Source: Methylicorpusculum oleiharenae (GTDB lineage: Bacteria; Pseudomonadota; Gammaproteobacteria; Methylococcales; Methylomonadaceae). From it: DNA of 64,000 nucleotides. A program made the position numbers and the translations under genes. Every line of letters starts with the position of its first letter. Position 1 is the stretch's first letter. Positions 1 to 64,000 of the stretch are shown here, piece by piece. The notes under the pieces are model-generated. The model worked only from the letters and a program-made list of their open reading frames with translations. It searched no databases and was not told the origin of the DNA. Where the stretch lies: positions 62,001 through 126,000 of the forward strand of contig NZ_WUTY02000001.1 in the NCBI RefSeq assembly GCF_009828925.2, read 5' to 3'.

Positions 1-3000
1 GGCATAGTTCTCATTGGGTGCAGATTTATGGCTTTGATGATTATCCAGATAGAGCAACATTGCCGGGCTTTTTGCGCTCACTCCCAGTAAATCTCTAAAC
101 CGTCCTAAAGCATGCGTTCTGAAAGCAGCATTCTCAGCCAACTCGAATCCATTACTTGTTTTGTTGCGGTCGGTATTAAAATGATTTTCCCAAAACCAGG
201 TCATCACTTCCAATAGCTGTTTTTTACTGGAGATTGCTCGGGCTATTTGAGCAAATTGCAGCTTTTGCTCGAGATGTGGCGTCAATTCCTGTACACGCGA
301 TAAATAAGCCTCAAATTCAGCATCATCAATTAACTCAGGATGTAATTGCTTCTGGATAAAGGCCGCAGAACCAGAATCTCTAAGCTCCTTCAATAACTCA
401 GGGGTTGCCCCGAAGGTTATCCGGTTCAGTAATTGAACAGCACTTACCGATTCGGTCATCACATTTAATACAAGCGTTTTATGCGCTTTATTACCCGCCC
501 AATCCTCAGCAACCAGTTCAACACTAACAGTGCCGTTCCGGGTCAAACCTCTAACGGCAAGTCCCCAGCCGCCATTTTCACCCATTTCAAGCTCTTTATT
601 GTTTTCAACAGTTCCCTTACCCGCATCAATCACTGTCGCTTTTAATGATTTTACCCCGGTATTGTCGGAAACGCTTCCGAGTAAGGCCAAACCATGCTCA
701 TCAACTTGATCTTCATCGCTGTGAGATGAAATCACGATAGAAGGCGGTTCTTTATCTTCGATAATTGAATATGTTTTGGCTATTTCAGAATGATTACCCA
801 CCTTATCAAAAGCGGTTGCTTTAACGGTTACAAGTTGCCCCGCTGTCAACATGGCATCATTAACAGAAAACAGCCATTCACCCTTAACCAGTCCAGCCAC
901 TCCGGAGAAAGCACCGGCAACCGGATCAGTGACCAGAATCTCAACCCTGTCGACTTCCTGATTATCGGTCACCCGCATAGTCAGCTGAAAACCTTTATCG
1001 GATAGTTTTGAGTTTCCGGAAGGATTAAAAGCCACAAATATCGGAGGCTTATCATCCAGCTTATCCGGATCGTCCTTATCGACAGCAAAGTCTACCCAGC
1101 CTTTTTGGGCAATCCACCGGCTATAGTGATGTTTAGCGTTACCGAATAAATTAGTCGCTCTGACCACAAATAAGCGGCCATCGCCCAAACCGACAGGATC
1201 GAAACGTACGACACCCGTGCGATCAGTGACTAACGTCGAACGCCAAATTAATCGGCCATCAGAACCTTTTTCAAACAACGTTAGACTTTGCCCGGACATC
1301 ACCTCACCGGTTTCAGCCTTATGCAACTTAACCGCAACAGGGCCTGCCAATAATTGGAATGGACCGGTTTTATCGAGGTCTTTGCTTTCAAACCAGTTAC
1401 CGTAAGGATTGGCTTTCAACACATAACTGGAACCCTGCCCCAAGCCGGTCAAATCGAAATCAATCCTGCCCTGTGCATCCGTACTTTTTCGTTGAAACCA
1501 CCGTAATGTCTGATCCGGCAACCGCTCAAAAGCAGTCACTTCTTTATTAGCTAAAGGCTTACCGTCCAGAGCATTCAGCATAGTCACATTTAACAATTTA
1601 TTACCTACAGTAAAATCAAATTTACCGGTATTAACGATTAAATCACTGCTTATTGAACGCTGATCAAGTTGAGTCTGAGCCCTCAGAAGATATTTGCGGC
1701 CTTGCCCCAAGCCCGGCAAATGAAGAGGAACCCTGCCATTTTGATCAGTGGGTACGCGGGCAAACCAAGATAAACTTCCGTCGACAGACTCCTCCATAAC
1801 GGTAATGTCCTGGCCAACTAATGGTTGATTAGTAGCACCGTTAATTACCCTAACAAGCAAGTTACCAACTCTGAATTCCATATTCCCAGTAGTGACTATT
1901 TCACCGGAATCCACCGTTCCTGAACCAAAGAGTTGTTGGGTCCTCAACACATAAACAGTGTCACTACCCAAGCCTGGCAAATCCAGCATTAATTTGCCGC
2001 TAGCATTGGTAGTGCCTTGCCGGAACCATTTCAAGCTGTGGTCAGCTTCGCGGCGATAAACGGTCACGCCCTGATTACCCAAGGCAGTATTACTGATGCC
2101 GTCAGTCACCGTCACATTGAGCAACTGGTTGCCGACCACAAACGATGTCAGGCCGCCTTGACGGATCGGGGCGCTGGTTTTCCAACTGTTATCAAAATTG
2201 TTTTTGGCTTTAAAGATATAAGCCTGAGTATTGCCTAAATCGGGCAGAGCAAAGTCAGCCAAACCATTGCTATCGGTAGTGGTGGTGCTGACATAAACAT
2301 CGGTTCCGTCAGCCATTACTTTATGCGCATTAATTTGAGACGTTGCCATCACGCTGCCGGTTTGGCCGTTGACCGCTTTAATCCGGACATTACCGGCTTT
2401 AAACGCAAAGTTGCCGGTTTGCTTAATATCAGCGGAATCGACAGTCCGGTTACCATGCTTCATTGCTGTGCGCAGCACATAGACGCTACCGGCGCCCAAG
2501 CCCGGCAAATCTAAACTCAGCTGGCCTCCGGCATCCGTAGCAACGGTTCTTATACCTTTAACACTGCCGTCTGCTTCGCGCCGCAAAACAGTAACGGCCT
2601 GATTCACCAAAGCTGTATTGCTGATACCGTCAGTCACCGTTACATTTAGCAACTGGTTACCCACCACAAAGGTCGTCAAGCCGCCTTGATTGATAGGGGC
2701 GCTGGTTTTCCAACTGTTATCAAAATTGTTTTTGGCTTTAAAGATATAAGCCTGAGTATTGCCTAAATCGGGAAGAGCAAAGTCAGCCAAACCATTGCTA
2801 TCGGTAGTGGTGGTGCTGACATAAACATCGGTTCCGTCAGCCATCACTTTCTGAGCAATAATTTGATAGGCCCCCAAAACGCTGCCGGTTTGGCCGTTGA
2901 CCGCTTTAACCCGGACGTTCCCGGCTTTAAATGTAAAGTTGCCGGTTTGTTTAATATCACTGGAATCGGCGGTCCGGTTGCCGTGCTTCATCGCGGTTCG

Positions 3001-4869
3001 CAGCACATAGACGCTATCGTTGCCCAAGCCTGGCAAGTCCAGTGTTAATTTGCCGCTAGCATTGGTAGGCTCTCGACGAAACCATTTCAGACTACCGTCA
3101 GCTTCGCGGCGATAGACGGTCACGTCCTGGTTACCCAATACGGAATTACTGACTCCGTCGATCACCGTTACATTGAGCAACTGGTTACCCACCACAAAGG
3201 TTGTCAGGCCGCCTTGACGGATCGGAGCACTGCTTTTCCAGCTGTTATCAAAGCTGTTTTTGGCTCTAAACACATAAGCCTGCGCGCTCCCCAAATCAGG
3301 CAGAGCAAAGTCGGCCAAGCCGCTTTGATCGGTGTTGGTGCTGCTGACATAAACATCGGTTCCGTCAGCCATTACTTTATGCGCATTAATTTGAGACGCT
3401 GCCATCACGCTGCCGGTTTGGCCGTTGACCGCTTTAACCCGTACATTACCGGCTTTAAACGCAAAGTTGCCGGTTTGTTTAATATCACTGGAATCGGCAG
3501 TCCGGTTGCCGTGCTTCATCGCGGTTCGCAGCACATAGACGGTATCGTTGCCCAAGCCTGGCAAGTCCAGTGTTAATTTGCCGCTAGCATTGGTAGGCTC
3601 TCGACGAAACCATTTCAGACTACCGTCAGCTTCGCGGCGATAGACGGTCACGTCCTGATTACCCAATACGGAATTACTGACGCCATCGGTCACAGTCACA
3701 TTGAGCAACTGGTTACCGACCACAAAGGTTGTCAGGCCGCCTTGACGGATCGGAGCACTGCTTTTCCAGCTGTTATCAAAGCTGTTTTTGGCTCTAAACA
3801 CATAAGCCTGCGCGCTCCCCAAATCAGGCAGAGCAAAGTCGGCCAAGCCGCTTTGATCGGTGTTGGTGCTGCTGACATAAACTACACTGCCATCCGCCAT
3901 CGATTTAAAGACATGGAGATCGAATGCACTCAATACGCTACCAGTCTGGCCATTGACCGCTTTAACCCGGACATTACCGGCTTTAAATACAAAGTTGCCG
4001 GTTTGTTTAATATCACTGGAATCGGCGGTCCGGTTGCCGTGCTTCATCGCGGTTCGCAGCACATAGACGGTATCGTTACCCAAGCCTGGCAAGTCCAGTG
4101 TTAATTTGCCGCTAGCATTGGTAGGCTCTCGACGAAACCATTTCAGACTACCGTCAGCTTCGCGGCGATAGACGGTCACGTTCTGGTTACCCAATACGGA
4201 ATTACTGACACCATCGGTCACAGTCACATTGAGCAACTGGTTGCCGACCACAAAAGTCGTCAGACCGGTTTCACTGATTGGGGAGCTGGTTTTCCAGCTA
4301 TTATCAAAACTGTTTTTAGCTCTAAACTTATAAGCTTGAGCCTTGCTTATATCCGGCAGATTAAAGTCGGCCAAGCCGCTTTGATCGGTGTTGGTACTGC
4401 TAACATAAGCTTCACTGCCATCCGCCATTGACTTATAGGCATTAACCTGAAATGAACTTAATACTGTGCCAGCTTGGCCATTGACCGCTTTAACCCGGAC
4501 GTTCCCTGCTTTAAACACAAAGTTGCCGGTTTGCTTAATATCACTGGAATCGGCAGTCCGGTTGCCGTGCTTCATCGCGGTTCGCAGCACATAGACGGTA
4601 TCGTTGCCCAAGCCTGGCAAGTCCAGTGTTAATTTGCCGTTAGCATCGGTAGCCTGTCGACGAAACCATTTCAAGCTGTGATCAGCTTCGCGGCGATAGA
4701 CGGTCACATCCTGATTTCCAAGTACGGTATTACTGATGCCATCGGTCACAGTCACATTGAGCAACTGGTTGTCAACAGCGAAAGTTGAACCAGGTAATGT
4801 TAAGAATAGAAACAGTAAACAATTTATGAATAAATTCAGTGGGTACTTGTAACGGGGAAGAAAAATCAT
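1..4869 (-). CDS. Large secreted DUF1800 protein with tandem repeats (partial, runs off the left edge)
   Basis: One uninterrupted reading frame of 1623 codons starts at ATG 4869 and is still open at base 1. Residues 1-31 form a signal peptide (basic start, Leu/Phe-rich core, cut after STFA). Residues about 34-1000 are repeats of 176 residues, each built of two similar beta-rich halves (cores NQLLNVTVTDG and GNVRVKAVNGQ). Three diverged units of about 85-90 residues follow, then two Ig-like segments (each opening with a PP motif after an acidic stretch). From about residue 1470 comes the start of a DUF1800 domain, with LLNRITFGAT, TWFWENHFNTD and PNENYA. DUF1800 proteins are usually exported and of unknown function. 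The repeats look like a carboxypeptidase-regulatory or Ig-type stalk. No partner gene is visible. Confidence in the domain calls is high; the role is unknown. Confidence 0.9.
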   Translation of the reverse strand, partial: MIFLPRYKYPLNLFINCLLFLFLTLPGSTFAVDNQLLNVTVTDGISNTVLGNQDVTVYRREADHSLKWFRRQATDANGKLTLDLPGLGNDTVYVLRTAMKHGNRTADSSDIKQTGNFVFKAGNVRVKAVNGQAGTVLSSFQVNAYKSMADGSEAYVSSTNTDQSGLADFNLPDISKAQAYKFRAKNSFDNSWKTSSPISETGLTTFVVGNQLLNVTVTDGVSNSVLGNQNVTVYRREADGSLKWFRREPTNASGKLTLDLPGLGNDTVYVLRTAMKHGNRTADSSDIKQTGNFVFKAGNVRVKAVNGQTGSVLSAFDLHVFKSMADGSVVYVSSTNTDQSGLADFALPDLGSAQAYVFRAKNSFDNSWKSSAPIRQGGLTTFVVGNQLLNVTVTDGVSNSVLGNQDVTVYRREADGSLKWFRREPTNASGKLTLDLPGLGNDTVYVLRTAMKHGNRTADSSDIKQTGNFAFKAGNVRVKAVNGQTGSVMAASQINAHKVMADGTDVYVSSTNTDQSGLADFALPDLGSAQAYVFRAKNSFDNSWKSSAPIRQGGLTTFVVGNQLLNVTVIDGVSNSVLGNQDVTVYRREADGSLKWFRREPTNASGKLTLDLPGLGNDSVYVLRTAMKHGNRTADSSDIKQTGNFTFKAGNVRVKAVNGQTGSVLGAYQIIAQKVMADGTDVYVSTTTTDSNGLADFALPDLGNTQAYIFKAKNNFDNSWKTSAPINQGGLTTFVVGNQLLNVTVTDGISNTALVNQAVTVLRREADGSVKGIRTVATDAGGQLSLDLPGLGAGSVYVLRTAMKHGNRTVDSADIKQTGNFAFKAGNVRIKAVNGQTGSVMATSQINAHKVMADGTDVYVSTTTTDSNGLADFALPDLGNTQAYIFKAKNNFDNSWKTSAPIRQGGLTSFVVGNQLLNVTVTDGISNTALGNQGVTVYRREADHSLKWFRQGTTNASGKLMLDLPGLGSDTVYVLRTQQLFGSGTVDSGEIVTTGNMEFRVGNLLVRVINGATNQPLVGQDITVMEESVDGSLSWFARVPTDQNGRVPLHLPGLGQGRKYLLRAQTQLDQRSISSDLIVNTGKFDFTVGNKLLNVTMLNALDGKPLANKEVTAFERLPDQTLRWFQRKSTDAQGRIDFDLTGLGQGSSYVLKANPYGNWFESKDLDKTGPFQLLAGPVAVKLHKAETGEVMSGQSLTLFEKGSDGRLIWRSTLVTDRTGVVRFDPVGLGDGRLFVVRATNLFGNAKHHYSRWIAQKGWVDFAVDKDDPDKLDDKPPIFVAFNPSGNSKLSDKGFQLTMRVTDNQEVDRVEILVTDPVAGAFSGVAGLVKGEWLFSVNDAMLTAGQLVTVKATAFDKVGNHSEIAKTYSIIEDKEPPSIVISSHSDEDQVDEHGLALLGSVSDNTGVKSLKATVIDAGKGTVENNKELEMGENGGWGLAVRGLTRNGTVSVELVAEDWAGNKAHKTLVLNVMTESVSAVQLLNRITFGATPELLKELRDSGSAAFIQKQLHPELIDDAEFEAYLSRVQELTPHLEQKLQFAQIARAISSKKQLLEVMTWFWENHFNTDRNKTSNGFELAENAAFRTHALGRFRDLLGVSAKSPAMLLYLDNHQSHKSAPNENYA
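2122..4770 (-). repeat. Five 528-bp coding tandem repeats
   Basis: The landmark GAGCAACTGGTT recurs near 4759, 4231, 3703, 3175, 2650 and 2122, giving spacings of 528, 528, 528, 525 and 528 bp. The copies are nearly identical at DNA level, including silent positions, so they were recently duplicated or homogenised. The unit is a whole number of codons, so unequal crossing-over would change the stalk length without breaking the frame. Confidence 0.92.
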
Positions 4870-5314
4870 GGTTATTTACCTGCTGAAGCTTGAATCAAAA
4901 AGTAAGTCAAAAGACTAGCAGGTAAAACTTATCAAATAATGAACTAAGGTAGTTGACTTTGCTTTTTGGTCCCTAATTCACAAAAGTCAGCCATTACTTA
5001 AGGAAAATGGGATTAAATTTAACCTTATTCATGGTTCTCTTAGTTTTGCATTGTCAGATTCTCAAAGATGCTCGTCATTCAGGTAGATTACCGGAATCCT
5101 GACCACATGGATAGCTCGAAGCTTACCATCCAGGGCACGGGATACCCCCTTTCCAGAGGGGCATGACGGCTTATGGATTTAGCTGAAACAGCTTGCTATT
5201 CAGCTAATCTCTTGCCCTCTGAGCCTATACCTGCAGGCATGGCGGCTGATTTAAATCCAGGATCTGTTAGAATCCGTCTTATTGTAATAAGCCACTCTGT
5301 ATTAATCGAAATCC
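4870..5314. other. Intergenic region with a palindromic dispersed repeat
   Basis: This gap holds the leader of the DUF1800 gene on the left. At 5098-5168 there is a dispersed repeat (ggatagctcgaagcttacc followed by the ccagggcac...ggggcatgacgg hairpin). Related copies lie near 14750-14820, 15008-15075 and 34045-34121. The tail (ttagctgaaacag, near 5178) matches in reverse the arm beside the copy at 14750. No coding sequence is convincing before 5315. Confidence 0.5.
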
Positions 5315-6329
5315 ATGGCAAAAAAACCGGCTTCATCAACACCCAAAGATGCGGAAGATGCGTTGTCGCACGACACTGCTATAAGCTTTTGTTTAGCCAT
5401 CCGCGACTGGTGCAAGACCTGATCACCGGATTTGTGCAACCGCAATGGCTGGACAGTATCGACTTTAAAACCTTGGAACCGGTCAAAGCCAGCTTTGCTA
5501 CCGATGACCTACGCCAACGCCATGATGATTGTATCTGGCGCATGAAATTCAAAGACACTTGGCTCTACCTGTACCTGTTATTGGAATTTCAATCCAGTGA
5601 CGATTATTTCATGGCCAATCGAGTCATGACTTACCTCGGCCTACTGTACCAGGATATTATTCGTTCCCAGCTACTAAAAAAAGGCGACCTGTTACCGCCG
5701 GTACTGCCAATAGTTATCTACAATGGTGCCTCTAACTGGAGTGGGCCAGTTGAAATACGGTAAGGCGGATTCGCCGACAGGCAATCCACCATGGCCCTAA
5801 AGTATATTTGGCGTTTTGCTATCGCGAAAACGCCCTACCGCTTATCGATTTTTACATCCAGTTTGTTTTTGGCTTTATGTCTTTGCAGCAGTGCGCGACG
5901 TCGGACGACTTGCAAACTCATATTCAACTGCTGCAGCAACACCTCAAAGCAGCACACTATCAACCGATCCGGCGCTCTTTTGCTATTTGGCTCCGCCGCT
6001 TATTGCGCGTAAAATTTAAAGCAGAATCGATTCCCGAATACCAAGAACTTACCGAGGTCAATGCCATGTTAGCCGAACGCTTAACCGATTGGACACTACA
6101 ATGGAAAAAAGAAGGCGAAGAAATAGGTGAGAAACGAGGCCAGAAAATTGGCGAAGAAAGAGGTCAGAAAAAAGAAGCTCTGCGTTTATTGATTAAATTG
6201 ACTTCTTTAAAATACGGCGAATTACCCGACTGGGCATTACAAAAAATGGAGCAGGCCGACATTCAACAACTCGAAATCTGGTCTGAACGTATTTTAACCG
6301 CTGAAAGCCTAGAGTCGCTCTTGGCCTAG
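5315..6329 (+). pseudogene. Rpn-family recombination-promoting nuclease / PD-(D/E)XK transposase-like, broken
   Basis: Rpn proteins are PD-(D/E)XK nucleases related to transposases. Here the natural start is ATG 5315 (MAKKPASSTPKDAEDALSHD). The frame is lost a few codons later and continues in another frame with YKLLFSHPRLVQDL, WRMKFKDTWLYLYLLLEFQS and LPIVIYNG. A two-hairpin element at 5757-5865 replaces what is probably about 70 residues. The C-terminal part then resumes (DDLQTHIQLLQQHL, RRSFAIWLRRLL, a Glu/Lys-rich coiled stretch with repeated GEKRGQKIGEERGQK, and a typical SLESLLA end). One frameshift plus one insertion-deletion make it non-functional. Two further degraded Rpn relics lie at 45950-46025 and 48421-49145. 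Confidence 0.8.
5757..5865 (+). repeat. Two-hairpin element, copy 1 (inside rpn pseudogene)
   Basis: The family consensus, read 5' to 3', has an outer CCGGTAAGGCG arm, then a first hairpin GGCGGATT-N11-AATCCGCC. Next comes atggctttgaagaat, then a second hairpin GGCGTTTT-N9-AAAACGCC, then CCTACCGG closing the outer stem, and finally atcgatttttacatcgggtt. This copy has one mismatch in the first hairpin and sits within the rpn coding sequence. Confidence 0.85.
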
Positions 6330-6579
6330 TGACGGGAAATTAATTCAAGCTCTGCTTTATCACATTTCAGTTAAAGTAGGCGTGATGCCCAGATTGCGAT
6401 TGTCGAAGTCATCGCCATTCGATAAACGACGCGAGCAAACGAAGCCTGAAAGCTACGATAGTCGCTACTTATAACAGCTCCAATTGGGCGCCTCAATCGC
6501 GACGGGGGTCGCCCCACGAAAACTTGCCACAACTAGCAGGATACGCACAGCGCATCTATAAAGCCTAAGATTTAAAGCA
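6330..6579. other. Intergenic, no recognisable gene
   Basis: I see no gene of known family here. A 29-codon frame (MPRLRLSKSSPFDKRRE...) and an overlapping frame ending GYAQRIYKA look like eroded coding DNA, but I cannot assign them. Confidence 0.3.
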
Positions 6580-6785
6580 TCACGGTACTTCGTCGCCCGT
6601 CATCGGCTCGGCATCCGGGCTGGCGGCCAGCCAAGCATCCAAAGCTGCCGGTTCGCTGCGCGCTTGACGTTCCCGGAAGTAGGCTTCGGATTTGAGCGCC
6701 GAGACTTTTTCGGCTATCGCGGTAACAAAAAACTGGTTTATCGAAACCTGCTCTTCCTCAGCGACTTTGCGGGCATAAGCTTGAC
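6580..6785 (-). pseudogene. HicB/Arc-like antitoxin, 3' fragment
   Basis: Reading leftward from about 6785 the frame gives AYARKVAEEEQVSINQFF, then VTAIAEKVSALKSEAYF and an acidic tail ending in TGA at 6580-6582. This matches the ribbon-helix-helix C-terminal half of HicB-family antitoxins (E..SIN.F...A...K). The N-terminus is missing because the IS605-type element begins right there. No toxin partner is visible. Confidence 0.55.
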
Positions 6786-6789
6786 ATCC

Positions 6790-7893
6790 TCACCGCCCTG
6801 AAGAGACGGTGATTCCTACTGCTAGCGTATGATGTCCCATACGGAGAATGTTCTTAGCCGCGTTCTGATCGCGGTCATGCTCAGTGCCACACTCGGCACA
6901 AGTCCATTCTCTTATTTCAAGACCGCCTAACCCCTTCGGGCTGTTAGCAGATATCCATCCGCAACAAGAGCAAGTCTGAGAAGTGTACGCTTCGTTGACT
7001 TCTAGGAAGACACCTTGCATCCCTCTGGATTTATAATCAAGTTGTGCCTTGAGCATTGCCCAACCTGCATCTAAAACGGATTTAGCCATTTTAGTTTTAG
7101 CAAGACCGGACGCACTCACATTGCCGACGACGATTAAACTGTTTTCTTTTACTATTTTGTTGCTGAACTTATGGATTGCATCCGCACGCCGGTTTTTTAT
7201 CTTGGCGTGGATGCTTTTAATTTGTTTGGATTTGTTGGCACGTTGCGCTTTGCCAAGCTTTTCTTCACTATTCCGGTAGACATTCTGACGCTCTAAAGTA
7301 TCGCCATTCGAACACGTTGCCGTTGTTTTTAGGCCCAGATCAATGCCTATTTGACCGCCTTCTGATACCCTGACTTTTGCCTCGACATGCACCACGATAT
7401 TGAAATACCAACGCCCTCTACTGTCCTGGCTGAATGATCCACTTCTAAAATCGTACTGGCTTAATCCGTAGCTGTCCCAGCATTTGAAATAGATACCACA
7501 AAACCTAATTTGCCCATTGATCCATTGAGCGGCTCCAGACTTGAAAGGAACCCATCCTAACGCGCGCCTTGCGCCACCTGAAGACCGCCATTTAAGTTTG
7601 TCTTTCTTGAATTGTTTACGGGTTTTCGCGTGAACAGCGATCACTTCCTGAACCGTTCCCGCACCGATAATCATACTGCGTTCTTTGCGAATGCCTTTCA
7701 GTTCCTTCATTAAGTCAAAACCGGAAGTCTGCATAGTCATATAGCCCACTTCAGGAACTGGAACCCAAGCGAACTCAGCGCTTGTCGCATTGGCTGCATT
7801 CCAGACCTGATTGCACTCAAACGCCATACGATTCAAAACATCGACCTGTTTATCTCGTATTCTGACTTTCAAGGTTTTCGTTTGAGTGTTCAT
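6790..7893 (-). CDS. tnpB: TnpB, IS605 OrfB RNA-guided nuclease-like protein
   Basis: The 367-residue protein has the TnpB layout: N-terminal WED/REC-type region, then RuvC motif I GIDLGLKTTATC with Asp185, and a C-terminal zinc ribbon with CxxC pairs at 308/311 and 332/335, closing on DRDQNAAKNI (Asp340/Asp342). At RuvC-II, where most TnpBs have Glu (I.ED.L), this protein reads VVGNVS with Gly257. A Glu at 301 (VNEAYTSQTC) lies close to the zinc ribbon and might replace it. TnpB proteins use an RNA derived from the transposon end to cleave DNA and help retain the element. The start ATG overlaps the upstream region of tnpA, so the two genes share a short divergent promoter region. Confidence 0.9.
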   Translation of the reverse strand: MNTQTKTLKVRIRDKQVDVLNRMAFECNQVWNAANATSAEFAWVPVPEVGYMTMQTSGFDLMKELKGIRKERSMIIGAGTVQEVIAVHAKTRKQFKKDKLKWRSSGGARRALGWVPFKSGAAQWINGQIRFCGIYFKCWDSYGLSQYDFRSGSFSQDSRGRWYFNIVVHVEAKVRVSEGGQIGIDLGLKTTATCSNGDTLERQNVYRNSEEKLGKAQRANKSKQIKSIHAKIKNRRADAIHKFSNKIVKENSLIVVGNVSASGLAKTKMAKSVLDAGWAMLKAQLDYKSRGMQGVFLEVNEAYTSQTCSCCGWISANSPKGLGGLEIREWTCAECGTEHDRDQNAAKNILRMGHHTLAVGITVSSGR

Positions 7894-7935
7894 AGTGCTA
7901 TGATAGACTATTTAGGTTGGTCTATCAATATTATT

Positions 7936-8340
7936 ATGGAAATTAGAACCGGACGGCACTGTGTATTTATGCTTCATGCACACTTGGTCTTTATAACAAA
8001 ATACCGGAATAAAGTATTTACCCATGAAATGCTTGTTTCAATGAAAGAGTATATGGAAAAAGTATGCAGTGATTTTGAAACGACTTTGGTTGAATTTAAT
8101 GGCGAAACAAATCATATTCATTTGCTGATTGACTATCCACCCAAGGTGAGTATTTCAAAGCTGGTTAATAGCCTTAAAGGCGTGTCCAGCAGAAGGCTAC
8201 GAGTTGACTATGCTAGCGAAATTGACAACATATATTGGAAAGGTGTTTTGTGGAGTCCCAGCTATTTTGCCGGTTCCGTCGGTGGCGCACCACTTTCAAT
8301 ACTTAAACACTATATCGAGCAACAAGAAAGACCTGTTTAG
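7936..8340 (+). CDS. tnpA: TnpA, IS200-type HUH (Y1) transposase
   Basis: TnpA nicks and rejoins single-stranded ends of IS200/IS605 elements. The HUH motif is visible as NHIHLLID, and the catalytic Tyr region as SYFAGSVGGAPLSILKHYIEQQ. I chose ATG 7936 (MEIRTGRHCVFMLHAHLVF) because family members begin at this point. The longer frame from 7882 overlaps the tnpB start. Length from 7936 is about 134 residues, normal for the family, and no break is seen, so the element may be active. Confidence 0.9.
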   Translation: MEIRTGRHCVFMLHAHLVFITKYRNKVFTHEMLVSMKEYMEKVCSDFETTLVEFNGETNHIHLLIDYPPKVSISKLVNSLKGVSSRRLRVDYASEIDNIYWKGVLWSPSYFAGSVGGAPLSILKHYIEQQERPV

Positions 8341-8402
8341 CTACAATCAAGAGCACACTGATATCCCCCGCCTGAAGAAAGGGGCTTTACGTGTTTTTTG
8401 GG

Positions 8403-8536
8403 TAATCTTTGACATCGATAAGGTAAGCCGATGGCTGGCCGTGCTCAGTGATTAACACGGGCTCTTTAGATTCGTGCAGTTCAGCAAGAATTTTGGAGGC
8501 CTGACGTTTCAGGGTGGTGACAAGTTCTGTTTTCAT
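8403..8536 (-). pseudogene. Phd/YefM antitoxin, 5' fragment
   Basis: From ATG 8536 the frame reads MKTELVTTLKRQASKILAEL and on to LIDVKDY, nearly identical to the intact antitoxin at 12929-13186. It then runs into the right end of the IS605-type element. The promoter and operator in front are also preserved. This is the remaining half of a duplicated Phd-ParE locus. Confidence 0.85.
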
Positions 8537-8538
8537 AG

Positions 8539-8560
8539 GAGTGATACTAAACTATCACTC
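8539..8560. promoter_or_regulatory. Operator-like inverted repeat before phd fragment
   Basis: GAGTGATA-6 nt-TATCACTC, perfect 8-bp arms directly in front of the truncated phd start. The same site precedes the intact copy at 13189-13210, which suggests the binding site for Phd autoregulation. Confidence 0.65.
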
Positions 8561-8773
8561 ACATTTGTACAAAAAATGTTATGTAAAAACACAAAGCTAT
8601 CGTTTAACGTGGACGTCACCGGACGCTGATGATGAACGGTTTGATCGGCCTACGAACATCGGAAAGCCGCATAACTACAATCCAAGCGGATTTTTGATAG
8701 GAGTCATGCCAAATTTCTAATTATAATCCCGATAGGGAAAACCCTGGTAATTCGGTTCATTTTGGCTATAATA

Positions 8774-8789
8774 TTTCCCGAACGGGAAA
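8774..8789. promoter_or_regulatory. HipB operator-like palindrome
   Basis: TTTCCCG-AA-CGGGAAA lies 20 bp before the hipB start, overlapping a TATAAT-like -10 (about 8767-8772). A weaker related site (TCCC-4 nt-GGGA) lies at 8727-8738, and a half-site (CGGGAAAA) falls inside the hipB 5' end. HipB proteins repress their own operon through such palindromes. Confidence 0.7.
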
Positions 8790-8808
8790 ATTATATAGCT
8801 AAAGGCCC

Positions 8809-9048
8809 ATGAATTACAAAATACTACCGGACGGGAAAATAATATCTGCCGAAGATGTGGGGCGTATTATCACTCAGCGCAGAAAATCGCAGAATCTTAC
8901 TCAGGCGGATCTTGCAGGACTTGGGAATATGGGTATTCGTTTTCTCAGTGAGCTTGAGAATGGCAAAGGAACCGTGCAATTCGATAAAGTTATGCAGGTT
9001 CTTGATCTGCTTGGACTTGATGTCGTTATTTTAAAGCGCGACAGATGA
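8809..9048 (+). CDS. hipB: HipB-like XRE antitoxin
   Basis: A 79-residue helix-turn-helix protein (GRIITQRRKSQNLTQADLAG...FLSELENGKGTVQFDKVMQVLDLLGLDV) with the standard XRE fold and a short C-terminus. It would bind the palindromes upstream and neutralise HipA. The stop overlaps the hipA start by ATGA (9045-9048), so the two are translationally coupled. Confidence 0.9.
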   Translation: MNYKILPDGKIISAEDVGRIITQRRKSQNLTQADLAGLGNMGIRFLSELENGKGTVQFDKVMQVLDLLGLDVVILKRDR

Positions 9049-10364
9049 AAAAAAAACTGAATATCTTTGCTGGTGATCTGTTGGTTGGATATCTATCGGA
9101 AAGCACTGCTAAAGGTATGTCCTTTGTCTATGCGCCTGCCTGGCTGGCAAACGCGGACGCAATGTCGCTATCGAGTGATCTTCCGCTTTCCGATCAAACT
9201 TATCATGGCGAACCGGTTGTTGCTTTTTTTGAGAATCTATTGCCGGAAGGCGATGTTTTAGAATTCATCAGTAAGGCGATACAGATTTCATCCGGCAACA
9301 CATTTGGGTTGCTTGAACGCTTCGGCGGCGATACGGCAGGTGCGTTTTCACTGCTACCAGAAGGAATGCGACCATCCCATGAGCCGCACTACTTGCCTGT
9401 CAGACCGCAAGACATTCTTGAATGGTTTCAGCGATCTCGAGGAATTCCTCTGAATATCAACGGCGAACAAGCTCGAATGTCCTTGTCCGGCGCCCAGGAC
9501 AAAATGACGGTGTTCATCGATTCCAAAGGCAATGTATCGATCCCTCTTGGGGCGGCGCCATCCAGTCATATCATCAAGCCTTCGGTGAAGCATCGGCAAG
9601 ACGTGCCATGCACGGCAATTAATGAAGCTATGGTTATGATGTTGGCCAGACGAATCAAGCTTGAAGTGGCTGATGTTCGTTATTGGCCGGAATTGAGCGC
9701 GGTCGTTGTGGCTCGTTACGACAGGGAGATAGATAAGGATAATCGTTTGCACCGATTACATCAGAATGATCTTTGCCAAGTATTGGGCGTTCCTTCCAGC
9801 ATGAAATACGAATCAGAAGGTGGCCCTTCTTTGAAAACATGTTTTGAGGCAGTGCTGAAACACAGTTCGCAACCGGCCATCGACAAAAGGCGTTTAATCG
9901 AGTGGGTGATATTCAATTTTTTGGTGGGCAACATGGATGGTCATGCAAAAAATTTATCATTGATGACTGCCGGAAAAAATACTCAACTAGCACCCTTTTA
10001 TGACATGGTTTGTACGGCAGTTTATGGCAATTTGAGCCAAAAATTTGCTTTTAAGATCGGCGGAGAAAACCGGCCAAAATGGATGATGGCACGCCATTGG
10101 GGGCGTTTTGCAACCGATATTGGTGTTAAGCCTCAATACATCACTAAAGCTCAGCTCGACATAATGAACCGAATTGAATCTGCCTTACCCTCGATTTCCG
10201 AAGAACTTAGCTCTTTTGCTTTAAGTAATGAAGAATTGGACATGATTAGTAAGATCCGAGCTTTCATAACAAAATCGGTGACTCAGATGAAGATGAGAAT
10301 AAAGGATACGCACTTTGATTCTGCATCTTCACAGGACAGCTCTGTCGATGAAGCTGAATTATAA
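9045..10364 (+). CDS. hipA: HipA-family serine/threonine kinase toxin
   Basis: The 439-residue protein has the N-terminal HipA_N region (VGYLSES..GMSFVYAPAWL, LPLSDQ, FFENLLPEG) and the kinase core. Landmarks are SLSGAQDKM, HIIKPS, the catalytic-loop FLVGNMDGHAKNLSL (Asp and Asn for catalysis and metal) and APFYDMVCT. HipA kinases phosphorylate a translation component (glutamyl-tRNA synthetase in E. coli) and cause growth arrest. The sequence is complete, so this is one of the few fully intact toxin genes of this stretch. Its 3' end carries a Ser/Asp/Glu-rich tail just before a two-hairpin element. Confidence 0.92.
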   Translation: MKKKLNIFAGDLLVGYLSESTAKGMSFVYAPAWLANADAMSLSSDLPLSDQTYHGEPVVAFFENLLPEGDVLEFISKAIQISSGNTFGLLERFGGDTAGAFSLLPEGMRPSHEPHYLPVRPQDILEWFQRSRGIPLNINGEQARMSLSGAQDKMTVFIDSKGNVSIPLGAAPSSHIIKPSVKHRQDVPCTAINEAMVMMLARRIKLEVADVRYWPELSAVVVARYDREIDKDNRLHRLHQNDLCQVLGVPSSMKYESEGGPSLKTCFEAVLKHSSQPAIDKRRLIEWVIFNFLVGNMDGHAKNLSLMTAGKNTQLAPFYDMVCTAVYGNLSQKFAFKIGGENRPKWMMARHWGRFATDIGVKPQYITKAQLDIMNRIESALPSISEELSSFALSNEELDMISKIRAFITKSVTQMKMRIKDTHFDSASSQDSSVDEAEL

Positions 10365-10380
10365 TCAACGGAGGCGGTTT

Positions 10381-10480
10381 TAAAAATCGTTAAGTGGTAG
10401 GGCGTTTTCGCGATAGCAAAACGCCAATAGCCTTTAAAGCTATGTCGGATTTCCTGGTGGCGAATCCACATTACCGGGTT
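10381..10480 (-). repeat. Two-hairpin element, copy 2
   Basis: Reverse-oriented copy (ggtagggcgttttcgcgatagcaaaacgcc ... ending ttaccgggtt) starting 16 bp after hipA. The GGCGTTTT hairpin is perfect and the first hairpin has decayed. Confidence 0.8.
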
Positions 10481-10498
10481 AATATGTTCAATTTTCTT

Positions 10499-11290
10499 TC
10501 AGAATGTTTCATGTTGGCGCCAACACAATTCCGGATTAGCTTTAATGTTTTGGTCCTTAAAAAACACATCCTTAACCATTTTTTGATGAAGCGCATGCTG
10601 ATAAGGCGTCAATAACTCACTCTTCTTTTGTTCGTATTCGTCTCGATCGGAATAACACATTTGAAAAAAACGCCCGTCCTTGCAACCGAAAAGAATACAG
10701 TTAGAATCAATGGCTTTAACAAAATCCTGTTGTTTATCTTCCGGGAATAACTTTTCCCACTTGTCCTTGTTGCGACGTGTTCCTCTCCAAAAACCTTCTG
10801 CAAAACCCATCAGAAAATTAACCAACACCTGCATTTGCCGCTCGGCAAGTTCATCGTCGAACGGTTTGTGAATAATACTGGTGTCGTACCGCGTTTCATC
10901 GGCCGGAATAATTTTATAAAAACAAACCTCAACTGAACCACGCCAGCAGCTTACATGGAGAAGATAAGGAATGACCGTATCCTTGCGAAATAATCTAAGA
11001 GCGAATGGAAAAGAAAACGCCCCCTTATAGCTGTCATACCAACTGCCGCTTGGGCCAAATGCATTCTCAAAAATCATGAAGAAGAAGGCGAGCGGCGCCG
11101 TCTTCAATTCCTCATTGTCGCTAGAGCTTAGGTAGGACTCCCAAACATCAAAGCATTCGGGAAATGCAAGTTTATGCCGACCTAATGCTAAATAACAGTC
11201 ATCATCAATGCGCTTTATTTGGCATTTAATGAGGTCATGATCCAGCGTTATCCATTGCATATGTTCATTTTGCAGCATTTTGCAGCTCAT
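10499..11290 (-). CDS. Hypothetical protein, 263 aa
   Basis: I do not recognise the family. The protein is aromatic-rich (WESYLSSSDNEEL, FFMIFENAFGPSGSWYDSYKGAF, CWRGSVEVCFYKI), with no signal peptide or transmembrane segment. Two starts are possible, ATG 11290 or 11260 (MQWITLDHDLIKCQIK). The second gives a cleaner N-terminus. It stands alone between hipBA and a parD gene and is intact. Confidence 0.6.
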   Translation of the reverse strand: MSCKMLQNEHMQWITLDHDLIKCQIKRIDDDCYLALGRHKLAFPECFDVWESYLSSSDNEELKTAPLAFFFMIFENAFGPSGSWYDSYKGAFSFPFALRLFRKDTVIPYLLHVSCWRGSVEVCFYKIIPADETRYDTSIIHKPFDDELAERQMQVLVNFLMGFAEGFWRGTRRNKDKWEKLFPEDKQQDFVKAIDSNCILFGCKDGRFFQMCYSDRDEYEQKKSELLTPYQHALHQKMVKDVFFKDQNIKANPELCWRQHETF

Positions 11291-11372
11291 TTTGTTCTCA
11301 GGATTAAAAAATACTAACTGATGTTACGAAGCTCAATAATATATTGTTGTTGGCGTTTTTGGAGGATTGAGT

Positions 11373-11603
11373 ATGCAAAAAAATACCAGTGTTTCTCTTG
11401 GAGAGCATTTTGAAGGGTTTATTGCCGGAAAAATCAGAGAAGGTCGATTTGGATCGGTAAGTGAAGCAATACGTGCGGGTCTTCGTTTGCTTGAAGAACA
11501 AGAACTGAAACTGGATGCACTACGTTCTGAGCTTATTGCCGGCGAACAAAGCGGCGCTTCCTCTAATTTTGATGTAGAAGAATTCTTAAACGAAATTAAA
11601 TAA
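11373..11603 (+). CDS. parD: ParD-type antitoxin
   Basis: A ribbon-helix-helix antitoxin: MQKNTSVSLGEHFEGFIAGK, then SEAIRAGLRLLEEQE and an acidic C-terminus (FDVEEFLNEIK) that would wrap the ParE toxin. Start chosen at ATG 11373, which has a GGAGG ribosome site 7-8 bp upstream. The partner toxin immediately downstream is broken. Confidence 0.85.
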   Translation: MQKNTSVSLGEHFEGFIAGKIREGRFGSVSEAIRAGLRLLEEQELKLDALRSELIAGEQSGASSNFDVEEFLNEIK

Positions 11604-11614
11604 TCTCATAGCTG

Positions 11615-11778
11615 ATGGCTCAATTTAAACTCCGGCCTAGAGCAAGACAAGATTTAGCGGATATTTGGCGTTACACCTAAAAACCTGGGGTGAAATCCAG
11701 GCTGATACTCATATACGAGATATAAATCGCACGTTTCATGCTTTAGTACGTATTTTAAAAGTCGCCAATGCTGCTTAA
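11615..11778 (+). pseudogene. ParE-type toxin, frameshifted and shortened
   Basis: It starts as MAQFKLRPRARQDLADIWRYT and hits TAA. Shifting frame at the stop restores KTWGEIQADTHIRDINRTFHALVRI and then ends early. This is the N-terminal half of a ParE RNase-fold gyrase toxin with a frameshift. Antitoxin parD remains intact. Confidence 0.75.
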
Positions 11779-11802
11779 ATCCGCAAAAATTAAATTTTTG
11801 CC

Positions 11803-12611
11803 ATGGCCCATAAGACACGGATTAAACGCTACCCAACCGATTTAGACGACAGAAAATGGAAGTTAGTCCAAGATTTATTTCCGGCCACCTTGCCAGATTG
11901 TCGACCCAGGCAAGTGAATTTACGCAAAATTGTTAATGCTATTTTGTATATCGCTCTTAGCGGCTGCGTCTTACGACTCCAGCCCCCTCCAATGACTTCC
12001 CGTCCTATCAAACAGTATACAGATATTGCCGGGGCTGGATTAAAGACGGAACGTGGGAACGTATTCACGACACGCTGAGGGCTCAGGTCAGGAAAAAGCC
12101 GGGCGTCATAAACATCCTACGACGGGCAGTATTGATAGCCAAAGCGTTATAACCACTGCCTTGACCGGTATCAAAGGATAAATGCATCCAGGGTCGTAAA
12201 CGCCATATTCTGGTGGATACCTTGGGTCTGCTGCTGGAGATCGTCGTGACCGCTGCGAATGTGCCCGAACGAGAAGAGGCCGAATTAGTCCTGGCGTCAC
12301 TCACCGGCAGTTGCAAAAAACTGCGGTGCATTTGGGTCAACGGTGGCTATCCTGGCAAAGAATTTAGCGCTTGGTTAGCGGAGCGTTTTCGTATTGTCTG
12401 GGCTGTTGTTCTTCGTTCCGATAAGGCAAACGGCTTCGAATTGTTGCCACGTCGCTGGGTCGTAGAGCGAAACTTTGCATGGCTTTATCGCTACCGCCGT
12501 TTGAGCAAGGATTATGAAGTCAGTCTTGAGTCCAGTCGAGCATTTGTCCATATTGCCATGATTAATTTGATGCTCAATAGACTAACCAAAGGCTCTCCTG
12601 CCAACTTTTGA
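11803..12611 (+). pseudogene. IS5-family transposase, several frameshifts
   Basis: Fragments in different frames reassemble an IS5/IS1031-type transposase: RYPTDLDDRKWKLVQDLFP (N-term), then NDFPSYQTVYRYCRGWIKDGTWE, GSIDSQSV (first catalytic Asp), [23 protein letters not shown] (second Asp), [22 protein letters not shown] (catalytic Glu) and MINLMLNRL. At least three frame changes make it dead. No clear terminal repeats were found. Confidence 0.85.
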
Positions 12612-12620
12612 GACACCTAC

Positions 12621-12941
12621 TTAGCTGGCATCTTGAGCGCGTTCATCCAACAAATACTTACGTAACTGCCGTTCTCCTCGCATGACATAGAGAATATAAA
12701 TATTTTCGTTTTGATCCAGCCGGTAAAAAATTCGACAAGGGTTAACGATGATCTCCCGATAGGTCGAATTTTCAAGTTCTGGAGGTTTACGACCTAATTC
12801 TGGAAAATGTTCAAGCTCACCCACATTTTTAAATACGTGTTTGACCAAGCGACAAGCGGCTTCGACTTTATCAAGTGCTATGTATTCTGCAATATCATCA
12901 AGGTCAGAGAGGGCGGATTCGGTCCATATTATTTGAGCCAT
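12621..12941 (-). CDS. parE: ParE/RelE-family toxin
   Basis: A 106-residue RelE/ParE-fold protein: WTESALSDLDDIAEYIALD, FPELGRKPPELENSTYREIIV, CRIFYRLDQNENIYILYVMRGERQL. It overlaps the upstream antitoxin by 13 bp, in the antitoxin-first order seen in Phd-ParE pairs. Intact, so probably a working toxin of gyrase or ribosome type. Confidence 0.88.
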   Translation of the reverse strand: MAQIIWTESALSDLDDIAEYIALDKVEAACRLVKHVFKNVGELEHFPELGRKPPELENSTYREIIVNPCRIFYRLDQNENIYILYVMRGERQLRKYLLDERAQDAS

Positions 12942-13186
12942 TTGCTCATTTTATCGATTGCTTCCGCTTGGCTAAAGGTTCGATTTTCAAAAATCGCTTT
13001 TTCACCTCGAGCTATACCTTCAAGAATGCTCATCCTTGATTGCATAAGCTCGTAGTCTTTAACATCGATAAGGTAAGCCGATGGCTGGCCGTGTTCAGTG
13101 ATTAACACTGGCTCCTTAGATTCGTGCAGTTCAGCAAGAATTTTGGTGGCCTGACGTTTAAGGGTGGTGACAAGTTCTATTTTCAT
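12929..13186 (-). CDS. Phd/YefM-family antitoxin
   Basis: An 85-residue antitoxin: MKIELVTTLKRQATKILAEL, EPVLITEHGQPSAYLIDVKDY, then a toxin-binding tail (EGIARGEKAIFENRTFSQAEAIDKMSKWLK). It pairs with the ParE-like toxin downstream. A truncated duplicate lies at 8403-8536. Confidence 0.9.
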   Translation of the reverse strand: MKIELVTTLKRQATKILAELHESKEPVLITEHGQPSAYLIDVKDYELMQSRMSILEGIARGEKAIFENRTFSQAEAIDKMSKWLK

Positions 13187-13188
13187 AG

Positions 13189-13210
13189 GAGTGATACTAA
13201 ACTATCACTC
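13189..13210. promoter_or_regulatory. Phd operator-like inverted repeat
   Basis: GAGTGATA-6 nt-TATCACTC, perfect arms, starting 3 bp upstream of the phd start. It is identical to 8539-8560. Confidence 0.65.
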
Positions 13211-13403
13211 ACATTTGTGCAAAAATTGTTATTGGATTCATTGCTTGTTCTTGTCAGTTTTTTCCTATGTTTATTTTTTTCTACTTTTATGGGTGTGTGA
13301 AATCACTCAGAGTGAGTAATATCCCACATTGAGGTCCTTATAGTACAAACAACTCGAAATAGGTTAGATAATATACTGTTTTAAATCGATAACATTAGAG
13401 CAA

Positions 13404-13575
13404 ATGGCACGGCCTTTATCCCCACTGAAACTGAATATTGAGTTACAAGACATTTTAGAAACAATCGCTCGGAGTCGCGAAGCTCCTCATGCTTGGTGCA
13501 ACGAGCCGAGATAGTGTTAGTGTTGTCGGCAAGCACAGGGAGCAATAACAAAACCATTAGCCAAGACTTGGGGCG
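13404..13575 (+). pseudogene. IS630-family transposase, N-terminal remnant
   Basis: ATG 13404 gives MARPLSPLKLNIELQDILETIARSREAPHA. A one-base shift then continues LVQRAEIVLVLSASTGSNNKTISQDLG, the helix-turn-helix region of IS630-type transposases. Nothing downstream preserves the DDE domain. Confidence 0.65.
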
Positions 13576-14045
13576 AGCCCGCTACGCAGCTACGCTTGAA
13601 CTACCCAATTCAACGACGAGTATCGGACTTAAAGCGGTCGTCTAACGCAAAATAAATCCTGATTATAAAGATGCTTCAGCAACAACGTCTTTCCGGCAGA
13701 GATTGCCGGAGCCGTTAGACCGCGTAAGCGAATCCAGAGCACAAGGATGTGTTCGGCCCTTGCCATCCATGGCATCTGGATCTCGGCAATCCCTGTCGAG
13801 ATGACGATTTTTGACTGAGCTGATTGATCTTTAGAATCAAGAAACAAATTGAGCCAATAAAACACAACACGCTGTAAAAAGCGAAAACCGGTAGGGCGTT
13901 TTCGCGACAGAAAAACGCCAATAGCCTTTAAAGCTATGTCGGATTGCCTGGTGGCGAATCCACATTACCGGGTTGATGTACATTTTTACATACTTACATT
14001 TTTGCGTAATATTGACATGTAATTAAGAACTGGAGAAATTTCACC
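13576..14045. repeat. Repeat-filled gap with interrupted two-hairpin element (copy 3)
   Basis: The two-hairpin element in reverse runs 13861-13974 (ends cattaccgggtt). Its leader sequence (gcggtcgtctaacgcaaa, 13633-13650) is separated from it by an insert of about 190 bp. The insert has related ends, TGATTATAAAGATGCTTCAGC-like on the left and the imperfect reverse on the right near 13815-13840. The insert carries the attgccgg/ccatggcat palindromic repeat. No gene seen. Confidence 0.6.
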
Positions 14046-14297
14046 ATGAGCCGACTCACCATAGAAATTACGGAACAGCAGCATCAGAGCATCAAGGCAT
14101 TAGCTGCTTTGCAGGGTATAAGCATTAAAGAATACGCGATGCAGCGGTTGTTGCCGCTGACCGATGATGAAGAAAAAGCCATACAAGAACTGGAGGCCTT
14201 TCTAAAACCACGTATTGAAGCCGCCGAACGTGGCGATGTGGTTAGCACGTCAGTTATAACAATTTTTGAGGAAGCACTTGCCGCGCCCCGGCGATGA
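14046..14297 (+). CDS. ParD-like antitoxin
   Basis: An 83-residue ribbon-helix-helix antitoxin (MSRLTIEITEQQHQSIKALAALQGISIKEYAMQ...DDEEKAIQELEAFLKPRI). GGAG lies 10 bp before the start. It overlaps the toxin by ATGA (14294-14297). Confidence 0.85.
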   Translation: MSRLTIEITEQQHQSIKALAALQGISIKEYAMQRLLPLTDDEEKAIQELEAFLKPRIEAAERGDVVSTSVITIFEEALAAPRR

Positions 14298-14604
14298 AGC
14301 TTGCTGTTGATTTCACATCAGCGGCTATTAAAGACTTGTCTGATATCGCCAGCTACAAAGCTGACACATGGGGTCGCGAACAAGCGATTAGCTATGCAGG
14401 ATTGTTGAATGGTCATTTCATTGAAATTGCAGAAGGACGGATATTCTCCAAAGTACCTTTTTCAAAATATCCCAATGTGCGGGTTTGTCGGTGTGAGCAC
14501 ACTATATTTTCTTTATACGCCCACAGGAAAGCCTCAAGCCAGTAATACTGGCAGTGTTGCATGAATGCATTAATCTATTAGAGCGGCTCAAGGAAAGGCT
14601 GTAG
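14294..14604 (+). pseudogene. ParE-family toxin, C-terminal frameshift
   Basis: The frame begins MKLAVDFTSAAIKDLSDIASYKADTWG and reaches a premature TAA after 83 codons (KASSQ). A one-base shift at that point restores the family C-terminus PVILAVLHECINLLERLKERL, ending TAG 14602-14604. The last helices and a conserved His-containing segment are thus lost from the toxin, which is probably inactive while its antitoxin is intact. Confidence 0.75.
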
Positions 14605-14977
14605 GATAGAGTTAGTGCAACATTTCATCGAGAAATAATCAACGGTAAGCCCGCGATACTCTTATTTACGGTGCTCTAGTGCCTATTTTTCGTCGTTTGT
14701 GCCCAAAAATTTCCTGATTAGCAAGATGTTTCAGCTAAATACAAAAGCGCCCGTCATGCCCGTCGGGAAACGGGCATCCAGTGCCATGGATGGTAAGCTT
14801 CGAGCTATCCATGTAGTCTGGAAAATTTTTGGGTATTAAGAATTGAACGTTGAAATACTGCATGGCTGACATTCGAACCGACAATTTTTCGAGAAGATCG
14901 CAGCCAGCACCGGCCAAAAAGAGACGAACAGGGCCTGGTTTTCAACGAAGAGTATGAGACATAAAGCGGTCGTCTAA

Positions 14978-15163
14978 TTCTACTTTGTCAGATTAGAAGA
15001 AAGACCGTCATACCCGCCGGGAAGCGGGTATCCAGTGCCATGGATGGCGAGCTTCGAACCCTCCATGGAGCCTGGATTCGCTTACGCGGTCTAACGGCTC
15101 CGGCAATCCATGCCGGAATGACGACCTTCGGTCATGTGAAACCTGAAATCTTACAAAGTAGAA
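14978..15163. mobile_element. 186-bp non-autonomous element with CTAA target duplication
   Basis: Terminal inverted repeats TTCTACTTTGTCAGATT (left) and its reverse with one mismatch (right, 15147-15163), flanked by CTAA at 14974-14977 and 15164-15167. Removing the element and one CTAA rebuilds the uninterrupted gcggtcgtctaacgcaaaa found elsewhere. The interior holds two palindromes and no ORF. Confidence 0.8.
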
Positions 15164-15180
15164 CTAACGCAAAAAAACAA

Positions 15181-15289
15181 AACCCGATGTAAAAATCGAT
15201 ATCCGGTAGGTCGTTATCGCGATAGCAAAGCGCCAATATTCTTCAAAGTCATGGCGGATTGCCAGTTGGCGAATCCGCCTAACCGGGTT
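15181..15289 (-). repeat. Two-hairpin element, copy 4
   Basis: Reverse copy from aacccgatgtaaaaatcgat to cgcctaaccgggtt. Both hairpins are present with single changes in the second. Confidence 0.85.
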
Positions 15290-15682
15290 ATTGCGAAATA
15301 CTAAGAACCCGAACAAAATTTAGTAACCTCAGAAAGGTTGTTTTTAAAATCCCGAAGAACAACTACCTGAATTGTGTTTAAGAAAGTTGTAATACGGAAA
15401 GGTTAATATGGCTGCATCGAAAGAGTCGAAGATTGACCTGTCAAATTTACAACACTAGTTTATCCTTTACCTTGATTTAAATTTCCTATTCTCAAAAGTT
15501 CCTGGCCGTATAAGTTGAAATTCCTGATTTTAATAAAGTCGGCAACGATCTGGTTTATGCTATTTTTATATGCCTGATTATTTTGGAATTTTGAAGCACC
15601 AAGAAACAGAAAGTTTCGAAACTTTCTTCAAACTTAATTAAGATCTTATTTTAAATGCTTATTTTTTAACCATAAAATTAAT

Positions 15683-17218
15683 ATGTCTTCTGAAAGAAAT
15701 CGACGTATTGCAAAAAACACAGGCTTGCTGTACTTGAGGTCGCTGCTCACTATGGCAGTATCCTTATACACATCCAGGATCGTGTTGAACACTCTGGGGG
15801 TTGAGGATTTTGGCATATACAATGTAGTTGGGGGCTTTGTTACCCTCTTTGGATTTTTAAATAGCTCCATGGCTTCTGGCACCCAACGATTTTTGTCATT
15901 CGAAATCGGGCAAAAGGACTTCACCCAACTAGCTAAAGTATTTAGCATGTGCGTTAACATTCACTTCATTATCGCACTAGTAATTCTAATCTTGGCTGAA
16001 ACAATTGGACTATGGGCCGTAAATACCCAATTGACGCTCCCAACCGAAAGAATGGAGGCAACATTATGGGTATATCAGTTTTCAATTTTGGCCTTTTTGG
16101 TAAACGTAGTGAGCGTACCCTACAATGCGGCTATTATTGCGCATGAACGCATGAACGTGTTCGCATGGGTAAGCATCATCGATGTAGGCTTAAAACTGTT
16201 GATTGTATTTATGCTTCAATGGTTTGGATTTGATAAGCTGAAACTCTACGCTGTTTTAATGTTCAGTATCGCATTAATTATTCGGATAATTTATGGTATC
16301 TATTGCCGTAGAAATTTCCCGGAAAGTAGGTTCCGGTTTTTTTGGGATAAGCCATTATTTAAAACACTAATGGGTTTTGCTGCATGGAACCTTTGGGGGA
16401 ATGTAGCCTTTGCGATGTATAGCCAAGGAATAAATATTCTTTTGAATATTTTCTTTGGTCCAGCAGTAAATGCAGCCAGAGGTATTGCCTATCAAGTGCA
16501 AGGATCAGTCAATGGTTTTGTTCATAATTTTCAGATGGCAATGAACCCCCAGATCACTAAATCGTTTGCAGCTAATGATCTCCAGTACATGCATCAACTA
16601 ATTTTTCAAGGTGCAAAATACTCTTTTTATTTACTTTTTCTATTATCACTACCTATCCTGCTGGAAACGGAAATTATTCTTGAATTATGGCTCAATACAG
16701 TTCCTGATTACACCATTATTTTTACCCAACTAGTAATTGTCAATATATTAATCGAAAGCATTTCCGGGCCATTAATGACAGCCGCACAAGCTTCAGGAAA
16801 AATAAAACTGTATCAAAGCATAGTTGGCGGTTTATTAATATCAATTTTGCCTATTTCATATGTTTTTCTAAAGCAGGGATATCCGCCGGAAGTTACCATT
16901 TATATTAATATAATAGTTTCAGTTATTGCGCTTATCTTTAGATTGATCATTGTAAGCCATTTAGTTAGGTTATCGGTAACAGGATATTTAGTAAAAGTAG
17001 TTTTAAGAGTTTTTTCGGTTACCATATTTTCTATAATACCGCCATTGCTCATGCACACGATACTTTTACCAGGATTTCAGCGGTTACTTGTTGTTGGCAT
17101 ATATTCTACAATTTCTGCTTTATTGGTTATATATGTAGTCGGTTTTAAAAATAATGAACGAATTTTCATAAAAAATAAATTAACGTATTTGCTTAAGTTA
17201 AAAACGGGTAAAATTTGA
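15683..17218 (+). CDS. Polysaccharide flippase (Wzx-like, MOP superfamily)
   Basis: A 511-residue inner-membrane protein with about 12-14 hydrophobic segments and the N-terminal pattern of MOP flippases (LLYLRSLLTMAVSLYTSRIVLNTLGVEDFGIYNVVGGFVTLF; SSMASGTQRFLSFEIGQ). It would move lipid-linked sugar repeat units across the inner membrane. First gene of the AT-rich polysaccharide block. It is preceded by a long non-coding region that probably holds the promoter. Confidence 0.88.
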   Translation: MSSERNRRIAKNTGLLYLRSLLTMAVSLYTSRIVLNTLGVEDFGIYNVVGGFVTLFGFLNSSMASGTQRFLSFEIGQKDFTQLAKVFSMCVNIHFIIALVILILAETIGLWAVNTQLTLPTERMEATLWVYQFSILAFLVNVVSVPYNAAIIAHERMNVFAWVSIIDVGLKLLIVFMLQWFGFDKLKLYAVLMFSIALIIRIIYGIYCRRNFPESRFRFFWDKPLFKTLMGFAAWNLWGNVAFAMYSQGINILLNIFFGPAVNAARGIAYQVQGSVNGFVHNFQMAMNPQITKSFAANDLQYMHQLIFQGAKYSFYLLFLLSLPILLETEIILELWLNTVPDYTIIFTQLVIVNILIESISGPLMTAAQASGKIKLYQSIVGGLLISILPISYVFLKQGYPPEVTIYINIIVSVIALIFRLIIVSHLVRLSVTGYLVKVVLRVFSVTIFSIIPPLLMHTILLPGFQRLLVVGIYSTISALLVIYVVGFKNNERIFIKNKLTYLLKLKTGKI

Positions 17219-17451
17219 ATAAATTGTGCTGGGTAAATTTATAATAAAGTATAGATATAAGAATTGAATTATTTGACCTACTAAATTGATATAAATCTCT
17301 CAATTGATTGAGTTTATAAGTACTAATTTTATTAATTTTGGTAAGCTTTAAGTGATTTGCGGGAGATAAGATTGTCAAGTTGAGGATTTTACTAATAAAA
17401 CATGTGATCCAATAACTGATAAATATCATTTTAAAACAATAGGTTAGTGCC

Positions 17452-18477
17452 GTGAATACAAAAGAAATAGTAAGAAAAATATTAGGTAATAAATTTTCAA
17501 AAAAACTAGGTAAGATCAAGAGAAATTCATCAAACCTGGTTTTGTTATTAAATAATAGCTATAAAGATGCAATAACATTTTACAAACATTCAATGGTATT
17601 TGAACTGGATAACTTTAACAAAATTGAATCAAAGATTATTTTACATTACCATGCAATAGAAAAAGGATTTTTACATGAAAATTTTAGGTATCGTTTTGGT
17701 GAGAGTAGAGTCAAGGAATTAATTATATTACTTAAAGATAAAGATATTGTTAAAAACAACACAAGGAGCCAAGTAGCCGTAGCCTATTTGGCAATGTGCA
17801 AGTATTATGAAAAGCACTTGGACGATGGTATCGATATTTCAGACTTTTACAGTAGAGAAGACTATGAGTTTTTTAGAAATTTAACAGTTTTAAATAATGA
17901 AATTATTAAAACACACAATCATGATGATTATTTCAAAAATAATAGAAGTGACTTTTTAGTTTTTTCAAAATCAAGAAGCAGTGTGCGCAATTTTACCGGC
18001 GAAAAAATACCATTCAATTTGATTGAAAACGCAATTGGCATAGCAAAAACTGCTCCTTCGGTATGTAACAGGCAACCCTGCCGTGTATATTATATAGAAA
18101 ACAAAATAAAAATTGACAGCGTATTTGCTATTCAACAAGGATTAGTTGGTTATTCTGATAATATCTATCAATTATTGGTACTTGTTGCGGATAAAAATTA
18201 TTACTATACAGTTGGTGAGCGTAATCAGTTGTATATAGATGGTGGATTATTCTTAATGAACTTATTATATGCTTTGCATTATTATAGTATTGGTGCGTGC
18301 CCTGCACACTGGGGCTTAAATCATGATAAAGATAAGCTGATTCAAAATGAATTACAGTTAAGTGATTCAGAAAGAGTAATATGTCTTGTGCCGATTGGGA
18401 TACCAAACGAAAGTTTTAAAACAACGTTATCATTAAGGAGGGAAAATGAAGAAATTCTTAAAATTGTATCAAGCTAA
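17452..18477 (+). CDS. Nitroreductase-family protein of polysaccharide clusters
   Basis: A 341-residue protein whose C-terminal half is a nitroreductase (flavin) domain: SRSSVRNFTGEKIPFNLIENAIGIAKTAPSVCNRQPCRVYYI, then IDGGLFLMNLLYALHYYSIGACPAHWG and CLVPIGIPNE. The N-terminal 150 residues are charged and helical (HYHAIEKGFLHENFRYRFG). Starts at GTG 17452. Such proteins accompany pyruvyltransferase genes in capsule loci. The substrate is unknown. Confidence 0.8.
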   Translation: MNTKEIVRKILGNKFSKKLGKIKRNSSNLVLLLNNSYKDAITFYKHSMVFELDNFNKIESKIILHYHAIEKGFLHENFRYRFGESRVKELIILLKDKDIVKNNTRSQVAVAYLAMCKYYEKHLDDGIDISDFYSREDYEFFRNLTVLNNEIIKTHNHDDYFKNNRSDFLVFSKSRSSVRNFTGEKIPFNLIENAIGIAKTAPSVCNRQPCRVYYIENKIKIDSVFAIQQGLVGYSDNIYQLLVLVADKNYYYTVGERNQLYIDGGLFLMNLLYALHYYSIGACPAHWGLNHDKDKLIQNELQLSDSERVICLVPIGIPNESFKTTLSLRRENEEILKIVSS

Positions 18478-18633
18478 TTTTTGCGTGAAAAAATATAGTT
18501 AGCAAGCTTCAATTGATAATTAGTAGATTATCCAAGTTATTTAATTTTTAGAGCACTTTTTATCTGAGTTTTGAATCATGATTGTTACTAAGATTAATGA
18601 TTTAATTATAATACTTTATAGAATAATGAAATT

Positions 18634-19785
18634 ATGAGAATTGCAATACTGACACAACCATTACATAACAACTACGGTGGCTTATTACAAGCTTATGCTC
18701 TACAGACAGTAGTAAAACGAATGGGGCATGAAGTATTGACAGTAGATATATGGACAGTGGAGAGTAAAAGAGATTTTAAATTTTATTTCAGATTATTCAG
18801 ATCAATCGGCAAGAGACTAATTCTCCGTTACATACTCGGCAAGCTGATTGTGGTAAACATATGGCCAACTGCAAAGTTTAAAAACATAATTTCACAACAT
18901 ACTCAACGCTTTATAAATGAGAATATCCAGACCACATCGAAAATTGAGTCTGGATCCAATCTTTCAACTATTTCTAGCTATGATTTTGAAGCTTATATTG
19001 TCGGTAGCGATCAAGTTTGGCGACCAAAGTACTCACCTTGTTTAACTCATTACTTTCTTGATTTTATCAATGAAAATGACCCTGCTAAACGAATTGCTTA
19101 TGCAGCTTCTTTCGGAGTTGACAATTGGGAGTACACTCAAGAACAAACAATTATATGCGCAAACTTAGCAAAAAGATTTAATGCAATTTCAGTGAGGGAA
19201 GATTCTGCAATTGAGCTTTGCAAAAAACACTTTGACGTAAATGCAACACACGTACTAGACCCCACCCTATTATTGAATAAGGAAGATTATATAACCTTGG
19301 TTGAAAAAGATAATGTCCTACCAGTCAAAGAAAGTCTGGTTATTTATATCTTTGATCTGTCACCTAGCAACAAAAGTATAATAACAAAGGTTTCAGAGAT
19401 ATACGGCCTTAATCCTTTTTTCATTAATAAAAATACAAATACAAGTCAATTACCATATAACGATCGAATTTACCCTCCAGTCACACAATGGTTACGTGGA
19501 TTCATGGATGCAGAATTTATAATAACCGATTCATTTCATGGCACCGCTTTTTCAATTTTATTTAATAAACCATTTTTAGCATTGGGAAACGAAAGTCGCG
19601 GTTCAGCCCGTTTTAACTCACTTTTGAAGATATTTGGCCTTGAAAACCGGCTAATAAACTCTTTACAAGAACTAACGGATGAACAAATTAAAGAATCGAT
19701 TAACTGGGTTCACGTAAACAAAGTGCTAAATGAAAGAAAAGCAGAGGCTGTACGATTTTTAAAAGATGCAATAGAGAAAGTGTAA
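18634..19785 (+). CDS. Polysaccharide pyruvyl transferase family protein
   Basis: A 383-residue PF04230-type protein: MRIAILTQPLHNNYGGLLQAYALQ, YIVGSDQVWRPKY, RIAYAASFGV, SVREDSAIELC, VLDPTLLL and ITDSFHGTAFSILFNKPF. It would add a pyruvyl ketal to a sugar of the repeat unit, from phosphoenolpyruvate. It follows the nitroreductase-like gene with a 156-bp AT-rich gap. Confidence 0.87.
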   Translation: MRIAILTQPLHNNYGGLLQAYALQTVVKRMGHEVLTVDIWTVESKRDFKFYFRLFRSIGKRLILRYILGKLIVVNIWPTAKFKNIISQHTQRFINENIQTTSKIESGSNLSTISSYDFEAYIVGSDQVWRPKYSPCLTHYFLDFINENDPAKRIAYAASFGVDNWEYTQEQTIICANLAKRFNAISVREDSAIELCKKHFDVNATHVLDPTLLLNKEDYITLVEKDNVLPVKESLVIYIFDLSPSNKSIITKVSEIYGLNPFFINKNTNTSQLPYNDRIYPPVTQWLRGFMDAEFIITDSFHGTAFSILFNKPFLALGNESRGSARFNSLLKIFGLENRLINSLQELTDEQIKESINWVHVNKVLNERKAEAVRFLKDAIEKV

Positions 19786-19835
19786 TCAAGCATCCAGAAT
19801 AAAAACCATACAAAATCTTCAACTAAAATCTATTT

Positions 19836-20792
19836 ATGTCAAAAAGAAATAGCGTAAAAGTCTCTGTCATTATCCCTACATTTAATGCCGAACCTTATAT
19901 TAAGCAAGCATTAGAATCAGTTATCAATCAGACAGAAACTGATTTAGAAGTAATCGTCTGCGATGACCTTTCAACTGACAATACTGTTGCTGTTGTAGAA
20001 GGCATGGTTTTAAGTGATTGCAGAATAAAATTAATTAAAAACAATCAAAACCAAGGTCCATCATGTTCCCGTAACCGTGCCATATCTGAAGCTAACGGTT
20101 TTTGGATTGCCTTGCTGGATGCAGATGATTTTTACCATCCGGAGCGATTAAATAAACTCATAGAAATTGCAGAACTAAATAACGCGGATTTAGTTGCAGA
20201 CAATGTTTTTTATGTCGATATCAATGGACAAAATCCATTAATCGCATTTCCAGAAACTACACATGAGAAAAATTTTAAAATAATATCTGTAACCGAATTT
20301 ATTGCAAACGATTTTCCAATCAAAACAGGCTTTAACTATGGCTACTTGAAACCAATCGTGCGACGCTCATTTCTTAAAAATCACATGATTAGATATGATG
20401 AGCATGTCAGATTAGGAGAAGACTTTATGTTATATACCGAATGCCTGCTGCAAGGAGCAATATTTGTACTAACAAATCAGCCTTATTATTATTATCGTAG
20501 GGTACCACAATCGCTAAGTAGAACGGGCGACAATACAAAATACCAAGAACTGCGTGACAATAATTTAAAATTAATTAATAGCGCAAAAAAAGTCGGCAAA
20601 ATGACAGTTGTTAAATTATTGGAAAAAAGACAAAAACGTTATGATAAATTAATGCTTTATTACGATATTGTCAGGCTTATTAAGCAGTGGCGATTTTATT
20701 CAGCTGCAAAGAAATTGATAACAAATCCGAAATCATGGATTACATGTGTAAGGATGAGTTCTAGATATTTAAAAAGGATATTCCTTAAATGA
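19836..20792 (+). CDS. Glycosyltransferase family 2
   Basis: A 318-residue GT-A fold enzyme with VSVIIPTFNAEPYIKQALESVINQT, the nucleotide-sugar metal site ALLDADDFYHPERL (DxD-type) and a C-terminal basic helix. Its stop overlaps the next gene start by ATGA (20789-20792). Probably transfers a sugar to the lipid-linked repeat unit at the inner face of the membrane. Confidence 0.88.
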   Translation: MSKRNSVKVSVIIPTFNAEPYIKQALESVINQTETDLEVIVCDDLSTDNTVAVVEGMVLSDCRIKLIKNNQNQGPSCSRNRAISEANGFWIALLDADDFYHPERLNKLIEIAELNNADLVADNVFYVDINGQNPLIAFPETTHEKNFKIISVTEFIANDFPIKTGFNYGYLKPIVRRSFLKNHMIRYDEHVRLGEDFMLYTECLLQGAIFVLTNQPYYYYRRVPQSLSRTGDNTKYQELRDNNLKLINSAKKVGKMTVVKLLEKRQKRYDKLMLYYDIVRLIKQWRFYSAAKKLITNPKSWITCVRMSSRYLKRIFLK

Positions 20793-21703
20793 CAGCATTT
20801 AAAACCATCAACATTGACATTTGTATCGCAACATATAAACGGCAAGAATTATTAGGCAAATTATTAAAATCGTTATCAAAACAAACACTAATAAATTCAA
20901 TTAAGCTAAGAATTATCATTATTGATAACGATCCAGAACAATCTGCTAGATTAACGGTTGAAAATTTTTTTTATGATAAAGATATTGTTTATATATATGA
21001 CGTACAACCAAAAAAAAATATATCTTTAACCCGCAATAAAGCGTTGGATTTTGTCACTGCCGATTATTTAGCTTTTATTGATGATGACGAATGGGCCGTG
21101 CCAAACTGGCTAAATCTATTATTAAATGCCAGCCAGCAATACAATGCGGACATAGTATTTGGACCAGTGTTACCACAATTCCCTGAAGATACCCCTGAAT
21201 GGATATTGAAAGGCGGTTTTTTTTATCGAAACAATAAAACGGGGGCTGTCTTGACTCATGGTGCAAGTGGTAATGTATTAATTCGTGCACCGAAAGCATT
21301 TAAGAATACTTTGTATTTTGATCCGAAATACGGCCTCACTGGAGGTGAAGATACTGAATTGTTCCACCGACTGTATTTGCTTGGCGCTAAAATGATTTGG
21401 TGTAATGAAGCATTGGCCTATGAAGATGTTCCGCGGGAACGTATGACGGTCCAGTGGTTAGTCAAGCGTGCGCTACGAGGTGGCCAAATTTACGCCAAAA
21501 TTTATTTAAAAGATTATTCGTTATATAAACGCATCACATGGTTTATTAAACGTATTAGTTATCTTGTCATAGCTATTATTTCGTTACCTGTAGCTTTTTT
21601 TATGGGCAAAAGCAGTTGGGTTTGGGTTTTACGTAAACTGATGGCAAATTACGGTCAATTAAGCATGTTATTTATAAATGATGCTTATCAAGAATACAAA
21701 TAA
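20789..21703 (+). CDS. Glycosyltransferase family 2
   Basis: A 304-residue GT2: INIDICIATYKRQELLGKLLKSL, IIIDNDPEQSA, NISLTRNKALDFVTADYLAFIDDDEWAVPNWL (DDD metal motif), GASGNVLIRAPKAF and GGEDTELFHRLYLLGAKMIWC. The C-terminus has one or two hydrophobic stretches (YLVIAIISLPVAFFMG), suggesting membrane attachment. Confidence 0.88.
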   Translation: MTAFKTINIDICIATYKRQELLGKLLKSLSKQTLINSIKLRIIIIDNDPEQSARLTVENFFYDKDIVYIYDVQPKKNISLTRNKALDFVTADYLAFIDDDEWAVPNWLNLLLNASQQYNADIVFGPVLPQFPEDTPEWILKGGFFYRNNKTGAVLTHGASGNVLIRAPKAFKNTLYFDPKYGLTGGEDTELFHRLYLLGAKMIWCNEALAYEDVPRERMTVQWLVKRALRGGQIYAKIYLKDYSLYKRITWFIKRISYLVIAIISLPVAFFMGKSSWVWVLRKLMANYGQLSMLFINDAYQEYK

Positions 21704-21732
21704 CATTTATCAATATGAATTTACGATGACTT

Positions 21733-23037
21733 ATGACATTAAACCACCAACCAAATATCGGCTGCGCCTATCTTTTGCCATTTTTAATTTATTTTACAGT
21801 CAATAGTATCGCTTTACTGCAGCCGTCCTATGGCACCGATTTAAAACAAGAAAGTAGTATCATCAATCAAATTACATTAACACTTGCTTATACTACTGCC
21901 TTAATATTGATATTAAAGCAACATGGACTATTACCTTATATATTGAAGAGAGCAATACCACTGTGCGCTTTGTTTTTATTTACGCTTATTTCATTTTATT
22001 GGTCTTATTTCCCTAGCAAAGTTTTTATTTCATTTATACATAATGTTGGTTTATCACTAATTGCAATATGCATGGCCATCTATTTACTTAGTAATAAAAA
22101 TAATTTTTTTAAATTATTATTAATAATTTTAATGCTATACATTTTTACCAGTATTATTGTCACTATATATATGCCCCATATTGGAGTTATGACATCCTCA
22201 AATATTTATGACATTAGCTTGATAGGAAGGTGGCGGGGATTAACAGGGCACCCGAATTCCTTAGGCATAATCTGTTTATTTACAACCTGGGTTTGCTCTT
22301 GTGCATTATTTAAATCAAAAAATAACAAATGGGTTTACTTTCTTGCTGTAGTCTCCTTAGCTGGCACTTTTTACTGCTTACATAAAGCCGACAGCATGAC
22401 TTCATTAATTTTATCTATTGCTTTAGTGCTAGGCATCAGTGGATTTTATCTGATTAACAGTTCATCCAGAAACACTAAGCTGATTAAAACTTTATCTTGT
22501 GTTTTTCTATTTATCATCGGCATATTTTTTATATATATCCAACATCCCGAGATATTTACAGTTAAATTTTTTTTCCATTTAATTGGAAGGAATGAAAACT
22601 TAAGTGGCCGAACAAGCCTCTGGGAAATTGGACTCAAAGGCCATGAGGCCAAACCAATATTAGGTTGGAGCTTTGACAACCTGAGATCTTTCATGAGTAC
22701 TTATAAACTCGGTTATGGACAACTACATAACGGTTATCTTGATTTGCTTGTTCGTGGTGGATATATTTCAATTTTTTTACTTATCCTTATTATTTTACAA
22801 TTATTTTTGCGCATCATAAAAGAAGCCATGGATAACAATCAAGATTATCCTATTGTTTTAAGTTTAATTACCGTAGTTCTAATTCATAACATTACAGAAG
22901 CTAGTATATTGTCAAATAGCAGCCTAACATGGCTAATGTTTTTGATTTCTTATTTTACTACATTGCTTACTTATAAATATAAATCTAAAAGTCATACTCA
23001 ACAAAAAATTACTTATAAGTCGAATACAACATTTTAG
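21733..23037 (+). CDS. O-antigen polymerase/ligase family (Wzy-like) protein
   Basis: A 434-residue integral membrane protein with about 11 segments and the Wzy_C signature region: WRGLTGHPNSLGIICLF, then a long periplasmic loop (GRNENLSGRTSLWEIGLKGHEAKPILGWSFDN...LHNGYLDLLVRGGY). The Arg/His residues of this loop are typical of O-antigen polymerases and ligases. With the flippase it would complete a Wzx/Wzy-type pathway. Confidence 0.85.
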   Translation: MTLNHQPNIGCAYLLPFLIYFTVNSIALLQPSYGTDLKQESSIINQITLTLAYTTALILILKQHGLLPYILKRAIPLCALFLFTLISFYWSYFPSKVFISFIHNVGLSLIAICMAIYLLSNKNNFFKLLLIILMLYIFTSIIVTIYMPHIGVMTSSNIYDISLIGRWRGLTGHPNSLGIICLFTTWVCSCALFKSKNNKWVYFLAVVSLAGTFYCLHKADSMTSLILSIALVLGISGFYLINSSSRNTKLIKTLSCVFLFIIGIFFIYIQHPEIFTVKFFFHLIGRNENLSGRTSLWEIGLKGHEAKPILGWSFDNLRSFMSTYKLGYGQLHNGYLDLLVRGGYISIFLLILIILQLFLRIIKEAMDNNQDYPIVLSLITVVLIHNITEASILSNSSLTWLMFLISYFTTLLTYKYKSKSHTQQKITYKSNTTF

Positions 23038-23070
23038 CTTAAAAATTATTGGCTAAATGACTGAAAATAA

Positions 23071-24540
23071 ATGAGGCAAGTTACAATGTTCAAAAATCAG
23101 TATCTCATTACTCAAAAAATATTACCTTTTGAAAATCTAGAAATTAATCCAATTGAATTTAACGATTTGTTTATTTATGCCTATCCCAACCTGAATATTT
23201 CAGTAGCAAAAAATGCAGATTCTGAATTAATATTAATTGGTTTTATTATTGACCCACTTAATCCTGACGATTCGAATAATCAAATAATTAATAAGCTAGC
23301 TAAATCCTGCGAAACTGTACCGCAATTTTTAAAAGAAATCAGCATCTTTTCTGGCAGATATGTTTTAATTTTTAAGGCGAAAAATGATTTAATTATCACA
23401 GGTGACGCTTGTCACCTTCGTCAAATTAACTTTGGATTTATAGATAATGAATTCGTAATAGGCTCATCACTTAAAATGATTTTAAAAGCACTGAGTAGCG
23501 AGCCACTTATAAATAAACAAAAACTAAATTTTTTAGACAATAAAATATATTTAAATAACGAGTCAGCTTGGTACGGCGAAGAAACAATTGATGAACGTTT
23601 CCACAAGTTATTGCCTAATCATTATTTAGATTTAAAATCCCACAAAACCCATAGAATCCCACTTCACTCAATTGAGCATGAATACGAGGAAAAAACTTTG
23701 GAGTTCGCTTCTTTAATATTGCGTAATACTTATTCTGCATTAACCAAACGATATCAATTAATACAACCGCTAACAGCAGGTTGGGACTCTCGAATTCTAC
23801 TATCGGCAAGCAAGGATAGTAAACATTTAATAAATTATTATGTATTTGATAGATCTTTCGGTAAATCCCCTGATGCATGGGTACCTGATAATTTAAGTAA
23901 ATTATTAAATATAGATTTCACCTGCATTAATCCAAAAGAAATAAGAGATGATTTTTTATTAAAATATAAGCAAGAGCATATTGTACCAAGAGTTCTGCCA
24001 AAGACTGAAAATATTCAATATCACTACGACAAAAACTACCACAAAGATGTAGTTAATATTAATGGGAACTGCACTGAGATTGCTAGGTGCTATTATGGCC
24101 ACACTAATATGAAAATAAGCTTAGATATGTTACTTGCTTTTTCTGGATATAATAATAAAATACCATTCTTTAATATTCAAATAGAAAAATGGTTTTTTAC
24201 TGCCAATCAATATTCTGAGGAGTTTAACATTCCTTTGTTAGATCTTTTCTATTGGGAACAGAGACTTGGAAATTGGGGGGCTAATTATCCTTTTGAACAA
24301 GATATTGCGATTGAAGAGATATCGCCATTTAACAATCGAACCTTACTGTTGAGTATATTAAAAATAGACCCCAATAGAAGAAAGTCACCTAATTATTATT
24401 TTTTTGAAAAATTAATACGGCTTTTATGGAGTGATGTGCTACTCGAACCTATAAATCCCGATGAAAGTTTCCTTAGAAAATTTAAAAATGGTAATGCAAT
24501 ATTAAAATATTTTATACTAAAATCAAAATCATTAATCTAA
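23071..24540 (+). CDS. Asparagine synthetase-like protein of polysaccharide clusters
   Basis: A 489-residue protein with two halves: an N-terminal region like the glutaminase domain of AsnB but without the leading catalytic Cys (GRYVLIFKAKNDLIITGDACHLRQINF), and an ATP-pyrophosphatase half with LTAGWDSRILLSAS where AsnB has SGGLDS. It might amidate or activate a sugar acid, but lacks its own ammonia-generating site. The function is an inference from family and location. Confidence 0.7.
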   Translation: MRQVTMFKNQYLITQKILPFENLEINPIEFNDLFIYAYPNLNISVAKNADSELILIGFIIDPLNPDDSNNQIINKLAKSCETVPQFLKEISIFSGRYVLIFKAKNDLIITGDACHLRQINFGFIDNEFVIGSSLKMILKALSSEPLINKQKLNFLDNKIYLNNESAWYGEETIDERFHKLLPNHYLDLKSHKTHRIPLHSIEHEYEEKTLEFASLILRNTYSALTKRYQLIQPLTAGWDSRILLSASKDSKHLINYYVFDRSFGKSPDAWVPDNLSKLLNIDFTCINPKEIRDDFLLKYKQEHIVPRVLPKTENIQYHYDKNYHKDVVNINGNCTEIARCYYGHTNMKISLDMLLAFSGYNNKIPFFNIQIEKWFFTANQYSEEFNIPLLDLFYWEQRLGNWGANYPFEQDIAIEEISPFNNRTLLLSILKIDPNRRKSPNYYFFEKLIRLLWSDVLLEPINPDESFLRKFKNGNAILKYFILKSKSLI

Positions 24541-24745
24541 TATTTCGATATAAAAATATTTCTTAAGTACCTATAACTTTTGACAATTTTACAATTTTTT
24601 ATTCCGAAATTTTCGGCTAATACTGTTTGCATTTACCGCACATAAGATTACACCTATGAAACCATATTTTGTTAACTCAATCCCTTATGTGAGCGTTCCA
24701 AGTTATTTTTAAATTAGCGCCTTTATATTCCTATAAGGTAACTTA

Positions 24746-25225
24746 ATGAACAAAGTCATTATCGTTCAATATCGTTTACTACATTATCGGTTGGAGCTGT
24801 TTGATCGTCTTCGTAAAGCCTGCGAAAAAAGGGGAATTAACTTGCACTTGGTACACGGTCAACCTACCCAGAGGGAAGAAAAAAAGCGTGATGTCGGTGC
24901 CTTACCTTGGGCAGATGTGGTGCTAAATCGCTATGTATCTTTAGGCAGCAAAGATGTGCTTTGGGAACCGTTCCCCACCCAACATCGCGATGCCGACTTA
25001 GTGATTCTAATGCAGGAAATCCGCCTGCTTTCAAATTACTCCTGGCTTTTTTTGCGCGGTTTGCTTTATGCCAGGGTGGGTTATTGAGGGCATGTACGTA
25101 ACTTTCAGGCAAATCATCCGGCGGTTTTACTGGGAAAGTGGAAGCAATTTTTAGTGGGCCGGGATAATTGATGGTTTTTTTATACCGATATGACAAAAGA
25201 CATTCTGCTATTTTACCATCTAACA
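24746..25225 (+). pseudogene. Glycosyltransferase family 4, decayed duplicate of 25875-27017
   Basis: The first 113 residues (MNKVIIVQYRLLHYRLELFDRLRKA) match the N-terminus of the intact GT4 at 25875 at about 75-80%. TGA replaces the Trp of GYWGHG, and a second TGA replaces the first Trp of DWWFAYTDM. Homology then stops at TKDILL near 25212, just before the acyltransferase gene. The C-terminal sugar-nucleotide domain is absent. Confidence 0.85.
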
Positions 25226-25239
25226 AACAGGGATAGCCT

Positions 25240-25878
25240 ATGTTAAATATCTTGCTAGCCGTTGGACGGCGTCTTCAAACCAATTTAAAAGTTCTACTCT
25301 CAAGAAAGATACGCAGTGTTGGTAATGATATCCACATTGGCTCGGGTAGTCGTTTTTGGGCTCCAAAATCCATTTCAATTGGCAGCGGCGTCTATATCGG
25401 CAAGGACGTATTGGTCGAGTGTAACGCAGAAATAGGCGATTACGTTCTAATAGCAAACCGCGTGGCTTTGGTTGGCCGGCGTGATCACGACTTTCGTGCA
25501 ATTGGAATCCCTGTCCGCTTTTCTCCTTGGGTAGGCAGAAAGATGCCGCCTAGCCCATACAAAGAAGAAAAAGTTCTTATTGAAACCGACGTTTGGATTG
25601 GATTTAGCGCAATTGTGTTATCTGGTGTAACAATTGGCCGAGGAGCAATTGTTGCCGCTGGAGCAGTTGTATCACGAGATGTTGGTGCTTATGAAATTGT
25701 GGCAGGTAATCCCGCACAAAAAGTTGGCATACGTTTTAAAGATGAGGTCACCATTCAACAACATGAAGCATCTATAAAAACCGGCCGTTTCGTATCTTCC
25801 GAACGAGGATATGATCACTGGCTAATAGAACCAAGCCTAGAAATTGACGCAGTGGAACACTATCAGGAAATGGAATGA
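25240..25878 (+). CDS. Hexapeptide-repeat sugar O-acyltransferase
   Basis: A 212-residue left-handed beta-helix enzyme (repeats such as IHIGSGSRFWAPKSISIGSGVYIGKDVLVECNAEIG) with the CatB/NodL-type C-terminal pattern VWIGFSAIVLSGVTIGRGAIVAAGAVVSRDVGAYEIVAGNPAQ. It probably acetylates a sugar of the polysaccharide with acetyl-CoA. It overlaps the following GT4 by ATGA (25875-25878). It lies between the two GT4 copies, so the duplication event bracketed it. Confidence 0.85.
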   Translation: MLNILLAVGRRLQTNLKVLLSRKIRSVGNDIHIGSGSRFWAPKSISIGSGVYIGKDVLVECNAEIGDYVLIANRVALVGRRDHDFRAIGIPVRFSPWVGRKMPPSPYKEEKVLIETDVWIGFSAIVLSGVTIGRGAIVAAGAVVSRDVGAYEIVAGNPAQKVGIRFKDEVTIQQHEASIKTGRFVSSERGYDHWLIEPSLEIDAVEHYQEME

Positions 25879-27017
25879 AAAAAGTTGTAATTCTTCAACA
25901 TCGTTTACTTCACTATCGCATGAATTTTTTTGACCGGCTGCGTAAAGGATGCGAAGCAAAAGGAATTCAACTGCATTTAGTACATGGGCAACCTACCCAA
26001 CGAGAGAGAGAAAAGCGCGATGTCGGCACATTGCCTTGGGCGGATGTTGTAGTAAATCGCTATATATCTATAGGCAGTAAAGATGTGCTTTGGCAACCGT
26101 TCCCCGCCCATCATCACGATGCTGACTTAGTGATTATAATGCAAGAAAATCGCCTGCTTTCCAATTACCCGTGGCTATTTTTGCGCGGTTTGCATAAATC
26201 AAAATTAGGGTATTGGGGGCATGGTCGTAATTTTCAGGCCCACCATCCTGCGGGTTTATTAGAAAAGTGGAAGCAATTTTTATTAGGCCGGGTTGATTGG
26301 TGGTTTGCCTATACCGACATGACAAAAGATATACTTTTATCTAACGGTTACCCGGCCGAGCGTATAACGGTATTGGATAATGCCATTGACAATGAAGGTT
26401 TTTTGGCCGATTTGGCATCAATTACCGATACTCGTCTTTCTGAGTTACGTAACGAGTTGGGCTTGCCAGACGACGCACATGTCGGTTTATTTTGCGGTTC
26501 TCTTTATCCGGATAAACGTCTGGATTATATGGTAGCCGCTGCTGATAAGATTCAGGCATCGCAGCCTCATTTTCACTTAGTAGTCATTGGTGATGGCCCA
26601 AGTGTCTCTGTAATTAAAGAGGCAACAGTATCACGGCCTTGGCTACATTGGGTAGGAGTGCGCAAAGGCATTGATAAGGCGGCCTATTTTCGTTTAGCAC
26701 ATATCGTCTTAAATCCTGGTGCTGTAGGGTTGCATGTGCTGGATTCATTCTGTGCCGGTGTTCCTATGGTTACTACATTTACAGCTCGACACGGACCAGA
26801 GATTGCCTATCTCAAGGATGGTGAAAATGGCTTGGTGGTAAAGGGTGGTGTTGACGATTATGCCGATGCCATCATTGGTTTATTACTTAATCCCTCGTAT
26901 TATATGCAGTTAAAAGCAGGGGCTCTTAATGGCTCTAAGCGTTACACCTTGCAAAACATGGTAGACAGTTTTGCTAATGGGATTGAGCGTTGCTTGATCA
27001 TGGACAAGAAGTTTTAG
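25875..27017 (+). CDS. Glycosyltransferase family 4
   Basis: A 380-residue GT-B enzyme: N-terminal acceptor domain (ILQHRLLHYRMNFFDRLRKG...LHLVHGQPTQRE) and C-terminal nucleotide-sugar domain with FCGSLYPDKRLDYMV, VVIGDGPSV, WVGVRKG and LNPGAVGLHVLDSFCAGVPMVTT (E/H-type GT4 signature region). Last gene of the cluster. The decayed paralogue is 650 bp upstream. Confidence 0.88.
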   Translation: MKKVVILQHRLLHYRMNFFDRLRKGCEAKGIQLHLVHGQPTQREREKRDVGTLPWADVVVNRYISIGSKDVLWQPFPAHHHDADLVIIMQENRLLSNYPWLFLRGLHKSKLGYWGHGRNFQAHHPAGLLEKWKQFLLGRVDWWFAYTDMTKDILLSNGYPAERITVLDNAIDNEGFLADLASITDTRLSELRNELGLPDDAHVGLFCGSLYPDKRLDYMVAAADKIQASQPHFHLVVIGDGPSVSVIKEATVSRPWLHWVGVRKGIDKAAYFRLAHIVLNPGAVGLHVLDSFCAGVPMVTTFTARHGPEIAYLKDGENGLVVKGGVDDYADAIIGLLLNPSYYMQLKAGALNGSKRYTLQNMVDSFANGIERCLIMDKKF

Positions 27018-27542
27018 CGGTTAAGGAATAAGTACAAAATAACTTAGACTTTTCCCCCCATCATCTCAGTCCTCTTCCAGAGAAGGGATTATACGACACA
27101 ATTTATTTTATGCTTGTTCCTAAGTTGATTAGCTATATCATGTGAAAAGGCATATTTATGTAGTTAAAATGCATGACCCAAGTAACATGCACGAAGCAAA
27201 TAAACAATAAATATCAGTAGCCTTGGTTGCAGTCCGTTCGAATTGTTCCAAATCGAAGAATGGTGTTTTCAAGCCTCCGGCTTTGCCGGATGTTTTTTAC
27301 TTATGTCGCGACAAACACATGGCTCGCACATGACCCAACCCCTCGTCCAATTGCTCTATCCTTTTCTGCGACACAGTTCACGCCAAAACTGAGCGTCTAG
27401 TCAAAGAAAAATATCCATTGTATTCCTAGACTCTAATTCAATGTTGTAAGCCAGAGGTTAATACTAAGCCATTCCTCTGATTCAGATTTTCCAAAAACAG
27501 AAGACTGATTACATTTGTAAGAAAGACTCTTAAGGAATAAAA
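27018..27542. other. Intergenic region before the beta-helix gene
   Basis: No gene seen. It contains a short inverted motif (caagcctccggctttgccgg near 27270) and presumably the promoter for the 27543 gene, whose start is preceded by AAGGAATAAAA. I cannot place a convincing -35/-10. Confidence 0.4.
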
Positions 27543-30500
27543 ATGAAAACTTTAATTTATGTAGTCCTCACCCTAGCTGCTTTATTTAGTTTTTCTCAGG
27601 CTAATGCTGAGATTTACTTTGTAGATGCCAGGAATGGTAATGATAGTTGGAATGGTACTTCAGCCACACTATCGGGAACCAATGGGCCGTGGCAAAGCAT
27701 TTCCAGGGTCAATAGTGCGATTCTACAGCCGGGAGACCAGGTTTTGTTCAGTTGCGGACAGACATGGTATGAATCATTAAAGCCGTCCGGTAACGGCACG
27801 AGCACAGCCAAAATCAATTTCGGGTCCTATCCCGCGCATTGTCCCGACAAACCCAAAATCAGCGGGTTTCGCACGATCCCAAGTGATAATTGGCAACCCT
27901 ATCAAGGCAATATCTGGAGAACGACGTTTCCTCAAGGTCTAATTCCTAATAGCAGTTTATCTACAACCGTGGCTAATTGGTCTAAATGGCCTGCCGATGC
28001 CAGCCAAACCTTTGTTGCTGACTGTCCTCTGTCGGTCAAAGGCTGTATGGATTTTCGAGCAGGTTTTTCTAACTACAGCAGTGTGGCCATCAGCCGTGTT
28101 TTTCCGATTGTGGGCAGCCAAAAGTATGTTGCCATTCTATCGATGTTTGCACCCAATGATGTATCTATTAATCTGATCGTCCGCGAACATGGCAATAAAT
28201 TCAGCCCCTTGGGACTATCGCAAAAAATTACCGGGACGGGTCAATGGCAACATCTCAGACTAGAATTTACTGCTACAACCACGTTACCCAATGCCCGGCT
28301 TGACATAGAAGTACCAAGAAACAAGCAGGTCTATCTTCGCGATGCCAGTGTGTACCAACAGGATATTCTGCCTAAACCCAGCTCGGTTCTGTTTGCCGGC
28401 GACCCACTGACTATTGCACACCACCCCAATGTCGGCCACGATACCGCCAATCCTGATTCAGTTTATCTCAGAACCAGTGAAGCCTCACCGGTATTAAAGG
28501 ATAGAAACAATCGTCAATACAGCAATCAAATCATGACTTCCGATTTAAAACTACCCCCAGGAGCCAGTATTGACTCAGGCACAAAACTCAGGCTGCGGGA
28601 AGTCAACTGGCGAATCAACGAATATGCGGTCAGCAGTATGGGAACAGATACTTTAACTATAAGCCCTAACACAATGTATCCAATTTCAAGTGCCGGTTGG
28701 GGTTTTTATTTTTATGACGACTTGTGGATGCTGGATTCTGCAGGTGAATGGTTTTTCGATGAAGACACTCAAACCCTTTATGTGTGGACGCCGACAAATC
28801 AACATCCGGGTAATCGGGTTGCATTGGCTACCTTAGACACGGCGATTAATCTGGATGCTAAAAACAACATCGCGATTGAAAACCTGCAGATTGACGGCGC
28901 GATGACCGGGGTCAGCATGCAAAAAAGCGCAAATGTTAGTTTATTTAATATGAACATCAACAACATTAGTGCTAGTGCTGTTTTTGCAAGACAGTCAACG
29001 GACCCCTACATTAAAGCAAATCAGATTAATAGAACAGGTTTATCCGGGGTAGCTAGCATCAATGCATACCTCTCAACAAATGCATTTATAGAAAATAATG
29101 AATTATCTGAGTCTGGAGTAATAGTAAAATCTGGCAAACGCACTTCTCTACCAATGACCACACAATTTACAATTATTGGTGGCGACTTATCTGTTATAGC
29201 CCATAATTCTTTATCTTACTCAGGAGGGTTTGCTATTAGTGGGGAACAAGAAAACAAGATAGAATCAAATATAATTGAAAACGCTTGCTTTAATATCAAC
29301 GATTGCGGCGCAGTTTATTTGGTTACTTCAAATTCGAAGGGTAGCTTAATTCAAAACAACCTGATTCTCGAAACATCAGGCGATTTAACAGGCACTCCGG
29401 ATTTGATGTATAGAATTAGTAACGGCATATATCTTGATTATGGCACTTTGGGTGTTTCAATAATTGGGAATACCGTAAAAGGAGGGACAAGTTCTCTTCA
29501 TCTTCATAACAGCAGCCAAAATACTATCACCCGTAATATTTTTTATGGCTCTGACATTTGGCTAGTTCGGCAGCAAGAAGATACACTTGCCTATGGCAAT
29601 ATGTCCGGAAATATCATTAATAACAATCAATTCTTTCCAACAGAAAATCACCCTGCCATCAACAACTCATTCCTTTCTACTAACTCTCAAGATGCTTCAA
29701 AATTTGCAACCTACGAAGATAACCATTATGCGACTATCTTTACGGATCATGTTACCAGGGAGATAAATGAACTAACCGATACCACATCACACACACTTTA
29801 TGAGTGGCAAACAGCAACTACGCTTAACGGAGAATATAGAAATAATGATTTGAATAGTTCCTCACCGGCGCCTTTGCCATTCTTTGCATTAGGAATCGCA
29901 GATAGTAATTTTATAAGTAATACTGATTTTGTTACTGGAATAAATGGTTGGGGTTCGTGGAATGCTATTGCCCCCATGTCCACAAGAGCTCTTGAAGGGT
30001 GTTTACCTGTAAGCGTCAACTGTATGCATGTGATTGCAGGTGCCTCAGTAACACTGGTAAATAGCCCGAAATTTACAATTACCAAGAGCAAACTTTACCG
30101 AGTAACGTTTGATCTCCAAACAAGTGTTGACCAAGCCAATTTAACTGCACTAGTCCGGTTTGCAGGACCAAGCAACTATAAATCCCTGATGAATAAAATC
30201 TATAAATTTTCTTCATCAACGGAATGGAAGCGCCATTCCTTTATCTTCGAGGCTAACGAGACAGCGTCCAGTATCACTGTTGCCGATCAAGGAGCGCGAT
30301 TTGACATCCAAGGCCTACCTGCTAAACAAAGCCTTAGAATAGCCAACCTTGAAATTGTACCCTTCGATCCAGGTACTTTGGGACCTACGCACACCAATTT
30401 ACTGGTAAACAAGACTGATGTAGATAAAGCATTAGATTGCCCTACTCGTTTGAGTAACAGCAAATTATGCTCACACTATTTTATTTTTCCTGAGGCTACC

Positions 30501-30671
30501 GCCGCAGTTTGGCCTATTTCAGTTCCGCCACGTTCCGGTCGAATAGTCTTTACTCAAAATATAACTTTAATTGACACAGACGGCGACGGTATCGCCGATT
30601 CCCAAGACCAATGCCCAGGTTCGGCCACTGGACTTGCAGTAAACTGTAAAGGCTGCAGTTTGTTCGATTAG
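27543..30671 (+). CDS. Secreted right-handed beta-helix protein with TSP3-type C-terminus
   Basis: A 1042-residue exported protein with signal peptide MKTLIYVVLTLAALFSFSQANA. The start of the mature part (IYFVDARNGNDSWNGTSA..GPWQSISRVNSAILQPGDQVLF) is the typical opening of parallel beta-helix polysaccharide lyases and depolymerases. Residues about 440-720 carry beta-helix repeats rich in Asn ladders (IENLQIDGAMTG, IIGNTVKGGTSSLHLHNSSQNTITRNIFYGS). Two carbohydrate-binding-like beta-sandwich segments flank these (NWSKWPADAS.. and NGWGSWNAIAPM..). The end DTDGDGIADSQDQCPG is a calcium-binding thrombospondin type-3 motif with two Cys. Probably acts on extracellular polysaccharide; the substrate is not deducible. 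Confidence 0.82.
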   Translation: MKTLIYVVLTLAALFSFSQANAEIYFVDARNGNDSWNGTSATLSGTNGPWQSISRVNSAILQPGDQVLFSCGQTWYESLKPSGNGTSTAKINFGSYPAHCPDKPKISGFRTIPSDNWQPYQGNIWRTTFPQGLIPNSSLSTTVANWSKWPADASQTFVADCPLSVKGCMDFRAGFSNYSSVAISRVFPIVGSQKYVAILSMFAPNDVSINLIVREHGNKFSPLGLSQKITGTGQWQHLRLEFTATTTLPNARLDIEVPRNKQVYLRDASVYQQDILPKPSSVLFAGDPLTIAHHPNVGHDTANPDSVYLRTSEASPVLKDRNNRQYSNQIMTSDLKLPPGASIDSGTKLRLREVNWRINEYAVSSMGTDTLTISPNTMYPISSAGWGFYFYDDLWMLDSAGEWFFDEDTQTLYVWTPTNQHPGNRVALATLDTAINLDAKNNIAIENLQIDGAMTGVSMQKSANVSLFNMNINNISASAVFARQSTDPYIKANQINRTGLSGVASINAYLSTNAFIENNELSESGVIVKSGKRTSLPMTTQFTIIGGDLSVIAHNSLSYSGGFAISGEQENKIESNIIENACFNINDCGAVYLVTSNSKGSLIQNNLILETSGDLTGTPDLMYRISNGIYLDYGTLGVSIIGNTVKGGTSSLHLHNSSQNTITRNIFYGSDIWLVRQQEDTLAYGNMSGNIINNNQFFPTENHPAINNSFLSTNSQDASKFATYEDNHYATIFTDHVTREINELTDTTSHTLYEWQTATTLNGEYRNNDLNSSSPAPLPFFALGIADSNFISNTDFVTGINGWGSWNAIAPMSTRALEGCLPVSVNCMHVIAGASVTLVNSPKFTITKSKLYRVTFDLQTSVDQANLTALVRFAGPSNYKSLMNKIYKFSSSTEWKRHSFIFEANETASSITVADQGARFDIQGLPAKQSLRIANLEIVPFDPGTLGPTHTNLLVNKTDVDKALDCPTRLSNSKLCSHYFIFPEATAAVWPISVPPRSGRIVFTQNITLIDTDGDGIADSQDQCPGSATGLAVNCKGCSLFD

Positions 30672-30705
30672 AAAATTTACAAAGTTAATTTAATGCTTTA
30701 CAACG

Positions 30706-30741
30706 AGCTTTAAGGGGCGATTAAAATCGCCCCTTAAAGCT
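30706..30741. terminator. Bidirectional intrinsic terminator
   Basis: A perfect 16-bp stem, AGCTTTAAGGGGCGAT and its reverse complement, around a TAAA loop, with T-rich flanks on the right and A-rich on the left. It sits between two convergent beta-helix genes and would serve both. Confidence 0.88.
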
Positions 30742-30804
30742 TTAGATCATCGGGAAGTACGTTCAAGACCAGTCCACTGCATTCTGCGAAAAAATATAAG
30801 GTCA

Positions 30805-32901
30805 CTATTTAATCAACCCAATATCAGCAGGCAGCGATGTAAAACCAATACGTTTTACCGGTGACTTATCACAAAACTTAACCGTGTTATTGGTAAGAGT
30901 GAGACAAGGGTCTTGATTGATGCTGTTCCTCTCCATGCCTTCTTCCAGCCATTGCAGCCACAACATGCCGGTTTTTTTCTCCTGCTTATCCAATAGGTGA
31001 TAATCCACTCGAAATACTCCGTTGGTACTCCAAACCAGATTGTCCGAAATGATGTTATTGTCATACGGCAAAAAATATCTGAGCGATCGACCATCGGGCT
31101 TGGTCGTTATAATGATATTGCGCTGAATGCGGTTACCCTCGGGCCACTTTTCATTATTCATGGATCTTTGTAATTCAGGATATTTAGCCCGCCATAAACT
31201 GCTTTGATACGGCATGGCCTTCAGGTTTTTCTGATTTTCGGACCATTTATAATCCGGCCAACGGTTATCGACCCAAATGGCATAAACATCGGTGATAAAC
31301 ACGTTGTTTTCTATTGTGTTGTCGCGCCCTCCTCCCAGTTGAATAGCTTTTGTTCCGGCATGATTAAATAGGTTGCCATAGATCGTAAAACCGCTCACGG
31401 CATCATCCAAATAGACACCAATTACGTCTTTTGATTTAACATATTCCACTGTATTTTTGGCAATATCCACAGCTTTCAAGCCATAGCCGTAAATATCATG
31501 CAAACTGTTATAGCGAATAATATTTCCCCGGTAGGTCCAGTCTCTTCCCGAATAAATGGCACCGCAATCGGACGCTTCTTCACATAAATGATGCAGCTCA
31601 TTTTTTTCGATCAAATGCTCATTGCCATTAATCAAGATACCCATGCTAGGGCCATTTTCAATCAAATTATGTGTAATGATTTGTCCTACACCTTGAACAT
31701 CAATTGCAGCGGCTAAATTTTTGACTATCTCGGCAAAATGGGAAAAATGGTTATTGATTATGCTATGTAGGCCCGGATAAAGTGTTTTTCTTTCGCCGCC
31801 TATAGCCAAGATTCCACCTCGCCCTAAATGATGAAAATAGCCATCTTTAACACTAATATTTTGGCCGCCGTTGATTTCTATCGCTTTAGCACCGGCATTT
31901 TTTATCTCCAGTTTCTCCAGTATTACGTTGTCTGATTTAGTGATGACCACGGCACTGTGGACAGCTTCCTCAAAACTCAGATTACTGAAATTCAGGTTTT
32001 TTGCCCCGTCGACGGTCATCAGGTTTTTTTGGACAGAAACACTGATCTTTTGCGGTGCTTGACCAAAAGGTGGAATAAACTGAATGCGCTCCTTGTCCCG
32101 ATCGTAGAACCATTCTCCCGGCACATCCAATTGCGACTGAACATTCAGCAAATAAAACCGGTGCCCGCTTTTTAAGGGATACGCTGTCTCGCTACCTACG
32201 GTTATTTTATTGGTACCAAAATCAATCGTCTTAACAGGAAGATATTCATCAAACCAATCATTACCCGGCCAAATATGCACATGTGCCTGACTCAACCCAT
32301 TTTCATCAAGTGGGATGGTTTCAAATGTAGTGAATTGTGTTTTTGCATCCAGGGGCACTTTGATGTGAGCCCACCCTTCATTTGGCCAGCGCGCCAATCG
32401 CATTCTTTGCCCATCAACAAAGAGCTCAAAACCCGGCAAACTGCCTTTGATTCTCCCGGTTTCCTTAAGTTTGCTTGGGCCGAGATTTAACCCTCTTACG
32501 GAGCACGACCAGACGGATGCTTGCTCGGGCAAACAGTCCGTCAATGGTTTACCACCGCTGAGGGTTATTTTTTCGCCTTCTTTGCCCTGCCAACGCGTAA
32601 CGGCTTCATTGAGACCGGAATCTCGCAAATCAAAGCTCAATGGTTTGTCTAGATAATAAATGCCCCCGGCAATATTGACGGTTGTTTGGCCTTGTAATAC
32701 TCGTTTAGCTTTTAGTTTTCTAATTTCTTGCTGAGCCCGATATAGCGTTTGAAATGGGCCGTCTGTTTCTTCCCTATTGGCTTGATCCAGGGCGCCACTC
32801 CATTGATCACGGCCGTTTGGACTTACATACAGCTCAAGTGCCTGGGCCGCATTTGAGCCAAATAAAACTGTTATACTCAACAAAACTTTTATCCATGATT
32901 T
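30805..32901 (-). CDS. Secreted right-handed beta-helix protein
   Basis: The start is best placed at ATG 32901 (MKSWIKVLLSITVLFGSNAAQA, a signal peptide), not the longer frame from 32934. Mature sequence LELYVSPNGRDQWSGALDQ..DGPFQTLYRAQQEIRKLKA is a beta-helix opening. It is followed by an inserted beta-sandwich region (SLPGFELFVDGQRMRLARWPNEGWAHI) and long beta-helix repeats with Asn ladders (ENNVFITDVYAIWVDNRWP). About 698 residues. Similar architecture to the 27543 product but no detectable recent duplication. Convergent with it, sharing the terminator at 30706-30741. Confidence 0.82.
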   Translation of the reverse strand, partial: KSWIKVLLSITVLFGSNAAQALELYVSPNGRDQWSGALDQANREETDGPFQTLYRAQQEIRKLKAKRVLQGQTTVNIAGGIYYLDKPLSFDLRDSGLNEAVTRWQGKEGEKITLSGGKPLTDCLPEQASVWSCSVRGLNLGPSKLKETGRIKGSLPGFELFVDGQRMRLARWPNEGWAHIKVPLDAKTQFTTFETIPLDENGLSQAHVHIWPGNDWFDEYLPVKTIDFGTNKITVGSETAYPLKSGHRFYLLNVQSQLDVPGEWFYDRDKERIQFIPPFGQAPQKISVSVQKNLMTVDGAKNLNFSNLSFEEAVHSAVVITKSDNVILEKLEIKNAGAKAIEINGGQNISVKDGYFHHLGRGGILAIGGERKTLYPGLHSIINNHFSHFAEIVKNLAAAIDVQGVGQIITHNLIENGPSMGILINGNEHLIEKNELHHLCEEASDCGAIYSGRDWTYRGNIIRYNSLHDIYGYGLKAVDIAKNTVEYVKSKDVIGVYLDDAVSGFTIYGNLFNHAGTKAIQLGGGRDNTIENNVFITDVYAIWVDNRWPDYKWSENQKNLKAMPYQSSLWRAKYPELQRSMNNEKWPEGNRIQRNIIITTKPDGRSLRYFLPYDNNIISDNLVWSTNGVFRVDYHLLDKQEKKTGMLWLQWLEEGMERNSINQDPCLTLTNNTVKFCDKSPVKRIGFTSLPADIGLIK

Positions 32902-32924
32902 CATCGCCTGAACCTCTTTTAAAC

Positions 32925-33713
32925 ATGACGCCAATTAATCCAATACACAACCTTAGCAGGGTTACGATACTCGGTTTAGATTTTCCTTTACTTAATTATT
33001 CATTAACGCTGGATATTTTTAGTCATTGGATAGCAGAAAAAACTGCGCATCAGGTCTGTATTGCCAATGTGCATACGATAGTGTTGAGCCGGACTGACAG
33101 CGAACTAAAGGCAATCAACGAAAAAGCTTTGGTAACGATGGACGGATTACCGCTGGTTTGGTACGCCAATTGTGTACATAACGCTAACCTTAAAGATCGG
33201 GTCTGTGGGCCCGAGTTAATGCTGCGCTGTCTGGATGAAGGCCGGAGCAAAGGCTGGCGACATTTTTTTCTGGGCGGTAAAGACGCCGTACTGATTGATT
33301 TGGTTAGCAAGATGCGGGAGCGCTTTCCCGATGTTGAAATCGTGGGCTGGCATTCCCCCCCTTTCAGAGCATTGTCTGAACAGGAAGATGCCGATTTGGT
33401 TGAGATGATCAATAGCCTGCAACCGGATTTTTTATGGGTCGGGTTAGGCGCACCCAAGCAAGAAAAATGGATTGCTGCGCATCTTGCCCGTGTCAATGTT
33501 CCGGTACAAGTCGGCGTGGGTGCCGCTTTCGATTTTCATTCGGGCCATGTCAAACGTTCACCTGTCTGGATGCAAAAGATGGGCTTGGAATGGGTCTATC
33601 GCATGCTTCAGGATCGCCGATTGATAAAACGCTATTTAATGACCAATCCGGTTTTTTTGGCGTTGTTTTTAAGAGATTTCATCAAAGCAAAAATTTGGAA
33701 TTTTTCTAATTAA
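32925..33713 (+). CDS. WecG/TagA/CpsF glycosyltransferase (GT26), intact parent copy
   Basis: GT26 enzymes transfer a UDP-linked amino sugar or uronate to lipid-linked GlcNAc in surface polymer synthesis. The protein from ATG 32925 is about 262 residues, the family length. ATG 32895 is possible but the extension is not family-like. Motifs: ITLGLDFPLLNYSLTLDI-type start, HTIVLSRTD, TMDGLPLVWYAN (DG motif, proposed catalytic Asp), FFLGGKDAV, GWHSPPF, LWVGLGAPKQEKWI and VGVGAAFDFHSG, then the C-terminal membrane-binding tail RLIKRYLMTNPVFLALFLRDF. It is divergent to the minus-strand beta-helix gene. Truncated copies lie at 40376, 41934, 43520, 48233 and 49955. Confidence 0.9.
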   Translation: MTPINPIHNLSRVTILGLDFPLLNYSLTLDIFSHWIAEKTAHQVCIANVHTIVLSRTDSELKAINEKALVTMDGLPLVWYANCVHNANLKDRVCGPELMLRCLDEGRSKGWRHFFLGGKDAVLIDLVSKMRERFPDVEIVGWHSPPFRALSEQEDADLVEMINSLQPDFLWVGLGAPKQEKWIAAHLARVNVPVQVGVGAAFDFHSGHVKRSPVWMQKMGLEWVYRMLQDRRLIKRYLMTNPVFLALFLRDFIKAKIWNFSN

Positions 33714-34131
33714 ACCCAAAGATCAAGAACAGCTCATTTTGGCTTTTTTGATCCGACTGGAGTTCGCTAATCTGGTAAACAAGCGTGTATACCCTTGAAT
33801 GTTGGGTTGCAAAAAGCAGCAACCCAACCTACCCCGGCTGCCGATCAGTTGATTGATTGAGGTATTCGGAATTCAATGTTGAAAAGTGAGAAGTTACCCA
33901 GTTTTTATAAGGTTGTCCAGACTTGTTATAGAACTTTGTTTACATTAATAGTCCTGATTATAAAGATGTTTCAGCTATATATTCGTACGCGTCATTCCGG
34001 CAGAGCCTGCCCCGGTCAGGGAATGCCGGGGGATTGCCGGAGTCCAGGTCACATGGATAGTTCGAAGCTTACCATCCATGGCACTGGATGCCCGTTTCCC
34101 GACGGGCATGACGGGCGCTTAGAGCAAACCC

Positions 34132-34180
34132 TGTAAGCCGGATTCGCCACCAGGCAATCCGCCATGGCTTTGAAGAATGT
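34132..34180 (+). repeat. Two-hairpin element, left half only (copy 5)
   Basis: ggattcgccaccaggcaatccgccatggctttgaagaatgt is kept and the second hairpin is replaced by the atgctgtata.. block. The same hybrid junction occurs at 40421-40480. Confidence 0.75.
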
Positions 34181-34342
34181 TTAAATGCTGTATACCTGAC
34201 ATTCGAACCGACAATTTTCGAGAAGATCGCAAGCAGTGATCGACTCAAACCATCCGGACGCAGTTCTTCAAACCGGACAGTCAGCCTAATCGGGATTTTG
34301 CGGACTGGATAGCCAGAAAGCAGCCATTGGCGACCACACCCA

Positions 34343-34788
34343 ATCGGCCATTATGTGAAGTTTCCTTTTATGTGTAGCGGCTTTGGCGCAACTATGATGT
34401 AAGCTGTCTTTAAAGCCCCTACCTCGTTCACAATCTTTGCATAATTTCCATGATTTAAAACAAGCTTTCAAATACACCCAAAGGGAGCAATATCAGCGAT
34501 TATTCCAGTCGATGTCATCAGACGTATCGAATTCTCACTTTTTATCGACATCATGGATAAATTCCGCGTGATTGTTTCCCTGTTGGAAGCAATATTTAAG
34601 TAGAAAAAGCTATCTGTAGTACTGAGGGTTAGTTTCTGAATGGAACTACAGAAAATCGACTCCTGCAGTTTGCAAAAATTATGATCAGCTTTTTATCTGG
34701 CTGCCTTGCTCAATCCGCTATATACCTAGCGTCAACTATGAGAAACCAAGACAATGTGCATAAAAGGAAACTTCACATAATGGCCGAT
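34343..34788. mobile_element. 446-bp element bounded by a 30-bp perfect inverted repeat
   Basis: The left arm (34343-34372) and right arm (34759-34788) are exact reverse complements, beginning ATCGGCCATTATGTGAAG. The interior has no ORF of note. A related element with partly similar ends (GGCCACTATGTGTAG) lies at 36167-36569, so these look like a non-autonomous element family. No clear target duplication. Confidence 0.65.
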
Positions 34789-34991
34789 AGGGTGAGGTCG
34801 TCAATGGCTGCTTTGTAGCCCCAGGATCTGGATTTCTCTGAATGACCGCTTTGGAGAAGCGCGAGTGGCAAAAATGGGTCGATTTAGCTCCTTCATTTCT
34901 AACGGGGGACAGAGTTTCTAGGCGCCTAAGTGTGTTGATCAATTCTTTTTCGTGTCGATCGTTTTGGATTTAATCTCTGAATGTTCCGGTT

Positions 34992-35279
34992 TTAGGCTGC
35001 TTCCACTTCCAGTACTTTAATCTCAACCTGCAAGCCCGCAGCAGTAGCCATATTCACCAGGGCATCCAGTCCAAACAAATTGATTTTGCCACGCATCAGG
35101 TCAGAAACTCGGGGTTGAGTGACGCCTAACAACTTGGCGGCATCGGCTTGGGTGAGATCGGCGCGGGTGATGTGGTTTTTGATGGCCATCATCAGTGTGG
35201 AACGCAATTTCATGTTTTCCGCTTCCTGCGGCGTGTCCTCGATGGCATCCCATACGCTGGCAAATCGTTGAGTGGTCAT
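34992..35279 (-). CDS. higA: HigA-like XRE antitoxin
   Basis: Start at ATG 35279 (MTTQRFASVWDAIEDTPQEAENMKLRS), overlapping the toxin stop. HTH core ADLTQADAAKLLGVTQPRVSDLMRGKINLFGLDALVNMATAAGL. About 95 residues. Toxin-first order is typical for HigBA. The longer upstream extension is read-through of toxin DNA in another frame. Confidence 0.88.
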   Translation of the reverse strand: MTTQRFASVWDAIEDTPQEAENMKLRSTLMMAIKNHITRADLTQADAAKLLGVTQPRVSDLMRGKINLFGLDALVNMATAAGLQVEIKVLEVEAA

Positions 35280-35614
35280 GGCTTCAACTCCTTTACTAAC
35301 TCTAAATATCGTTTGGTGGCTAAGTCCAGGTCGGTTGTGCTGGTCTTTTCCGTTTTCTTCTGGAAGCAATGCAGCACATACACCGCATCGGCAAACTTTG
35401 CGACATACAGCACCCGGAATGCTCCGGCTGAATCACGAATCCTGATTTCCTTCACGCCCTGGCCGACCGTATTCATCGGTTTCCAATCGTCCGGCTCCTG
35501 GCCGTGCTGCACTTTGTCGATTTGAAATCCTGCTTCACGTCGCGCTGACAGCGGAAAAGTGCGCAGATCTTCTAGCGACCGGCCTCTAAATTCGACGGTT
35601 TTGGTGTTTGTCAT
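35276..35614 (-). CDS. higB: HigB/Gp49-like toxin
   Basis: A 112-residue RelE-superfamily RNase-like toxin (PF05973 type): FRGRSLEDLRTFPLSARREAGFQIDKVQHGQEPDDWKPM, GVKEIRIRDSAGAFRVLYVAKFADAVYVLHCFQKKTEKT. The FRVLYVA..VYVLHCFQKK stretch is the family hallmark. Likely cleaves mRNA at the ribosome. Intact. Confidence 0.9.
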   Translation of the reverse strand: MTNTKTVEFRGRSLEDLRTFPLSARREAGFQIDKVQHGQEPDDWKPMNTVGQGVKEIRIRDSAGAFRVLYVAKFADAVYVLHCFQKKTEKTSTTDLDLATKRYLELVKELKP

Positions 35615-35624
35615 AAGCTAAATT

Positions 35625-35640
35625 ATACAATACTTTGTAT
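35625..35640. promoter_or_regulatory. HigA operator-like palindrome
   Basis: ATACAA-TACT-TTGTAT lies 10 bp upstream of the higB start (transcribed leftward) and within the likely promoter. Confidence 0.6.
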
Positions 35641-36166
35641 GATTTTAGAAGCGATTTACAGGCTTGATCCCTCCTTCAAAAACGGACTGATCAAGCAGGT
35701 AACAAAATGAATGAGGTTAGACTTGGTGCTTCAATCTAACAAAGCAAATTTATTCGGATGAAAATTCCCTACGCTCCGTTTGCGACGTTGAATGACAGTT
35801 AATTAATACCTGCCGACATTGAGCGCAAAGCTTCGAACGTCAACTTGAGGTTGCATGGCGACCGTCTTCTCTTCAGATTCATCGCCGGAAAGCTGTCATT
35901 GAATTCCGATACCTGAAAGCGGCCGTTCGTCACTGAGTTCAACCGACCCATTTTTGACACTCGCGTTTCTCCAAAGCGGCCATTCAGCCAATCCAGATTC
36001 TGCGGAGTGGAGGTCTCCAAACCAGCCATTGGCGACCACACCCAATCGTCCAAAACCCGCCGGTCGATGTCACTATCTAATTTCAATAGTTAAGGCATTC
36101 TGTGGTCCAACCGGGTGTCCGGTATTCGGTGAGCAAATTAGCATTATCACTGAGTCACTTCGGCCA

Positions 36167-36569
36167 CTATGTGTAGATCCAAACTATGTGTATTTGCGAA
36201 TTTACTTTGTGGCTCAGCCCTTGGTGTCAGTTGCATATGACCGAGTGAAACTGCACATAATTTCAATGCTTGAAGATATATCATCAACTTGCCATCGTTT
36301 GCATAACATCGGCTAATCGATGATTCCAGCACTTTGATACATTGCGGTTGTCATGAAATCTCGAGTTAGGGTGCCAATTGGCTCTGAAATAGCTTAGTGA
36401 CGCGGAACGTGATGCATTAGAAGCCCTGTTGCCACTGAGTTATTACTACAGGATCACAGGCAAAACTATGTGAAGCTAAAAATTATTCATATTGACCGTA
36501 TCCCATGTCAACTCTACCTCTCATCCAGATGATATTAACGATCTGCACATAGTTTGGAACTACACATAG
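36167..36569. mobile_element. 403-bp element with 24-bp inverted ends
   Basis: The left end 36167-36190 (CTATGTGTAGATCC..., with a second TATGTG at 36185-36190) and right end 36546-36569 are reverse complements with one mismatch. Two TATGTG motifs lie 17 bp apart in each arm, the same layout as in the 446-bp element at 34343. No ORF inside. Confidence 0.6.
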
Positions 36570-36678
36570 GGGTCGCTATTTGTAGATTAACATAGCGGCC
36601 AATACCTGCCGGACGAGTTTGATTTTGGAATGGCAGCTTTATGTCATAACGCGCTTATTTTTAGGCAGAACTAACTAG

Positions 36679-36794
36679 GAGCCTGTCCGAGAATACAAGT
36701 TATGAAAAAACAGACACAGCATATAGTTTTTTAGTCATAACTGACACTATATATTGTGTTAAAAATTTCAATTGTCGAGTTCTCGGACAGGCTC
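36679..36794. mobile_element. 116-bp MITE with CTAG target duplication
   Basis: Perfect 15-bp terminal inverted repeats GAGCCTGTCCGAGAA, flanked on both sides by CTAG (36675-36678 and 36795-36798). No ORF. The ends resemble those I recall for IS1182-type elements; no such transposase is in this window. Confidence 0.8.
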
Positions 36795-37006
36795 CTAGGC
36801 GAGAGACACAAAACCAATCTACAAACCGACTGCGGCCAGCGTTAGGTCAAGAAAACATACCCAAACCCAAATAAGCGCACGCAACAAACAACCCAACCTG
36901 AAAAAACACAGTAGCAATTGTTGATGCGATTCTGAAATGCCCTGACCCAACGTCATTTCCGCTTAACTTGGGTAATAGTATCTGGGTGACTTACAGGTTG
37001 ATTGAC

Positions 37007-38041
37007 TTACCTCGACGCAATAGCCCTAGAAACCATCTTATCAACATTGGGTTCCATGTTGTCGGGCAGTAATGTTATTTCTGGATGAGCTTGTGCATAG
37101 ACACGGAAAATTTCATCGGCAAAAGCTTGGCCGATAGCCAACACACCCTCAAAGTCAAAAATAACGTAATGAAAGCGTTCTACCCGTGCCAGTAATCGTT
37201 TCGCTTGAGACCTGGATACAAGTTTTTCATTACCGTATTGGGCTAAGCGAACAGGAATGATGGTTTTGTTGAATTGAAATTCGTCTGGTCCAGCATAGTC
37301 GTCGAACACCGCTTGAATCTGGCGCGTCGAATCCAGCTTAATAAGCATATAGACCACTGTACCGTCTTTATCTCTAGAAATAGACAACTCGAGAATAAAA
37401 TCGAAATCGAATGTGTCGTCGTGACTAAACCTGATTCCACACGATTCGATTTCAAACTCGTCGAATACTCTCGATGTAAAGAAAATGCCTTCGCCGGTAT
37501 GATTGTCGGGATCGGTGGTCAGCTTGCCTTTGGACAATTCGAATAGGGCTTGTCGTTCGTCACTTAAATCGCACAGCCGTTTAATTTTCCTAAAAATACC
37601 TTCACCGTCGTCAACGACAGCGATGACTATTTTTTCTTTGTCCCGTACAACGGATATATAAACTTGTTCTCCGCCCGAGTGGTCGATGACGTTATTGACC
37701 ATTTCGGTAAAACCGTAATGGCATATGTCGACGATGTTTTCAGGCAAACCGTCAAATACGAAAGCGTAATAATCTCGCCAGACGCTATCCTCTGTGAAGC
37801 CTTCGGTCAGAGGAAATAGAGACTTATATTGTCTTAAGTCGCCAAGAAAATATCTTTTTCCTTTACCGGTGCCGCTCGAGTTTAACCAGCCTTCGGTTTC
37901 TAAGCGTTTTATGTGGTTGTTGACTGCTTGTGCGCTTATCGAGAAGATAGTTGCAATATGTTTTGCAATATCAATGGGATGATGCCTGACGTCCCTAATA
38001 ATTTGGCGTCGAATTTGCTCACCGCGCTCTTTGTTGCTCAT
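37007..38041 (-). CDS. HTH - GHKL ATPase - DUF4325 (STAS-like) regulator
   Basis: A single 344-residue protein with three parts. Residues about 8-65 are a winged helix (IATIFSISAQAVNNHIKRLETEGWL). Residues about 100-225 are a GHKL/HATPase_c ATP-binding domain, with N-box FTEMVNNVIDHS (Glu113, Asn117), G1 box VVDDGEGIF (Asp144 region) and HTGEGIFFTSR (181-191). Residues about 255-344 are a DUF4325 STAS-like domain (FHYVIFDFEGVLAIGQAFADEIFRVY). There is no histidine phosphoacceptor domain, so it is not a classical sensor kinase. The layout recalls anti-sigma kinase plus antagonist folds placed in one polypeptide with a DNA-binding head. An autoregulatory switch is my inference. The start is fixed by AAAGGATAAAGT just upstream. 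Confidence 0.85.
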   Translation of the reverse strand: MSNKERGEQIRRQIIRDVRHHPIDIAKHIATIFSISAQAVNNHIKRLETEGWLNSSGTGKGKRYFLGDLRQYKSLFPLTEGFTEDSVWRDYYAFVFDGLPENIVDICHYGFTEMVNNVIDHSGGEQVYISVVRDKEKIVIAVVDDGEGIFRKIKRLCDLSDERQALFELSKGKLTTDPDNHTGEGIFFTSRVFDEFEIESCGIRFSHDDTFDFDFILELSISRDKDGTVVYMLIKLDSTRQIQAVFDDYAGPDEFQFNKTIIPVRLAQYGNEKLVSRSQAKRLLARVERFHYVIFDFEGVLAIGQAFADEIFRVYAQAHPEITLLPDNMEPNVDKMVSRAIASR

Positions 38042-38043
38042 AC

Positions 38044-38081
38044 TTTATCCTTTAAGAAAAACTGTTTTCTTAAAGGATAAA
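38044..38081. promoter_or_regulatory. Perfect 17-bp inverted repeat over the RBS of the HTH-GHKL gene
   Basis: Arms TTTATCCTTTAAGAAAA (38044-38060) and its exact reverse complement (38065-38081) with a 4-bp spacer. The arm nearest the gene contains the AAAGGA ribosome site. A third half-site (TTTTTCTTAAAGGG) follows at 38086-38099. Likely operator for the winged helix of the adjacent protein. Confidence 0.8.
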
Positions 38082-38181
38082 TCGATTTTTCTTAAAGGGC
38101 AAGAGCCCGATATAGACTGATTGCACGGTTTCTTGTTATCTAGCGAACGTCTGCTGCTTGCCAATGACCAGTCAACCAAAC

Positions 38182-38271
38182 AATTTCTGTCAAAGACGGC
38201 TTTGGGTCGCTATGTTAAGCTTAACATAGCGGCCAAAAGCGGACTGCTGCGTAGTTTTTGTGACAGAAATT
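38182..38271. repeat. 90-bp cruciform-forming element
   Basis: 11-bp perfect ends AATTTCTGTCA / TGACAGAAATT enclose a 24-bp perfect palindrome at 38208-38231 (CGCTATGTTAAG mirrored). No ORF. It lies between the HTH-GHKL gene and tumE. A decayed relative of the core occurs at 36574-36597. Confidence 0.7.
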
Positions 38272-38465
38272 AAACACATAGCAGACTATCCATTTACCGC
38301 AAAAAAAGGAGGAGCGGCCCGATAATCTGAGTTATTAATTTTAGCATATCAAGGCTGAGCGTCATGCAGGCCGAATACTCGATTGCATGACCCCGTTCTT
38401 ACTTGAAAACATCGACTTTGAATGTTTGCTAAGAATGCAGCTCTAGCATATGTTTAGACGCACCT

Positions 38466-38480
38466 TATCATCGGATGATA
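38466..38480. promoter_or_regulatory. TumA operator-like palindrome
   Basis: TATCATC-G-GATGATA lies 9 bp before the tumE start. Position and symmetry suit autoregulation by the HTH antitoxin. Confidence 0.55.
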
Positions 38481-38489
38481 TGATTAACT

Positions 38490-38855
38490 GTGCACAAAGA
38501 GTCAGGAATAGATACGCTTTTGGAACTTGATCAACAGATTCTTGATCAGGGAAATGGCTATTGGATCAAAATTGAGGCCAGACGAGTGACGTCAACCAAG
38601 CAAATTCCGCATGGTATACGGTACTCGCTGACCTTACATGAACCCTATGGCAAGCGGATTCTTGGCTATGACAATGCTCATGCTGTGAAACCGCCGAAAA
38701 AATTCAAATTCGCTGGACAACGTTTACCCTATGACCACAAACACCGGCATATTAGCGACCAAGGCGTGCCTTATGAATTTCAAAATGCGTATCAACTTTT
38801 AATGAACTTCTTCGCAGAGGTTGATCGGGTATTGGAGGAACTTAGAAAACTATGA
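38490..38855 (+). CDS. tumE: TumE-family toxin (DUF6516)
   Basis: A 121-residue protein with the TumE pattern: YWIKIEARRVTSTKQIPHGIRYSLTLHEPYGKRILGYDNAHAVKPPKK, then a His-rich segment (YDHKHRHISDQGVPYEF) and a helical end. Start is GTG 38490. TumE toxins are ribosome-associated growth inhibitors. It overlaps the HTH gene by ATGA (38852-38855) in the toxin-first order of tumE-tumA. Confidence 0.85.
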   Translation: MHKESGIDTLLELDQQILDQGNGYWIKIEARRVTSTKQIPHGIRYSLTLHEPYGKRILGYDNAHAVKPPKKFKFAGQRLPYDHKHRHISDQGVPYEFQNAYQLLMNFFAEVDRVLEELRKL

Positions 38856-39199
38856 GTAAAGTTATGATTGGCATTCTGTCACAGGAAAAAATGCGGGAAC
38901 GGGTTCTGGCTATTGCCAAAGGTGAATACAAGCCAAAACCTTCAGAGCCCAAAATTTGGTTCACCTCAATGCGTTCTTTGGCCGAGATTTTGAGCGATGA
39001 CAACCGGGCGCTGCTGAAAATCATTCAGGAAACCCATCCGGAGTCAATTTCATCTCTGGCGGTGATTACCGGTAGAAAACCAAGCAATCTGTCTCGTACC
39101 TTGAAAACCATGTCGAATTATGGGTTAGTGGAAATGCGGCGCGAGAAAAATCAAGTCCGGCCAATTGCTGTGGCTACTGAGTTTCAGATTTTTGCTTGA
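38852..39199 (+). CDS. tumA: TumA-like HTH antitoxin (HVO_A0114 type)
   Basis: A 115-residue winged-helix protein: FTSMRSLAEILSDDNRALLKIIQETHPESISSLAVITGRKPSNLSRTLKTMSNYGLVEMRREKNQVRPIAVATEFQI. Partner of the upstream TumE. MarR-like HTH antitoxin. Intact. Confidence 0.85.
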   Translation: MSKVMIGILSQEKMRERVLAIAKGEYKPKPSEPKIWFTSMRSLAEILSDDNRALLKIIQETHPESISSLAVITGRKPSNLSRTLKTMSNYGLVEMRREKNQVRPIAVATEFQIFA

Positions 39200-39499
39200 G
39201 TTAATTCCGACTATCGGTATAAGATCTGGCGAGATGAAATTCTCAGTGTAATTTTCAATCGGCGCCAACATACTAAAATACCGTCATAGTTTAGATGTAA
39301 TACCGAGACGTTTCGCGCGCTCTTCGCGATCTGCGCGGATGAAAAAGGAAAAAGATCGGGGTCAGGTCTTGATTTTTGCATCATCCATTAAAAGGCGCAC
39401 AGACATTAAAATAATACTTCTTCTATGTATCTCTTTAGTGTTGATCAAAGATAGCTGAAAGCGTCGGCGCATCGAGTAGGCGTTCGGCCCGAAGATCCA
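39200..39499. other. Intergenic region with short transposase-tail-like motif
   Basis: No gene. The segment gatcggggtcaggtcttgat (about 39354-39373) resembles the 3' flanks often seen beside REP-associated tyrosine transposases. Similar ggggtcag tracts occur at 40160 and, inverted, at 41440. Otherwise nothing definite. Confidence 0.35.
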
Positions 39500-39883
39500 T
39501 TAATTGACGAGTTTTCCTGTTAATTCTGCATAAAGAGGAAATTTGCGATCTGCAGATATTAACTGGCTGTCTGTCATAAGTGCTGTGGCGATGATGATAC
39601 GGTCTTGCGGGTCGCTATGATGTTCGGATAAATCGACTGCTGCGCAAGCAATTTCGGCTGTAATGGGCACTAAAGTAATATTCGATCCGCTTAACGCCTT
39701 ATCAAGCCAAATGAGGGTTGGTTCCGGCAATATAAGTCGGTCATGCCGCTGTAGCCATGCAACTTCAAAACAACTAATCGCTGACACACCCACCTCAGAG
39801 GTGTTATTGATGAGTTCCATCCATTGGGCTTTCAACGAATTCGTCTCATCATTGACCCACCACAGCCAGATGTGAGTATCCAA
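39500..39883 (-). CDS. vapC: PIN-domain toxin (VapC-like)
   Basis: A 127-residue PIN nuclease: DTHIWLWWVND (first Asp), SAISCFEVAWL (Glu), DPQDRIIIATALM (Asp-Asp) and LISADRKFPLY. The frame can only start at TTG 39883 (then GATACTCAC). An ATG 10 bp upstream is in another frame, as though one or two bases were lost from an original ATG-Ile-Leu-Leu-Asp start. Expression may therefore be weak or lost. It follows the antitoxin with a 3-bp gap. Confidence 0.75.
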   Translation of the reverse strand: MDTHIWLWWVNDETNSLKAQWMELINNTSEVGVSAISCFEVAWLQRHDRLILPEPTLIWLDKALSGSNITLVPITAEIACAAVDLSEHHSDPQDRIIIATALMTDSQLISADRKFPLYAELTGKLVN

Positions 39884-39886
39884 AAA

Positions 39887-40123
39887 TCATTTTGGCAAAT
39901 TCCAATCTGTTTCAGGCGCTGACGAAATAATATCCCCTAGAATTTGCAATTTTCCGGCTATGTCCGGATGCGGACGGCGTCTCGGCTGGGTAGTTGGTGA
40001 TTCTGAGGTATTGTCAACTAAAATAATTATTCTAGCTTTACTTGCCTTTTGCAGTGATTGATATTCCTTAGGAACATGGACAATGCCATTTTCTATATTT
40101 GTTTCAAATTCTATAGCCTGCAT
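39887..40123 (-). CDS. VapB/AbrB-like antitoxin
   Basis: Start at ATG 40123 (MQAIEFETNIENGIVHVPKEYQSLQKASKARIIIL), a SpoVT-AbrB-like or related small antitoxin with a Pro/Arg-rich middle and a toxin-binding end (DIAGKLQILGDIISSAPETDWNLPK). 78 residues. Partner of the PIN toxin downstream. Confidence 0.7.
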   Translation of the reverse strand: MQAIEFETNIENGIVHVPKEYQSLQKASKARIIILVDNTSESPTTQPRRRPHPDIAGKLQILGDIISSAPETDWNLPK

Positions 40124-40195
40124 GTTGGATTCCTTATTTAACGTATGAAAAGGGAAGGTTGGGGTCAGAGTAAAATTAAATACCAACATTTGCCT

Positions 40196-40307
40196 AACCC
40201 CGTAAGGTGGATTTGCCAAAATGCAATCCCCCATGGCTTTGAAGAACACTGGCGTTTTGCAGTCGCGAAAACGCCCTACCGCTTATCGATTTTTACATCA
40301 AGTTGTG
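40196..40307 (+). repeat. Two-hairpin element, copy 6
   Basis: Full-length, with a decayed first hairpin and intact GGCGTTTT-type second hairpin. Followed by the standard leader and a wecG fragment. Confidence 0.85.
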
Positions 40308-40375
40308 TTATTTGGCTTAATTTCTTTGTGTTAGGCGACCGCTTTGTGTCTTGTGCTCCTAGGTCCTTGTTCGAC

Positions 40376-40422
40376 AAAGCCTTGGTAACAATGGACGAAT
40401 TACCGCTGGTTTGGTACGCCAA
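40376..40422 (+). pseudogene. wecG fragment A (catalytic motif only)
   Basis: Encodes KALVTMDELPLVWYAN, then is cut by the half two-hairpin element (copy 7, 40421-40470). The Gly of the DG motif reads Glu, as in the other truncated copies. Confidence 0.8.
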
Positions 40423-40726
40423 CCCGGTGAGGCGGATTCGCCAACTGACAATCCGCCATGGCTTTATCGAATGTTCAAATGCTGTATACCGACATTCGAA
40501 CCGACAATTTTCGAGAAGATCGCAAGTGGTGATCGACTCAAACCAGCCGGACGCAGTTCTCCAAATCGGACAGTCAGCCTAATCGGGATTTTGCGGACTG
40601 GATAGCCAGAAAGCAGCCATTGGCGACCTCGCCCAATCGGCCAATTTTTGACTGTCAGCAGTTGCTGTTCAGGTGTCTGGATTAGCCTCAACAACAGACG
40701 TTAATGTAATGCTCAGAGGCGAAGCG

Positions 40727-40957
40727 TTAGCGGAGTTCGCCGGAGCGTTGGGTTAGGCTGTTTGTACGCTTGGCTACCTCAATGAGATAACGTAATGCTT
40801 CATTAACGGCTTCGGCATTTGGAAACGCAGCGATCACGTCAGGCTCTAAACGAACGGTATCACAAAACCTTTTGCGCCCCGGCCCCAGTTTCCTTACTTG
40901 TAAGTTTTGTAAATCATACTCGGGCCGTAATTCATCTTCTATTTCACTCTTGTTCAT
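40727..40957 (-). CDS. brnA: BrnA-family antitoxin
   Basis: Start at ATG 40957 (MNKSEIEDELRPEYDLQNLQVRKLGPGRKRF). The ribbon-helix-helix is VRLEPDVIAAFPNAEAVNEALRYLIEVAKR. 76 residues. Overlaps the toxin 3' end by 14 bp, in the toxin-first order of brnTA. Confidence 0.85.
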   Translation of the reverse strand: MNKSEIEDELRPEYDLQNLQVRKLGPGRKRFCDTVRLEPDVIAAFPNAEAVNEALRYLIEVAKRTNSLTQRSGELR

Positions 40958-41216
40958 AGGCTTTCCGCTCCGATAGCGTTGCTTCTCTAGCACTGATTAA
41001 TCGAATGCTATTGTTACGCTCCATATAGGAAACAAACAATAGTCTCCCCTGGGCCGATTCACCCAACAGGATAAAACGGTGTTCTCCGAAGGAATGGTCA
41101 GGGTCATAGAAATCTACATACAATGGATCATCAAAAACTGTTTTTGCCTCTTCAAAATAAACCCCATGCTTTGACAAATTTGCTACCGCTTTGTTTTTAT
41201 CCCAGTCGTATTTCAT
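40944..41216 (-). CDS. brnT: BrnT-family toxin
   Basis: Start at ATG 41216 (MKYDWDKNKAVANLSKHGVYFEEAKTVFDDPLYVDFYDPDHS). The family hallmark WD..K...N..KHGV.FEEA..VF.D and RFILLGESAQGRLLFVSYMER...IRLISAREAT are complete. RelE-fold ribosome-dependent or free RNase. Intact. Confidence 0.9.
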   Translation of the reverse strand: MKYDWDKNKAVANLSKHGVYFEEAKTVFDDPLYVDFYDPDHSFGEHRFILLGESAQGRLLFVSYMERNNSIRLISAREATLSERKAYEQE

Positions 41217-41572
41217 TGAAGCCATATCCTTCGCGCACATCAGTTTGCACTATATCTGCATTCCTTCTTTTTTAGCAAGTATCTGCATCTACGAGTCACG
41301 ACTGGGACGTCTCATCTCGCACGGATTAGGCTTGATTCTCAGAGAGCAAAGCCATTACCTCAACAACGACAGTTTTATCTGGCGGAAAGACAGCGCCAAA
41401 AAAAAGCAGGTTACTTTTCATGCATGAATTAAACCTGACCCCTTTTTCGCTTTTTCGAAACGGTTTTAGAGTCAAAAGGGAGTAATATAGGATGATGATA
41501 TGGACTCCTCCTCACCCCTAAATGGTGTCAAAATGCACCGACTAATTTAACCGGAAGAAAGAGGTGCCTGTC

Positions 41573-41803
41573 ATGAATCGTAACGTAATGGGTTTGGATA
41601 TTGCAAAGCAAGTATTTCATTTGTTCTCGATGAAAGATGGCAAAGCCGTGAAAAGGAAGTTGAAGCGGTCTGAGTTGTTGGCGTTTATCGCACAGCTGCC
41701 CGTGAGCTTGATCGCGATGGAAGCGTGTGGTGGAGCGCATCATTGGGCTAGGGAGTTTACAGCCTTGGGCCACGAAGTGGTGTTATTGAACGCCCGCTTC
41801 GTT
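41573..41803 (+). pseudogene. IS110-family transposase, N-terminal fragment
   Basis: MNRNVMGLDIAKQVFHLFSMKDGKAVKRKLKRSELLAFIAQLPVSLIAMEACGGAHHWAREFTALGHEVVLL: the RuvC-like DEDD domain start (Asp of GLDIAK, Glu of MEACGGAHHW). Cut after NARF by a two-hairpin element at 41804. The rest of the transposase is absent. Confidence 0.85.
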
Positions 41804-41912
41804 AACCCGGTAAGGCGGATTCGCCACCAGACAATCCGCCATGGCTTTGAAGAATGTTGGCGTTTTGCTATCGCGAAAACGCCCTACCGGTTATCGATTT
41901 TTACATCGGGTT
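41804..41912 (+). repeat. Two-hairpin element, copy 8 (consensus-like)
   Basis: Best-preserved copy. Both hairpins are perfect (GGCGGATT/AATCCGCC and GGCGTTTT/AAAACGCC) and the outer arm AACCCGG / CCGGTT is closed. Inserted into the IS110 fragment; followed by a shortened leader and wecG fragment B. Confidence 0.9.
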
Positions 41913-41933
41913 GTGTTGTTTGGCTTAATTTCC

Positions 41934-42297
41934 TGGCATTCTCTCCCTTTCAAAGCATTGTCCGAACAGGAAGAGCCGATTTGATTGAGATGATCAATAA
42001 CCTGCAACCACATTTTTTATGGGTCGGAATAGGCGCTCCCAAGCAAGAAAAATGGATTGCTGCGCATCTTGCTCGTGTCAATGTTCCGGCACAGGTCGAC
42101 GTGGGTGCCGCTTATGATTTTCATACGGGTCATGTCAATCGTGCACCTGTCTGGATGCAAAAGACGGGCTTGAAATAGGTCTATCGCATGCTCCAGGATC
42201 GCCGGTTGATTAAACGCTATTTGATGACCAATCCGGTATTTTTGGCGTTGTTTTTAAGAGATTTCATCAAAGCAAAAATTTGGAATTTTTCTAATTA
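41934..42297 (+). pseudogene. wecG fragment B (C-terminal half)
   Basis: Starts abruptly in the GWHSPPF motif and runs to the gene end (FSN, stop). It shares a one-base deletion (gaagagccgat for gaagatgccgat) with the copy at 43520. It also has TAG replacing Trp in the GLEWVYRM stretch (GLK*VYRM). Downstream flank matches the parent for about 40 bp. Confidence 0.85.
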
Positions 42298-42727
42298 ACC
42301 CCAAAGATCAAGAACAGCTCATTTTGGCTTTTTTGCTCCGACTGGAGTTATCGCGATTGATGCGGTTCGTACCTTTCCGCATCCTACTGACTTTGTACGC
42401 GTGAATTGTTGAAATACAGGGTAGTTTTGCGTAACACAGTGAAGCAAACCCATGAGGAAGGACGATTCCCAAATCAAGCCATCCAGGTGTAATGACTATC
42501 GACGAATACACCTAACAAATCTGTCACTTACGGGTTGACGACAACTGTCCAGAAACAGAGGGTAAGCGACATGCAGTCCAAATCCGGGTTGTCGGCGAAC
42601 TAATAAATACTAAGCTGTCAGTCAATATCGAAACCTGCCTTTTTACGTGACTGATAGGTGATTGTCCTCCGACATTGAATCATGTCATTGCTAAGCTAAG
42701 TGGTTGCAGCTATGCTACCGCATACTG
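42298..42727. other. Intergenic with wecG 3' flank and dispersed repeat
   Basis: Begins with DNA homologous to the parent wecG downstream region (agatcaagaacagctcattt). Then a recurring segment follows, gattgatgcggttcgt..ccgcatcctactgact (42354-42395), also present near 44272 and 48365. The rest is unassigned. Confidence 0.55.
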
Positions 42728-43150
42728 ATGAAAATTGTCGTAGATACCAATATTTTTTTGGCTGTCTGTTTAAGCCAAGGCTCTGCTAACTCGGTGATCG
42801 CTGCGTGTTTACGAGGTCAGGCCATTCCTTTGATGGGCACGGCATTATTTAACGAGTACGAAGATGTACTGGCCCGGACAACGTTATTTCACCGTAGTCG
42901 TCTGAGTGCTGAAGAGCGTAATGAGCTTCTGGATATTTTCCTCTCGATTTGTCAGTGGACGCGAATCTATTATGGCTGGCGGCCGAATCTAATTGACGAG
43001 GGTGATAATCATTTGGTCGAGCTAGCGGTTGCCGGTAATGCACAATTTATAGTAACTCGCAATCTTCGTGATCTATCCAGAATGGAATTGAATTTTCCGC
43101 ATTTGACTGTACTGACACCTGAAGCATTTTTGAAGGAAATAGCAGCATGA
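42728..43150 (+). CDS. PIN-domain toxin, PIN_3 type
   Basis: Start at ATG 42728 (MKIVVDTNIFLAVCLSQGSANSVIAACLRGQAIPLMG). PIN motifs: DTN (Asp), LFNEYEDVL (Glu), LIDEGDNHLVELAVAGNAQFIVTRNLRD (Asp, Asp). About 140 residues, overlapping the antitoxin by ATGA. An RNase toxin of the putative-TA PIN family. Intact. Confidence 0.87.
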   Translation: MKIVVDTNIFLAVCLSQGSANSVIAACLRGQAIPLMGTALFNEYEDVLARTTLFHRSRLSAEERNELLDIFLSICQWTRIYYGWRPNLIDEGDNHLVELAVAGNAQFIVTRNLRDLSRMELNFPHLTVLTPEAFLKEIAA

Positions 43151-43356
43151 CAGCACTGACCGTAAGACTCCCCGATGACAAGTACCGTCGCCTTAAAGAG
43201 GTGGCTCATCAGCGTGGCACCAGCGTCAACCGTCTGATCGACGAAATGGCCACTTTGATGCTCGCTGAGCTGGATGCTGAAACTCGTTTTTTAATTAGAG
43301 CGGAAAGAGGTCGTGGAAACTTGGCGCGAGGCTTAGAATTGCTTGAGAAAGACTAA
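43147..43356 (+). CDS. Ribbon-helix-helix antitoxin
   Basis: A 69-residue HicB/Arc-like antitoxin: LTVRLPDDKYRRLKEVAHQRGTSVNRLIDEMATLMLAELDAETRF, ending ELLEKD. The TAA stop is supplied by the first bases of the two-hairpin element that begins at 43355, so the natural last residue or two have been replaced. Confidence 0.85.
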   Translation: MTALTVRLPDDKYRRLKEVAHQRGTSVNRLIDEMATLMLAELDAETRFLIRAERGRGNLARGLELLEKD

Positions 43357-43434
43357 CCCGGTAAGGCGTTGAAGAACACTGGCGTTTTTCTATCGCGAAA
43401 ACGCCCTACTGCTTATCGATTTTTACATCGGGTT
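43355..43434 (+). repeat. Two-hairpin element, copy 9 (first hairpin deleted)
   Basis: aacccggtaaggcg runs directly to ttgaagaacactggcgttttt. Only the second hairpin and the tail are kept. Supplies the stop codon of the antitoxin gene. Confidence 0.85.
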
Positions 43435-43519
43435 GTGTTTTTTGAGCTTATTTTTCTTTGCGTTAGGCGACCGCTTTTTTTCTCATACTCGTAGCTGAAA
43501 ATACCAGTCCCTGTTCGTT

Positions 43520-44110
43520 AAAGCCTTGATAACAATCGACGAATTACCGCTGGTTTGGTCCACCAAATTGTATGTACAACGCTAACCTTAAAGATCGGGT
43601 CTGCGGTCCCGAGTTAATGCTGCGCTGTCTGGACGAAGGCCGGAGCAAAGGCTGGCGGCATTTTTTTCTGGGCGGTAAAGACGCCGTACTGATTGATTTG
43701 GTTAGCAAGATGCGGGAGCGCTTTCCCGATGTTGAAATCGTGGGCTGGCATTCTCCCCCTTTCAAAGCATTGTCCGAACAGGAAGAGCCGATTTGATTGA
43801 GATGATCAATAACCTGCAACCACATTTTTTATGGGTCGGGTTAGGCGCACCCAAGCAAGAAAAATGGATTGCTGCGCATCTTGCCCGTGTCAATGTTCCG
43901 GTACAGGTCGGCGTGGGCGCTGCTTTCGATTTTCATTCGGGCCATGTCAAACGTGCGCCTGTCTGGATGCAAAAGACAGGTTTGGAATGGGTCTATCGCA
44001 TGCTCCAGGATCACCGATTGATAAAACGCTATTTGATGACCAATCCGGTTTTTTTGGGGTTGTTTTTAAGAGATTTAATCAAAGCAAAAATTTGGAATTT
44101 TTCTGATTAA
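43520..44110 (+). pseudogene. wecG fragment C (composite repeat)
   Basis: Begins at the KAL-TIDELPLVW codons. It passes through NANLKDRVCGPELMLRCLDEGRSKGWRHFFLGGKDAV to GWHSPPFKALSEQEE, then loses frame through a one-base deletion. It resumes as MINNLQPHFLWVGLGAPKQEKWIAAHLARV to the C-terminus. The first about 65 residues of the parent are absent. Confidence 0.88.
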
Positions 44111-44367
44111 ACCCAAAATCAGGATCAGCTTATTTGGGCTTTTTTGAGTCGCCTGGGTTTAGCTAATCGGGTAAATGTGCGATATTAATAACGGTCGGTA
44201 TATGTCACACTTGCTGCCGATCAGTGGCCTTTTTTTGTAGAATTGCGGTGTGCGCAGAAACCGCGTCGTATGCGATTGATGCGGTTCGTGCCTCACCGCA
44301 TCCTACTGACTACGAATTCCTTTATGGGATGTTTTCCTGTTAAATTTTTGTTTCTTTGGAGTTCCAC
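44111..44367. other. Intergenic, wecG 3' flank plus dispersed repeat
   Basis: The left part matches the downstream flank of the parent wecG. The gcgattgatgcggttcgtgcc..ccgcatcctactgact repeat lies at 44270-44312 with a small ATGCGGT..ACCGCAT hairpin. The leader of the PEP-CTERM gene follows (GGAG at 44358-44361). Confidence 0.5.
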
Positions 44368-44981
44368 ATGAAGAATCTAGTTAAGTTAAGTTAATTTGTT
44401 TTGCAATTATCGTTTCAATTGGCACAATCAAAACTGCATATGCAACATTAATAACTCTAGATATTAAATGGGGAAGTCCACCAATAACGGCTAAAGGGTT
44501 TATTACTTTCGACGCCTCGTTATTGGAAATAACCAATCCCCAAGGCGGCTTTAATCTGCCTCGCTCAGCCATTTCCGATCTAGGCATAACCATATCCGGC
44601 GCATCAATTGGCAATGGAACTTTTGGGCTGAGTGACTTCAATTCCATTTGGTTTTATTCACCAAGCCGCCTTGATTTTGGCACTGAATTAATTGGTCAAT
44701 CGCTTAGCAATGGCTGTCTTTTTGGCGTATTGTACTGTGATACAGGTATTCCAGGTGACGACATTGGTAACTTCACTTTAGATGGTGCAACTCCAGCCGA
44801 CCCCACAGCGTTTTACTGGTTTGACCTCACGACAGCTGGCGGAGATGGTGATAGTATCGGAGTAGTATCCATAAAACCCGTTCCTCTTCCAAGTAGCTTA
44901 ACGCTTTTCGGTTTGGGCTTGGCAGGTATGAGGTTAATCCGGACAAAAAAGATTCGGGATTTAAAAATGGCCTATAAGTGA
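44368..44981 (+). pseudogene. PEP-CTERM exported protein, out of frame at a GTTAA repeat
   Basis: ATG 44368 (RBS GGAG) opens MKNLVKLS and stops at codon 9. The downstream frame gives a signal-peptide core LICFAIIVSIGTIKTAYA, then the mature domain (TLITLDIKWGSPPITAKGF...), and ends with a PEP-CTERM-like anchor VPLPSSLTLFGLGLAGMRLIRTKK. The shift is caused by three tandem GTTAA units at 44380-44394. With two units the leader and body are in one frame. PEP-CTERM proteins are exported and sorted by exosortase. Could be phase-variable or simply a dead allele. Confidence 0.75.
44380..44394 (+). repeat. Triple GTTAA repeat in a signal-peptide coding region
   Basis: Three exact tandem 5-bp units. 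Unit loss or gain changes the frame of the PEP-CTERM gene: 2 or 5 units are in frame, 3 or 4 are not. Confidence 0.85.
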
Positions 44982-44984
44982 GGG

Positions 44985-45060
44985 GGATTCGCCGACAGGC
45001 AATCCGCCATGGCTTTGAAGAATATTGGCATTTTGCGACTTGGCAATAAAACGAGAATAT
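44985..45060 (+). repeat. Two-hairpin element, copy 10 (decayed)
   Basis: ggattcgccgacaggcaatccgcc is kept, with only a weak second hairpin (ggcattttgcgacttggcaata). It lies between two convergent PEP-CTERM genes. Confidence 0.7.
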
Positions 45061-45068
45061 CCCATAGA

Positions 45069-45710
45069 TTATCTCGTAAAGGCAAGGAGTCCAGGCTGCC
45101 GTTGAATACACAGTAATAGAGCAAAACCCACCAGAAAAAATAGAGCGGATGCCGGTACTGGTACCGGCACGACCAACACACCAATTGCGGAACCTGTAGT
45201 GAGAACACGCAGGAGCGGTGTGCCAGCTTGTTCCAAAGTGGTTGCGCCACCCCTTATTTCATAAGACCCGTGTAAAGCCCATTGGGGGTCGGAGTAAACG
45301 CCGGGATTGAAAGGGACCAAACCTCCCGCTTGCGTGAATGCCACTCCTGATCCGAATGCCAAATATCCTTCTGATATTTCCAATATTACACCTCCTCCAC
45401 CTTGCCCGGCGTATGTCACTGATGCTGGTGTGTATTCATAACCAGTCATACCATATGGTCCATTGCGGGACTTGATATCGAAATCAATAAAATTTGAGGA
45501 ATTTCCATCGGGGTCGAGTGGTTCCAAAAGAAACCAACCCGTCAATTCAGTTCCATCATCGAATTTTGCGTTGTTGAGCTCCCAACGGACGAAACTCGCC
45601 TGCGTCTCTGGACTAACGACGAGCATTGCACTCAACGCAACGATTGAAAGAAAACCTGTAATGGTGTTTATTACCGGTAATCCTAGAGATAGTCTATTCA
45701 ATACTCGCAT
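45069..45710 (-). CDS. PEP-CTERM exported protein
   Basis: Start at ATG 45710 (MRVLNRLSLGLPVINTITGFLSIVALSAMLVVSPETQA, signal peptide). Mature domain of about 150 residues (FVRWELNNAKFDDGTELTGWFLLEPLDPDGNSSNFIDFDIKS) and a C-terminal sorting segment VPVPASALFFLVGFALLL followed by basic residues. Typical of PEP-CTERM surface proteins of unknown role in exopolysaccharide-producing bacteria. Intact, unlike its neighbour. Confidence 0.82.
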   Translation of the reverse strand: MRVLNRLSLGLPVINTITGFLSIVALSAMLVVSPETQASFVRWELNNAKFDDGTELTGWFLLEPLDPDGNSSNFIDFDIKSRNGPYGMTGYEYTPASVTYAGQGGGGVILEISEGYLAFGSGVAFTQAGGLVPFNPGVYSDPQWALHGSYEIRGGATTLEQAGTPLLRVLTTGSAIGVLVVPVPVPASALFFLVGFALLLCIQRQPGLLAFTR

Positions 45711-45766
45711 CGTTCTCCCAAAATATAAAAGGATGATTCCATTTGCCATCTATGTTCGTCAAAACA

Positions 45767-45874
45767 AACCGGTAAGGCGGATTCGCCATCAGGCAATCCG
45801 CCATGACTTTGAGGAATATTGGCGTTTTGCAATGGCGAAAACGCCCTACCGATTATCTATTTTTACATCGAGTT
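45767..45874 (+). repeat. Two-hairpin element, copy 11
   Basis: Full-length with both hairpins intact (GGCGGATT/AATCCGCC; GGCGTTTT/AAAACGCC). Confidence 0.88.
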
Positions 45875-45949
45875 GTGTTTTTTCGTTAGACGACTGTTTT
45901 TGTCTCATGCTCATAGCTGACCCGTCCTTGTAGGTCAAAGCCTTGTTCA

Positions 45950-46025
45950 GGCAAATGGCTAGGATCGGATTTCGATTTGGTAAATCCGTTCCTGCCCGTC
46001 TTTGGCTTTGACATCGACAAAGATT
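45950..46025 (-). pseudogene. Rpn-family nuclease scrap
   Basis: Reverse strand encodes VDVKAKDGQERIYQIEI, matching the larger rpn relic at 48950-49030 (same DNA, nearly identical). Confidence 0.8.
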
Positions 46026-46160
46026 AAGTAGTGTCAAGTCTTGCAATCAAAACACACAAGTTCCAGTTGGGGATTTCTATTTAACGATTGCCAACGCAAG
46101 ACCGGCTCTCATTGTTTGTTAGCGGGGCGTCCCTTGCCGTAACGTTAGGACACCCTGAAT

Positions 46161-46430
46161 TCAATGGTCTTCGTAATGTCCACCAACTGCAAAGATGTAA
46201 ATGGATTTTTCATCAAATTTATAAATGAGTCGATCTTTTTGAGAAACTCGCCTCGACCATAATCCAGTTAGGTTGTGTCGAAGCTGCTCGGGTTTACCCA
46301 AGCCTTTGCTTGGGTCATCACGTAGCATTTCTTTTAAGAGTATACAGAGAGCTTTGTGTAGCTTTTTATCTTTGTCACGAAGCTCTTCGTAGGTTTCCCA
46401 GGTTCTACCCTCAAATACGAGTGATCTCAT
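46161..46430 (-). CDS. yoeB: YoeB/Txe-family toxin
   Basis: An 89-residue RelE-fold mRNA endonuclease: FEGRTWETYEELRDKDKKLHKALCILLKEMLRDDPSKGLGKPEQLRHNLTGLWSRRVSQKDRLIYKFDEKSIYIFAVGGHYEDH. The GLWSRR...RLIYK and C-terminal GHYEDH are the catalytic signatures of YoeB (Glu, Arg, His). Overlaps the antitoxin by 20 bp. Intact. Confidence 0.92.
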   Translation of the reverse strand: MRSLVFEGRTWETYEELRDKDKKLHKALCILLKEMLRDDPSKGLGKPEQLRHNLTGLWSRRVSQKDRLIYKFDEKSIYIFAVGGHYEDH

Positions 46431-46683
46431 TCAGTTCGTCGCTAGTCGGGGTATAGCCGGAGTTATTGTTGTGAGTTGCCACTGATACGGCAATCTGTTT
46501 CATTAGGCTGCTGTTCTGGAGAACGTAAAGAGTTTCCTGTTCTCGCTCCCAGTCGTCTGCACTCATAACCACAAAAGCTTCACCTGCCCTGCGAGTTACC
46601 TTTAGGGGGACATGATTACTAACCACATGTTCTACAAGGGATTTTAGTTTATCTCTAAACTGGTTTACGCTAACTGTATCCAT
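46411..46683 (-). CDS. yefM: YefM/Axe-family antitoxin
   Basis: Start at ATG 46683 (MDTVSVNQFRDKLKSLVEHVVSNHVPLKVTRRAGEAFVVMSADDWEREQETLYVLQNSSLMKQI), with GGAG at 46691-46694. The Phd/YefM DNA-binding N-terminus and toxin-binding C-terminus are complete. Confidence 0.9.
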   Translation of the reverse strand: MDTVSVNQFRDKLKSLVEHVVSNHVPLKVTRRAGEAFVVMSADDWEREQETLYVLQNSSLMKQIAVSVATHNNNSGYTPTSDELNEITRI

Positions 46684-46696
46684 ATTTGACTCCATA

Positions 46697-46715
46697 TGTA
46701 CGGAAATACCGTACA
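46697..46715. promoter_or_regulatory. YefM operator-like palindrome
   Basis: TGTACGG-5 nt-CCGTACA, just upstream of yefM. YefM operators in E. coli contain TGTACA-type cores, so the match supports autoregulation. Confidence 0.75.
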
Positions 46716-46835
46716 AGTGTAGCAGACACCCCCTAGTAACGCTATCAACCTGATGTCCAAAACCAGCTTCACTTTGGTCGCAGGTTATAGCTGCGTTGAA
46801 TGGCAGCCCATTGAATCCCTGTCGTCATTGAGCAC

Positions 46836-46911
46836 AACCCGGTAGGGCGGGGCAAGCCGCCATGGCTTTGAAGGCTGTTGGCGTTTTGCTATCGCGAAAA
46901 CGCCCTACGGG
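46836..46911 (+). repeat. Two-hairpin element, copy 12 (no tail)
   Basis: aacccggtagggcggggcaagccgcc then a perfect GGCGTTTT-AAAACGCC hairpin and a closing ccctacgggt. The gatttttacatcgggtt tail is missing. It abuts the ISAs1 end. Confidence 0.82.
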
Positions 46912-46926
46912 TCCAGGGCAAACGCA

Positions 46927-48048
46927 TTAAAAATTATCCGCAAACAACACCTTGCTACGAAAATCGCCATCCCAAGCGGCCATTTTGCGTTTTTTAGCAA
47001 GCCTTAGTTTTGAAGGCTCTTTTTGGAACAGATTCAAAACGAGATGTCGGATACTCGTCATAATACTTGGAGCGTTTCCCTTGCGAATCCGGCTGGCATC
47101 TTCTCGAAGCACGACATCCATCCGCCAATGCAGGATATTCTCAATCCCCCAGTGTCCCCGCGCCGCATAGGCAAATGTTTTAGCAACAGGCGGAATAGAG
47201 TTGATGAAAAAACGCTTTTCCTTAAACTGTTTACCGGCTTCTTCGTATTCTCTTTCAACCATGCCGATAGTCCGTAAACCTGCTCAAGATTCTGTTTTCG
47301 GCAGTGTGCGCAAATCGTCGGTGATCCAGTAGCGGCGAGTTTCCAAGCGCCCATGGCCGTGCTCCACTTCCTCCACATAATCATATTTTATTGGTTTAAA
47401 ACCAGCCGCTTGAGCCGTCGTGAAATAATCCTCGACGGCTTCATGCAGGCTGCCTTGATTACCTTTCAGGCCCAACACATAGTCGCCACCTTGATCGACG
47501 ATCTGTTTAGCAATGTCTCGTTGACAGCCCATTGCGTCAATGCTCACAATGCAGCCTTTTAGCTCCAGTAATGCCAACAGTTTGGGGATGGCGGTAATTT
47601 CATTCGACTTCTCATTTGTCGCTTCCTGGCCTAAAACCACTCGGTTTGAAGCGCTCCATGCACTCACCCTATGCAACGGGTTTTTGCTGTTTTTTCGATC
47701 TCGCGATCCCCGCGCCGTTTTGCCATCCACACTGATCAGTTCACCCTCTGTTTGCGTGTTCACGCTTTGTGTCCAACTAATAAAGCACTCTTGGAAAGCT
47801 TTAGGTGACAACCTTGATATGACATACGCTATACAGTCATGAGAAGGTATACCGTTTTTTAATGGAACAAAACGCCTGAGCCAATCTAATTGGTTATGAC
47901 CGAAATCGGCTATATCTTCCCAGCCGTCAGCACCACTGATCACGGCACATACGGTTAAAACGATGATGTCCATTAACTCATGCCGCTTATTACGGTTTAT
48001 TCGAGGATCGGGTAATTTCGAAAAATACTCTACAAAACAGGGGGTCAT
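46927..48048 (-). pseudogene. ISAs1-family transposase with one in-frame TGA
   Basis: Two pieces in one frame. The first (48048-47284) is MTPCFVEYFSKLPDPRINRNKRHELMDIIVLTVCAVISG..., with SVDGKTARGS and SIDAMGCQRDIAKQI. It stops at TGA 47284-47286, where family members have Trp (KTESWAGLRTIG). The second piece continues in the same frame (MVEREYEEAGKQFKEKRFF...GHWGIENILHWRMDVVLREDASR, with the catalytic Glu region). A single G-to-A change would restore a 373-residue transposase. Ends of the element not resolved. Confidence 0.88.
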
Positions 48049-48130
48049 ATACTTTTATTGCAAAAAGTATTACTTTAATCTCGTAATATACTGTTTTTCA
48101 AATTATTTATATGCGTTTTCCCTGCCTACG

Positions 48131-48320
48131 GGTCATGCCTTTTTACAGCGGGTTGTGTTTTTTAGTTTAATTTCTTTCCTTAACGAAGGCTGTCATTCCG
48201 GCATGGATTACCTCGCATCTTGATGACGCCCATGTTCATGTTCAATTCGGCGTGGGGCTGCTTTTGATTTTCATTCGGGTCATGTCAATCGTGCACCTAT
48301 CTAAATGCAAAAGATGGGCT
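48131..48320 (+). pseudogene. Decayed composite repeat: element tail, leader and wecG fragment D
   Basis: tttttacagcgggttgtgttttttagtttaatttcttt (48131-48168) is the tail and leader of a two-hairpin element whose front is lost to the ISAs1 side. At 48233-48320 a wecG remnant (VGLLLIFIRVMSIVHLSKCKRWA region read in the wrong frame) matches the parent near 33500-33580. Confidence 0.65.
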
Positions 48321-48420
48321 AACCACCGTTTACGCAGACTCTATCGAATTCCTGCAAGTTTGCAATTAATGCGGTTCGTACCACACCGTTTCTTGCCGGC
48401 TGGAAACGTTTAAATTGGAA

Positions 48421-49145
48421 CTATTTCTTGTCCAGAAGTGCTTTAAGACGCTCAATTTCAGCTAACGCAGCTTCTTCCCTTAGCTTAGCCTGCATTAACT
48501 CTCGTGCTGTTTCTTCTAATTCACGCTGGATAGCCCTCTGCTCCCGCAGATATTCTTGCCGGCTTGGTATTGGTGGTATTGACGTTCTTTTTCTGAAAAA
48601 GTGCTTAACGTGCTCATGGCTTGTTTCATCTCCTGCGTTATCATCCAGTCCGGTAAAGACCATCGTTTAACTGCTCACCGACTTTGAAAAACTGTAACCA
48701 GCGTTGATCTTCTGACTCAATCCGGTTTGCATCAAACTTGTTTAATTCCAGCAGCCAGATGCCGCCATGTTGAATGAATGTTTTTCCTTGTTCATCACGG
48801 ACTTTGTAATGATGCACATACTCGTTATCATCGGTTATCAGGTTTTCGGCCAATAGCCAAATGGCATAAGTGGGTTTCAGTTCGCCGTAATCTTGATTAC
48901 TTTTTAATTGCTGGCTGTAGATGTCAGACCAATTGTAAATGATCCTGGCTGGCAAATGGCTATGGTTGGTCAATTGGATTTCGATTTGGTAAATCCGTTC
49001 CTGCCCGTCTTTGGCTTTGACATCGACAATGCTGAGCTTATCGCTTAAAAATTCCTTTTCATTATAGGGATTCAAGATCTCCACTCAAACAATCGGCTCT
49101 GAAAGCTCCTGAGCCAAAAACGCATTCAAAAAGTGAATTTTCAAT
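48421..49145 (-). pseudogene. Rpn-family nuclease (PD-(D/E)XK), multiply broken
   Basis: Right to left: FLNAFLAQELSEPIV, TGA, VEILNPYNEKEFLSDKLSIVDVKAKDGQERIYQIEIQLTNHSHLPARIIYNWSDIYSQQL, ..QRWLQFFKVGEQLNDGLYR, then a frameshift (WMITQEMKQAMSTLSTFSEKER in the other frame) and a second shift to QEYLREQRAIQRELEETARELMQ. The D..E-x-K catalytic stretch (IVDVKAKD..QIEIQL) is preserved. Its 5' end is missing. Dead by three lesions. Confidence 0.85.
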
Positions 49146-49178
49146 GATATAGCTTGTAAAGATGGGTGTTGCACTATT

Positions 49179-49201
49179 ATGTATATTTTCATAATATACA
49201 T
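49179..49201. promoter_or_regulatory. BrnA operator-like palindrome
   Basis: ATGTATATT-5 nt-AATATACAT ends 2 bp before the brnT start codon. BrnTA is known to be repressed through an operator of this kind of placement. Confidence 0.7.
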
Positions 49202-49203
49202 TT

Positions 49204-49503
49204 ATGATAGATTTAGCTAAAGTCACCGGATTTGATTGGGACGTAGGAAATAGTCAAAAAAATCTTAAACACAGCGTATCAACGGCTGAGTCTGAGCAAG
49301 TATTCTTCAATGCACCACTGCTACTGTTAGAAGATTTTAAGCACAGTCAATTGGAACCACGTTTTCATGCGTTGGGCAAAACAGACAATGAACGGCTTTT
49401 ACATATTTCATTTACATTACGCAATGATGGTATGACTATCCGCGTTATCTCGGCGAGAGTCATGCATAAAAAGGAGCGTTCAATTTATGAACAAACAACT
49501 TAA
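49204..49503 (+). CDS. brnT: BrnT-family toxin
   Basis: A 99-residue BrnT: VTGFDWDVGNSQKNLKHSVSTAESEQVFFNAPLLLLEDFKHSQ, then RFHALGKTDNERLLHISFTLRNDGMTIRVISARVMHKKE. Diverged from the other BrnT at 40944. The palindrome before it probably controls the operon. Intact. Confidence 0.88.
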   Translation: MIDLAKVTGFDWDVGNSQKNLKHSVSTAESEQVFFNAPLLLLEDFKHSQLEPRFHALGKTDNERLLHISFTLRNDGMTIRVISARVMHKKERSIYEQTT

Positions 49504-49753
49504 AACCATTCCACATTTTTCCAATGAAGAGGAAGAACGCATTTTTTGGGAAAGTCACGATTCCACTGACTATCTCGATTGGAGCCATGCCCAGTCGGTT
49601 GTACTGCCCAATTTGAAGCCAACAACCAAGACCATTTCGTTGCGATTACCACAACATTTGCTGGACTCAATTAAAGCGGCGGCAAATTCTCGGGATGTGC
49701 CCTACCAATCACTGATTAAGGTCTGGTTGCAAGAGAAAGTGCAAAATCATTAG
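49487..49753 (+). CDS. brnA: BrnA/CopG-family antitoxin
   Basis: An 88-residue antitoxin overlapping brnT by 17 bp: LKTIPHFSNEEEERIFWESHDSTDYLDWSHAQSV, then RHH TKTISLRLPQHLLDSIKAAANSRDVPYQSLIKVWLQEKV. Followed 6 bp later by a two-hairpin element. Confidence 0.87.
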   Translation: MNKQLKTIPHFSNEEEERIFWESHDSTDYLDWSHAQSVVLPNLKPTTKTISLRLPQHLLDSIKAAANSRDVPYQSLIKVWLQEKVQNH

Positions 49754-49758
49754 ACCAT

Positions 49759-49867
49759 TAACCCGGTAAGGCGGATTCGCCATCAGGCAATCCGCCATAA
49801 CTTTGAAAAATATTGGCGTTTTGCTATCGCGAAAACGCCCTATCGGTTATCGATTTTTACATCGGGT
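49759..49867 (+). repeat. Two-hairpin element, copy 13 (full)
   Basis: Complete element with perfect first and second hairpins. The full leader (gtgtttttttgagcttattt ... cgttagacgaccgc ... ccctgttcg) links it to wecG fragment E. Confidence 0.9.
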
Positions 49868-49954
49868 TGTGTTTTTTTGAGCTTATTTTTCTTTGCGTTA
49901 GACGACCGCTTTTTTTCTCGTACTCGTAGCTGAAAATACCAGTCCCTGTTCGTT

Positions 49955-50545
49955 AAAGCCTTGGCAACAATGGACGAATTACCGCTGGTTTGGTACGCCA
50001 ATTGTGTGCATAACGCTAACCTTAAAGATCGGATCTGCGGTCCCGAGTTAATGCTGCGCTGTCTGGATGAAGGCCGGAGCAAAGGCTGGCGGCATTTTTT
50101 TCTGGGCGGTAAAGACGCCGTACTGATTGATTTGGTTAGCAAGATGCGGGAGCGCTTTCCCGATGTTGAAATCGTGGGCTGGCATTCTCCCCCTTTCAAA
50201 GCATTGTCCGAACAGGAAGATGCCGATCTGGTTGAGATGATCAAAAGCCTGCAACCGGATTTTTTATGGGTCGGGTTAGGCGCACCCAAGCAAGAAAAAT
50301 GGATTGCTGCGCATCTTGCCCGTGTCAATGTTCCGGTACAAGTCGGCGTGGGTGCCGCTTTCGATTTTCATTCGGGACATGTTAAACGTTCACCTGTCTG
50401 GACGCAAAAAACGGGCCTGGAATGGGTCTATCGCAAGCTCCAGGATCGCCGGTTGATTAAGCGCTATTTGATGACCAATCCGGTATTTTTGGCGTTGTTT
50501 TTAAGAGATTTCATCAACGCAAAGATTAGGAATTTTTCTACTTAA
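49955..50545 (+). pseudogene. wecG fragment E (longest, frame open)
   Basis: The composite repeat with an undamaged frame: TTG 49961 or ATG 49970 opens MDELPLVWYANCVHNANLKDRICGPELM and runs to the normal C-terminus. It lacks the first about 65 residues of the parent (the Rossmann start), and Gly of the DG motif is Glu. Whether it is expressed is unknown. It would lack part of the donor-binding fold, so I call it a pseudogene. Confidence 0.8.
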
Positions 50546-51100
50546 ATCCTGCAAACAAGCACTGAGAAAGTCAAAATAAACTTAAATCAATAATAGTATT
50601 TATTCATATCCAGCAATTGAGTAGTCATGATTATGATGAACCATCACGCCGCAAGCCAATCCCACCTCTGTTTACCACCCCTCGAACACAAAAGGGCAGT
50701 AGGTTACAGTATTAGCGAAGTTGTGTATAACGGTTGGTATCAATTTAGGTACTAATATAGTACCTATATTTCCAGGTTAATACGCGTCAGTAATTTTTAT
50801 TAATGACGCGTATTACTGACGCGTGTTACAGACTTGGATTTTTTAGTCAGTAACATACATATGGGAGATCGGCTTTTCATCTTTTACAAGGCACCCCAAA
50901 TGTAGCCATTTTTAGGGGTCTCATACAACGTTTTGACATGCGAGTTTTACATGATTTTTATAGCTAAAAAATACCGGTTATTTTTACCGAAAAAACACCT
51001 GTTATTTATGACTTGTTTTTTACCCCTTTTTGGAGGCGTTTCAAAAGTGTACCCGATTGCAATATCCTAGCCTGGTTTAGACCTTATGATAGAAAATTAA
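50546..51100. other. Intergenic with triple ACGCGTCA motif
   Basis: No gene. At 50782-50789 ACGCGTCA, and at 50804-50811 and 50817-50824 TGACGCGT: one forward and two reverse copies able to form alternative hairpins. Otherwise nothing recognised. Confidence 0.45.
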
Positions 51101-52374
51101 GGCTCTATGTGAAATACAGTGGGTAATCAAATTTCAACTTTCCACATAGGAAGTAAATCATATTAATGAAATTGTTGATGTTGCGGTAGCCTCTGGCTCG
51201 CCGTTTAGCCAGCTGAATCTACTATTGATGCCTTCAAGAATGCCGTTACTAATGAGTGATTCCACGAAATGCACTATCCCCGACCAATGTCCTTGAACTG
51301 TGTTGGCAAACTTGATAAACGCTGGAATTTTGGCCGCGTCCACCTCGTTGCACCATTGCCTCAGAAAAGCCTCCGCTGCTGGTTTGTCGGGCATTTCCCA
51401 GAGATCATTGAATAGCACCTTTAAGCGGTAAGCTTCACCCAGGGTGGGGTAGAGTTTAATCAGTTCATCCAGCTCTTTTTCTTTTTTTTCGGATAGGTTT
51501 TCCCGGTTCTTTAGAAAAGTGTATTTGTGGCTTTTCAGAGCATCATGCTCTTTGCGTTCGGCAATGCGCACCTGATTCATGGCCTCGTTCAATAATTTCA
51601 CAACATGGAACCGATCAAAGGTAATCTGTGCGGCAGGGAATGACTCGGCGGCACCGGCAATAAACGACGGTGACAAATCCATGCTGATTTGCTCCACCTG
51701 TTCCTTATCAACACCCTTATTTTCAAGGTGTTGCTGAATACTTTGCAGCGTTGCCTTACCCTTACCTTCGGTGACATGAATCACGCGGGCTTCATCCAAA
51801 TCAACGCCCAGCGTGACGTAATGATGGCCTTTTTTGGTCGAGGTTTCATCGACGCCCAGCTTGGTTATCGTGCTCGGATCATCGGCTGCTTTTGCCTGGC
51901 TAATCCAGTGATTAAAGAGAGTCCAGATGCGCTGTAAATTGACCCTCAGTATCTCGGCGACTCGGTTGACCGGCATTTCCCGTTCGATCAAGGCTAGCGC
52001 CAAGGCTTCAAATAACAAGGTAAAACCACTGCCTGGCCGTGCCCAGGGAACGTCAACAGTGCGGACTTTACCATCGGTCGTGGTAATGCGCGGCACCGCA
52101 CAGTGGAGGTAACAGGTGTGTTCAAAAAAGCTCAAATGTTGCCATTGCCGCTCTACGGTATCATGCACTGGACAGAGGTTATTCGCGTCGTCTAAGAAGC
52201 GCGAGCCAGTCACAAAATCGATATGCAGATGCAGTTCGCTACGGGCCAATTCATCTGTAGAAAAGGTCACGGCTTTGACCTGCCAAGTGGGTTGCAGGCC
52301 TAAAGCCATGCTGAATAAAGTTTCACTGTTCATGGCTATATTATTGCATTACCCACTACAAATCACATAGAGCC
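51101..52374. mobile_element. ISL3-family insertion sequence (1274 bp)
   Basis: Terminal inverted repeats begin GGCTCTATGTGA at both ends and end AGTGGGTAAT (27 bp, four mismatches in the middle). They bracket one transposase gene. No clear 8-bp target duplication is visible (AAAATTAA on the left, AAAAACTT on the right), so the flanks may have changed. Confidence 0.88.
51105..52333 (-). pseudogene. ISL3 transposase, C-terminal frameshift
   Basis: The first 380 residues are intact, with the zinc-finger region (LCPVHDTVERQWQHLSFFEHTCYLHCAVPRI), LGVDETSTKKGHHYVTLGVD (first Asp), ISMDLSPSFIAGAAESFP (second Asp) and NGILEGINSR (Glu region). One lost A after NSR turns the conserved IQLAKRRARGYRNINNFINMIYF into FSWLNGEPEATATST. 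Correcting it carries the frame to TAG 51105-51107. Confidence 0.88.
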
Positions 52375-52498
52375 AAAAACTTGAAGCCTTGTTGCCGTGG
52401 AATATTAACAAAACAAATCCAATCGAATAGCGCAAGTACGTGCTTTATTAAGCGCTTACGATTGAAGAATAGCCATAGACTGTTGAAAATCGAAAAAC

Positions 52499-52525
52499 AT
52501 GGCATAGATTGCCAATCTATGCCAT
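52499..52525. promoter_or_regulatory. ParD operator-like inverted repeat
   Basis: A 12-bp perfect inverted repeat (TGGCATAGATT core, 3-bp loop GCC), 39 bp before parD. A second small palindrome AAAGAT-ATG-ATCTTT follows at about 52530-52544. Confidence 0.6.
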
Positions 52526-52563
52526 AAATAAAGATATGATCTTTGCACAATGGAGGCATCACA

Positions 52564-52809
52564 ATGGCAACGATGAATATTTCGGTCCCCGATCCAATGA
52601 AAGACTGGGTTCTGTCTCAAGTTCAATCCGGCACATACGCAAATAGCAGTGACTACATTCGGGATTTGATCCGGAAGGATCAGGAAAACAGAACAAAACT
52701 GAATGCTCTACAACAGGCTATTACCGAGGGCATAGAAAGCGGTGTTAGCAGCAAAACATTCGACGAGATTATTCATGCGGCTCGGCAAGGCCTGAAAGAC
52801 CGTCAATAA
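52564..52809 (+). CDS. parD: ParD-family antitoxin
   Basis: Start at ATG 52564 (MATMNISVPDPMKDWVLSQVQSGTYANSSDYIRDLIRKDQE), with GGAGG before it. A textbook ParD RHH and a C-terminal toxin-binding helix (FDEIIHAARQGLKDRQ). The stop overlaps the parE start by one base. Confidence 0.92.
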   Translation: MATMNISVPDPMKDWVLSQVQSGTYANSSDYIRDLIRKDQENRTKLNALQQAITEGIESGVSSKTFDEIIHAARQGLKDRQ

Positions 52810-53108
52810 TGGGACGGTATGTTTTTTCAAAAAAGGCCGAAGAAGACCTGATTGACATTTATCGCTATGGTTTTCTAAACCATAGCGAACGGCAAGCGAA
52901 CCAGTACAGTGATAGCTTAAAAGAAAAGTGCCAGTTTCTCGCGGATACTCCTTTAGTGTTTCGAGAGCGCGATGAATTTACCCCTCCGGTCCGTATCCAT
53001 ACCCATAAAAGGCATCTAATTATCTATAAGATCAATGAAGATCATATTCTAATCATTCGTATTTTGCATGAACGCATGAATGTTGAAGATCAGTTGGCCT
53101 CCTCTTAA
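52809..53108 (+). CDS. parE: ParE-family toxin
   Basis: A 99-residue ParE: YVFSKKAEEDLIDIYRYGFLNHSERQANQYSDSLKEKCQFLADTPLVFRERDEF, PPVRIHTHKRHLIIYKINEDHILIIRILHERMNVEDQL. Complete, including the C-terminal HERM motif. Likely a DNA gyrase poison. Appears functional together with parD. Confidence 0.92.
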   Translation: MGRYVFSKKAEEDLIDIYRYGFLNHSERQANQYSDSLKEKCQFLADTPLVFRERDEFTPPVRIHTHKRHLIIYKINEDHILIIRILHERMNVEDQLASS

Positions 53109-53246
53109 AAACGGAGGTTTTTGAGAAGCCTCGTTGCGTTATCTCTGAGGCACACAGAATAAAGGCGCATCTATTCTCACAAATAGTTCTTGAAACTATA
53201 TTCTCACCCTACTACTATGACAATGAGTTTCGATAAGGAGCAGAGC

Positions 53247-53478
53247 ATGGGACAACTGAATCGCATCACCCAAGAACCCGATGTGATGGGTGGCAAAGCC
53301 TGTATCCGTGGAATGCGCGTCACGGTCGGCATGATTGTGGGACAAATCGGCGCGGGACACAGCGTTGATGAAATTCTCGCCGATTTACCCCTACCTTGAG
53401 CGCGAAGACATCATGCAGGCGCTTCGTTACGCTGCCTGGCTAGCCGAAGAACGCGAGGTCGTACTAGGCTCCGCATGA
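53247..53478 (+). pseudogene. DUF433 antitoxin, frameshifted
   Basis: LNRITQEPDVMGGKACIRGMRVTVGMIVGQIGAGHSVDEILAD is the DUF433 (VapB-like) start. An extra base in atttacccctac shifts the frame. The second part (YLEREDIMQALRYAAWLAEEREVVLGS) is in frame +1 and its end overlaps the next start (ATGA, 53475-53478). Confidence 0.8.
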
Positions 53479-53723
53479 AGCTGCTCGTCGATATGAACCT
53501 GTCCCCGCGCTGGATCGGATTGTTAGTCGATGCTGGCATTGAGGCTGAGCACTGGTCAACGCTGGGTGAAAAAAATGCTCCGGATTCGAAAATCATGGCT
53601 TATGCCAACGCGAACGACTATGTGGTCCTCACACACGATTTGGACTTCAGCGCGATCCTTGCCGCCACGCATGGCAAGAAGCCCAGCGTCGTGCAAATTC
53701 AGCCAGGGAGGCGAAAAGATTAA
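53475..53723 (+). pseudogene. DUF5615 PIN-like toxin, 3' truncated by recombination
   Basis: MKLLVDMNLSPRWIGLLVDAGIEAEHWSTLGEKNAPDSKIMAYANANDYVVLTHDLDFSAILAATHGKKPSVVQI is the PIN-like core. After VVQI the sequence is unrelated (inverted resolvase gene) and the last helices are lost. The MNLS...HWS..G....D..I...A....VLTHDLDF catalytic residues are present. Confidence 0.8.
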
Positions 53724-54035
53724 ACACCAAAAGTCCTTGCGGCGTTGTCGTGTCAATCGGATCATTTAGGCTTTTGATACCAACATCCTGCTTTAACAGC
53801 AGGTTGACGGTCTCCACCAGATGCTGAGCGAACGCCCCAGTCGATCCAGCTTCCAAACCACCACGATGTCGCCCGGTCGCACTTCGTCGAGAAGCTTGGC
53901 CAATATGGGCCGCTCAGTTGCCGCTCCGCTAATGACTTCCGTGTAAACCTTGGCCCAGCCAACTTCTTTCAGCGCATCGACCTGAAGCGCTACGGTTTGA
54001 TCACGGGTACTGACACGGGCGTAACCAATATTCAT
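53690..54035 (-). pseudogene. Serine resolvase/invertase, N-terminal domain, frameshifted
   Basis: From ATG 54035: MNIGYARVSTRDQTVALQVDALKEVGWAKVYTEVISGAATERPILAKLLDEVRPGDIVVVWKLDRLGRSL (catalytic Ser of ARVST). A frame change then leads to HLVETVNLLLKQDVGIKSLNDPIDTTTPQGLLVFNLFASLAEF, with a break where it meets the DUF5615 gene. The DNA-binding C-terminus is absent. Probably a relic of a Tn3-type or phage resolvase. Confidence 0.8.
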
Positions 54036-54166
54036 GGAATATTTTTCGGGTCTGATAATAGTCCATTATACTCATCGCAGAATAGTAAATCGAACGTTGT
54101 TTTATAGAACCAGTATTCTGCACTGAAAATAGGCTGATTTCGACGGAAAATGGCCTTGCTGCCGGC

Positions 54167-54194
54167 GTTCGACAAAATGATCGTTTTGTCGAAC
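54167..54194. promoter_or_regulatory. Inverted repeat upstream of phd-vapC
   Basis: GTTCGACAAAA-6 nt-TTTTGTCGAAC, perfect 11-bp arms, 62 bp before the phd start. Could be an operator or the end of a former element. Confidence 0.55.
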
Positions 54195-54256
54195 TGCTTG
54201 CGGTGCAGAAAAAAGGTTGATAGACTAGTTACATGCCTAGTCAACAGAGGTTTATT

Positions 54257-54511
54257 ATGAAAATTTGGCCGGTACAAGACGCTAAAGCCCGTTTCAGTGA
54301 ATTACTGGATACCTGTGTAAACGAAGGGCCGCAGGTAGTGACCCGTCGCGGGACAGAAACCGCTGTACTCGTGCCTATCGCCGAATGGAAGCGCCTGAAT
54401 AATACCGCACGCCCCTCACTCAAGGAGTTACTAATGTCCGACGTGGGCCGCGCCGGCTTTGATTTGCCTCAGCGCGGACGGGCAAAGCGTCGAAAGTCCG
54501 TTGAGCTGTAA
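54257..54511 (+). CDS. Phd/YefM-family antitoxin
   Basis: Start at ATG 54257 (MKIWPVQDAKARFSELLDTCVNEGPQVVTRRGTETAVLVPIAEWKRL), 84 residues with the Phd N-terminal fold and a basic C-terminal segment (RGRAKRRKSVEL). The vapC start follows 7 bp after its stop. Confidence 0.88.
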   Translation: MKIWPVQDAKARFSELLDTCVNEGPQVVTRRGTETAVLVPIAEWKRLNNTARPSLKELLMSDVGRAGFDLPQRGRAKRRKSVEL

Positions 54512-54518
54512 GGTCGTC

Positions 54519-54920
54519 ATGTTCCTTCTTGATACTAATGTTGTTTCGGAGTTGCGCAAGGTTCGCCCCCATGGAGCGGTAGTAGCGTGGATCGAAGGCG
54601 TAGCCGATGCTGAAATTTACCTGTCTGCTGTGACACTCGGTGAAATCCAAGCAGGCATTGAAATCACACGCGAGCAAGACCCTGCCAAGGCTGCGGATAT
54701 AGAGGCATGGGCCGATCAGGCGGGAGCTACCTATAATGTATTGCCCATGGACGCTGTGACCTTTCGGCTATTGGCGAAACTGATGCACCGTCAGTCGGAC
54801 ACGGTCTATGAAGATGCTATGATCGCGGCCAGTGCGCTTGTGCACAAGCTTACTGTAGTCACCCGAAACATCCGTGATTTTGAACGCTTTCAAGTGTCCG
54901 TGTTCAACCCATTCGTATAA
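54519..54920 (+). CDS. vapC: VapC/FitB-like PIN toxin
   Basis: Start at ATG 54519 (MFLLDTNVVSELRKVRPHGAVVAWIEGVADAEIYLSAVTLGEIQAGIE), with PIN motifs DTN, EI (Glu) and DAMIAASALVHKLTVVTRNIRDFERF (Asp...Asp). About 133 residues, complete. Earlier frames from 54459 overlap the antitoxin and are not needed. Confidence 0.9.
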   Translation: MFLLDTNVVSELRKVRPHGAVVAWIEGVADAEIYLSAVTLGEIQAGIEITREQDPAKAADIEAWADQAGATYNVLPMDAVTFRLLAKLMHRQSDTVYEDAMIAASALVHKLTVVTRNIRDFERFQVSVFNPFV

Positions 54921-55385
54921 TGAGGCCGTCATCGGGGCCTGCGTGCGGCTTTCGGCGTGCCTCTTATTCATTCTCAGTTAATGTGGTTCCTGGCGGATGT
55001 TATCGGGCGGTTCTCAATTAATGTGGGCTCATTCTCAGTTAATGTGGGCTGGAGTGCTCCGATATTATCAGCTAATGTGGTCCCGAAAAATGGATGTAAT
55101 CGGTTCCTGTGATTTATGTTATCGGGCCGCTACACTTAACTGAAAGAACTCGGGATAGAACTGAAAAGCAATATAAAGATGCCTGTAACAACAATCAATT
55201 TTTGTTATTTATTAAAGACAAAAGCCAAAAAAAATTGAGATCCTACATTTTTGATATTCCTGGGTAAAGGTTGTGAAAATGAAAATATAGGATTAGGCAG
55301 GCAATTTAAAGATCAGGAAACTTTTGGTCCTAAAAAATAATTAAGCTGAGAAAATGTAAGCGTTATGAAAGAAAGTTAGGACAAT
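54921..55385. repeat. Cluster of transposon-end-like motifs
   Basis: Four repeats of (A/T)CAG/A-type TTAATGTGG cores: agttaatgtgg (54976-54986), aattaatgtgg (55016-55026), agttaatgtgg (55037-55047), agctaatgtgg (55070-55080). They are flanked by two copies of tgttatcgggc (54999-55009, 55118-55128). The spacing recalls multiple transposase binding sites at an IS21-like end. No transposase is nearby. The remainder is AT-rich and unassigned. Confidence 0.5.
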
Positions 55386-55655
55386 ATGGCAAAATCAAAA
55401 ATTATTTACGAAGATCGACCTACTGTTTATGCAAAGTTTAACCATCCTCAATCACAAGACTACATAGAATATAAGTCTATTATTCAAATTACAGATTCAG
55501 GTAAACAACCAATTACAATTCAATTGGAATTTACAGGTATTCGCTCGTTTGCTCCAATGCCCCCAGATAAACATGTGATTAAAGCTTCAAATTTGATTGA
55601 GCTATATGTGAAACTGGAGAGATGGCTCGGAAAGTTTGGCTTTACAATCAGATAA
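55386..55655 (+). CDS. Hypothetical protein, 89 aa
   Basis: I do not recognise a family. MAKSKIIYEDRPTVYAKFNHPQSQDYIEYKSIIQITDSGKQPITIQLEFTGIRSFAPMPPDKHV..ELYVKLERWLGKFGFTIR, a mixed alpha/beta small soluble protein. AAAGTTAGGAC lies before its ATG (a weak GGA ribosome site). It stands alone between the motif cluster and a TA locus. Confidence 0.5.
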   Translation: MAKSKIIYEDRPTVYAKFNHPQSQDYIEYKSIIQITDSGKQPITIQLEFTGIRSFAPMPPDKHVIKASNLIELYVKLERWLGKFGFTIR

Positions 55656-55954
55656 TATTAAAAATAGAGGTTAATTTATTGTCTAATGGGTCGCTGTGAG
55701 TCGGTAAGAGCTCTCGAATCTCGTGAGATGATAAGTGTGATAAAAATTAGGTGCTGTTTACGATTAATCGAAATGCACCTTAACATAGACGCTAACGTAC
55801 GTTTTCGTAACATGGGACTTCAAACCCCTCATTAAGGAGAGGAAAGGGTACCACTCTATTTTGTGGTTTTAGTGATCAAAGAAAAGTGGATGGACCATAT
55901 ATTAAAGTATAAGCTATGACTACAAATGAACCACAATAAACCGGAGTAGCGATA
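55656..55954. other. Intergenic, nothing recognised
   Basis: No gene. The likely promoter region for the antitoxin that follows (cggagtagcgata just before the ATG). Confidence 0.35.
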
Positions 55955-56290
55955 ATGGCAACTGAAGCATTTACTATTAGAGCTGAAACAGAGATCGTGC
56001 ATCAACTCGATAGCATGGCCGGAGCGTTAGATCGTTCCCGCAATTACTTGGTCAACCAAGCCTTGCGCGAATACCTGAAAACCCATGCCAAGCACATTGA
56101 AAAAATCACAAAAGGCATAACCGCCGCTGATCGTGGCGAAGTCATCGAGCATGACGAAGTGATGAAAGAAATGGAATCCATTGCGCAACCTGCATCCGGG
56201 GACGATTTCTTTAACTATGCAGGCATTTGGGAACATCAAGACATCGACCAAGCCAGTATTCGCGCAAAATCCTGGCTGGATCGGCGCTGA
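55955..56290 (+). CDS. RHH antitoxin with VapB-like tail (fusion)
   Basis: A 111-residue protein. Residues 1-70 are an RHH-type antitoxin (FTIRAETEIVHQLDSMAGALDRSRNYLVNQALREYLK...). The last 40 residues (GDDFFNYAGIWEHQDIDQASIRAKSWLDRR) match the tail of VapB antitoxins of PIN toxins, including GIW.H.DID..SIR...W. Its stop overlaps the vapC start by TGATG. The N-part is not the usual VapB type, suggesting a swap of the DNA-binding half. Confidence 0.72.
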   Translation: MATEAFTIRAETEIVHQLDSMAGALDRSRNYLVNQALREYLKTHAKHIEKITKGITAADRGEVIEHDEVMKEMESIAQPASGDDFFNYAGIWEHQDIDQASIRAKSWLDRR

Positions 56291-56436
56291 TGATTCTCTG
56301 TGACACCAATATTCTGATTGAATTTTACAAAGGCAATCCGGCTATCATCCAAACCCTCAGAACGATAGGACCGGCCAATATCGCGGTCAGCGTTATCACC
56401 AAAGCTGAACTGTTTTACGGCGCTAGAAACGCCTAA
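56290..56436 (+). pseudogene. VapC PIN toxin, 5' fragment
   Basis: MILCDTNILIEFYKGNPAIIQTLRTIGPANIAVSVITKAELFYGARNA then stop: the first 48 residues (Asp and Glu of the PIN site) of a VapC of about 130. The rest has been replaced by a relE 3' fragment starting at 56437. Confidence 0.85.
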
Positions 56437-56645
56437 ACAATAATCGACACCGCTCCATCATTCTTGCTAAGGGTGGTCGGCACTGGGTTTATACCTATCT
56501 TTTTGCCAAGAAAGACCGGGATAAAATTAGCAGTGATGAGCTAGCCGAGTTTAAGAAGTTGGCCGCCCTATATGGCCTACAGACCGATGTGGCAATTGAT
56601 GCCGCGATAAAAAACGGCGATTTATTGGAGATTTGCAATGCCTAA
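56437..56645 (+). pseudogene. RelE/HigB-like toxin, C-terminal fragment
   Basis: From about 56455 the frame reads RSIILAKGGRHWVYTYLFAKKDRDKISSDELAEFKKLAALYGLQTDVAIDAAIKNGDLLEICNA, ending TAA 56643-56645. This is the PF06296-type RelE C-terminal part, with no start. It overlaps the antitoxin start, so the normal operon order (toxin then XRE) is preserved. Confidence 0.8.
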
Positions 56646-56961
56646 AAAACCTCAATTTAAAAGCGACGCGTTTGAAGCCATCCATAGCGGGGCTAAAGGC
56701 CTATTTCAAGCCGGCGGTATTGATAAGACAACCATGCGCGAGTTTGACGAATCTTGCCTTTCCGTACCTCTGGAGATAGAGCCGCAACAGATAAAACTGA
56801 TCCGTGAAAACAACCATGTCAGCCAGCCCATCTTCGCCCGTTACCTAAACACCAGCGAATCGACAGTACAGAAATGGGAAACCGGCGCAAAGCGTCCCAG
56901 CTGTATGGCTCTAAAGCTCTTAGCTATTGTCCAGAAGCACGGCTTGCAAATACTTACATAG
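56638..56961 (+). CDS. XRE antitoxin of the RelE-like toxin
   Basis: A 107-residue HTH protein (NadS/HigA type): KSDAFEAIHSGAKGLFQAGGIDKTTMREFDESCLSVPLEIEPQQIKLIRENNHVSQPIFARYLNTSESTVQKWETGAKRPSCMALKLLAIVQKHGLQIL. Intact but orphaned, since its toxin is a fragment. May now act on another locus or be neutral. Confidence 0.85.
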   Translation: MPKKPQFKSDAFEAIHSGAKGLFQAGGIDKTTMREFDESCLSVPLEIEPQQIKLIRENNHVSQPIFARYLNTSESTVQKWETGAKRPSCMALKLLAIVQKHGLQILT

Positions 56962-57225
56962 TTGCCACGCATTCAGGAATGGCTTCCCAAATTTTATCAG
57001 TTTGGTGTAAATCGTCGGCACCCCAGCCAGTGATGGCTGATAAAATCGATAGAAACCACAGACGCATGTGGGAGTGGAAAGAAATTCAAAAACTATTGTG
57101 GTGCAATGACGTGTCATTGGCGTAAGCCCTAACAGGTCAAGCTCATCGCGCATCATCTTGAATGTTTCTATATTTTCCGCTGCGCCTCGGACCTCCATTT
57201 CAGCACCATTGATCTAATTTTACAT
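56962..57225. other. Intergenic before the RIT element
   Basis: No gene certain. The minus strand holds small eroded frames (WFLSILSAITGWGADDLHQ, 37 codons) which I cannot assign. The left end of the RIT element begins at 57226. Confidence 0.35.
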
Positions 57226-57270
57226 TTTCGGGATATGCGGAGTTCAGGAATATGGAAAGTGGCGAACGGA

Positions 57271-57300
57271 GGAGCCGAACAACATGGGTCGTTCGGCTCC
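57271..57300. terminator. Hairpin downstream of the RIT operon
   Basis: GGAGCCGAAC-10 nt-GTTCGGCTCC, perfect 10-bp stem, 17 bp past the ritC stop and within the element. Could end the transcript, but there is no U-run on the minus strand. Confidence 0.5.
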
Positions 57301-57317
57301 GAACTACTCAGCATATT

Positions 57318-58307
57318 CTAGCCGCCTCGTAGAGAGGCAATCAACTGGTCCGGCGCACGGAACTGACCACGTTTAAGCGTAAGCGGGACCATCGCACTCA
57401 TCGCCTCAAGTTTTTCGGTCGGATCAGCGCGTAGATAGACTTCGGTCGTCTGGATATCCCCATGTCCAAGCCACAACGATACCTTTCGGATATCGCCTGT
57501 TGCTTGCAATACCACCATCGCGGCGGTGTGACGTAGGACATGAGGAGATATCCGTTTTTTCTCAATAGATGGGCAACGTTTAGCAGCCACTTCCACATGT
57601 TTCTTCAGCACATACTCGAAGCCCGATCTGGTCATGGGTTCTCCGTGTGCATTTAGGAAGAGTTCTGTCGCAGCTGGTTGTCCTCGCACGGCAAGCCATG
57701 CACGCAGATCGGAAGCTGCCTGCTTCCAGAGTGGCAATAGACGTTCTCGACGCCCTTTACCGAAAATGCGTACATTGGGTGATGGTTGCCACTCCAGCGC
57801 CTGTAATGGGAGATGAACCAGTTCGGATACTCTCAGTCCTGCCGAAAAACAGAGGTGGATCATAGCTCGATCACGGATACCGTCGCGGCGTTTCAGATCC
57901 GGTACATTGAGCAGTGCCTGCATTTCGTCTAATGACAAATAATTGATTAGCCGTGTATCTGTTCGCTTTGCGGGAATGGCTAAGATACGTCGGCTCTGCT
58001 CTAAGAGAGCGGGTTCTCTATATTCCATAAAGCGCATAAATGACTTGATCGCAACGAGCCTAGCATTGCGTGTGCGCGGGCTGTTGTCGCGCTCCGTTTC
58101 CAGATATTGCAAGAAATCCATCACCAAAGCGGCATCGAGTTGCTCAAGGAAGAGCGCGGAGGGTGTCACATGCAACCGAGCGGCGGCAAATTGAAACAAC
58201 AGTTGAAAAGCGTAGGCATAGCTGTCGCAGGTATGCTCGCTCGCGGCTCGTTGTAGCGGCAATCGTTCTTGTAGAAATGCGGTGATATGAGGGGCGATCG
58301 GAGTCAT
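57318..58307 (-). CDS. ritC: Tyrosine recombinase RitC
   Basis: Start at ATG 58307 (MTPIAPHITAFLQERLPLQRAASEHTCDSYAYAFQLLFQFAAARL). XerD-type core with AGLRVSELVHL (Arg), HVLRHTAAMVVLQ (His-x-x-Arg), LWLGHGDIQTTEVYLRAD (Gly-His and catalytic Tyr). 329 residues. ATGA overlap with ritB (58304-58307). An alternative upstream frame overlapping ritB is not credible. Confidence 0.88.
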   Translation of the reverse strand: MTPIAPHITAFLQERLPLQRAASEHTCDSYAYAFQLLFQFAAARLHVTPSALFLEQLDAALVMDFLQYLETERDNSPRTRNARLVAIKSFMRFMEYREPALLEQSRRILAIPAKRTDTRLINYLSLDEMQALLNVPDLKRRDGIRDRAMIHLCFSAGLRVSELVHLPLQALEWQPSPNVRIFGKGRRERLLPLWKQAASDLRAWLAVRGQPAATELFLNAHGEPMTRSGFEYVLKKHVEVAAKRCPSIEKKRISPHVLRHTAAMVVLQATGDIRKVSLWLGHGDIQTTEVYLRADPTEKLEAMSAMVPLTLKRGQFRAPDQLIASLRGG

Positions 58308-59215
58308 GGTGTATTTTCCTCGACGAAATGTTCGCAGGCGCGAACGATGTGATCCATTAAGAGCGGTGAACTTTCTAAATACCAAAACGTACTGTTTGGG
58401 CTGGCATGACCCAAGTACGTCATCAACGCCAGCGTGTGGCGACCGACCTGATCGCGACGATCCGGGCCGTCTACGAGTGCATTCGACGCGAAGGAATGAC
58501 GAAAATCGATTAGCCTTGGTCGTGGCAGCCCAGATTGGCGAGGGAGACCGGCCATCTTCAGGAGCTCTTTGAATGTGGCATATACCGTCTGGCGGCACAT
58601 CCCACGACGCCACTTCGAGATAAACAAATGATCATCAGTAGTGGCGAGTTTAGCGCGTTCGACAAGATACTCTTCCAGTGCTAAATGCGTCGTGGGATGG
58701 AGCGGCACTATCCGGCTTTTGCCAAATTTCGTTTTCCGAATCAGCAGCCCATCCGCCATAATGTCCTTAAAACACAAGCCGAGCGCCTCGGAAATACGCA
58801 ATCCCGTAGACGCAAGTAACCCAATCAAGGTGCGATACATCAGTGGACGAAACGAATCTGCTGGCTCCAGCCGTGCTGCCGCACCCATCAATGCCTGAAT
58901 CTCTGCTTCGGTATAGAGATAGGGAATTGGTCGATGACGTTGAAAGCAAAATACACCTTGTGGTGGAATTTCATGGCGGTTGTCGGCGGCATAGCTAAAG
59001 CGGGCAAAGCGAATAACCGCTTTCAAGCGGATAGCGCGCTGTGATTCAGTTCGTGCCTGTCCTGCCCAAGCGATAGCCGTCTGTGACTTTACATGCGTGT
59101 CTCCCTGGGCAGTGGCAAATCGAGCGAAGTGAAACAGATAAAACGCATCGTCTGTGAGCTTAAAGCCCGCAGCGCGGCGTACGGCCAAATAAGTATCGAT
59201 GGCATCTTTTAGCAT
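58304..59215 (-). CDS. ritB: Tyrosine recombinase RitB
   Basis: Start at ATG 59215 (MLKDAIDTYLAVRRAAGFKLTDDAFYLFHFARFA). Motifs: LLASTGLRISEALGL (Arg), LIDFRHSFASNAL (His-x-x-Arg form), LMTYLGHASPNSTFWYLESSP (Gly-His and Tyr). 303 residues, overlapping the end of ritA by 7 bp. Confidence 0.88.
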   Translation of the reverse strand: MLKDAIDTYLAVRRAAGFKLTDDAFYLFHFARFATAQGDTHVKSQTAIAWAGQARTESQRAIRLKAVIRFARFSYAADNRHEIPPQGVFCFQRHRPIPYLYTEAEIQALMGAAARLEPADSFRPLMYRTLIGLLASTGLRISEALGLCFKDIMADGLLIRKTKFGKSRIVPLHPTTHLALEEYLVERAKLATTDDHLFISKWRRGMCRQTVYATFKELLKMAGLPRQSGLPRPRLIDFRHSFASNALVDGPDRRDQVGRHTLALMTYLGHASPNSTFWYLESSPLLMDHIVRACEHFVEENTP

Positions 59216-60450
59216 GATGCTCCTCCCGGCCACGAACGCGTGACCTGCTGCAACAAGGCTATGTCCACTTTCGCGTAATGAGCCGTAGTCTCAAGACAAC
59301 TGTGCCGCAATACCTCGCCGATCACCTGGAGCGACGCTCCCTGACGCAGCATCCCTGTAGCAGCTGAATGACGCAGGACATGGGCGCCAAACGATGGTGC
59401 ATTGATTCCAGCACGCCGTATCGCTTGAGCGGCAACTTGCTTGACAACATGCCGGGTTATTGGCATCCAGGGAGCGATTGCAGTGATGAAGACACGGTCA
59501 GTTTTAACCGATGGGCGTGCACTCTCAAGATATTCCAACAAGGCATCACCAACCTCCTGTGGCAAAGGTAGCTTCGCCTCTCGTCGGCTCTTGCCAATAA
59601 CGGAAAATGTTCCCGCAGACCAATCGATATCAGGAAGCGCTAGTTCAGCGACTTCACTGGCTCGCAATCCCAATCGAGCCAGTAGTAAAAGGATTGCTTT
59701 GTCGCGGATGCCGATTGGCGTGGTACGATTAATATGGGCAAGGACACGATCAACCTCTTCTGGAAGTAAATAACGAGGCAACCGCGCAAGTGGCCATTCG
59801 GCAAGAGCCGGAATCGCTGCCTCAAGGCCTGGCTGGCAATGCCCCATTGTGATCAAAAACCGAATAAACATACGAACTGCCGTCACTCGCTTCTTAGCGA
59901 GTGCATGACTGCGCCCGAGAGCGTAGTTCAGGATAAAGGTATGCAACGCGTCTGCGGTGAACTGTTCAGGATGTTCGCCGAGCGTTGATAGCAGTTCAAC
60001 GATATGCTGGCGGTAATTGCGTAGCGTTGAAGACTGCACTCCGTGGTGTGTTTGCATCCAGTGTTCAAATTGACGGAAGAGCTCCGGTTGTGTCGTCTTC
60101 GGTGATATCTCGGTGACGACGATTTTGTTCTGACTCTGGAGAAACTCGACAAAGTGATGTGCACCCAACCAGTATACCGAGTGCTGACCTTTTGAATAGC
60201 GCAATCGACCGCGTGTAGCGAGGTAATCGTGAAAATGATTAAGTGCGTTAACTGGAAATGAAGTCAGGTTGCCATAGGTGGCATCAACCCAGGCCGCAAA
60301 CTCGCTGACGCCCGGAAGATATTGGCATATGACTTCATCGTGGAACCCGCACTGAGCTAACCAGTCAGTGAACTCATCCAAATATGGTCCAGCAGAGCTG
60401 GTGTAGTAAGTGGTAAGAGTAGTCTGGCGTTTAAGATATGTTGTAAGCAT
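59209..60450 (-). CDS. ritA: Tyrosine recombinase RitA
   Basis: A 413-residue recombinase, first of the operon. N-terminal SAM-like domain (YLDEFTDWLAQCGFHDEVICQYLPGVSEFAAWV), then LARLGLRASEVAELALPDIDW (Arg), KSRREAKLPL, HVLRHSAATGMLRQGASLQVIGEVLRHSCLETTAHYAKVD (His, Arg, His, Tyr). Catalytic set complete. Confidence 0.9.
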   Translation of the reverse strand: MLTTYLKRQTTLTTYYTSSAGPYLDEFTDWLAQCGFHDEVICQYLPGVSEFAAWVDATYGNLTSFPVNALNHFHDYLATRGRLRYSKGQHSVYWLGAHHFVEFLQSQNKIVVTEISPKTTQPELFRQFEHWMQTHHGVQSSTLRNYRQHIVELLSTLGEHPEQFTADALHTFILNYALGRSHALAKKRVTAVRMFIRFLITMGHCQPGLEAAIPALAEWPLARLPRYLLPEEVDRVLAHINRTTPIGIRDKAILLLLARLGLRASEVAELALPDIDWSAGTFSVIGKSRREAKLPLPQEVGDALLEYLESARPSVKTDRVFITAIAPWMPITRHVVKQVAAQAIRRAGINAPSFGAHVLRHSAATGMLRQGASLQVIGEVLRHSCLETTAHYAKVDIALLQQVTRSWPGGASC

Positions 60451-60595
60451 ACTGACCTCCTTAAATCGGTGAGATGAAAGACGGCAATAATATGCGGATT
60501 AAATCAGTGGATCGAATGGCGCAAACGTGATGATTTTATGCGGTTACTGCCGTCCAGTGGCAATTATACTCGGCATATTCCTGAACTCCACATAT

Positions 60596-60627
60596 CCCGA
60601 AATATGCTGAGCTCAGCATATTTCGGG
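60596..60627. repeat. 32-bp perfect palindrome at the RIT right end
   Basis: CCCGAAATATGCTGAG followed immediately by its reverse complement. Half of it is shared with the inverted end of the RIT element. A half-copy (CTCAGCATATTC) lies inside the left end near 57307. Confidence 0.85.
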
Positions 60628-60738
60628 GGATGGGCAATAATAGCCTGGTTGTCGGCTTTTTATTCTTTGTTCCGGGTAAAATCAGTTTGTGATACATTGA
60701 TTACATGTATTCAATATTTGACGTAAAGGAGACTATAC

Positions 60739-60966
60739 ATGGCCACCTCAATAAGACTTTCACCGGAAGTTGAAAAACGGCTTGATTATCTGGCAGGCCA
60801 AACCGGCCGTACAAAGGCATTTTATTTACGAGAGATCATCGAGAAAGGACTGGATGATATGTAAGATTATTACTTGGCCACCGATGTGTTAGAACGGGTT
60901 CGCAAAGGTGAAGAACGCGTTTATTCATTGGATGAAGTGGAGAACGCGCTTGGCTTGGCGGATTGA
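60739..60966 (+). pseudogene. RelB antitoxin with internal TAA
   Basis: A 76-codon frame reads MATSIRLSPEVEKRLDYLAGQTGRTKAFYLREIIEKGLDDM then TAA (60862-60864) and continues [33 protein letters not shown] to TGA 60964-60966. Homologues have a Glu codon (..LEDIEDYYLA) at the stop, so a single GAA-to-TAA change is likely. The RHH DNA-binding half would be made, but the toxin-binding half only by read-through or reinitiation. RBS AAAGGAG is present at 60726-60732. Confidence 0.82.
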
Positions 60967-61207
60967 ACTGACAGAGACGGCGAATCAGCAACTAGCAAAG
61001 CTCGATAAGGCCGAAGCGAGGCGTATCACGAAATTTTTGAGGGAGCGTTTGGCTGCTACCGACAATACAGGCAAGGCTTTATCAGGTCCACTTGGCGGTT
61101 TGTGGCGTTATCGAGAGGGCGACTATCGATTAATTTGTGAAATTCAGGACGGCGTGTTGTGCGTCTTAGTACTGAAGATCGGCAATCGCCGAGAAGTGTA
61201 TAAGTGA
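60950..61207 (+). CDS. relE: RelE-family toxin
   Basis: Family start is TTG 60950 ([36 protein letters not shown]). ATG 60932 is an alternative. RelE core: [40 protein letters not shown] with conserved Arg/Tyr residues for ribosome-bound mRNA cleavage. 85 residues. Overlaps relB by 17 bp. The toxin is intact although its antitoxin frame is interrupted. Confidence 0.87.
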
Positions 61208-61369
61208 GATCAGAAACAGGGTATATATAAGTAAAATAAAGCCAGTGATTCGGGCACTCACGAATGCTTTGAGTGAACCAAGGCCAGAGCGTTCAATCAA
61301 GAAGCGCATCAGAAAGGACGCTAACTCGGTTTTTCGTTCCACTGCGCCTCAAACCCCGTTTTCAGATGC
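61208..61369. other. Intergenic before cueR
   Basis: No gene. The sequence before the cueR stop is unassigned. Confidence 0.35.
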
Positions 61370-61783
61370 TTAGTTATTAACGTTAGTCAATTGTTGAGGC
61401 GTTGCCAAATTTTGGATAATAGGACATTCCGGCCTATGGTCACCCGTACAAGCTTGAGCAAGCTGCGCCAGAATGTCGCGCATTTCAGTCAGTTCGGAAA
61501 TACGCTTATTCAAGTCATCAACATGGGCTTGTGCAATCGCCTTTACATTCGCGCTTGCCCGGCTGGGGTCTTGCCACAAAGACAGTAACTCGTAAATTTG
61601 ATCCAGGGAAAATCCTAAGCTTCTGGATTTTTTGATCATGCGTAAGACATGTAAGTCATTTTCGTTATAAGTCCGGTAACCCGACAAGGTACGAACGCTT
61701 TCCTTTATCAGATGGATGCTTTCGTAATAACGTATCATTTTTGCCGATACACCAGTCAATTTTGCTGCTTGGCTAATGTTCAT
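61370..61783 (-). CDS. cueR: CueR-type copper(I)-responsive MerR regulator
   Basis: A 137-residue MerR-family activator: MNISQAAKLTGVSAKMIRYYESIHLIKESVRTLSGYRTYNENDLHVLRMIKKSRSLGFSLDQIYELLSLW, a dimerisation helix, and a metal loop ACTGDHRPECPI whose two Cys are spaced as in CueR (C-x7-C). AGGAG precedes the start. It lies downstream of copA on the same strand, not divergent as in E. coli. Confidence 0.93.
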   Translation of the reverse strand: MNISQAAKLTGVSAKMIRYYESIHLIKESVRTLSGYRTYNENDLHVLRMIKKSRSLGFSLDQIYELLSLWQDPSRASANVKAIAQAHVDDLNKRISELTEMRDILAQLAQACTGDHRPECPIIQNLATPQQLTNVNN

Positions 61784-61822
61784 GATATTTCTCCTAAATG
61801 AAAAAACAGAAGCGCATTTTTA

Positions 61823-61850
61823 ATGTGGGTGACGCATCCGCCACCCACAT
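61823..61850. terminator. Hairpin between copA and cueR
   Basis: ATGTGGGTG-10 nt-CACCCACAT, perfect 9-bp stem in the 93-bp gap between copA and cueR. Without a U-run it is more likely an attenuator or mRNA-stability element than a strong terminator. Confidence 0.5.
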
Positions 61851-61876
61851 ACCGTTTCAGTAAAGCCGATCAGATT

Positions 61877-64000
61877 TCAAATATGACCAGCAGGTTTCCA
61901 GCCCCTTAATAGTAAGGCGTTGCCGATTACGCTCAGGGAACTAAAAGCCATTGCCGCACCCGCTAACTGTGGATTTAGTAGGCCAAATGCAGCAAGAGGG
62001 AGCGCGGCCAGGTTATAACCGAACGCCCAGAACAGGTTCTGCATAATTTTTCGGTAGGTTCTCCGGGAAATATCAATCGCATCGCCAACCAAGCACGGAT
62101 CGCCGTTCATAAGCGTAATTCCTGCCGTGTGCATGGCCACATCGGTACCGCTTGCCATCGCAATGCCAACATCGGCAGTAGCCAGTGCCGGGGCATCATT
62201 GATGCCGTCGCCCACCATCGCCACGCGATGATTTGCTTGTTTCAACAAAGCAACCTGATTGGCTTTTTCATCAGGTAATACCTCAGCAACCACGTGTTCA
62301 ATGCCTAAAGCACTACCCACCGCTACAGCACTGCCGGAATTATCGCCCGTCAGCAATACGGTATAAATACCCAAGGCTTGCAAGCGTTGCACCGCATGAC
62401 GCGCGCTTGGCTTGATTTTATCGCCAAAGGCAAACATGCCCAGTATCCTGTTATTCGGCCCTACTTCCGCCAGCCATGAAATACTATTGCCCCATCTCTC
62501 AAATTGAACGGCAGGCTTAGCTAGTTCTCTCAACTCGATACCAAGTTCAGACATTAAACGGCTATTGCCTAATCTCAGCTCGAGGCCATCTACATTTGCG
62601 GCAATACCTTTTCCGGGTAAGGCTTTAGAGTTTGTTGCCGGCAGCGGATCAATGGACAAGGCGTCAGCTGCATCGATTACAGCTTTAGCGAGCGGATGTC
62701 CGCTCCCATTCTGCATTGAAACAGCGAGCTGCAATAATCTGTCACGATCTATGTTAAAGGGAATATTTTCTACCAAGTAGGCTTTTCCTTGCGTTAACGT
62801 TCCGGTTTTGTCGAAGATGACAGTCGTAATGCTATGGGCAATCTCAAGCGCTTCAGCATCTTTTATCAGAATACCGTATTTGGCAGCCACCCCCGTGCCG
62901 GCAATTAGTGCAGTCGGCGTAGCCAAGCCAAGCGCACATGGACAGGCAATCACTAACACTGACACTGCATTAATAATGGCCATTTCAATATTGCCACTGT
63001 CGTACCACCAGCCGATAAAGGTGATTAATGCGATGATCAATACCCCAGGTACGAACCAGGCGCTGACTTTATCGACCAGATGCTGGATAGGTGCTTTGGC
63101 GGATTGGGCATTTTCAATCAGCCGAATTATCCGGGACAGCGCGGTTTCCGAACCTACGGCACCGGTATGCACTATTATCAAGCCATCTGTATTAATAGCG
63201 CCGCCAGTAACCTTATCGCCAGGTTGTTTCGGCACTGGTACGCTCTCGCCGGTAATCAGCGACTCATCAATATGGCTGTGTCCCTCAATGATTGTACCAT
63301 CCACCGAAATGCGCTCGCCAGGACGGACAATCACCCAATCGCCAAGTTTGACGTCTGCGATGGCTAGTTCCCTATCTATGCCGTCTCGGCGCACTCGGGC
63401 GGTTGCCGGTTGCAATACCTGCAAAGCGCGAATAGCCGAAGCCGTTTGGTTTTTGGCCCAGGCTTCCAGCCATTTGCCTGCCAATACCAAACTGATTACC
63501 ACGGCCGACGCTTCGAAATATAAATGTGGCGTCAGCCCGGAAGTTTGTGTGTTTAACTGATAGACGCTTAAGCCATAGGCGGCGCTGGTACCCAACGCCA
63601 CCAATAAATCCATATTGCCGACGCCTGCTTTCAACGCTTTCCAACCGGCTCGATAAAAACGGGCGCCAAAGCCAAATTGGACCGGTGTCGCCAGAACCAT
63701 TTGCAACCAGCCTGGCAACATGAAATGGATGCCAAATAACTCGAATAGCATGGGTGCCATCAATGGCAGTGATAGCAGTGCTGAAAAAATCACTGCAAGT
63801 CCGACATGGCGATGGGACTTGTTATTTGCGCGTTGATTTCGCCGGGTCGCAAAATAGCCAATGTCTTTGACAGCCTGAACTAAGTCCCCAACATCGATAG
63901 CTTTGCTGACACGGACTAAAGCGCTTTCGGTCGCCAAATTCACGCTCACATGCACTACACCTTCCACTTTGCGTAGCGCATTTTCCAATCGTCCGACACA
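61877..64000 (-). CDS. copA: CopA-type copper-exporting P1B ATPase (partial, runs off the right edge)
   Basis: The visible 708 codons start inside the HMA domain (CVGRLENALRKVEGVVHVSVNLATESALVRV, with the last Cys of a CxxC) and continue past the window. P1B motifs: eight-helix layout with CPC in VLVIACPCALGLATPTALIAGTG, LITGESVPVPK, VIFDKTGTLTQG (phosphorylated Asp), SGHPLAKAV (HP), MVGDGINDAPALATADVGIAM. Pumps Cu(I) out of the cytoplasm. The cueR gene follows 93 bp later. Confidence 0.93.
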   Translation of the reverse strand, partial: CVGRLENALRKVEGVVHVSVNLATESALVRVSKAIDVGDLVQAVKDIGYFATRRNQRANNKSHRHVGLAVIFSALLSLPLMAPMLFELFGIHFMLPGWLQMVLATPVQFGFGARFYRAGWKALKAGVGNMDLLVALGTSAAYGLSVYQLNTQTSGLTPHLYFEASAVVISLVLAGKWLEAWAKNQTASAIRALQVLQPATARVRRDGIDRELAIADVKLGDWVIVRPGERISVDGTIIEGHSHIDESLITGESVPVPKQPGDKVTGGAINTDGLIIVHTGAVGSETALSRIIRLIENAQSAKAPIQHLVDKVSAWFVPGVLIIALITFIGWWYDSGNIEMAIINAVSVLVIACPCALGLATPTALIAGTGVAAKYGILIKDAEALEIAHSITTVIFDKTGTLTQGKAYLVENIPFNIDRDRLLQLAVSMQNGSGHPLAKAVIDAADALSIDPLPATNSKALPGKGIAANVDGLELRLGNSRLMSELGIELRELAKPAVQFERWGNSISWLAEVGPNNRILGMFAFGDKIKPSARHAVQRLQALGIYTVLLTGDNSGSAVAVGSALGIEHVVAEVLPDEKANQVALLKQANHRVAMVGDGINDAPALATADVGIAMASGTDVAMHTAGITLMNGDPCLVGDAIDISRRTYRKIMQNLFWAFGYNLAALPLAAFGLLNPQLAGAAMAFSSLSVIGNALLLRGWKPAGHI

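Follow-up and report, generated by a model that had tools for sequence, protein, structure and literature searches.

The window analysed here, a 64,000-nt stretch from the genome of Methylicorpusculum oleiharenae, a relative of methane-oxidising bacteria, raises the question of how a 5'-truncated copy of the sugar-transferase gene wecG came to stand several times behind the same short hairpin element. An earlier note had proposed that element, leader and gene fragment spread together as one mobile unit. The comparison instead favours a reading that we consider likely, namely that the composite is a fusion point and not a transposon, formed by one fusion and followed by duplication and gene conversion through element and wecG homology.

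The intact wecG, the whole-gene relative of the fragments, lies on the forward strand at 32925..33713 (PF03808, 198 bits; ORF 32754-33713). Four copies have one joint in common, in which the hairpin element runs into a right arm of 92-111 nt and then into wecG, cut at the same codon. The order element, leader, wecG was confirmed for the three copies first described (40196-40422, 43355-44110 and 49759-50545) and found again in a fourth, 11 kb past the window end (contig 136968-137865, window coordinate 74968-75865). The wecG part opens with AAAGCCTTG in 4/4 of these copies, as had been claimed, where the intact gene reads AAAGCTTTG. The leader motif cgttaggcgaccgc was given as a constant feature, but is exact at 43355 only and is 1-2 nt off at 40196, 49759 and 74968. 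Composite 1 (40196..40422, + strand) consists of an element core at 40196-40279, right arm at 40280-40371 and 51 nt of wecG at 40372-40422, the last being interrupted by a second element that starts at 40421. Composite 3 (43355..44175, +) has lost most of its first hairpin, its arm extends to 43519 and its wecG part covers 43520-44110, with 3' flank in common with the intact gene as far as 44175. Composite 4 (49759..50663, +) comprises an element at 49760-49877, an arm to 49954, wecG at 49955-50545 and a tail at 50546-50663 that resembles short stretches in two other genomes, G018 (73%) and G011 (80%).

Two further copies are derivatives. In composite 2 (41804..42349, +) the element occupies 41804-41921 and the leader is shortened, as previously described, ending after about 45 nt at 41932; furthermore, the first 224 nt of the common wecG part are gone, and the 3' part of the gene (41933-42298) restarts at the position matching 33347. 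Its 3' flank is common to the intact gene as far as 42349 and the first 50 nt of that flank are 98% alike. The copy at 45766..46020 (+) was said to hold the first two parts only; element and leader are indeed there, but they are followed by the 9-nt joint AAAGCCTTG and then by a scrap (45950-46020) matching 48951-49029 of a PDDEXK_2 gene, and since the joint is kept before the scrap this is probably a composite that lost its wecG. An old relic at 48125..48319 (+) combines the right part of an element (48125-48163), an unrelated stretch and a wecG scrap (48203-48319); it pairs with a scrap at 24276 in a sister genome, G001, with modest support (85/92). The wecG fragments probably do nothing as proteins.

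Aligned to 49759-50545, the 41804, 43355 and 74968 copies and the intact gene are 91-96% identical over 367-781 nt and the 40196 copy is 81% identical over 243 nt, a likeness that, on these alignments, is not due to chance. Plain tandem duplication from the intact gene, with elements inserted independently, would fit the 92-95% identity of the fragments to that gene, but the same element-wecG joint in four copies and a common substitution in the catalytic region point to a single joint. DG is changed to DE in all four composites of this genome that keep the catalytic motif, as had been reported, while the intact gene and the G001 copy have DG. The simple form of tandem duplication is refuted by the common joint, and we regard the reading as very unlikely. 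The earlier proposal that an ancestral junction formed once, mutated and was then copied is upheld by the joint, the common DE and the DG of G001. The one-base deletion noted in the 41804 and 43355 copies was also recovered (2/5 rows of this genome covering the site); the intact gene and the 49759 and 74968 copies are without it. A tree of the wecG copies gave nearly unresolved branching.

The leader, judged by its occurrence elsewhere, is the right arm of the element itself. A 194-nt element-plus-arm query matches sites without wecG at C1:4680744, 1841261 and 1923926 of this genome and in a genome of another genus (G025), among the best 13 scored candidates per genome. A 22-nt arm pattern was found in five genome_contigs records, with wecG in 0/5 over the roughly 160 nt covered behind the motif. 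Relatives were to be checked for the element with and without the fragment; the arm without wecG was common to all five records, and element joined to wecG was seen in this genome only, apart from the G001 derivative described below, among the best 8 scored candidates in each of 61 genomes. In three of the loci (L179, L180 and L182) element and arm follow the same antitoxin end that precedes the 43355 copy, again without wecG; carriers among the relatives include Methylovulum miyakonense (L182) and a Methylomicrobium MAG (L181). The arm runs on past the wecG attachment point in L179 and L180 and in several copies of this genome. Because the arm without wecG continues past the joint as GTCTCTTTTTGGCC or close variants, the joint truncates element and wecG alike.

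The age of the joint can be approached through the sister genomes. In G001, 10 nt of element tip stand behind a brnTA module (609 nt, 95.6%) and meet wecG at a common GGTAA. The copies of this genome contain the complete element, with 8 further bases of which 7 match wecG. The G001 site is read as an older composite after loss of element and arm; the match to wecG extends further upstream in the copies here, which makes the reverse order, with the G001 form first, less likely. The corresponding BrnT/CopG-type module of the window (49204..49753, +) adjoins the element at 49759, and it is this module that also lies beside a wecG fragment in G001. As the G001 copy is still DG, the joint would be older than the DG-to-DE change and copying of the DE form would have come later; the joint is probably older than the separation from G001 too. 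A close intact wecG is found in only one of the genus's three genomes, this one (G000), while G001 and the second sister genome, G002, hold fragments; G001 also has a 29%-identical wecG relative with an open frame. Neither G001 nor G002 has a match to the stretch before the common part of the intact gene (30700-33122), which was therefore gained here or lost in the sisters.

Evidence for how the joint was multiplied comes from mosaicism. By maximum chi-square, the element of the 43355 copy switches near column 88 from a likeness to 40196 to a likeness to 49759 (p=0.003, whichever of two reference rows is used); its wecG part is closer to 49759 as far as column 263 and closer to the intact gene beyond it (p=0.002). 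The p-values are uncorrected across nine such tests, of which three gave p<0.005 (two being the same switch against two reference rows), three 0.016-0.05 and three >0.1. To judge from these switches, recombination has taken place within both the element and the wecG part of the 43355 copy, the trace to be expected of exchange between an element resident to the left and a wecG resident to the right. Furthermore, of 20 ends of blocks that are collinear with G001:C3 or G002:C190, 7 lie no more than 15 nt from an element, where 5.1% would be expected (P=3.9e-5); the contigs were picked for holding wecG or element, and block ends are not independent. Without the three ends at composites the result is weaker (4/17, P=0.009). 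The count excluded wecG-against-wecG matches, blocks <300 nt and the tandem array at 1.9-4.8 kb. That array (1939-4785, period about 528 nt) also occurs at one end of G002:C190.

The favoured sequence of events would begin in the ancestor of this species and G001, where a deletion or similar illegitimate joining would have joined wecG to the right arm of a resident element, with both cut short at the joint. Local duplication within one toxin-antitoxin (TA)-rich island may then have multiplied the joint, as mosaicism, orientation and shared flanks suggest, and recombination or gene conversion between resident element copies on the left and wecG copies on the right would have spread it, the element acting as a homology patch. 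In line with this, relatives have elements at the left borders of the 43355 and 41804 copies that wecG does not directly follow. At the first border a PIN_3 toxin with a putative antitoxin that has no Pfam match (42704..43356, +) adjoins the element at 43355; in G001 the same module is followed by an element and then, 366 nt behind, by a diverged wecG scrap, and in another genus (G025, L182) the likeness to the PIN-antitoxin module is 93% in the TA part and 86% in the element part. The stretch 41933-43368, from inside wecG through the PIN module, is collinear with G001:C3 over 1441 nt at 93%. At the second border, the module at 40420-41545 meets an element without wecG in G002:C190; in this genome a transposase-like scrap, putatively IS110-like, lies between the module and the element.

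The rival closest to the original proposal is that the element captured wecG and that the whole composite transposes as a unit. The common joint in four copies would be expected of such a unit, as would the 899-column match (96.7%) between the 49759 and 74968 copies, which lie 25 kb apart with different outer flanks. This match is a point against fusion and recombination, as is the sharp left tip of the element in many copies; the G001 element with a wecG scrap 366 nt on is a third, and may mean that a composite was there early. Relatives without wecG may also have lost it. However, the putative unit has no fixed right end (40422, 42349, 44175 and 50663/75865), the two left borders just described carry elements without wecG directly behind in relatives, and the composites of this genome are confined to one 36-kb stretch (contig 102196-137865), in + orientation throughout. 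Searches of plasmid and phage collections gave no match, and viral contigs gave none to the arm motif. Comparison of both flanks of the 74968 composite with G001 and G002 revealed no empty site, since the left flank matches G002 only up to 48 nt before the element and the right flank has no collinear match in either, only a short repeat. An element at C1:3557k has its right flank, but not its left, collinear in G001. Transposition of the composite as a unit appears improbable, and the claim of one mobile unit is not sustained, given that the arm occurs without wecG, that composites are local and that their right ends differ. The favoured explanation remains a fusion copied by recombination.

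What kind of repeat the element represents bears on the same question. Its core of about 84 nt is bounded by short terminal inverted repeats and predicted to fold into two hairpins between them; outside lie GTAA on the left and, in many copies, CTAC (GTAG) on the right. The predicted ssDNA fold gave z of -2.4, -5.2 and -4.3 in three copies; for the 45767 copy the lowest-energy fold is one long stem, with two hairpins in the centroid only. An Rfam scan of the window returned nothing at the gathering threshold. The core length and the two hairpins between inverted repeats recall GTAG-type REP dimers or REPINs, which the consulted parts of two sources describe as two REPs in inverted orientation forming hairpins (PMC3116915, PMC3733652). 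Set against the same parts of those sources, the element differs in its long right arm and in its distribution, with 16 of 26 matches in this 5.85-Mb genome in one 69-kb stretch and 10 outside it (contig 67758-137079) (PMC3116915, PMC3733652). It lies on the + strand in 12/12 cases from 34127 to 74968, and matches in the three genomes number 25, 27 and 27, one of those in G002 being flank only. Helper genes looked for were Y1 transposases and integron integrases. No cognate RAYT flanked by the element was found at the 10 Y1 loci examined out of 13, with no match >14 nt, and for this reason it is not filed as a REPIN; one Y1 locus (L126) has another GTAG hairpin. As a short non-autonomous repeat beside host DNA it also resembles TIMEs and other bacterial MITEs, TIMEs being described in the consulted part of PMC4133298 as having 38-bp Tn3 ends, 5-6 bp target duplications and composite-transposon-like units. 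Unlike TIMEs as presented there, it showed neither target duplication nor dispersal (PMC4133298). Target duplications had been suggested as a check on the composites and none was seen by eye. In the gene at 5758, 131 nt of element replace 144 nt of a stretch uninterrupted in G001 and G002, with no target duplication and no precise empty site; the stretch so split is 5173-6329. Nor do copies have the same two ends, the left tip being common and the right ends different. The element is not shown to be a MITE or an integron site.

Rolling-circle elements (IS91/ISCR, Helitrons) copy neighbouring DNA with one fixed tip, and a one-ended mobility of this type would account for a left tip of AACC/AACCC in 10/14 listed element starts with right ends that vary between the 84-nt core, about 130 nt, about 195 nt, wecG and the PDDEXK scrap. 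Yet the 5758 insertion replaced target sequence, copies (40196, 72374 and 74968) have left flanks in common as well, and recombination between resident copies gives the same picture; we hold this reading to be decidedly improbable. Recombination and local duplication between dispersed repeats occur in bacteria, and the locus resembles their outcome in its mosaic copies, breaks at repeats, common orientation and local spread. It is unlike the usual case in that the copied tract is a repeat-pseudogene joint using homology on both sides. Through short hairpin repeats a gene fragment can come to resemble a transposable passenger even though repeat recombination is enough to spread it.

Three minor observations concern repeats near elements. 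At 14978-15163 the arm of a minus-strand element is broken by 186 nt of inserted sequence, which ends in TTCTACTTTG/CAAAGTAGAA, has duplicated TTAG and belongs to a separate MITE-like family. A second repeat family, at 34198-34358 and 40491-40651 (94% alike), is attached to the element's left half and is also present twice in G002:C190. The left flank GTAAAATTAAATACCAACATTTGCC, or close variants of it, occupies 40160-40195, window coordinate 72338-72373 and 10936-10963 of L039, the locus of the 74968 copy, and precedes three elements of this genome and one in G001.

The TA modules between elements (BrnT/CopG, PIN, YoeB and TumE-like), two of which adjoin an element tip directly, invite comparison with integrons, in which the element would be an attC site moved by an integron integrase. 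The modules stand in an array, and GCCTAAC...GTTAGGC at 40196 resembles what we take to be the consensus of attC ends. Against this, in neither G000 nor G001 did profile searches give an integron integrase that passed the cut-off (best in this genome 110.9 bits, cut-off 265); G025 has one and G002 two matches, each with one stop. GCCTAAC precedes only the 40196 element and one in G001, is changed at 72374 and 74968 and is absent at the other listed starts, and the breaks lie within wecG and at the element's left tip. With no integrase in the genome and GCCTAAC not general, the integron reading, to which we give hardly any credence, was set aside. A tentative extension, possible but unlikely on present evidence, is that the element is a generic, integrase-free and integron-like recombination joint, where TA modules and gene scraps, some of them directly at the element's left tip, would be exchanged among the species of this family and within each of them, with the wecG joint as one passenger. 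The data show no more than homology-driven exchange; nevertheless, a TA-element array with breaks at the element and one pair shared with another genus offers a testable case of integrase-free module shuffling.

Separately, three adjacent recombinase-sized genes lie at 57318-60450; the two that were scanned both match PF00589, and the three are presumably a recombinase-in-trio element. Equal-scoring matches occur in this genome at C1:3420616-3423259, C2:422294-424937 and C3:56465-59108.
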